From Actinomycetota bacterium (GTDB lineage: Bacteria > Actinomycetota > Acidimicrobiia > Acidimicrobiales > Microtrichaceae), in contig SXMI01000057.1 of the NCBI GenBank assembly GCA_005777415.1, positions 1 to 33,473 on the forward strand: a DNA stretch of 33,473 nucleotides, in the 5' to 3' direction. A program made the translations under genes and the position numbers. The notes beneath the pieces were generated by a model. It saw only the letters and a list, made by a program, of their open reading frames with translations. It ran no database searches and was not told the DNA's origin. Positions 1 through 33,473 of the stretch are shown here, piece by piece. The stretch's first letter is position 1. Each line of letters begins with the position of its first letter.

Positions 1-2
1 AC

Positions 3-545
3 CACCGCCAGCTCGTGACGGACCGCTGCCTGTCGCCCGGTCGAACCAACCAGTTCCTCTGGCTCTGTGGGGACGGGAGCCATCTGCCCGTCCGGTCTGC
101 GTCGGTGGACCGGATCGTCTCGATCGAGGCGCTCTGGCACCTTCCCAGTCGTGAGCAGTTCCTGCAGGAGGCCGCCCGGGTGCTCGTCCCCGGGGGGCGG
201 GTGGTCGTCGTCGACATCCTGGTGCAGCCGGGTGCGGGTCCGGTCGTCGGCGTCGACGACCGGACGGTCGAGGCCGAGCTGTCGTCGACCTTCGATCCGT
301 GGCCGGAGGTCTTCGGTTCGGTGGCGCAGCTGGAGCGGCGGGCTGTCGATGCTGGACTCCGCCCGCTTCGGCACGTCGACGCGACCCGGCAGACCGCACC
401 GACGTACCTCGACCACGGCGACGGACATCGTCGGCCCGGTGACGCCGGGTTCGCCAACTCGTCGGGAGTCAGGATGTTCGTGGCGCTGCACCTCGCCGGG
501 GCACTCCAGGTCGTCTACGCATCATTCGAGCGACCCCGTGCGTGA
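3..545 (+). CDS. SAM-dependent methyltransferase (class I), 5' truncated by window edge
   Basis: Frame open to window start; motifs DGSHLPVRSASVDRIVSIEALWHLPSREQFLQEAARVLVPGGRVVVVDIL match the post-motif I/II/III part of Methyltransf_11-type enzymes. Confidence 0.8.
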   Translation, partial: HRQLVTDRCLSPGRTNQFLWLCGDGSHLPVRSASVDRIVSIEALWHLPSREQFLQEAARVLVPGGRVVVVDILVQPGAGPVVGVDDRTVEAELSSTFDPWPEVFGSVAQLERRAVDAGLRPLRHVDATRQTAPTYLDHGDGHRRPGDAGFANSSGVRMFVALHLAGALQVVYASFERPRA

Positions 546-758
546 GGCTCAGCCGATGCGCCGGCCCTCATCGTGGATCCGGTGTGTCGGGCATGGGAGG
601 ATGAACCCGGTGGATCCCCCAGTCACCCGTCGGTCCGCTCGCGGTGCCGTGGCCCCGTCGGCGGGGTGCCCCGCTGCTGGATCGCTCGCTCTGGCGGTCG
701 TGACGAGCGCGGACCGACGGTGCGCGGCCCTCCTCGGGGAGGGTCCGCCGTGGTTGCG

Positions 759-1700
759 GTGAGCGAATCCGTCTCGGTGTTGGTTCCGGTGCTGAACGGG
801 GAGCAGACCATCGGCGAGCTGGTCGCCCGTACCCGAGCAGTGCTCGATGAGCACGGCCGCGAGCACGAGATCATTCTCATCGACGACGGCAGCACCGACG
901 GCTCCTGGCAGGTCATGGACGACCTCGCCCGTTCGGAAGCCGACGTCGTCGCCATCGGCCTCAGTCAGAATTTCGGTCAGCACAACGCGCTGCTCTGCGG
1001 TATCCGGGCGGCCCGGATGGACACGATCGTGACGATCGACGACGACCTGCAGCACCCGCCGAGCGAGGTCCCGCTGCTCCTCGATGCCATCGAGCCGGGC
1101 GTCGACCTGGTCTACGGGCGCGCGCAGCACTACCGGCACGGGGTGTTCCGTCGAGCGAGCATGGTGATCCTGAAGTTCCTGCTCGAGCGCTGGTTCCGGG
1201 TGCCCTTCGCCCAGCAGACCACGTCGTTCAGGGCGTTCCGGACCTCACTCCGTGACGCATTCGACGAGTCGCCGGGACGCGAGTTCTCGCTCGACGCACT
1301 CCTGATCGCGTCGACCCGGAACGTCACCAGCGTCGTCGTGCGCCACGACCCCAGACGGACCGAGCGGTCCAGGCACACGCTCGGGACCCTGATGCGACAC
1401 GTGACGGACTCCATCGCCGGGTCGTCGTTCGCTCCGTTGTTCTTCGCCTCGGCACTGGGGTCGCTCGTCCTCGCCGCCGGGCTGCTCGGTGCCCTCGGGT
1501 GGACCGTGGCCGCCGTGGTCGGAACCCAGCCGTCTCCGTGGTGGATCGCCGTGGCGGCCGTCGGGGTGCTGTGGGGCGTCACACTGTTGGCGCTGGGGCT
1601 GTTGGGCAACTACGCGGCTCGACTCCTGATGCGCTCCAGTGGTCGTCGTGCGTTCGTGGTGGCCCGGTCCACGGGCCTGGAGGGCCGGCCACCCGAGTGA
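759..1700 (+). CDS. Family 2 glycosyltransferase, polyprenyl-phosphate sugar transferase type (DPM1/ArnC/GtrB-like) with C-terminal TM pair
   Basis: GTG start; VSVLVPVLNGEQTIGELV, IILIDDGSTDGS, GLSQNFGQHNALLCGI, TIDDDLQHPP motifs; two hydrophobic C-terminal helices. Confidence 0.9.
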   Translation: MSESVSVLVPVLNGEQTIGELVARTRAVLDEHGREHEIILIDDGSTDGSWQVMDDLARSEADVVAIGLSQNFGQHNALLCGIRAARMDTIVTIDDDLQHPPSEVPLLLDAIEPGVDLVYGRAQHYRHGVFRRASMVILKFLLERWFRVPFAQQTTSFRAFRTSLRDAFDESPGREFSLDALLIASTRNVTSVVVRHDPRRTERSRHTLGTLMRHVTDSIAGSSFAPLFFASALGSLVLAAGLLGALGWTVAAVVGTQPSPWWIAVAAVGVLWGVTLLALGLLGNYAARLLMRSSGRRAFVVARSTGLEGRPPE

Positions 1701-1855
1701 GGACCACTGCTGCGGCGGAGTGGATCCGTGGTACGTGGGGTACCCTCGAGGAGGTGTTCCGGGCCCGGCGACGACCTGTTGCGAGCGGCGACCAGCCGTC
1801 CGCCGGATCTGGTGGTCCCGTGGGCGGCGAGCGCCCGGGGGCGGGCGAGCACACG

Positions 1856-2665
1856 ATGTATGCCGGTCTCCGGGATCGGGGCTACGTCACGGTGGACCTG
1901 CTCGACGAGGTGGAACTCCAGGAGGTGCGGGCCGTCCGCAACCGCCTCGGCGTCGCGCCGGGGGATCCGCGTACGGGGTTGTTCAATGACACGTGGTCGA
2001 CCGACACCGGCTACAAGCGGGCGGTCTCGGAGGCGATGGACCGGGTGTTCGCCCCGGCCGTGCAGCGAGTGCTGCCCGACCACCGGTCCCTCGGATTCGT
2101 CCACATCGTGAAATGGCCGGGCGAAGCCGGTGACGTGGTGGCGCATCGGGATCCAACCTTCGTCGACGAGGACCGCTTCCGCTCGATGATGGTCTGGTGC
2201 GCGTTGGACGACGTGACCGTCGAGACGGGTGCGCTGTGGGTCGTGCCGGGCAGTCACCGAGCGGCGACGGGCGTGCGCGGCCACCAGTGCGAGGAGAACC
2301 TGTACCCGGAGGTGAGCGCGGATCGACCTCGGTACGCCGTTCCCCTCGAGCTGCGGGCCGGGTCGGCCGTCCTCTACGACCACGCACTGGTCCACACGTC
2401 CGGCCCGAACCGCTCGTCCGACGAACGGGTCGCGATTGCCGGGGTGCTCGTCCCCGACTCCGCCGCGCCCCGCTACGCCGTTCCGAACGGCCCTGCTGAG
2501 CTCAGCACGGTTGCCATCGACGAGCAGTTCTTCATCGACCATCGGCTCAGCCACCTGGACCCCGACGCCGTCGCTGCGTCGTGCGCACCGCTCGGCACCG
2601 CAGTGCGCCGAGCCCGACCGCCCGTGGAGCCGCTCGCACCCCCGCCGCCGGCTCGTCGAGGGTGA
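1856..2665 (+). CDS. Phytanoyl-CoA dioxygenase (PhyH)-like Fe(II)/2-oxoglutarate oxygenase
   Basis: HRDPTF (HxD), ETGALWVVPGSHR, DHALVHTSGPNRSSDERVA distal His and Arg; start ATG inferred. Confidence 0.8.
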   Translation: MYAGLRDRGYVTVDLLDEVELQEVRAVRNRLGVAPGDPRTGLFNDTWSTDTGYKRAVSEAMDRVFAPAVQRVLPDHRSLGFVHIVKWPGEAGDVVAHRDPTFVDEDRFRSMMVWCALDDVTVETGALWVVPGSHRAATGVRGHQCEENLYPEVSADRPRYAVPLELRAGSAVLYDHALVHTSGPNRSSDERVAIAGVLVPDSAAPRYAVPNGPAELSTVAIDEQFFIDHRLSHLDPDAVAASCAPLGTAVRRARPPVEPLAPPPPARRG

Positions 2666-4023
2666 GACCACAGGTGGAACGAGGGAGCGACACGGTCGAA
2701 TCGTCGCCGGCGGTCGGTCTGCCTGTGACCGACCCGGAGCGGTCCGGCGGCGGGTCGGGGACGTGGCTCGGGTTCGACATGGCCGTGCTGGCCGTCGCGC
2801 TCCTCCACGCGCTCGTGTTCGCCCCGGTGGTGCTCTCGGCGTTGTTCCGGCCGAGGATGATCGTCCCGAACCTCTGGCTCGGTCACGCCGCCATGATCTC
2901 CGAGACGTTCCGGGATCCGCTCAGGCCCAACCAGCCCCACTTCGGTTGGCACCTCGCCAGCCGCGTCGTGAACGTGGTGCTGCCCGGCAGCGACCCTCGT
3001 GTCGCCGCTGCGGTCGTCTCGATCGTCGCGGCCGCCGGCCTCGGCGCAGCGCTCTACTGGATCCTCCGTCACTCCGACGACGGCTCCGTACTGCTCTCCC
3101 GTTGGGCGGCGGCGGGGGTGAGCGTCGCCGTCGCGCTGATGGAGAGTCCAGCGGCCATCCAGGGGTGGGAGGCGCTCCTCACCCCGCGGACCAGGTTCGT
3201 GCCGTTGTACTACTCGTTCGTCCCGACGACGCCGGCGGTGATGGGGCTGAGTGTCGCGCTCGTGTGGATGAGCGCGCAGTTCGTTCGGGGTCGGCTCCGG
3301 GCCCGACGGCGCCTGCTGCTGCCTCTGCTCGTCGTGGCGACGGCGATCGTGAAGCCGAGTCTGGTCCCTGCGCTGGCAGTGGTCGTGCCCGTGTGCGTTG
3401 TGCTCGTCCGGCGAACGCGACTCGGGCTGGTGGGCGAGCGTCACGGGAGCGTCGCCGACGCGATCCGCCTCGTCACGGTGCCGGCCGTCCTCGTCCTGGC
3501 GTTCCAGTTGTCGGTCGCCGTCTGGTTGAGTCCGGCGGACCGTGCGGGAGGCTTTGAGTTGCGACCGTTCTGGGAGCTGGGCGAGATGGGTGGTTTCGGC
3601 TGGCAGTTCTGGCTGGTCCTGATGTTCCCCGTGGTGGCGTTGATCCTGCTGCGTCGACGGCTGCTCGATGACGTCGCCGTCCTGCTCGGTCTGGGTCTCT
3701 TCTCGGTCGGGCTCGTGGCCACTCTGCTCTTCGCCCGATCCGGTCTCACGATCTATAAGGGGGCGAACGGCGGTGACATCCTCCAGCTCGCCGCTGCGGG
3801 CTCCACAGTCCTGCTCATCTATGCGCTTCGTCGGGTGATCGTCCTGGTCCGGGATCGTTCGCTGTCTCGGGCGACGATCGTGGTGCTCGCGCTCGCGCTC
3901 GTGCCGTATCTCGCCGCGGGGGTGTCGACCTACCGGTGCCAATCGGGACTCGTCGCGTGCTACCCCGCCGAGCTCGCCCCGCCCTGGCCCCAGACTCCTC
4001 TGTCCGGGTCGGTGGGCGGCTGA
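2662..4023 (+). CDS. Polytopic membrane protein (possible GT-C/Wzy-like), related to the product of 9942..11300
   Basis: GTGA overlap with upstream stop; many hydrophobic segments; shared motifs with 9942..11300 (KPS, T/P-rich YxxxPT, GDxLx). Confidence 0.75.
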   Translation: MRPQVERGSDTVESSPAVGLPVTDPERSGGGSGTWLGFDMAVLAVALLHALVFAPVVLSALFRPRMIVPNLWLGHAAMISETFRDPLRPNQPHFGWHLASRVVNVVLPGSDPRVAAAVVSIVAAAGLGAALYWILRHSDDGSVLLSRWAAAGVSVAVALMESPAAIQGWEALLTPRTRFVPLYYSFVPTTPAVMGLSVALVWMSAQFVRGRLRARRRLLLPLLVVATAIVKPSLVPALAVVVPVCVVLVRRTRLGLVGERHGSVADAIRLVTVPAVLVLAFQLSVAVWLSPADRAGGFELRPFWELGEMGGFGWQFWLVLMFPVVALILLRRRLLDDVAVLLGLGLFSVGLVATLLFARSGLTIYKGANGGDILQLAAAGSTVLLIYALRRVIVLVRDRSLSRATIVVLALALVPYLAAGVSTYRCQSGLVACYPAELAPPWPQTPLSGSVGG

Positions 4024-4040
4024 CCCTCCGACGACCGGGT

Positions 4041-4061
4041 GGCGCCCGTCCTGTGGGCGCC
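4041..4061. terminator. Perfect 7-bp inverted repeat between convergent genes
   Basis: GGCGCCC-gtcctgt-GGGCGCC lying between stops at 4023 (+) and 4071 (-); no clear U-tract. Confidence 0.45.
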
Positions 4062-4070
4062 TGCGCAGAC

Positions 4071-5378
4071 TCAGTCCAACCGGTCGCCGTCGGGTCCCGT
4101 CGGGTTGGTTCCGGTGGCTGTCCCCAGGGTCACGCTGGCCATCGGGCGCAGCCGGGCCAGGCTCCGGGTGAGCCGGTGGAGGGCGCCGGCCCGGACTCCC
4201 GGGTGGCACGGCAGGTAGAGGGCGTGTTGCTTGACCGCTCGGGCCACCGGGTGGTGACAGGATGACGGCTCGCACTCGCACACGAGTCGGAGGTTCGTGC
4301 CGGCCGTGTCGAAGCCGTCGGCTGCGAGACCTCGCTGTACCCGCTCGACGTCCTCGATGTACGCAACGCACTGCCAGTGCACGTGGTGGCCGCCGTCGGA
4401 GCCGGTGGGAACCGGGACACCGAGGTACCGGAGGGTGGCGCGGATCTGCTCTGCGTTCGCCACTCTGACCCGGTCCGTTGCGGCGACCCCGGGGAGCAGT
4501 TCGAGGCCGACGGACGCCTGCTGCGCCGTGAATCGTTCGAACCAGGGGTCACTCGGCCCGGTCGGCGCCGACTGCGGTTTCCTCGCTCCGGAGATCGTCT
4601 GCTCGACTCCGGGATGTCGTCGCCGCAACCATCGGACCAACGGGAATGTCGCCACGGTCCATGCTGCGTGGCTACTGGTGAGGTTCCAGACCAGGGTGCC
4701 CGACACCTTGGCGAGCAGTCTCGAGCGGGGCGTGACTCGGAGTTGGGTCTGAGCGCGGCGGAGTCGGGCTGCCAGATCTGCATCGTCGGTCACGGCGAGT
4801 CCGCCCCCGTAGGTGTCGAGGGTCTTGGTGGCCGACGAGCTGTAGATGCCGACGTCCCCGAATGCTCCGGCCTGCCTGCCGTCGACGGTGGCACCGAGGT
4901 TGTGCGAGAAGTCCTCCACGATCCTGGCACCAACTGCTCGTGCCGCCTCGATGATCGGGGTCGGGTCCGACGCGATCCCGAACAGGTAGGTCAGCATCAC
5001 CACCCGTGTTCGTTCATTCAGGTGCTCCACGAGTTGCGCTTGATCGAACAGCAGCGTGCCGGGGTCGATGTCCACCACGACGGGCTGGCACCCGACGCTG
5101 CGCACGGCATCGACCATCGGCTGGATCGTGATCGGCGGGAGGATGACCTCGGAGCCGGGTGGGAGATCCATCGCCTGCAGGGTCGCGAGAAACGCTGATC
5201 TCGCGAACGGGAAGGCGATGCAGGTGCCGACCCCGAGGTGGTCGGCGAAACGCCGCTCGAACGCGGTGACGACGCCGTCGCCCGCGGCGTCACCGGGTCT
5301 GCTCCGGATGGCAGCACGGAGCAGATTCCGTACGTCGAAGCGGACGGTGTGGTTGATGCACGTTCGTGCGACGGCCAC
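4071..5378 (-). CDS. DegT/DnrJ/EryC1-type PLP aminotransferase
   Basis: PGSEVILPPITIQPMVDAVRSVGCQPVVVDID, VEDFSHNLGATVDG, SSSATKTLDTYGGGLAV (candidate PLP Lys), LPCHPGV; GTG start preceded by GGGAGG, 4 bp after the stop of the oxidoreductase. Confidence 0.85.
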   Translation of the reverse strand: MAVARTCINHTVRFDVRNLLRAAIRSRPGDAAGDGVVTAFERRFADHLGVGTCIAFPFARSAFLATLQAMDLPPGSEVILPPITIQPMVDAVRSVGCQPVVVDIDPGTLLFDQAQLVEHLNERTRVVMLTYLFGIASDPTPIIEAARAVGARIVEDFSHNLGATVDGRQAGAFGDVGIYSSSATKTLDTYGGGLAVTDDADLAARLRRAQTQLRVTPRSRLLAKVSGTLVWNLTSSHAAWTVATFPLVRWLRRRHPGVEQTISGARKPQSAPTGPSDPWFERFTAQQASVGLELLPGVAATDRVRVANAEQIRATLRYLGVPVPTGSDGGHHVHWQCVAYIEDVERVQRGLAADGFDTAGTNLRLVCECEPSSCHHPVARAVKQHALYLPCHPGVRAGALHRLTRSLARLRPMASVTLGTATGTNPTGPDGDRLD

Positions 5379-5382
5379 CCTC

Positions 5383-6966
5383 TCAGCCTCCCTGTACGGA
5401 TTCGTGGACGATCCGCGTGGCGTTGGCCATGGTGACCAGAGCCAGGGTGGTGGCCGGGATCGACGGCAGGACCGACGCGTCGACGACGTGGGTCCGATCG
5501 AATCCGCGGGGCCGGCCCAGCACGTCGGTGTCGAGGGGCGCTTCCCGTCGGTCCAGCATGGGCATGGAACCCCCGAAGTGCCAGGAGATCGGCTCCGGAC
5601 CGACCATGGGGCCGATGGGAGGCAGCACCTGCAGGCCGGCCTGCCTGAGGAGTCGACGGAGGTGTTCGGCTGCTCGTCGGGCCGTTGCCGGGAACGACGG
5701 CATCGGGACGGTGTCGACAACCATCCGGTGGCCGGCCGGTTCGTCGCGCTCGAGGGTGAGCACGTGGTGTCCGGCGTCGTCGGAGTGCATGGAGCAGAGC
5801 GCGACCAGGAACTGTCGGGCGATCCGGTCAGTGGCCCCGCTGGGCAGGTGGAGGCGTGCGGTGAGGTGGGCCAACCGACCTGTCGCCAGTTCGTTCGGCG
5901 GCGACACCTGGGCGTGGATCCAGTGCGGCGACGCCGGGGTCCGGAACTCGACGAAACAGGCCGCGAGCGTCATGGCCGCTGCCGGTTCCGGCGCCCGTCC
6001 CGGGACGAGGATCGGTGCGACAAACCCCTGGGTCGACAGGAGTCGGACCGGGTGATCCCACAACTCGAGCGTTTCGAGCATGATCCTGGTCGAGCCGATC
6101 GGCCCGCCGGCGATGAACAGTCGGTCACCGGTGATCCGTTCGGTCCGCCCATCGACGGTGACGCACCGGACGACGACTCGCCCTGAAGTCTCCTCGATCG
6201 TCCGCACGGTCAGGCCGGGGCGGTACTCGACCACGCCCGAGGCCACGAGCGGGTCCAGATGGTGCGTCGCAGCGTCGATCGACCCGTAGGCGCAGCCGCT
6301 GTGGCACATGCCGCAGTAGCGGCACGATCTCGGCGAGGAGTGCCCGCCGGTGACGGCAAGTCGGGAGCGCCCGAACACGATGTCCGGATCGCTGGTCAGT
6401 GGTGAGGACTCGAGACGGTTGAGCACGAGCTGTGCTGTGGGGGGGATGGTCAGCTGGTCGATCGAGTCCCGGTAGACCGGGAACTCGGCCTCGAGGCCGT
6501 CCCGGGCTCCGGACAGCGGCATCGTCCGGAGTACCTGTCGGTAGTGCGACGCCAGGTCGGCCCGGTCGATCGGCCAGCCCTCCATGTCGTTGTCGTGGGT
6601 CGGCAGGACGGCCGCACCCCACACGTTGCTCCGGCCGCCGCGGGCGAGTGAGGCCACGGGAGCGAACGGGAAGCGTCGGACGGTCGGCAGCGGCGGGACG
6701 CCGTCGGGCTCGTAGACGTGGTCCGACCCGAAGTCGAGCCGCCTCGGGAGCGGGTCGCCGAGGGTTGGGTTGCGGCTGATGAGGTCGACGCTCGTCTCGT
6801 CCCAGTCCGGCGGGTCGAGCCGACCGAGTCGGGCGACCACTCGGAGGCGGTCCTCGTCGAGCACCCGACCGACGTCGACCATCACCGTGGACCGACCCAG
6901 GCGGGCGAGTTCCGTCGCCGCAGCGACGCCGGCATGGCCGCTGCCGATGACGATCGCGTCGGTCAC
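5383..6966 (-). CDS. GMC-type FAD-dependent oxidoreductase with CX2CX2CX3C motif
   Basis: N-terminal IVIGSGHAGVAAATELARLGRSTVMVDVG Rossmann; HFGGSMPM and VVDASVLPSIPATTLALVTMANATRI C-terminal GMC signature. Confidence 0.88.
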   Translation of the reverse strand: MTDAIVIGSGHAGVAAATELARLGRSTVMVDVGRVLDEDRLRVVARLGRLDPPDWDETSVDLISRNPTLGDPLPRRLDFGSDHVYEPDGVPPLPTVRRFPFAPVASLARGGRSNVWGAAVLPTHDNDMEGWPIDRADLASHYRQVLRTMPLSGARDGLEAEFPVYRDSIDQLTIPPTAQLVLNRLESSPLTSDPDIVFGRSRLAVTGGHSSPRSCRYCGMCHSGCAYGSIDAATHHLDPLVASGVVEYRPGLTVRTIEETSGRVVVRCVTVDGRTERITGDRLFIAGGPIGSTRIMLETLELWDHPVRLLSTQGFVAPILVPGRAPEPAAAMTLAACFVEFRTPASPHWIHAQVSPPNELATGRLAHLTARLHLPSGATDRIARQFLVALCSMHSDDAGHHVLTLERDEPAGHRMVVDTVPMPSFPATARRAAEHLRRLLRQAGLQVLPPIGPMVGPEPISWHFGGSMPMLDRREAPLDTDVLGRPRGFDRTHVVDASVLPSIPATTLALVTMANATRIVHESVQGG

Positions 6967-7033
6967 CGGATCCCTCCGGGGGTCGGTACCGACTTCCGGA
7001 GCCCCGAGCTGCTTCGAGGAGCGCGGTCGACGA

Positions 7034-7705
7034 TCACTCGGCTCCGGAGCCGATCGCGGCGGTCACGTCGTCGGCCCGGACCCCCCGGCTCCGGTCCCGA
7101 CGCTTCCTGAGCCACAGTGCGATCGGAACCGCGGCGAGGCTGAGCACGGCGAGTCCCACAGTGGCCGGTCCCGGGAAGGCGATGCCCACGGCGACGAGCG
7201 CACCCTGCAGTGCGCTCAGCAGTCCCAGCGCCGTGGCGACGACGAGGGCGTAGACGGTGAGCTCCCGTCGGCTCCGCCGCACGGGCCCGAGGTGACGTGC
7301 CCACGTCGTGACGGCGGTGCCTCCCAGCACGGCGAGGCCCGGGACGAATGCGGGGTGGACCGGACCTCGGTCGGCCAACCAGGACTGCAGGCGTTCGCGG
7401 CCCTCGGCGGCGATGCGCCGCCGTCGACCGGGCATCGACGTGACGAGGACCGCTGCCGAGACCCCTGCTGCCGCTTCGATGATCAGGGTGGTGAGCCCGT
7501 AGGCGAGCGCTGCCGCGGCCGGTGAGCCGAATGCGACCAAGGACCAGGCGAGCACGGCGAGTCGAACCGGTTGACTGACAGGGGACAGCTCGAAGATGAC
7601 GAGGAACCACATCAGCGACTGCACCCCCCACGAGGGAGCAGGGTTGAGGCCCGTCGCCGATGCAGGATCGTCGCGAGCCTCCGCCGCCTCCACTCCGGAC
7701 CTCAC
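7034..7705 (-). CDS. Small hypothetical membrane protein
   Basis: GTG start overlapping (GTGA) the upstream methyltransferase stop; several hydrophobic helices; no recognised family. Confidence 0.6.
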   Translation of the reverse strand: MRSGVEAAEARDDPASATGLNPAPSWGVQSLMWFLVIFELSPVSQPVRLAVLAWSLVAFGSPAAAALAYGLTTLIIEAAAGVSAAVLVTSMPGRRRRIAAEGRERLQSWLADRGPVHPAFVPGLAVLGGTAVTTWARHLGPVRRSRRELTVYALVVATALGLLSALQGALVAVGIAFPGPATVGLAVLSLAAVPIALWLRKRRDRSRGVRADDVTAAIGSGAE

Positions 7706-8508
7706 CCGCCGTCACGGGCGACCGCGCCCGTCCCCGGACGTCCAAGGGCTGGCTCGGTCCCGCGCCGCGCCACCACCCAACATCCCGTGCCCCGAGGTGG
7801 TCGAACTCCACGTCGGGCGGCGGCGTGCTCGAGTCGGGCGAACTGGTAGGCGGCCTGATCGAGGCTGCGGTTCGCGAGTTCGGTCGGTGGGTGGTCGGCG
7901 GGCTTCGGTCGCCGTCGACTCTGCCAGGCCAGCAGCCGCGCAATCGGCCAGGCCCAGCCGTGGACGTACCGGGCGTCGACGACGTGGAGTCCGCTGGAAC
8001 GGACGGACTCGGTGAGGTCCTCCAGTTCGAACCTGCGGACGCTGCTCCCCGAGAGGTCGATCTGTCGCCGGAGCCGTTCGTCGGCCGGTTCGTCGATCAG
8101 GAGCCCACCACCGGGTGCGACTGTGGCTGCGAGGCGTCCGACAGCGGCGCTCGGATCGGGGACCGACGCCTGGTTCAGGGCCCCGAAACAGCACACGAGG
8201 TCGAAGGTCCGACCACCGAGGAGCTCGTCCAGATCGTCGAGTCCGCCGAGATGGAACGTTGCGTCCGGCACCCGCTCGCTCAGGTACCGGCCGGCGACCG
8301 GAGACGGGTCGATCGCCGTGACCGGCCCGACGGCGGCGAGCGTCGCAGTGGTGCCCCCAGGTCCACAACCAACATCCAGGACCGCGTGACGACCATCGCG
8401 CTCGATCCCGAGTCGGTGGAGCGCGTCGTCGATCAGCAGTCGCCGGGCGCGAAAGAACCAGTGCCACGTGTCGATGGACGCGAGCCCCTCGATCTGGTCG
8501 CTCAACAT
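7702..8508 (-). CDS. SAM-dependent methyltransferase
   Basis: HAVLDVGCGPGGTTATLAAVGPVTAIDPSPVAG, FDLVCCFGALNQ, VAPGGGLLIDEP. Confidence 0.88.
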   Translation of the reverse strand: MLSDQIEGLASIDTWHWFFRARRLLIDDALHRLGIERDGRHAVLDVGCGPGGTTATLAAVGPVTAIDPSPVAGRYLSERVPDATFHLGGLDDLDELLGGRTFDLVCCFGALNQASVPDPSAAVGRLAATVAPGGGLLIDEPADERLRRQIDLSGSSVRRFELEDLTESVRSSGLHVVDARYVHGWAWPIARLLAWQSRRRPKPADHPPTELANRSLDQAAYQFARLEHAAARRGVRPPRGTGCWVVARRGTEPALGRPGTGAVARDGG

Positions 8509-8650
8509 CAGCCGCACTCCGCCTGCCGAACCCGCTCCGGGCCCACTGTACGCAATCAGCCCTCGGGTTGGCCACGGCGAGCCGGCCGTCTGGAGTGGGG
8601 ATCCGAGCGGTTCCACTTCCCCCGGCTGCAGCCCGAGCAGCCCTGTCGCC

Positions 8651-8674
8651 TCGACCGCTCAGTCGAGCGGTCGA
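8651..8674 (-). terminator. Hairpin overlapping the RCC1-lipoprotein stop codon
   Basis: Perfect 10-bp inverted repeat TCGACCGCTC-agtc-GAGCGGTCGA; a second 6-bp stem GGCTGC/GCAGCC lies at 8624-8642; no U-tract. Confidence 0.5.
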
Positions 8675-9699
8675 CAGTCCACAGCACCACGAAGGGCGAC
8701 CGTGCACAGGGACGATCCGACGATGTCGAGGTCGACCACGTCGTCGACGTCGGACTGCTCCACCCGGGCTGGCGACCTCGGTCCCCAGCAGACGATCCCC
8801 TCGCCGGTGAGGGCGCAGCTCGCCGTTTCGCCCACGGCGACGGCGGTGGCGCCGCGGACCCCGTCGATCGGGGCTGCCGTCGGTGGTCGGATGGTCGGTG
8901 GCCGGCCCAGCGGCGCGTCGACCTGGGCCCCCCAGCACCACACCGATCCGTCGTCCCGGACAGCGCACGTCGTGGCGAGTTGGGAGTCGATCGCCGTCAC
9001 CCGATCGAGCCCCGTCACGGCGACCGGCTCGGTCCGGTCGACCCGGTCGCCGGTGCCGAGTTGGCCGACGCTGTTCAGGCCCCAGCAGCCGACCGTGTCC
9101 CGAACCGACAGTGCGCAGCTGAATCCGGCACCGGCGGAGAGTGCGACGGTGTCGGCGGCCCCCTTCGTGCGTGCTGGGACGAGTCGTGTCGTCCTGCTCC
9201 CATCACCGAGCTGACCCGAGTCGTTCGCTCCCCAGCACCGAACCTGGCCGTCGGCGGCCACTGCGCACGCGTGGCTCCGCCCGGTCGACAGTCCGACCGC
9301 CCCGGTCACCTCGGGCACTGCCGTGGTGGGACCACCGATCGTCAGGGTGCGACCGTCACCGAGTTGCCCTTGATAGTCCAGTCCCCAGCAGCGCACCTCT
9401 GCACGCTGTGCCACGGCGCAGGAGAAGTCCTCACCGACCGAGAGCAACTGGACGTCGCTGATGCCGTCCACTGTCCGGAGCTCGTCGAAGGAGTTCTCGG
9501 TGGTTCCGTCACCGAGCTGGGCGGTTCGGTTGTCCCCCCAGCAGGCGACTGTCCGGTCGACCCGGAGGACGCAGGCGTGCCGGTAATCGGCAGCGATGGC
9601 GGTCGCCTCGGCGTCGAAGGAGACATCGATCCGGTTGCACCCCACCAGCAGCAACGTGCCGAGCACGATGGCGAGTGGCGTCCGGTGGGGCAGCGTCAC
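8659..9699 (-). CDS. RCC1-repeat (seven-blade beta-propeller-like) lipoprotein
   Basis: Signal peptide with lipobox TLLLVG-C; repeated CxV...V.CWG...GQLGDG units, seven Cys pairs. Confidence 0.85.
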   Translation of the reverse strand: MTLPHRTPLAIVLGTLLLVGCNRIDVSFDAEATAIAADYRHACVLRVDRTVACWGDNRTAQLGDGTTENSFDELRTVDGISDVQLLSVGEDFSCAVAQRAEVRCWGLDYQGQLGDGRTLTIGGPTTAVPEVTGAVGLSTGRSHACAVAADGQVRCWGANDSGQLGDGSRTTRLVPARTKGAADTVALSAGAGFSCALSVRDTVGCWGLNSVGQLGTGDRVDRTEPVAVTGLDRVTAIDSQLATTCAVRDDGSVWCWGAQVDAPLGRPPTIRPPTAAPIDGVRGATAVAVGETASCALTGEGIVCWGPRSPARVEQSDVDDVVDLDIVGSSLCTVALRGAVDCRPLD

Positions 9700-9941
9700 G
9701 TCTCGATCAGTCCTCGTGGGTTGCGCCGCTGACGTACTGCGCTCGGGTCACCGACGGCCGTGCGGTGTGCCGTACCCGGCCCCGCCGGCGACGTGCGCCC
9801 CGGAGACCACGTTGCGACGGTGCGGTACGATGACCAATGTAGGCGGTGGATCCAAGGACCGGCGGGCACGGCGGACCATCCGGGCGGGGCGGTGGCGCAG
9901 GGTCCGACCATGGGCTGTGGCGTCGGGAGGAGCAGCAACGC

Positions 9942-11300
9942 ATGGGTCGGTCGGCGGGTATCGAACCAGGAGTCGGGAGGTCACCTGTCGGCGGCTCCGA
10001 CCCCCGGGACGACCGAGCGCCGGAGGTCGACGATCGACCTTCCGAGGCCTCACCACTGATGGCACTCGACCGTCGGGACCCGGCCATCGTCCGAGTCCGG
10101 TTGCTCGTCGGTGCAGTCGTGTCGCTCATCTACTTCCCCGTGGTGTGGTCGGTCGCCCTGCGAACCGACATGGAGGCCCATCTCTTCACGGCCGAGCAGA
10201 TCGGGATCTCGGGCCAGGGGACCGGTCCGTACGGGTTGTTCGAACAACTGACCATCGCCGTGCGCGCGCTCCTCCCGGTCGGGGAACTCGGGTTGGTCGC
10301 CCCGGCGATGTCCGATCGCGTGTTCACCTGGGACCTCTCCGGAGTGTTGGTCGTCGTCGGCGCCGCAGTGGTCACCGCGGACCTGGTTGTGCGCCGCCTC
10401 GTCAACGCCATGGAGCAGGGTGGCCGGTCCCGTGTCGCGCTCTCGAGCGGTCTGGCGACGGTGGGCCTGATGGTCGTCACGCCGGTGACCCTGCTCACCG
10501 TTGCGCAGCAACACCTCTACGTTGGGTACGTCACCGTGACCATGTACCACAACCCCACGGTGACGCTGTCCCGGCCGTTCGCGATCGGGCTGTTCTGGCT
10601 GGTGGCGTCCCGGATGTACGGCCGCTCGAAGCTGACGACCGTCCTGTTGACCGTTGCTGTCTCGGTGCTCGTTCTCATGGCGAAGCCGAGCTTCACGACC
10701 TGCTTCCTCCCTGCAGTCGCGCTCGCCCTCCTCTGGGGGTGGCGTCGCCTTCGTTCCGTCGACTGGCGTCTGGTCGGGCTCGGATTCGTGTTGCCGTCGG
10801 TCCTGCTGCTCGCCGTCCAGTTGGTGCGCAGTCCGACGGGCGACTCGTCCGGCCTGGCGCTTGCGCCGCTCGTCGTGTTGCGTCGACTGGTGGAGCAGCG
10901 GGCCTCGTCACCGTGGTTCTTCCTGGTGTTCCTCCTCGCATCGACTCTCTTCCCCCTCACTGTGCTCGTCTGCGTCTCTGGTGCCTTGCGGGAACGGCTC
11001 CTACGACTCGCCTGGCTGACGCTGTTCGTGGCGCTGGGGTACTTCTTGCTCCTCGAGATCACGGTCTATGTCGATCCGGGCGACTTCCTGTGGGGCGCCC
11101 AGGTTGGGTTGTTCCTGGTGTTCATCGAGTCGACGGCGGTCGCGCTGCGGGTGCTCGGTCCAGGCGCCGGACTGGGCGGAGAACTCGATGGCAGTCTCAC
11201 CGTCCGTCGGCTCGTCACTGGCTCGGCCTTCGCACTCCACGTGGGATGTGGTGTCCTCTTCGCTGTGGTCGAGTACCTCCAGCCGGCGCGCTGGTGGTGA
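9942..11300 (+). CDS. Polytopic membrane protein (possible GT-C/Wzy-like), related to the product of 2662..4023
   Basis: ATG preceded by GGGAGGAG; many hydrophobic segments; TMYHNPTVTLSRP, MAKPSFTT, VDPGDFLWGAQ motifs. Confidence 0.8.
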   Translation: MGRSAGIEPGVGRSPVGGSDPRDDRAPEVDDRPSEASPLMALDRRDPAIVRVRLLVGAVVSLIYFPVVWSVALRTDMEAHLFTAEQIGISGQGTGPYGLFEQLTIAVRALLPVGELGLVAPAMSDRVFTWDLSGVLVVVGAAVVTADLVVRRLVNAMEQGGRSRVALSSGLATVGLMVVTPVTLLTVAQQHLYVGYVTVTMYHNPTVTLSRPFAIGLFWLVASRMYGRSKLTTVLLTVAVSVLVLMAKPSFTTCFLPAVALALLWGWRRLRSVDWRLVGLGFVLPSVLLLAVQLVRSPTGDSSGLALAPLVVLRRLVEQRASSPWFFLVFLLASTLFPLTVLVCVSGALRERLLRLAWLTLFVALGYFLLLEITVYVDPGDFLWGAQVGLFLVFIESTAVALRVLGPGAGLGGELDGSLTVRRLVTGSAFALHVGCGVLFAVVEYLQPARWW

Positions 11301-11311
11301 TCAAGCGGAGC

Positions 11312-11331
11312 GCCCGCCCGGGTCGGCGGGC
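11312..11331. terminator. Perfect 7-bp inverted repeat between convergent genes
   Basis: GCCCGCC-cgggtc-GGCGGGC between stops at 11300 (+) and 11336 (-). Confidence 0.5.
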
Positions 11332-11335
11332 TGGT

Positions 11336-12520
11336 TCAGCTGTCGAGGACTCCCCGGATCCAGTATGCGACGGCGCTTGCGACGGCGCTCGAGCTTCGGG
11401 TCGTTCGTACCTGTCGCGCCCCTGAGCCACCGAGTGCCCGGCGGCGGTCAGGTTGTCTGGCCAGGTCGACGATCGCCTGTGCGAGACCGACGACGTCCGG
11501 GTACTCCACGACAGTGCCGCAGGATCCCTCGGCGATCAGCTCCGTGACGCCGCCCGAGTCGAACGCCACGATCGGGAGGCCCCAACCGGCGGCCTCGGCG
11601 GTCACCAATGGAGCGGCGTCCTCCTTCGCTGTCGACAGCAGGATGTCGGCGTTCGCGAACTCCCGGGCCGGGTCGGTCAACGGTCCGGAGAAGGTCACGA
11701 CGTCGCTCAAGCCGAGCCGAGCGACCTCGAACTCGAGTGGCCACCGTGCCGGGTCATCCCCGGTCCCCCCGCCGAACCACCGGAACTGCCAGTCGATCTC
11801 CGGGGCGAGTCTCCGGCAGTGGTACGCGGTGACGACGAACAGTTCGGGCGCCTTGCGCCAGTCGGCCACACCCCCACCCAGGACGACGCACCGGTCGTCG
11901 ATGCTGGAACGATCCGGGATCGAGTCGGGTGGATCGACCGGAGGTGGGACCACGGTGACCATCTCCGGATCCACGCCGTGGTGGTCGACCACGTAGTCGC
12001 GCACGGCACCGGAGACCGCCAGGACGGCCCGGATCCGGGAGAGCAGTAGCCGCCGGTCCTCGCGGTCGAGGTTCCCCATCCATCCGGTCGACAGTTCGTG
12101 TCCGATGAGCGCCGTCGGTGCTTCGGGCACCATCCGCAGCAGTCTTACTCCGTCGGCGGTTGCCCCGTTGAGGAGCAGGAGGTCGGCCGGTTGGTTGCCG
12201 ATGCGCCGCAGGCTCAGCGAGCGGAGCACCGCTTGTTCTGCGGTCGGACCAGCCAGACGCCCGGCCACCCGACCGAGCCGACGATCTGGGGAGCGGAGGT
12301 CGAGGCGGGCCGTCCGGACCTCGCTCAGTTGCTCGTAGTCCGGCCGCAGTCCGCCAGGACGGGCCAGCACGACCTCGGTGTCGAAGCCGGGGTCGCTCGC
12401 CCGCCAGGCCCGGAGCAGACGGAGCAGGACGATGGGCGGCCCGCTGCGCTCGGCCCCGTGGGCCAGGAACCGGACCCGCGGTCGTCCCGTCGGTCGATCA
12501 GCCGAACTGGCCGTTGGCAC
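11336..12520 (-). CDS. Family 4-like glycosyltransferase
   Basis: VLAVSGAVRDYVVDHHGVDPEMVTVVPPPVD, FANADILLSTAKEDAAPLVTAEAAGWGLPIVAFDSGGVTELI; start (GTG) uncertain, short overlap with the upstream gene. Confidence 0.85.
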   Translation of the reverse strand: MPTASSADRPTGRPRVRFLAHGAERSGPPIVLLRLLRAWRASDPGFDTEVVLARPGGLRPDYEQLSEVRTARLDLRSPDRRLGRVAGRLAGPTAEQAVLRSLSLRRIGNQPADLLLLNGATADGVRLLRMVPEAPTALIGHELSTGWMGNLDREDRRLLLSRIRAVLAVSGAVRDYVVDHHGVDPEMVTVVPPPVDPPDSIPDRSSIDDRCVVLGGGVADWRKAPELFVVTAYHCRRLAPEIDWQFRWFGGGTGDDPARWPLEFEVARLGLSDVVTFSGPLTDPAREFANADILLSTAKEDAAPLVTAEAAGWGLPIVAFDSGGVTELIAEGSCGTVVEYPDVVGLAQAIVDLARQPDRRRALGGSGARQVRTTRSSSAVASAVAYWIRGVLDS

Positions 12521-14414
12521 CGTGGCCCGGCCCCGGGAGCGGTGGCGGTGTGACCGCCGAGTTGGAGGTGCCCGGTCCGGCGCTGAACGGCCCGGCGGCC
12601 GGCCCACTGGTGGGCACGACAGGCGGTGGTGCCTGCTGGGCGGGCGTCGTGACCGGATCGACGGTCGGCGGCGCCGGGGTCGCTGGAGGTGTGCTGGGCG
12701 CCGGAGCGGGCGGTGCCGTCGTGGCGGCCTGCTGCACCATCTCGGGCTCGAGTCGGGGCACGTCGGCCTTCTCCTTGCGGAACCGGCGTCGCTTGTTCTC
12801 CTTGATGCCGTAGTACTCGTAGAGCGAGCCGTAGGAGCCCTCGCCCGAGACGCCGTTGAGGATCGTCCCGACGATCGGACTGTCGACCTGACGCAGCCGC
12901 TCGAAGCACTGCTTGAGCTCTCGCTTGGAGGTCTTGCCGGAGGTGGCGATCACGAGGCAGGCGTCCGAGAGTCGGGACAGGACGAGCGAGTCGGTCACGG
13001 GGAGCACCGGCGGGCAGTCGAGCAGGATGATCTGGTGGCTCGGCCGCAGGGCGTCGATCACCTGGGCGGTGCGGTCGAGCGACAGGAGCTCTGACGGGTT
13101 CGGCGGCCGCGGCCCCGAGGGGAGCACTCGGATGTTCGGCTGGTTCGGCGCCTGCTGCACCGCCTCGTTGAGCGTCGCCGAGCCGACCAGCACCGACGTC
13201 AGACCGACGGAGCCGTCGACGTCGAAGAACTGGTGGATCCTCGGTCGGCGGAGGTCGCAGCCGATCACGACCACCGACATGCCGGCGTCAGCGAAGGCGA
13301 CGGCCAGATTGGCGACGGTCGATGTCTTGCCCTCTCCCGATGTCGCGCTCGTCAGCTGGATCACCGACATCTGACGGTTGAGTGCCAGGTACTGCAGCGA
13401 GGTCCGGATGCCGCGGTACGCCTCGGCGGTCACCGACATGGGTGAGCTGACCGTCGTGAGCCTGGGTTCGTCCCGGTTCTTCCAGTCGTCGTCGGTCGGG
13501 ATCAGTCCCAACGTGGGGAGACCCTTGCTGACTCGCTCGACGTCGGACGGGGCCCGGACGGAGTCGTCGAGCTGGTCGAGCAGGAAGGCCAGCCCGATGC
13601 CGATGAACATGCCGATCAGGGCGGCCTGGATCAGGTCCCTGATCAACTTGGGTGACACCGGGGACCCGGGGACCGTGGCCGGGTTGAGGATCTGGACACC
13701 GCCGGTGGTGGTGAGCCGCTCGGACAGCTGCAGGATCTGGAGGCGCTGCTGATAGTCGTTCAGCTGGGTCTGCAGTTCCTCGCGCTCGGCGCTGATCCGG
13801 TTGTTGAGGCGCTCCCGTTCCTGGACCGCCGTCACGTACTCGGGCGATTCCACCGGCAGGGTGGCGATGCGGTCGTCGAGCGCTGCGAGGGGCTGGTTCA
13901 GCTCGTCGACCTGCTTCTGGAAGTCGTTGATCTGCTGGCTCAACACCTCCTTCGACTTGGCCAGGTCGGCCACGATCGCGTTGAGGCGTTCGGACTGGTA
14001 GGTCTCGGCGTACAGGTTGACCTTCTCCGCCGCCACCACCGGGTCGGTGTCGGTGGCGCTCAGGATGATGATGTCGTCCTCGCCCCCGGACGCTGCGCTG
14101 ATGGTGATGGCGACGCCGTTGTTGGCCTTCTTGACGGCGTCCCGGATGGCGAGCGAGTTGATGATCTTCAGCTCGTTCTGGACGGCTCGGGTGGGGTCCA
14201 CCACCTGGGCCGACGGCTGGAAGATCGACTCCGACTGCTTCGACTGCAACAGCAGCTGCGCCGACGCCTGGTACACGGGCGTGGACGTCAGGTCGATGGC
14301 GGCGATCACGCCCATCGAGATCAGCATCGTGATGACGATGACCGGCCACCGGCGCTTGAGCACCGAGAGGTACTCGCCGATGTTGTTCTCGGTCGTCTCC
14401 TGCATGGGTTGCAT
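12498..14414 (-). CDS. Wzz/CpsC-CpsD type chain-length determinant fused to BY-kinase (polysaccharide co-polymerase)
   Basis: N-terminal Wzz domain with TM (EYLSVLKRRWPVIVITMLISMGVIAAI), Walker A SATSGEGKTSTVANLA, Walker B IILLDCPPVLPVTD, Tyr cluster YGSLYEYYG, Pro-rich tail. Confidence 0.92.
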   Translation of the reverse strand: MQPMQETTENNIGEYLSVLKRRWPVIVITMLISMGVIAAIDLTSTPVYQASAQLLLQSKQSESIFQPSAQVVDPTRAVQNELKIINSLAIRDAVKKANNGVAITISAASGGEDDIIILSATDTDPVVAAEKVNLYAETYQSERLNAIVADLAKSKEVLSQQINDFQKQVDELNQPLAALDDRIATLPVESPEYVTAVQERERLNNRISAEREELQTQLNDYQQRLQILQLSERLTTTGGVQILNPATVPGSPVSPKLIRDLIQAALIGMFIGIGLAFLLDQLDDSVRAPSDVERVSKGLPTLGLIPTDDDWKNRDEPRLTTVSSPMSVTAEAYRGIRTSLQYLALNRQMSVIQLTSATSGEGKTSTVANLAVAFADAGMSVVVIGCDLRRPRIHQFFDVDGSVGLTSVLVGSATLNEAVQQAPNQPNIRVLPSGPRPPNPSELLSLDRTAQVIDALRPSHQIILLDCPPVLPVTDSLVLSRLSDACLVIATSGKTSKRELKQCFERLRQVDSPIVGTILNGVSGEGSYGSLYEYYGIKENKRRRFRKEKADVPRLEPEMVQQAATTAPPAPAPSTPPATPAPPTVDPVTTPAQQAPPPVVPTSGPAAGPFSAGPGTSNSAVTPPPLPGPGHGANGQFG

Positions 14415-14427
14415 CGAGTCCCCCCGC

Positions 14428-14445
14428 CCGGGACCTTCGTCCCGG
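14428..14445 (-). promoter_or_regulatory. Leader hairpin just upstream of the BY-kinase start
   Basis: Perfect 7-bp inverted repeat (mRNA sense CCGGGAC-GAAG-GTCCCGG) 13 nt upstream of the ATG. Confidence 0.35.
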
Positions 14446-14500
14446 CGCTCTGGATGTCGGAGCCAAGTATGCCGGTGGTCGACGCGCTATTGCGATCGGT

Positions 14501-15667
14501 TCAGGTGGATTTGCCCACGCCGTCCGGGGTGAGGACCCGCTCGAGCATCCGGTCGTAGATCGACTCGATCGTCGCCGTGACGATCCGTTGGTCGTAGGTG
14601 GCCTCGACGGCCGCCCGTCCCCGCGCCCCCACGGCCCGCCGCTCGTCCGGTGACAGATCCAGCAGCTCCCGGATGGCATCGCCGACCTCGTGGGCATCAC
14701 GTGGTGCCGGGGTCCACCCCACTCCGGTCCCGCGCACCTGTCGGGTGATCTCGCCGGTGTCCGTGGCGACGAACGGCAGAGCACTGGCCATGTACTCCAG
14801 GACCACGAGTGGCCCGGTCTCGTTCTTGGAGGTCACGAGGCCGGCGTCCGCTCCGCGCAGCACCTCGGGCAGGTCGTCGCGTGGGCCTGCGATGGTGAGG
14901 AGTTCGTCGACACCCAGGTCGGCGGCCATGGAACTGCACCCGGCGAAGTACTCGGGGTCGGCGGTGGTGCTCCCCACGACGACGACCGAGCAGCGAGCCC
15001 GCTCGGCTTCGCTCAACGTCGCCAGTGCCCGAAAGAGGGTGGGGTGGTCCTTCTGGGGTCGGAAGTTCGCCACCATCACGAAGACGACGGTGTCGTCCGG
15101 GAGCCCGAACTCGCGGCGGAGGTCGAGTGGCTCCACGTCGGTGAACCGGTCGACATCGACGCCGCTGCGGACAAGGTGGACCCGCTCTGCCGGCAGACCC
15201 GCGGCGGCGACCGCCCAGTCGCAGAGCCGTTGGTCCACGCCCAGGTAGTCGTCGACGCCCCGCTGGACCGCCTCGCGGAGGCTCCGTGGCGCGCTCCGGT
15301 TGACGTGGAGCCAGCCGAAGTGGTCGTGGAAGACGTGTGGGAGGTCGACGGCGCCGAGGACCCGGCTGAGGGCGATGAACTTCATGGTGCCGCGACCGTG
15401 CGAGTGGATCAGGTCGATCTCCCGGTCGCGGACGAGTTGCCGGAAGGTGAGCACCTTGCGCAGGTCCCACGTGGCCGTGCGGCCCAGCGACACGTGCGCA
15501 ACGTCCGGGGCGAGCACGTCCACCAGCGGACCGCCTGAACGGGTGCTGCAGAACGTCACCCCGAACCGGTCCCGATCGAGGCTGTTCGCGATGTCGACGG
15601 CGACGCGCTCTGCGCCGCCCAGGTTCATCGAGTCGTTGACGACCAGCACGTTCGTCCGCTCAGGCAC
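14501..15667 (-). CDS. Family 4 glycosyltransferase
   Basis: NLGGAERVAVDIANSL, LIHSHGRGTMKF, ANFRPQKDHPTLFRAL, SKNETGPLVVLEYMASALPFVATDTGEI; GTG start overlapping upstream stop. Confidence 0.92.
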   Translation of the reverse strand: MPERTNVLVVNDSMNLGGAERVAVDIANSLDRDRFGVTFCSTRSGGPLVDVLAPDVAHVSLGRTATWDLRKVLTFRQLVRDREIDLIHSHGRGTMKFIALSRVLGAVDLPHVFHDHFGWLHVNRSAPRSLREAVQRGVDDYLGVDQRLCDWAVAAAGLPAERVHLVRSGVDVDRFTDVEPLDLRREFGLPDDTVVFVMVANFRPQKDHPTLFRALATLSEAERARCSVVVVGSTTADPEYFAGCSSMAADLGVDELLTIAGPRDDLPEVLRGADAGLVTSKNETGPLVVLEYMASALPFVATDTGEITRQVRGTGVGWTPAPRDAHEVGDAIRELLDLSPDERRAVGARGRAAVEATYDQRIVTATIESIYDRMLERVLTPDGVGKST

Positions 15668-16772
15668 CGGCGGACCTCCCGGCTGCTGCACGCGGCAGCA
15701 CCGCCCGGGCCACGTCGAGCATCGCCGCACCCAGCCCCCATCCGTCGAGGCGATACGCATGGGTCCGCACACCGTCGACGACCAGTCGGAGCCGGCCGCG
15801 TCCCGGTTCGTCGATCCGGGCGCGCCGGCGGTGGTCACCGGCGACCCGCCGGAGGGTCCGCGCCTCGCCGAAGTCCCCGAGCAGTTCGGCCCGCTCGGCC
15901 GCGACCTCGAGCTGCTCGGCCCGGGCGCGCAGGCCGTCGGCGCGCCGACCATCCCCGCTCCGCAGGGTGGCGCCGACGCCGCTCGCCACGGCCCGGGGGA
16001 GGTCGGCCCCGACGAGCACTCCGGTCTCCTGGGTCCCGTGGACGCGGAACCCGAGGAGGCGTTCCGGGACCGCCTCCACCGTGCCCACCGCCGCGGCGAT
16101 CAGCGTCAGCCACCGGTCGTGGCGCATCGGCGCCACGGGGTGCTCCAGCTCGCCGGGGAACGGCAGCGCCGCGTCGACGACCCGACGTCGCATCATGACC
16201 GTGCACCCGGTCGTGAGCGCCGTCGTGGCGGCGAGCTCCTCGGCGACGATCGGCCGGCGGCGCAGGGTGCGGCCGACCTGTCGGGTATCCCAGAGGCCGC
16301 GGTCGAGCGACCGACCGTCCTCGCCGATCAGGTCGGCGTCGGAGAAGACGAGCGTCAGGATGGGATCGCGCTCGAACTCGTGGACGAGCCGGCTGAGCTT
16401 CTCGGGGTACCAGACGTCGTCCTGGTCGGCGAGCGCCACGAACCGCCCCCGACAACGTTCGAGTGCCAGCCCGAAGTTGGCGGTGGAGCCGACTCGCCGG
16501 GAGTTCACCTCGAGGCGCACCTCGAAGGGGAGCGTCGGGGCCAGCGCCCGGACGAGGGCCACGGTGTCGTCGGAGGAATCGTCGTCCTGGACGACGAGCT
16601 CGTCGGGCAGGTGGTGCTGGCCGGCGAGCGATTCGAGGAACGGGCGGATCCATCGCTCGCCGTTCCAGGTGCAGAGGGCCACCGAGAGGTCGACGGTCGG
16701 CCGCCGACGCAGTTGACCGATCGCCCGTGCGGGTTCGCGGTCTGCACGCGGTGCTGCCTCGGCGCTGGACAT
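15660..16772 (-). CDS. Family 2 glycosyltransferase (rhamnosyltransferase-like)
   Basis: LSVALCTWNGERWIRPFLESLAGQ, DDDSSDDTVALV, FVALADQDDVWYPEKL. Confidence 0.92.
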   Translation of the reverse strand: MSSAEAAPRADREPARAIGQLRRRPTVDLSVALCTWNGERWIRPFLESLAGQHHLPDELVVQDDDSSDDTVALVRALAPTLPFEVRLEVNSRRVGSTANFGLALERCRGRFVALADQDDVWYPEKLSRLVHEFERDPILTLVFSDADLIGEDGRSLDRGLWDTRQVGRTLRRRPIVAEELAATTALTTGCTVMMRRRVVDAALPFPGELEHPVAPMRHDRWLTLIAAAVGTVEAVPERLLGFRVHGTQETGVLVGADLPRAVASGVGATLRSGDGRRADGLRARAEQLEVAAERAELLGDFGEARTLRRVAGDHRRRARIDEPGRGRLRLVVDGVRTHAYRLDGWGLGAAMLDVARAVLPRAAAGRSAGA

Positions 16773-16914
16773 GTTCCCCGTCGTCTCCGGTCCCCCGGGG
16801 CCGAGTGGAAACGGCCCTGACCCCGCCTATCCTACCGAGCATCAGACCAGGACCCGCTGTTCCGACCTGGGGGAGCAGTCGCGGCGGAGTCCGACGAGAC
16901 CGGTCAGGTGGACG

Positions 16915-18567
16915 ATGGGTGAGCAGGTGGATCTCCTCTCGTGGGGCAGGTCCCCCGAGGAGTGGAGCGCAGGGGCGAGCGCCACGCTCGAACCGGATGT
17001 GCGCGTCGCGGCACGTGAGCTCGAGGAGCACGCCGGCCGGACCGACGCACCGTGGCTGCTCCTCTGGGACCATGCGCTCGGTCGCCCCGATCCCGACGTG
17101 GTCGGGGAGCTGGTCGGCGGTCGGGCGGACGCCTGGCACGCCGGGCTCCTGCTGGGCACGGGAGGGCTCCCCGAGGAGCACGACTACATCCACCCGATCT
17201 GGCCGCTCAGCCTGGACGCCCCTCCGGACCTCGAGGCCGTGTCGTGGCGGATCTCCCTCGACGCCCTACTGGTGCGGACCGAGGTCGTCCGGGTGCTCGG
17301 CTCGCTGGACGGGGCCTTCGAAGGCCGCACCGGTGCGGGGCTCGAGTTCGGGCGACGGCTGATCGACCGGGGCGCCGTGGTCTTCCACACCCCCCGACTG
17401 CTCGGTCCCGTCCGCCGTCCGGTGGCACCCTTGAGCGAGCACGACCGGTTCGTGTTCCTCCGCCGCGTCTTCGGCCGGAAGTGGGTCCGCTACGCCGGTG
17501 CCCGACGCAGCGCCGCCCACCTGCACCCGCTGGTCGTCCGTCAGGCGCTCGAGTCCTCGGCAGCCGCCTGTGCTGCGACCCCCCGCCCACCGGGTGACCC
17601 CGAGATCGTCCTCGAGCGGCCGGCGGTCGCAGTGCCGAAGGATCCATCGGTCACGGTCGTCCTGCCGACGCTCGGCCGCTACGAGTTGCTCCGTCCGGTG
17701 CTCGACCAACTGCGCATCCAGACGGTGCCGGCGCTCGAGGTCCTCGTCGTGGACCAGAACGACCCCGACCGCCGGGAGCTGGACCTCTACGCCGAGTACG
17801 CCGACATCCGCCTGCGACCGATCATCCAGGACGTTCGCGGTCAGTGGATCGCACGCAACGCCGCCGTGCTCGAGTCGCGGGGCGACTGGCTGGCGTTCAT
17901 CGACGACGACTCCGAGGTGGGTCCCGACTTCATCGAGACGCACCTCGAGGGGATCCATCGCTACGACGCCGACCTCTCGACCGGCGCCTCGCTCGCCGTC
18001 ATCGGCGCACCGGTCCCGGACAACTACGCCTTCTTCCGGGTGGCCGACCAGTGGGACTCCGGCAACGGGATGTGCCACCGAGACCTGTTCGCCCGGTTCG
18101 GTCTGTTCGACCAGCAGTTCGACCGCCAGCGTCGGGGTGACGCCGAGTTCGGTCTGCGGGTGCAGCAGGGCGGCGGACTGGTCGTCCACAATCCGCACGC
18201 CATCCGGGTGCACCTGAAGGCTCAGGAGGGCGGACTCCGGACCTTCGGGTCCCTCGACGGGTTCCGCCATCGGGACCGGACCTCACCGCTCCCGTTGCCG
18301 TCGATGGTGTACTACACGAAGCGCTATCACAGCCGCCGACAGGTTCGTGAGGACCTGTTCATCGGGCTCTCCCAGGCGATCGTCCCCTACGAGCTGAAGC
18401 GGCGGGCGACCCCGGCCCAGTGGGCCCGGTTCGTCATGGGCGAGGTGCGTCACATCCCTTCCACCGTTCGTCGTGTTCGAGCCTCGCTCGACATCGCCGA
18501 CGAGATGGTCGCCGCCGGTCCGGAGATCCCCGAGCTCGGCGACGAGCCGGTGCTGCACCGGGACTGA
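16915..18567 (+). CDS. Tandem glycosyltransferase-like protein: N-terminal degenerate GT-A-like region plus C-terminal family 2 glycosyltransferase
   Basis: C-terminal VTVVLPTLGRYELLRPVLDQLRIQTVPALEVLVVDQND, WLAFIDDDSEVGPDF; N-terminal half resembles the acceptor half of GT2 folds. Confidence 0.8.
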   Translation: MGEQVDLLSWGRSPEEWSAGASATLEPDVRVAARELEEHAGRTDAPWLLLWDHALGRPDPDVVGELVGGRADAWHAGLLLGTGGLPEEHDYIHPIWPLSLDAPPDLEAVSWRISLDALLVRTEVVRVLGSLDGAFEGRTGAGLEFGRRLIDRGAVVFHTPRLLGPVRRPVAPLSEHDRFVFLRRVFGRKWVRYAGARRSAAHLHPLVVRQALESSAAACAATPRPPGDPEIVLERPAVAVPKDPSVTVVLPTLGRYELLRPVLDQLRIQTVPALEVLVVDQNDPDRRELDLYAEYADIRLRPIIQDVRGQWIARNAAVLESRGDWLAFIDDDSEVGPDFIETHLEGIHRYDADLSTGASLAVIGAPVPDNYAFFRVADQWDSGNGMCHRDLFARFGLFDQQFDRQRRGDAEFGLRVQQGGGLVVHNPHAIRVHLKAQEGGLRTFGSLDGFRHRDRTSPLPLPSMVYYTKRYHSRRQVREDLFIGLSQAIVPYELKRRATPAQWARFVMGEVRHIPSTVRRVRASLDIADEMVAAGPEIPELGDEPVLHRD

Positions 18568-18568
18568 C

Positions 18569-19762
18569 GTGAAGCTCGCGGTCATCGGCGACACCCAGCA
18601 CTACCGGGACGACCAGGGGCGCCTCTGCGCCCTCGAACCGGTGGTGAACCAGCTCGACCGGTGGGCCGAGCTCTTCGACGAGATCGTCCTGTGTGCACCG
18701 CTCGACCCGGGTCCGCCGCCCGCCGGCTTCGCTCCCTACGGGGCCGCGAACGTCCGGATCGAGCCGCTCCGGAAGGCCGGTGGCAACACGGCGCTCGCCA
18801 AGCTCGGACTGCTGCCCCGGCTCATCCCCTGGGCCGTGGCCACGCGGCGGGTCGCCCGGCAGGTCGACGCCGTCCACCTGAGGTGCCCCTGCAACATCGG
18901 GATGGTGGCGATCTTCTCGACCTGGAAGGCCGTCCGCTACCGCTACGCGCTCTACGCGGGTGTCTGGCACAGCTATGCCGGCGAGCCCCGGTTCTTCGGT
19001 GCCCAGCGCCGTCTCCTGGGGAGCCGGTGGTTCGGCGGTCCGGTGAGCGTCTACGCGGCCGCCGACCCGGAGCACCCCCACCTGGTCCCGTTCTTCAGCC
19101 CGTCCTACTCCGATCGTGACTGGGATGCCGCCGCCCCGGGGGCCGACGCCACGATCGCCCGGATCGAGGACGACGCGTTCCGGGGCCCGTGGGAACTGGT
19201 CACGGTCGGACGACTGACCGTGAACAAGAACCAGGAGACGGTGGTCCGGGCAGCCGCCGAGCTGGTTCGGCGCGGCCTCGACGTCCGGCTCGGTGTCTAC
19301 GGCGACGGCCCCGAGCGACCGCGACTCGAGGCGCTGGCGGCCGAGCTGGGGGCCGGCGAGCAGATCACGTTCCACGGCTCCGTGGGTCACCGCGAGGTCA
19401 TGGCTGCGTTCGCCTCCGCCGACCTGAACCTGCTGTCGACCCGGCAGGAGGGGTACGGCAAGGTGCTGCTCGAGGGCATGATCCACGGTGCGGTGCCGGT
19501 GTTCTCTCGGAGCCCGGTGGCCGACGAGATCGCCGGGGCCGGCGACCGCGGTGTCGTCGTGGACGCCGACGACTGGGCGGCCATGGCCGACGAGGTCGAG
19601 GCGCTCGTCGCCGACCGGCCCCGATGGGCCGCCATGGCCCGTGCCGCCCGGACGTTCTCGGGCACGGTGACGCTGGAGACCTTCCAGCAGCGGGTCCGAT
19701 CGATGCTCGAGTCGCAGTGGGGGGTCCGACTTCCCGCCCCCGACGCACCGGCGGTCCCGTGA
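18569..19762 (+). CDS. Family 4 glycosyltransferase
   Basis: VTVGRLTVNKNQETVVRAAAEL, GDGPERPRLEALAAELG, STRQEGYGKVLLEGMIHGAVPVFSRSPVADEI. Confidence 0.9.
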   Translation: MKLAVIGDTQHYRDDQGRLCALEPVVNQLDRWAELFDEIVLCAPLDPGPPPAGFAPYGAANVRIEPLRKAGGNTALAKLGLLPRLIPWAVATRRVARQVDAVHLRCPCNIGMVAIFSTWKAVRYRYALYAGVWHSYAGEPRFFGAQRRLLGSRWFGGPVSVYAAADPEHPHLVPFFSPSYSDRDWDAAAPGADATIARIEDDAFRGPWELVTVGRLTVNKNQETVVRAAAELVRRGLDVRLGVYGDGPERPRLEALAAELGAGEQITFHGSVGHREVMAAFASADLNLLSTRQEGYGKVLLEGMIHGAVPVFSRSPVADEIAGAGDRGVVVDADDWAAMADEVEALVADRPRWAAMARAARTFSGTVTLETFQQRVRSMLESQWGVRLPAPDAPAVP

Positions 19763-21045
19763 TCCGCTCGGTTCTGCTCGTCACCCAGTACTACCCGCCC
19801 GAGCGCGGCGCGGCGCAGGTGCGACTGGGTGCCATCGTGCGCGAACTCCGGCGCCGGGACCTCGACGTCGAGGTGCTCACGGCGCTGCCGAACTACCCGA
19901 CGGGCCGGATCTTCCCGGGGTGGCGCCAACGGCTCCTGCAGTACCGGGACGAGGACGGCGTCCGGGTCGGGCGGGTGTGGGTCTACGCCGCCATGGGCAG
20001 CGGCCCCGCTCGGATGGCCAACTACCTCTCCTTCGGGTTGACCTCCGTCCTGGGTGTCCTGCGCTCCCGGCGGGCCGACTGGACCGTGGTCGAGTACCCG
20101 ACGCTGTTCGGGGCGCTCCCCGCGGTGGCGCTGTCGCGACTCCGCCGCCGCCGCGTGGCGCTGCTCGTGGCCGACCTGTGGGTGGACTCCATCGTCGAGG
20201 TCGGCGCCGCCGGCGACGGAGTGCTCGTCGCCGTCCTCCGGCGGGTGGAGCGCTGGATGCTCCGTTCGGCCGACCGGGTCACGGCGGTCACCGAGGGGGT
20301 GCGCGACGCGCTCGTCGCCAAGGGGGTGCGTCCCGATCGGCTGGCCTGGCTCCCGAACGGTGCCGACACCGACCTGTTCTCCCCGGGCCCCGAGGACCCC
20401 GCGCTGCGGTCGCGCTTCGGGCTCCGCGACGACTCCGACGTCGTCCTCTACGCCGGCACCCACGGCTACGTCCACGGTCTGGAGGTCGTCCTCGACGCCG
20501 CCGAGGCGCTGGGCGACCGTCCCGTCGAGTTCCTGCTGGTCGGGAGCGGCTCGGAGAAGCCACGCCTGGTCGCCGAGGCGGCCTCACGGGGACTGGCGAA
20601 CGTGGTGTTCGCCGACCCGGTCGACCCGGAGACCGTGGCCGAGCTCCTCCGCACCGCACGGATCTCGCTGGCGACGGTCCGCGAGGGGGACCTGTACCGC
20701 ACCATCCGGTCGGCCAAGATGCTGCCCGCCATGGCCGCAGCGGTCCCCGTCGTCTACAGCGCCGACGACGAGGGGTCGCGCATCGTCCGCCGCGAGGGGG
20801 CCGGCATCGTCACGCCGCCGGGGGACGGGGCGGCACTGGCCGATGCGGTCGCCTCGCTCCTCGACGACCCGGACCGGGCGGCCGCCCTGGGCGCCGCCGG
20901 GCGGGCCTGGGTGGAGTCCGAGGCCAGCTGGCGGCGACTCGTCGGCGACTGGTTGGCCGAGCTCGACCCGGCGGCGGCCGCATCCCCTGGGCCGCCGGCC
21001 GCCCGCCCGGTGGGGTCGTCAGGAGCCGGGGGTCGGTCGTCGTGA
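19759..21045 (+). CDS. Family 4 glycosyltransferase (WbuB/CapM-like)
   Basis: VLLVTQYYPPERGAAQVRLGAIVREL, WLPNGADTDLFSP, VLYAGTHGYVHGLEVVLDAAE; GTGA overlap. Confidence 0.92.
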   Translation: MIRSVLLVTQYYPPERGAAQVRLGAIVRELRRRDLDVEVLTALPNYPTGRIFPGWRQRLLQYRDEDGVRVGRVWVYAAMGSGPARMANYLSFGLTSVLGVLRSRRADWTVVEYPTLFGALPAVALSRLRRRRVALLVADLWVDSIVEVGAAGDGVLVAVLRRVERWMLRSADRVTAVTEGVRDALVAKGVRPDRLAWLPNGADTDLFSPGPEDPALRSRFGLRDDSDVVLYAGTHGYVHGLEVVLDAAEALGDRPVEFLLVGSGSEKPRLVAEAASRGLANVVFADPVDPETVAELLRTARISLATVREGDLYRTIRSAKMLPAMAAAVPVVYSADDEGSRIVRREGAGIVTPPGDGAALADAVASLLDDPDRAAALGAAGRAWVESEASWRRLVGDWLAELDPAAAASPGPPAARPVGSSGAGGRSS

Positions 21046-22439
21046 ATCGTCAGGACCTCTACCGGCGCCTCCCGCTCCCGGCGCAGCAGGCCATGGCGGC
21101 GGCCTACGGCGTCGTCCAACTGCCGATCCGCCACGGCGGACGGTTCCGGTCCGACGTCCGGGACCTCGACGCCCGACAGTGGTGGTCGCCGGACCGCCTG
21201 CAGCGGGACCAGGACCAGCGCGTCCGCGCGATGGTCCTCTGGTGCGCCCACCGGGTGCCCCACTACCGGGACCTGTTCGCCGAGCTGGGACTCGACGCCT
21301 CGGACGTGCGCACCGCAGCCGACCTGGCGCAACTCCCCATGCTCGACAAGGAGACGGTCCGGGCGGATCCCGAGCGGTTCCTGCCGGATCCCCCGCGGCC
21401 GAAGCTCGTGGCGCAGACGACCGGCGGGACGACGGGCACCCCGCTCGCGTACTGGGCCACGAAGGATGCCGTCCGGTTCAACTACGCCACCTACGAGAGC
21501 CGCACCCGGGCCTGGTCGGGGGTCCGCTTCGGTGACCGCATGGCGTCGTTCCACGGTCAGCCCATCGTCCCCGCCGGCCAGGAGCGCGGTCCGTTCTGGC
21601 GCCGCAATCCGGCGTTCAACCAGCTCTACTGCTCCGTGTACCACCTGAGCGACGCCAATCTGCCGGCGTACCTCGACGCCCTGACCGCCTTCCGGCCAGT
21701 GGTGCTCGCCGGCTACACCTCGGCGATCCACCGGCTCGCCCAGTACGTCCTGCGGGTGGGCGACACGGACCGCATCCGGCCCCGGGCGGTGATCGTGAGC
21801 TCCGAGACCCTGCTCCCGGCGGCCCGCGCCGACATCGAGTCGGCGTTCGGTTGTCCCGTCCACAACGCCTACAGCCTGGGCGAGCTCGTGGCCTACGTGT
21901 CCGAGTGCGACTTCGGCTCCATGCACGTGTCGACCGAGTACGGGGTGCTCGAACTGCTCGACACGGACGAGTCGGCGGGGACCGGTCGCCACGAGATCGT
22001 CGCGAGCGGACTGTTCAACCGGGCCATGCCGCTGCTGCGCTACCGGACCGGGGACACGGCGGCGCCGGCGACGACGACCTGCGAGTGCGGACGGGGCCTG
22101 CCGACCGTCGACGAGCTCACCGGCCGCTCCGACGACGTCGTGCACACGCCCGACGGGACGATCGTCGGGCCGGCACCGATGAGCCTGGCCTTCCAGCGGG
22201 TCCCGAATCTCCGCCGGGCGCAGGTCCATCAGGACCGGGTCGAATCGATCCGGGTCCTGGTCGAGGTCGATGAGGACTTCACTGTCGACGACGAGTCGTT
22301 CATGGTCGCCGAGCTCGCCAAGCGGCTGGGCACGGCGCTCGAGATCGACGTGGAACGCGTCGACTCGCTGCCTCGGACCTCTGGCGGCAAGGAGCGCGTC
22401 GTCGTCTCGACCCTCGCCCGGGATCGGGGCGACCGGTGA
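21042..22439 (+). CDS. CapK-like / phenylacetate-CoA ligase-like adenylate-forming enzyme
   Basis: AMP-binding motif QTTGGTTGTPLAYW; YSLGE, CECGRGLPTVDELTGRSDDVV. Confidence 0.9.
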   Translation: MNRQDLYRRLPLPAQQAMAAAYGVVQLPIRHGGRFRSDVRDLDARQWWSPDRLQRDQDQRVRAMVLWCAHRVPHYRDLFAELGLDASDVRTAADLAQLPMLDKETVRADPERFLPDPPRPKLVAQTTGGTTGTPLAYWATKDAVRFNYATYESRTRAWSGVRFGDRMASFHGQPIVPAGQERGPFWRRNPAFNQLYCSVYHLSDANLPAYLDALTAFRPVVLAGYTSAIHRLAQYVLRVGDTDRIRPRAVIVSSETLLPAARADIESAFGCPVHNAYSLGELVAYVSECDFGSMHVSTEYGVLELLDTDESAGTGRHEIVASGLFNRAMPLLRYRTGDTAAPATTTCECGRGLPTVDELTGRSDDVVHTPDGTIVGPAPMSLAFQRVPNLRRAQVHQDRVESIRVLVEVDEDFTVDDESFMVAELAKRLGTALEIDVERVDSLPRTSGGKERVVVSTLARDRGDR

Positions 22440-23563
22440 GCGACCTGCCGGCCGCCACACCGGCGCGTCGTCGGGACGACGATGCGGGTGGTCACCGCAA
22501 GGCCGTGCTGGCCCGGACGAGCGCCAACCCGAGCATCGGCTTCGTCGGCATCCACTCCAACGGCCGGCCCGACCAGCCGGTGAGCCAGAACGAGACCCTG
22601 GCCGAACTCTTCGAGGCGGCGGGCTACCGGACACGCCGGGCGTCCGGCTTCCGGAACCGTTGGTTGCGCACCGCGCACCAGATCGTCGGGATCCTGTCGT
22701 GGCGGCGGACCAACGTGGTGGTCATCGCAGCGTTCTCCGGGCCGTCGTTCCTGATCAGCGAGTTCTCGGTCCCGCTCGCCCGCCTCACCGGGAAGAAGGC
22801 GGTCCTGTTCCTGCACGGCGGGAACCTGACGACCTTCGGCTCGGCGAACCGTCGACGGGTCGAACGGACCCTGCTCGCCGCCGACGCCGTGTTCGCCCCC
22901 TCGCCGTTCCTCGCCCAGACGTTCCGAGACTGGGGCATCGACGTGCACGTGGTGCCGAACGTGCTCCGCCTGGAGCGGTACGAGTACCGCCGCCGTTCGC
23001 CCATCCGTCCCCGCATCATGTGGATGCGCACGTTCCACGAGCACTACGACCCGGTCTCGGCCGTCCGGGCGTTCGCCGCGATCCGCACCGATCGCCCCGA
23101 CGCCACGATGACGATGGCCGGTGCGGACCAGGGGCTGCTCGGCGAGACGGTCGCCGAGGCCGATCGCCTGGGCGTCCGTGATGCCATCACGTTCCCCGGC
23201 TACCTCGACGCCGCCGGCAAACGTGCGGCCTTTGCGGACCACGACGTGTTCCTGAACACGAACCTGGTGGACAACATGCCGGTGAGCGTGCTCGAGGCCG
23301 GCGCCTCCGGTCTGGTCGTCGTGGCCACGGCCGTGGGCGGGATCCCGGCCCTGGTCCGGGACGGCGAGGACGGGGTGCTCGTCGATGCTGGAGACGACGC
23401 CGCCATGGCCCGTACAGTGCTCGAGTTGCTCGACGACGACACGCGGTCGGGCCGGTTGTCGGAAGGAGGCCGGGCGATGGCGGAACGATCGGGCTGGCCG
23501 CAGGTCCACGAGCAGTGGCGTCGCGAGCTCGAGCTGATCCTTCCGAACCGGCGGGTGCGGTGA
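22436..23563 (+). CDS. Family 4-like glycosyltransferase
   Basis: VLFLHGGNLTTF, VVPNVLRLERYEYR, HDVFLNTNLVDNMPVSVLEAGASGLVVVATAVGGIPALV; GTGA overlap. Confidence 0.9.
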   Translation: MSDLPAATPARRRDDDAGGHRKAVLARTSANPSIGFVGIHSNGRPDQPVSQNETLAELFEAAGYRTRRASGFRNRWLRTAHQIVGILSWRRTNVVVIAAFSGPSFLISEFSVPLARLTGKKAVLFLHGGNLTTFGSANRRRVERTLLAADAVFAPSPFLAQTFRDWGIDVHVVPNVLRLERYEYRRRSPIRPRIMWMRTFHEHYDPVSAVRAFAAIRTDRPDATMTMAGADQGLLGETVAEADRLGVRDAITFPGYLDAAGKRAAFADHDVFLNTNLVDNMPVSVLEAGASGLVVVATAVGGIPALVRDGEDGVLVDAGDDAAMARTVLELLDDDTRSGRLSEGGRAMAERSGWPQVHEQWRRELELILPNRRVR

Positions 23564-24231
23564 GCGGCCGCGCCACCACGGTGTCGGTGCGGGAGGCCCG
23601 TGATGCCGACCTGCAGGCGGTGGCCGAACTCCACGTGGCTGCGTTCCCCGAGAGCGTCCTCGGCCAGCTCGGCGTGGAGGCGGTCCGCCGCAACTACGTC
23701 TGGCAGCTCCACGGCCCGCACGACGTGACGGCGCTGGTTGCTGAACTCGACGGTCGTCCGGTCGGATTCCTGTTCGGCGGCGTGTTCCGGGGTTCGACGA
23801 TCGGGTTCGTGAAGTCCCAGAAGTTCTTCCTCGCCCGTCAGGTGCTTCGTCACCCGAAGGTGCTGCTGGACCGGATCGGCCTGAACCGGATCCGCCTCGC
23901 CCTCCGGCTCGTGTCCTCCCGGTGGTCGACACCCGCACCGGAGGTCCCGGCCGCCGTGCCACGGTCGTCGTTCGGCGTGCTGGCGATCGCCGTGGACCCG
24001 ACGGTGCAGGGTCACGGCGTGGGTCGGGAGCTCATGGCCGTGGCATCGGCCACGGCGACCGCCGACGGGTTCGAGTCGATGCACCTGTCGGTGCACCCCG
24101 ACAACCTCCAGGCGGTGTCCTTCTACGAGTCGCTCGGATGGCAGCGGTCGCCCGAGGACGACGGCGGCTGGGTCGGACGGATGCGGATCCCGTTGGACGG
24201 CGCAACCACGGACCCCGCCGGCTCCGGCTGA
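23560..24231 (+). CDS. GNAT family N-acetyltransferase
   Basis: VREARDADLQAVAELHVAAFP, LAIAVDPTVQGHGVGRELMAVASATA, LSVHPDNLQAVSFYESLGW. Confidence 0.9.
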   Translation: MSGRATTVSVREARDADLQAVAELHVAAFPESVLGQLGVEAVRRNYVWQLHGPHDVTALVAELDGRPVGFLFGGVFRGSTIGFVKSQKFFLARQVLRHPKVLLDRIGLNRIRLALRLVSSRWSTPAPEVPAAVPRSSFGVLAIAVDPTVQGHGVGRELMAVASATATADGFESMHLSVHPDNLQAVSFYESLGWQRSPEDDGGWVGRMRIPLDGATTDPAGSG

Positions 24232-24244
24232 TCGTTCGTCGGAC

Positions 24245-24838
24245 TCAGCCGCCCGTGGGGAAGACCCATCCGAACACGCGGCCGATCAGCTCCTCGAGCT
24301 CGTCGGCGGTGCGACGGAACGCCCGGGTGCCCTTGCCCATCGGGTCGACCACGTCGTCGTCGGTGCCGTAGTGGAGCACGGCGCCGGGACGTCGTGCGGC
24401 CGCCGCCCGGGTGCTCCACCCCAGCACCGTCTCGTCGGCTCGCCGGGGACCGACCAGCGATGCCAGGGAGTCCAGCTCGCGGAGCGGGAACGCCCGGTGG
24501 ACGACGGTCGGTGAGAACTCGGCGAGCGACATGAGGTGCGCCCGTTCCATGGTGATGACCAGGTTCGCCCAGTCGACCAGCTCGGGGGTGAGCTGACGGC
24601 TCCGGTGGGCGGAGATGTCCACGCCCCGTCGCGCCATGGCCCGGACCGACCCCGGGTGCACGCCCACGTCGCCGGGGAGGAACCCGGCGGAACCGACGAC
24701 CGCCTGCGCGCCGTGGGCGGTGACCCATGTGTGACCGATCGCCTCGGCCATGGGTGACCGGCACTGGTTCGCGGTGCAGATGAACAGGACCGTCGGCGCG
24801 TCGAGCGGCTTCGGCGAGGGGCCGGTGACGTCGCTCAC
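24245..24838 (-). CDS. Low-molecular-weight protein tyrosine phosphatase
   Basis: P-loop VLFICTANQCRSPMAEA (CX5R); VVDPMGK candidate acid DP loop; GTGA overlap with upstream gene. Confidence 0.9.
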   Translation of the reverse strand: MSDVTGPSPKPLDAPTVLFICTANQCRSPMAEAIGHTWVTAHGAQAVVGSAGFLPGDVGVHPGSVRAMARRGVDISAHRSRQLTPELVDWANLVITMERAHLMSLAEFSPTVVHRAFPLRELDSLASLVGPRRADETVLGWSTRAAAARRPGAVLHYGTDDDVVDPMGKGTRAFRRTADELEELIGRVFGWVFPTGG

Positions 24839-25602
24839 GCCGGACCTCCCTGGCGTGCCCCGGCCCGGTCGGGCGGCGTGGCGCCGTCGCCGCGGAGCGC
24901 GGGTGCGGCCGAGGGCACGGCGGCGGTCACCTCCCGCTCCAGCCAGGTCCCGTCCCGGCCGGTCAGCACGTGACGGACCAACGTGACCACCACGCCCAGG
25001 TCGACCCGGGCCGAGGACCGCTCGACGTACCACCCGTCGATCGCGAGCTTCACGGGCAGGACGACCGAACGGTAGGCGTCGCCGGTCGCATCGGCATCGA
25101 TCGACCGGAGCTCCCACTCGCCGACGACCAGCTGGGTCGGCCCGGCGATCCCGGGCGGAACCCGCAGCACCGCCGCCCAGGCGGGATCGTCCGACTCGAC
25201 GTACGGGGGTGCCTCCGGTCGGGGGCCGAGGAGGCACATGTCGCCGGCGACGACGTTCCACAGCTGGGGGAGCTCGTCGAGGTGCAGCCCGCGGATCCGT
25301 CGCCCGATCGGCGTGATCCGGTCGTCGTCGGAGGAGGTCAGCGAGGCCCCCGTGGCCCGGCCGTCGGCCTGCTCGACCCGCATGGAACGGAGCTTCCACA
25401 TCCCGAACTCGCGCCCACCCCGACCGGAGCGGGGGACCCGGATGAGCGCCGGGCCGCCGTCATGACGGGCCACCAGGGCGCCGATCACGGCGACGACAGG
25501 GGCGCTCAGCACCGCCAGCACGGCGGCGACCACCCGGTCCAGGACGATCCGGAGGCGCAGCCAGGACGAGACCGGCGGCGCCGGATCGTTGCGGGCGGTC
25601 AC
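24835..25602 (-). CDS. Short (PglC-like) undecaprenyl-phosphate sugar-1-phosphate transferase
   Basis: Single N-terminal hydrophobic segment, [32 protein letters not shown]; lacks the large WbaP/WcaJ N-terminal membrane domain. Confidence 0.9.
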
Positions 25603-25612
25603 GTCGGCACTG

Positions 25613-26773
25613 TCACGACGGCGAGGACACCTCGGACCGGAGCGAGTCCACCACCCGTGCGACGTCACCCTCGCTCAGGCGGGGGTGCAGGGGAAGGCTC
25701 AGCGCGCGATCCGCCAGCTCGTCGGCCACGGGGGTGCCGCCCGGCCCCGGCCCCACGCCCTGTTCGGCGAACCACCCGAAGGTGTGCAACGGGCGGAAGT
25801 GGACGCTGGTGCCGATCCCCTGGGCCTGCAGGGACGCCTGCACGGCGCCCCGATCCGTTCCCTCGGGCAGGACCACGACCATCAGGTGGTCGGCCGAGTC
25901 GGGGTCGGCCTCACCGGGGACCAGACGGACGCCGGGGACGTCTGCGAGCGCACTGCGGTAGGCATCGACGATCTTCCGCCGTCGAGCCTGCAACTCGTCG
26001 AACCGGCGGAGCTGCACCCGAGCGACCGCCGCCAGCACATCGGGGAGGTTGGCCTTGAGCCCGTCGCCGAGCACGTCGTAGCTGAGCGTCTTGGCATCCG
26101 GCCGGTACCGGTTCCAGGCGTCCTTGCTCAGACCGTGGAGGCGGAACGATCGCGCGAAGTCGGCGAGCTCCGGGTCGTCGGTGGCCAGTGCCCCGCCCTC
26201 GGCGCTCGTCAGGTTCTTCGTGGCGTAGAACGAGAAGCAGCACCCGGCGGTGTCCCGGCCGCCGATCAGGCCCCGGTGGTCCCGGGTGCCCATGGCATGC
26301 GCGGCGTCCTCGATCAGCGGGACGCCGGCGACGTGGCACAGGTCGTGGATCGACTTCGGCACGGCGACGCCGGCGAAGTGCACGGCCACGACGGCGTCGA
26401 GCCCGGGCTCGCCGTCGAGCGCCGCTGCGAGCGAGGTCTCGCTGAGGTTGAGCGTGACCGGGTCGATGTCGAGCAGGACCGGCTCGAGTCCTCGGTGGTA
26501 CGCAGCCATGGCGGTCGAGACGAAGGTCCAGGTGGGTACGCCGATACGGGCGCCCCGGGGGAGGCCCAGGTGGGCGACCGCGATCTCCAGCGCAGCCGTG
26601 CACGACGACACGGCCACGACGTGCTCGATGCCGACGTACTCGGCGAGCTCGGCCTCGAGTTGCGCACACTCCTCGCCGGTGGTGATCCAACCGCTGCGCA
26701 GCACGGCGGCAGCGGCCTCCACCTCGTCCTCGGAGATGTCCGGCTCGGAGAATCGGATCACGTCGGTCGACAC
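25613..26773 (-). CDS. DegT/DnrJ/EryC1-type nucleotide-sugar aminotransferase
   Basis: [59 protein letters not shown] start. Confidence 0.92.
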
Positions 26774-26792
26774 CGCACCTGCCCCTGCGTCC

Positions 26793-26808
26793 GCCGCCCT
26801 CGGGCGGC
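26793..26808 (-). promoter_or_regulatory. Leader hairpin upstream of the aminotransferase
   Basis: GCCGCC-CTCG-GGCGGC inverted repeat about 20 nt upstream of the GTG start. Confidence 0.3.
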
Positions 26809-26887
26809 ACGCCTCGTCGTCGCTCCCGACCCGAGCGTACCGCCGGACCGTCGGAACCGCCCCGTCCGGCCGGGACCGCGGAGAACT

Positions 26888-26916
26888 TTGGTCGCCCTCT
26901 CCGGCCTGAGTAGTCT
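26888..26916 (+). promoter_or_regulatory. Predicted sigma-70-like promoter for the nuo operon (leaderless)
   Basis: TTGGTC - 17 bp - TAGTCT, then 8 nt to the nuoA ATG; no room for a Shine-Dalgarno. Confidence 0.6.
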
Positions 26917-26924
26917 CGCCCCCG

Positions 26925-27302
26925 ATGTCGAACCCGCTGAGCGACTTCCTCCGCGACTACCTCACGGTCGGGATCTTCGGCTCCCTGGGGTTCATCCTCG
27001 TCGGGCTGCTCCTGTTCATCGCCTGGCTGATCCGTCCCGACCGTCGGCAGGCGCAGAAGTACATCGCCTACGAATCGGGCGTGGACCCCGTCGGGAACAT
27101 GTGGTCCCAGACGCAGGTCCGCTACTACATCTTCGCCCTGCTGTTCGTCATGTTCGACGTCGAGGCGGTGTTCATCTTCCCGTGGGCCACCCAGCTGGAG
27201 GTGTTCGGCTGGTTCGGTCTCATCGAGATGACGGTGTTCATCTTCGTCCTGCTCCTGGGCCTGATCTACGCCTGGCGCAAGGGGGTGCTCAAGTGGGCCT
27301 AG
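26925..27302 (+). CDS. nuoA: NADH-quinone oxidoreductase subunit A
   Basis: [40 protein letters not shown]. Confidence 0.97.
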
Positions 27303-27799
27303 GTCTGGTCGAGAGCGGCAAGATGCCGGCGCCGCTCACCAAGCTCCTCAATCTCTCCCGCAAGTACTCCCTGTGGGTGTACCAGTGGGGCCTGGCCTGC
27401 TGTGCCATCGAGATGGGCGCCGCGTTCGGCTCGCCCCGCTACGACGTCATGCGACTCGGCGTCATCCCGCTGCCGGCCAGCCCCCGACAGGCGGACCTGG
27501 TGGTGAGCTCCGGCACCGTGACCGACAAGATGGCCCCGGCGATCCTGCGGCTCTACGAGCAGATGCCCGACCCCAAGTACGTCATCTCCATGGGCTCGTG
27601 CGCCAACTGCGGTGGCCCCTACTGGGACAGCTACTCCGTGACCAAGGGTGTCGACCAGATCATCCCCGTCGACGTGTACGTGCCCGGCTGTCCGCCGCGG
27701 CCGGAAGCGCTGCTCGAGGGGGTCGTCCTCCTCCAGGAGCGGATCCAGAACGAGGACATGGCGGCTCGCTGGACCGGCGAGCCGATCGTGGTGGAGTGA
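27293..27799 (+). CDS. nuoB: NADH-quinone oxidoreductase subunit B
   Basis: [68 protein letters not shown] (N2 cluster Cys); GTG start overlapping nuoA by 10 bp. Confidence 0.97.
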
Positions 27800-27802
27800 G
27801 TC

Positions 27803-28534
27803 GTGGCCGAGGAGCAGACCGACACCACCGTGACCGATCCGGACGCCGCTGACGAGGCCGTCGAGACGCAGGTCGACGAGGCCCGCGACGGGATCGTGGA
27901 AGGGTTCCGACGCGAGCTCGGCGACGCCGTCGTCGCCAGCGAGATCCATCCCGGTCAGGACCTGTGGATCCGGGTCACCGCCGACGCGTGGCGCTCCGCA
28001 GCCGAGGCGGCCCGCCACGCCCTGGGCGCCCGCTACTTCTGCTTCCTCTCCGTCATCGACTGGCTGCCCTCGCCCTACGGGCGCTCCATGGACGCGGCGG
28101 TCGACCTCGAGCTCGCCCGGCAGGCGGGCGAGGAGCCTTCGGTGCCCTCGAGCGAGCTCCAGCACGGGGTGACGGGCGGTGACACCCGGTTCCAGCTCCT
28201 GGCCCGGGTGGCCGACGTCGGACGACCGGGCGAGTTCTGGGGCGTGACGCTCAAGGCCGACCTCGGAGACGACCTGACCGTGGACTCGTGGGTGCCCGTC
28301 TACGCCGGTGCCGACTGGCACGAGCGTGAGGCCTGGGAGATGTTCGGCGTGACGTTCACCGGGCACCCCGGCCTGCGGCACATGTACCTGCCGTCGGACT
28401 TCGAGGGCCACCCGATGCGCAAGGAGTTCCCGCTCCTGGCCCGCATGGTGAAGCCGTGGCCGGGCATCGTCGACGTCGAGCAGATGCCCGGTGCCGACGA
28501 CGAGGCCGCCGACGAGTCAGGAGACGCCTCGTGA
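27803..28534 (+). CDS. nuoC: NADH-quinone oxidoreductase subunit C
   Basis: DWHEREAWEMFGVTFTGHPGLRHMYLPSDFEGHPMRKEFPL. Confidence 0.95.
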   Translation: MAEEQTDTTVTDPDAADEAVETQVDEARDGIVEGFRRELGDAVVASEIHPGQDLWIRVTADAWRSAAEAARHALGARYFCFLSVIDWLPSPYGRSMDAAVDLELARQAGEEPSVPSSELQHGVTGGDTRFQLLARVADVGRPGEFWGVTLKADLGDDLTVDSWVPVYAGADWHEREAWEMFGVTFTGHPGLRHMYLPSDFEGHPMRKEFPLLARMVKPWPGIVDVEQMPGADDEAADESGDAS

Positions 28535-29703
28535 CCGCCGGGACCGACCGTCAGAAGCTGCAGTACATCGCGGCGCGGGCCGCCGACGCCCGGGTCAACG
28601 TCGAGCTCGAGACCGAGGGGATGACCCTCAACATCGGCCCCCAGCACCCGGCCACCCACGGCACGCTGCGGATCGTCGCCCGCCTCGACGGCGAGCAGGT
28701 GATCGCCGCCGAGCCGATCGCTGGCTACATGCACCGCGGCTACGAGAAGATCGCCGAGGTCCGCACCTACGCGCAGGTGACCACGCTGGTCAACCGCATC
28801 GACTGGCTGGGCAGCTTCGCCAACGAGGTGCCGTTCATCCTGGCCGCCGAGCGCCTGATGGAGGTCGAGGCGCCGCCACGTGCGACCTGGATCCGGACGC
28901 TGCTCTTCGAGATGTCCCGGATCGCCAACCTGATCCTGTTCCTGGGCGACATGGGCGTGCAGCTCGGTGCGATCACGCCGGTCTTCTTCGCGTTCCGTGA
29001 CCGCGAGTACGTGCTCGACCAGATCGAGCGGGTGACCGGCGGTCGGTTCCACCCGAACTTCGACCGGATCGGCGGCCTCAAGGACGACCTCCCCAAGGGG
29101 TGGCTCGAGGACACCAAGCGGGTGATGGACAAGGTCCGGACCTTCTGCGACGAGATCGAGGACCTGCTCATGGGGTCCGAGGTCTTCCAGGAGCGCACCC
29201 GCGGGATCGGGGTCATCCCGCCCGACGTCGCCGTGCAGTACGGGCTGTCCGGCGCCAACGCCCGGGCCTCGGGCATCGACTGGGACCTCCGCCGTGACGC
29301 CTGTGTCGGGCTCGCCTACCCCGAGGTCGACTGGAAGGTCTGGACCCACCCGGACGGGGACTCCTTCGCCCGGTTCTGGGTCCGTCTCCAGGAGGTCCGG
29401 GAGGCGACGCGGATCATCGACCAGCTCGCCGACGGCGTCCCCAGCGGTCCGGTCATGGCCAAGGTGCCCCGGATCATCAAGGTGCCGGCCGGCGAGGCCT
29501 GGGTCTCCACCGAGAACCCGCTCGGCGAGATGGGCTACTACGTCGTCAGCCAGGGCGACCTGACCCCGTTCCGCCTGAAGATCCGCTCGGCGAGCTTCAA
29601 CAACGTGTCGATCACCCCGTGGCTGCTCCGCGGTGTCTACGTTCCCGACATCGTGACGATCCTCGCCTCGCTCTACTTCATCCTCGGGGACATCGACCGG
29701 TGA
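28531..29703 (+). CDS. nuoD: NADH-quinone oxidoreductase subunit D
   Basis: [34 protein letters not shown]-terminus; GTGA overlap. Confidence 0.97.
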   Translation: MTAGTDRQKLQYIAARAADARVNVELETEGMTLNIGPQHPATHGTLRIVARLDGEQVIAAEPIAGYMHRGYEKIAEVRTYAQVTTLVNRIDWLGSFANEVPFILAAERLMEVEAPPRATWIRTLLFEMSRIANLILFLGDMGVQLGAITPVFFAFRDREYVLDQIERVTGGRFHPNFDRIGGLKDDLPKGWLEDTKRVMDKVRTFCDEIEDLLMGSEVFQERTRGIGVIPPDVAVQYGLSGANARASGIDWDLRRDACVGLAYPEVDWKVWTHPDGDSFARFWVRLQEVREATRIIDQLADGVPSGPVMAKVPRIIKVPAGEAWVSTENPLGEMGYYVVSQGDLTPFRLKIRSASFNNVSITPWLLRGVYVPDIVTILASLYFILGDIDR

Positions 29704-30737
29704 CCTCGTTGCTCGGCCTGGAGCTCGCCTACTGGCAGTCGACCCTCATCAGGGTGCTGGCCGGTCTGGTCGCCGTGCTGCTGTTGACCGGCGGCGTGGT
29801 CTACCTCTACCTGTTCAAGTTCGTCTCGTTCATGCAGAGTCGGTTGGGGCCCATGGAGGCCGGACCGTACGGTTCGCTGCAGCTGCTCGCCGAGGTCGGC
29901 AAGTGGCTGCAGAAGGAGGACATCCACACCGAGGACAGCGACCGCCTGATCTTCGGGCTCGCACCGGCGGTGGTGCTCAGCTCCACGTTCCTGATGTTCG
30001 TGGTCATCCCGGCCGGTCCCGACCTGGTGATCGCCAACCTGGGCACCGGCATCTACTACGTGCTCGCCGTCTCCGCGCTGTCGGTGCTCGGCATCCTCAT
30101 GGCCGGCTGGGCGTCGGCCAACAAGTACGCACTCATGGGCGCGCTCCGCGCGGGCGGGCAGCTGATCGCCTACGAGCTGCCGATGGTCCTGGCGGTCCTC
30201 GGTGTGGTGATCATGGCCGGCTCGCTCAACCTGCAGGACATCGTCCAGGCCCAGGCGACCGGCGAGATCTTCGGGATCTCGGCCATCGGCAACCCGTTCA
30301 TCCTCACCCAGTTCGTCGCCTTCGCCGTGTTCATGATCGCCGTCCAGGCGGAGCTCACCCAGACGCCGTTCGACATGCCGATCGCCGAGTCGGAGCTGGT
30401 CGCCGGGTACCAGGTCGAGTACTCGGGCATCCGGTTCCTCGTCTACTTCATCTCCGAGTTCGCGACCGCCGTGGCCTTCGCCGCCGTGGCCTCCACCCTC
30501 TTCCTGGGCGGCTGGGCCCTGCCGGCGAGCTGGGGCCTCTCGGACGGCGTCATGAACGTCGTCGGCCCGATCCTGGTGGCCACCAAGGCGGTGCTGCTCG
30601 TCGGCGTGGTCTTCTGGACCCGCTTCTCCTTCCCGCGGTTCCGTGAGGACCAGCTCCAGCGGCTCGCCTGGAAGGTCCTCATCCCGATCGCGCTGGCGAA
30701 CATCCTGCTGACCGCCGTGTTCAAGGTGGCCTTCTGA
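29700..30737 (+). CDS. nuoH: NADH-quinone oxidoreductase subunit H
   Basis: [60 protein letters not shown]. Confidence 0.96.
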
Positions 30738-31294
30738 TGCCCGACAAGCCCTCCCTCCCCAAGCCCTCCCTGCCCGGTGTCCTGAAGGGGCTCGGCGTGA
30801 CCTTGCGCACGGCCAAGGAGACCATGTTCCCGGACGGGCTGCTGCGCCCGCCGGCCCCGTCCCGGGGTGCGGCCACGGTGCAGTACCCGCACGAGAAGGA
30901 GGAGCCGGCTCCCCGGGCCCGTGGCGTCATCACCCTCAAGGAGGACAACTGCACGGCGTGCATGCTCTGCGCGCGTGAGTGTCCGGACTGGTGCATCTAC
31001 ATCGAGGCCCACAAGACGCTGGCCCCGCCCCGCCGTGAGGGCGGCAAGCCCCGGCAGGTGAACGCGCTCGACCGGTTCGACATCGACTACTCGCTCTGCA
31101 TGTACTGCGGGATCTGCGTCGAGGTCTGCCCGTTCGAGGCGCTGTTCTGGAGTCCCGAGTACGAGTACTCCGAAGTCCGGATCGCCGACCTGCTCCACGA
31201 CAAGGAGCGACTCGGCGACTGGTTCGAGACCGTGCCCGACTTCGAGCCGCTCGAGGCGGGCTCCGAGGTGAAGGTGAAGAAGGTGCCGCGGTGA
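30737..31294 (+). CDS. nuoI: NADH-quinone oxidoreductase subunit I (2x[4Fe-4S])
   Basis: [12 protein letters not shown] and [12 protein letters not shown] ferredoxin motifs; ATG overlaps nuoH TGA. Confidence 0.96.
30746..30775 (+). repeat. 15-bp tandem duplication in the nuoI 5' coding region
   Basis: AAGCCCTCCCTCCCC / AAGCCCTCCCTGCCC, one mismatch, encodes [10 protein letters not shown]. Confidence 0.85.
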
Positions 31295-31872
31295 CCCCGC
31301 TGCTCGCCGCGACCACCTTCGACGTTCCCGGGAACGTGGTCTTCGCCGTGCTCGCCGTGTTCATGGTCGTCGCCGCCATCCGGGTGGTCACGACCCGCAA
31401 CATCGTGCACGCAGCCCTGTGGCTGGTCGTGGTGCTGGGCGGCAACGCCATCGTCTACCTGATCCTGCAGGCCGAGTTCGTCGCCATGACCCAGCTGCTC
31501 GTCTACATCGGCGCGATCATCGTCCTGTTCCTCTTCGGGATCATGCTGACCCGGGCACCGCTCGGGACCTCGGACGACCTCGACAACAACCAGCGGTGGC
31601 TCGGCGCCATCGTCGGGGTGCTGCTGCTGCTCGTGATCGGGTTCGCGGTCACCCGGACCTGGGGCGACGACCGCCTCGACTTCGCCGCCTACGACCTGCC
31701 CGTCGCGGACGAGACCGCCGGTGCGGTCGTGGAGCTCGGGGGCTCGGGCAACGGGCGGACCCAGGCGCTCGCCAACTCGATCTTCAGCGACTACCTGATC
31801 CCCTTCGAGGTCGTCTCGGTCCTCCTGACCGGCGCCCTGATCGGCGCCATCGTGCTGGCGAGGAGGGACTGA
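31291..31872 (+). CDS. nuoJ: NADH-quinone oxidoreductase subunit J
   Basis: [50 protein letters not shown]. Confidence 0.95.
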
Positions 31873-31876
31873 CGCC

Positions 31877-32173
31877 GTGCTGTTGAACCAGTTCCTCCTG
31901 CTCGCCGCCGTCCTGTTCTCCGTGGGCGTCTACGGGGTGATCGTCCGACGCAACGGCGTGCTGGTGCTCATGTCCGTGGAGCTGATCCTGAACGCCGTGA
32001 ACATCAACCTGATCGCCTTCAGCACCTTCTGGGGGCTGGGCGGTCAGGTGTTCGCCCTGTTCGTCATCGCCGTGGCCGCCGCCGAGGTCGGTGTCGGCCT
32101 GGCGATCGTGCTGCTCATCTACCGGAACCGCAGGTCGGTCGACATCGACCAACTCGACGAGCTGAAGGGCTGA
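31877..32173 (+). CDS. nuoK: NADH-quinone oxidoreductase subunit K
   Basis: [49 protein letters not shown]. Confidence 0.96.
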
Positions 32174-32183
32174 GGCGTACCCC

Positions 32184-33473
32184 ATGTGGTTCTTCACACA
32201 CGTCTGGATCATGCCTGCCGTCATGGCCGGCTCGTTCCTGCTGATCCTGCTGTTCGGCAAGCGGATGCGCTTCAAGGGTGCCGAGATCGGCATCACCGCC
32301 GTCGCCGTCTGCCTCCTGTTCGCGCTCGCCACGGCGTTCAGCTGGTTCACCTGGAGCGCCGACTCGCCGACGGTGTCGGCCGACGCCCCGGCCGAGGTGC
32401 TCGAGGCGGCCGAGGTCGGCGCCCTCGCCGAGGTGCCGGACCAGTGTTCCCGTGTCGTCACCGAGCTGCGCGAGGGCGAGGGTGAGGGTGGGGGCTCCGA
32501 GGCCTCGTCGTCACCCGAGTCCGCTCCGGCCGGTGAGGGGGCCGCCCCGGCCGCCCCGGGAACCGGCGAGTCGGCCGCCGGGATGCTGCCGGCCGCGGCG
32601 TCGGCCGGTGGTGGCGGCGAGGAGACGCTGACCCGCCCCGTGGTCCGCTGTGCGTCCTGGTTCGACTCCGGATCGGCGCTCATCACCTGGGGCACCCAGA
32701 TCGACGGCCTGTCGGTGATGATGCTGGTGGTCGTCACGATCATCTCGCTGCTGGTCCACATCTTCTCCACGGACTACGTGCACGGGGACCGTCGCTACAC
32801 CCATTACTTCGCCTTCCTGTCCCTCTTCACGGGGTCGATGCTCTTCTTCGTGCTCTCGCAGAGCACGCTGCAGATGATCGTCGGGTGGGAGCTCGTGGGC
32901 GTGTGCTCGTTCGCGCTCATCGGCCACTGGTGGGAGGAGAAGCCGAACTCCGACGCCGCCCTCAAGGCCTTCCTGACCAACCGCGTCGGCGACATCGGCC
33001 TCCTGGTCGGGATGATCATCCTGTTCTTCGCCGCCGGGTCATCGTTCTCGACCATGGACGTGAACGTGCTCGCCCAGGAGGGTGCGATCTCGCACGGGCT
33101 CCTGCTGGCTGCGTCGGCCTGCCTGATCCTGGCCGTCATGTCGAAGTCCGGTCAGTTCGTCCTCCACACCTGGCTGCCCGACGCCATGGCGGGACCCACC
33201 CCGGTCTCGTCGCTGATCCACGCCGCCACCATGGTCGTCGCCGGCATCTTCATGGTCGCCCGGCTCTACCCGGTGTTCTTCGAGGGGCTCTCGATCGCCG
33301 GGTCGTCGGTCAACCTGCTGGCCGTCGTCGGTGCCGTGACGGCTCTGTTCGGCGCCCTGCTCGCCTTCGTCCAGAAGGACATCAAGAAGGTGCTGGCCTA
33401 CTCGACGGTGTCGCAGCTCGGCTTCATGGTCACCTCGCTGGGCGTCGGCGCCTGGACCGCCGCGATGTTCCAC
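32184..33473 (+). CDS. nuoL: NADH-quinone oxidoreductase subunit L, 3' truncated by window edge
   Basis: Open frame to window end (absent from ORF track for lack of a stop): QIDGLSVMMLVVVTIISLLVHIFSTDYVHGD, GWELVGVCSFALIGHWW, KSGQFVLHTWLPDAMAGPTPVSSLIHAATMVVAGIFMV. Confidence 0.95.
   Translation, partial: MWFFTHVWIMPAVMAGSFLLILLFGKRMRFKGAEIGITAVAVCLLFALATAFSWFTWSADSPTVSADAPAEVLEAAEVGALAEVPDQCSRVVTELREGEGEGGGSEASSSPESAPAGEGAAPAAPGTGESAAGMLPAAASAGGGGEETLTRPVVRCASWFDSGSALITWGTQIDGLSVMMLVVVTIISLLVHIFSTDYVHGDRRYTHYFAFLSLFTGSMLFFVLSQSTLQMIVGWELVGVCSFALIGHWWEEKPNSDAALKAFLTNRVGDIGLLVGMIILFFAAGSSFSTMDVNVLAQEGAISHGLLLAASACLILAVMSKSGQFVLHTWLPDAMAGPTPVSSLIHAATMVVAGIFMVARLYPVFFEGLSIAGSSVNLLAVVGAVTALFGALLAFVQKDIKKVLAYSTVSQLGFMVTSLGVGAWTAAMFH

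Follow-up and report, generated by a model that had tools for sequence, protein, structure and literature searches.

Bacteria normally build their amino sugars at the nucleotide-sugar level, using NAD(P)-dependent chemistry. The known relatives among DegT aminotransferases use NDP-keto sugars supplied by NAD-dependent dehydratases and need no GMC enzyme; within the family, the catalytic lysine separates an expected transamination from PMP-dependent dehydration. In aminoglycoside biosynthesis, C6′ amination is carried out by a dehydrogenase together with a PLP-dependent aminotransferase, as in KanQ/KanB, GenQ/GenB1, and the pathway of the FAD-dependent AprQ (PMC5461906). The genes for TobQ and TobB are adjacent in the tobramycin cluster, the best match of TobQ being a GMC oxidoreductase and that of TobB a class III aminotransferase (PMC8304502). 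A lipid-linked sugar is known to be oxidized and then reduced by DprE1/DprE2, the decaprenylphosphoryl-ribose 2′-epimerase (PMC10307805). In the Burkholderia FAD glucose dehydrogenase, Cys212, Cys218, and Cys222 are the ligands of a 3Fe-4S cluster (PMC6719666). No account of GMC/DegT pairs in polysaccharide loci turned up in the open-access literature, which does not by itself prove novelty.

Here we analyze such a pair in a window of 33,473 nucleotides (the whole stretch of DNA studied), which is a contig of a high-GC actinobacterial genome that is 67% complete. The features around the pair are as follows.

15-545: second methyltransferase domain, cut by the window edge
756..1700, plus strand: GT2 glycosyltransferase, ArnC-like, with two C-terminal TM segments (NF007986)
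1853..2665, plus strand: PhyH-family oxygenase (Pfam)
2581..4023, plus strand: MPa, about 9 TM segments, no Pfam match
4071..5378 (stop at 4071), minus strand: DegT/DnrJ/EryC1/StrS aminotransferase, 435 aa, GTG start (PF01041)
5383..6966 (including stop), minus strand: GMC-fold FAD dehydrogenase, 527 aa, GTG start (fold and profile search)
7034..7705, minus strand: MP223, 223 aa, ~4 predicted TM segments, no Pfam match, genus-restricted in the data examined
7702..8508, minus strand: MT268, SAM methyltransferase (Methyltransf_25/23, Pfam)
8659-9699, minus strand: RCC1-repeat protein bearing a lipoprotein-like signal (LVGC); lies upstream of MT268
9846..11300, plus strand: MPb, about 9 TM segments, no Pfam match

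The two minus-strand genes that the initial annotation had placed 4 bp apart are indeed found at 6966-5383 and 5378-4071, the gap running from the TGA stop of the GMC gene (5385-5383) to the GTG start of the aminotransferase gene at 5378. A longer aminotransferase reading frame from 5720 appears in the ORF list and was dismissed as mechanical overlap, the alignment of homologues beginning at GTG 5378. Comparison with a congener gave dN/dS values of about 0.07/0.40 for the GMC gene and about 0.08/0.43 for the aminotransferase gene (a ratio of about 0.2 in each case), and both genes are under purifying selection. A consensus scan for promoters and terminators returned no matches.

The PhyH oxygenase, two methyltransferases, and small membrane protein noted earlier as neighbors are all present. 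The MP223 gene overlaps the stop of MT268 by 4 bp; a kinship of MP223 with the flippase-like LPG_synthase_TM proteins was considered and dropped, as similarity gives it no support. MT268 can be counted as part of an actinobacterial module because its homologue overlaps the GMC gene at a related locus in another genus of the same family (L023). The GT2 protein matches NF007986 over its full length with 144 bits, which is under the equivalog cut-off of 529, and has counterparts close to the pair at three distant loci (L027, L028, and L029, described below). MPa is possibly a GT-C-like transferase, and MPb occurs, among 61 searched genomes, only in three congeners, all of which carry the pair. 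Two congeners retain the synteny of the RCC1-repeat gene. The polysaccharide locus continues at 12498-14414 and 24245-26773, where a Wzc-like tyrosine autokinase, a low-molecular-weight phosphatase, and a bacterial sugar transferase are encoded, along with a second, ordinary PseC/ArnB-like DegT protein (25613-26773). Beyond the glycan locus, at about 27300-33000, the ORFs resemble by eye subunits of respiratory complex I (nuo).

The GMC protein falls below the Pfam cut-offs for both domains of its family (GMC_oxred_C, 20.3 bits against 24.6; GMC_oxred_N, 17.5 against 23), and a PDB search with its sequence alone found no match. A profile of its family, when run against the PDB, retrieves the Burkholderia FAD glucose dehydrogenase (E 2.7e-9) and cholesterol oxidases. 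Foldseek searches with the AlphaFold (AF2) model (pLDDT 89.6, pTM 0.92) match GMC enzymes down to E 8e-21, led by FAD glucose and fructose dehydrogenases, with the sugar dehydrogenases outranking cholesterol oxidase. Judged by predicted fold and profile, the protein is thus a member of the GMC superfamily. Residues 8-13 (GSGHAG) form the GxGxxG motif of an FAD Rossmann fold. Further along is a cysteine motif, C215-x2-C218-x2-C221-x3-C225, of which C215, C221, and C225 occur throughout the 42 aligned relatives, and C218 in 41 of them. The C-x5-C-x3-C spacing of the invariant residues is that of Cys212/218/222 in glucose dehydrogenase (PMC6719666). Because these cysteines are spaced like the 3Fe-4S ligands of the closest PDB fold, the enzyme probably works as an FAD/Fe-S dehydrogenase and not as an O2 oxidase, and an oxidase analogy is probably wrong.

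The catalytic pair that a GMC enzyme should retain, a histidine followed by histidine or asparagine, is preserved in its first half only: His463 is found in 42 of 42 relatives, while the second position (507, as assigned from the family-profile alignment to PDB enzymes) is threonine in 38, serine in three, and proline in one. The residue at this position does vary among flavoenzymes of the fold. Like the Burkholderia glucose dehydrogenase alpha subunit and the Gluconobacter fructose dehydrogenase, both of which act on sugars and give the top fold matches, the protein may bind an iron–sulphur cluster, the cysteine spacing being shared with the former. It differs from them in its 12-16% identity, its extra cysteine (C218), its threonine in place of the second His/Asn, and its anabolic context. 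No gene for a gamma (hitchhiker) or cytochrome c subunit lies beside it, the flanking genes encoding instead a methyltransferase, MP223, the RCC1 protein, the DegT and PhyH proteins, and polytopic proteins; as these accompanying subunits are missing, we do not class it with the direct-electron-transfer glucose and fructose dehydrogenases.

The aminotransferase is recognized far more readily, scoring 143 bits against PF01041 (cut-off 19.8). The matches to its AlphaFold model (pLDDT 81.5) are GDP-perosamine synthase, WbpE, Fic25, and ArnB. The lysine picked out earlier as the candidate catalytic residue is K185; both it and D156, the PLP lysine and aspartate, are invariant in 16 aligned aminotransferases, and transamination is therefore predicted from these residues rather than PMP-dependent dehydration. 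Although fold and PLP lysine are shared with GDP-perosamine synthase, WbpE, and ArnB, these enzymes are partnered by an NDP-sugar dehydratase instead of a GMC dehydrogenase, and they do not have the hydrophobic hairpin of ~40 residues that is inserted after residue 218. This hairpin (insertion at about residues 218-280, with two helices modeled at residues 218-254 with moderate confidence) is also extra relative to the ordinary DegT proteins of the same loci, and it is confined to the branch of the pair's aminotransferase and its nearest DegT relatives. It may contact a membrane or a lipid. A broader hairpin-bearing branch without a GMC neighbor occurs in Planctomycetota and Gammaproteobacteria (L094-L099).

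The pair is carried, with the entire neighborhood syntenic, by three of the six examined genomes of the genus, and since the other three lack it, it is accessory in the genus. The locus of one congener (L025) has three PhyH-like stretches within less than 7 kb (14348-15016, 19833-20522, and 20719-21276). At L023, proteins with 46% (GMC), 50% (methyltransferase), and 49% (aminotransferase) identity are neighbors; the methyltransferase gene overlaps the GMC gene, the aminotransferase gene is convergent to the GMC gene, the methyltransferase gene lying between these two, and GT2 and PhyH genes adjoin. When 84,980 species genomes were scanned, distant tandems turned up in a Methylobacter (L028) and in MAGs of a planctomycete (L027) and a member of the Pseudomonadales (L029), all in the order aminotransferase then GMC, with overlapping reading frames in L029. 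In L027, a fragment similar to APS kinase, apparently a remnant, separates the two genes (8452-8601). The distant pairs are surrounded by polysaccharide genes (GT2, polytopic proteins, sulphotransferase, and GDP-sugar enzymes), and glycosyltransferases are found near every pair.

Phylogenies of the two proteins agree with one another. The seven aminotransferase-linked members group in one clade of a 44-protein GMC tree (SH-aLRT 99), three long branches flagged as unsure all falling outside that clade, and their seven DegT partners form a single clade as well (support 100/99). Both trees divide an actinobacterial half from a planctomycete/gammaproteobacterial half, which is consistent with a two-gene unit that has been co-inherited, in part by horizontal transfer. 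A profile of the aminotransferase subfamily, built from pair members and therefore liable to miss diverged unlinked ones, gives 640-700 bits for these, whereas no other gene in 1,010 genome draws (Gammaproteobacteria, Planctomycetota, and Actinomycetota) exceeds 237 bits. The weaker relatives (L094-L100, up to 237 bits) were rejected as further pairs, their fetched flanks containing no GMC gene. No aminotransferase of the pair's branch lies near the same-class GMC relatives G300, G250, and G387 (on contigs of which two are short), and a plasmid search with the aminotransferase gave no match at 1e-25. Altogether, the pair extends over five lineages in three phyla; gene order changes between them, and the setting is a glycan locus throughout. 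The initial annotation's expectations of joint conservation and of a glycan-locus setting are thus borne out, with the pair absent from half of the examined genomes of the genus.

Most relatives of the GMC protein have another kind of partner. An SDR of the NAD-dependent epimerase/dehydratase fold is adjacent in 30 of 39 other loci with GMC relatives, and the clusters of L028 and L029 contain, besides the aminotransferase–GMC tandem, a further GMC gene with an SDR. The loci of this GMC family are L030-L069, L028:3150-4730, L029:17987-19567, L101, and L102. The family is widespread: its genes, whose products have a conserved cysteine motif, stand beside NAD(P)-dependent SDR genes in glycan loci from Actinomycetota, Mesorhizobium, Mycobacterium, Rhizobium, and Azospirillum. 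GMC matches on Azospirillum and Rhizobium plasmids were rejected as pairs, their neighbors being an SDR or an NAD(P)-dependent oxidoreductase and not aminotransferases. Loci from Geodermatophilaceae and Pseudonocardia (L048, L049, L054, L056, L058, and L063-L065) have the GMC gene without a detected adjacent SDR or aminotransferase. LPG_synthase_TM proteins are encoded in the plasmid loci L101 and L102 as well as in L028 and L029. By eye, some SDR-linked loci resemble Wzx-type clusters.

The SDR partnership resembles the arrangement of DprE1/DprE2, in which a flavoenzyme oxidizes a hydroxyl of the sugar and the keto intermediate is handled by another enzyme. GMC and SDR could similarly be an oxidize-then-reduce epimerase pair. 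DprE1 is not known to be a GMC enzyme, the product of DprE1/DprE2 is an epimer and not an amine, and a carrier lipid is putative at our loci. Partnership with either an SDR or an aminotransferase is what one would see were the flavoenzyme to generate a carbonyl, and the GMC family looks, from these gene associations, like an oxidation module that is completed by a reductase or an aminotransferase.

Starting from the observed genes, folds, catalytic histidine and lysine, co-inheritance, and glycan-locus setting, we propose, with a probability of roughly 0.6, that the two genes encode consecutive steps, in which the GMC enzyme oxidizes a hydroxyl of an envelope-glycan sugar and the DegT enzyme aminates the resulting carbonyl. 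The GMC enzyme, with FAD and the putative iron–sulphur cluster, would take a hydride from a hydroxyl of the sugar being built into the glycan, His463 serving as base; the electrons would leave through the cluster to an acceptor, and the aminotransferase, carrying PLP on its Lys185, would turn the aldehyde or ketone into an amine. The cluster, the order of the steps, and the sugar substrate are what we infer. Oxidation by a flavin route followed by amination was the reading of the initial annotation; it is partly supported, by linkage, glycan loci, and the catalytic His and Lys, and the more frequent pairing of GMC relatives with SDRs has to be added to it. Four points argue against the proposal: Thr/Ser replaces His/Asn as the second catalytic residue of the GMC enzyme, no cytochrome or gamma subunit gene is adjacent, the L023 genes are convergent with a methyltransferase between them, and the known DegT relatives do without a GMC partner.

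We regard a competing explanation as unlikely though not far-fetched: the aminotransferase would be a conventional NDP-4-keto-sugar enzyme (perosamine/WbpE-like), and the GMC enzyme would act on another substrate of the same pathway, so that the two share only a locus. NDP-sugar aminotransferases are the nearest structures, DegT genes are common in glycan loci (the window itself having its second, ordinary one), and L028 encodes a GDP-mannose 4,6-dehydratase. However, one specific DegT branch, set apart from ordinary DegT proteins by its hairpin, accompanies this clade of GMC proteins across three phyla and five lineages, with shifting order and congruent trees, and the distant loci already contain an ordinary DegT as well. 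It is improbable that the GMC enzyme instead oxidizes a lipid (a sterol, hopanoid, or fatty alcohol) and that the product is an amino-lipid and no sugar. Cholesterol oxidases are among its profile and fold matches, and the ORF directly upstream of the GMC gene in L023 appears by eye to be sterol-desaturase/fatty-acid-hydroxylase-like, but sugar dehydrogenases rank higher and have the Cys motif in common, sugars or cyclitols are the usual substrates of functionally known DegT aminotransferases, and all pairs have glycosyltransferases close by.

The aminoglycoside precedent invoked in the initial annotation is real: in BtrQ/Neo11-type C6′ amination, a PLP aminotransferase aminates what a dehydrogenase has made by oxidizing a sugar alcohol (PMC5461906, PMC8304502). 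Because the C6′ aminotransferase (TobB) is of class III and that of the pair is a DegT protein, the system is a mechanistic analogue of the pair and not kin; its substrates, moreover, are soluble antibiotic intermediates rather than an envelope glycan. A pathway for a secreted aminocyclitol- or aminoglycoside-like small molecule, embedded beside the envelope locus, is improbable. The shared GMC-plus-aminotransferase logic and the presence of PhyH and methyltransferases, which are frequent tailoring enzymes, speak for it, whereas no 2-deoxystreptamine gene, cyclitol synthase, carrier domain, or resistance gene was recognized among the ORFs of the window, and the distant pairs accompany polysaccharide genes.

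For the proposed oxidation and amination of an envelope-glycan sugar, it is speculative that the substrate is held on a polyprenyl (phosphate) carrier. The idea comes from the hydrophobic hairpin of the aminotransferase together with the nearby ArnC-like GT2 and flippase-like genes; it is not general, because the GT2 of L023 has no TM segments and some SDR-linked loci resemble Wzx-type clusters. In its broadest form, an Fe-S flavodehydrogenase would edit a sugar bound to a lipid carrier, and an SDR (giving an epimer) or a hairpin DegT (giving an amine) would finish the reaction, which we put forward as a tentative idea. Were it true, monosaccharide identity would be set on the carrier and not on the nucleotide sugar.

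A conserved pair of Fe-S flavodehydrogenase and DegT aminotransferase would constitute a second route to amino sugars in surface-glycan loci, one in which electrons would exit through an Fe-S cluster and not NAD(P). The SDR-partnered sister arrangement suggests a general module for editing by oxidation. If the substrates are lipid-linked, nucleotide-sugar genes alone would not predict glycan composition, and the pair could serve as a tool for the amination of alcohols.
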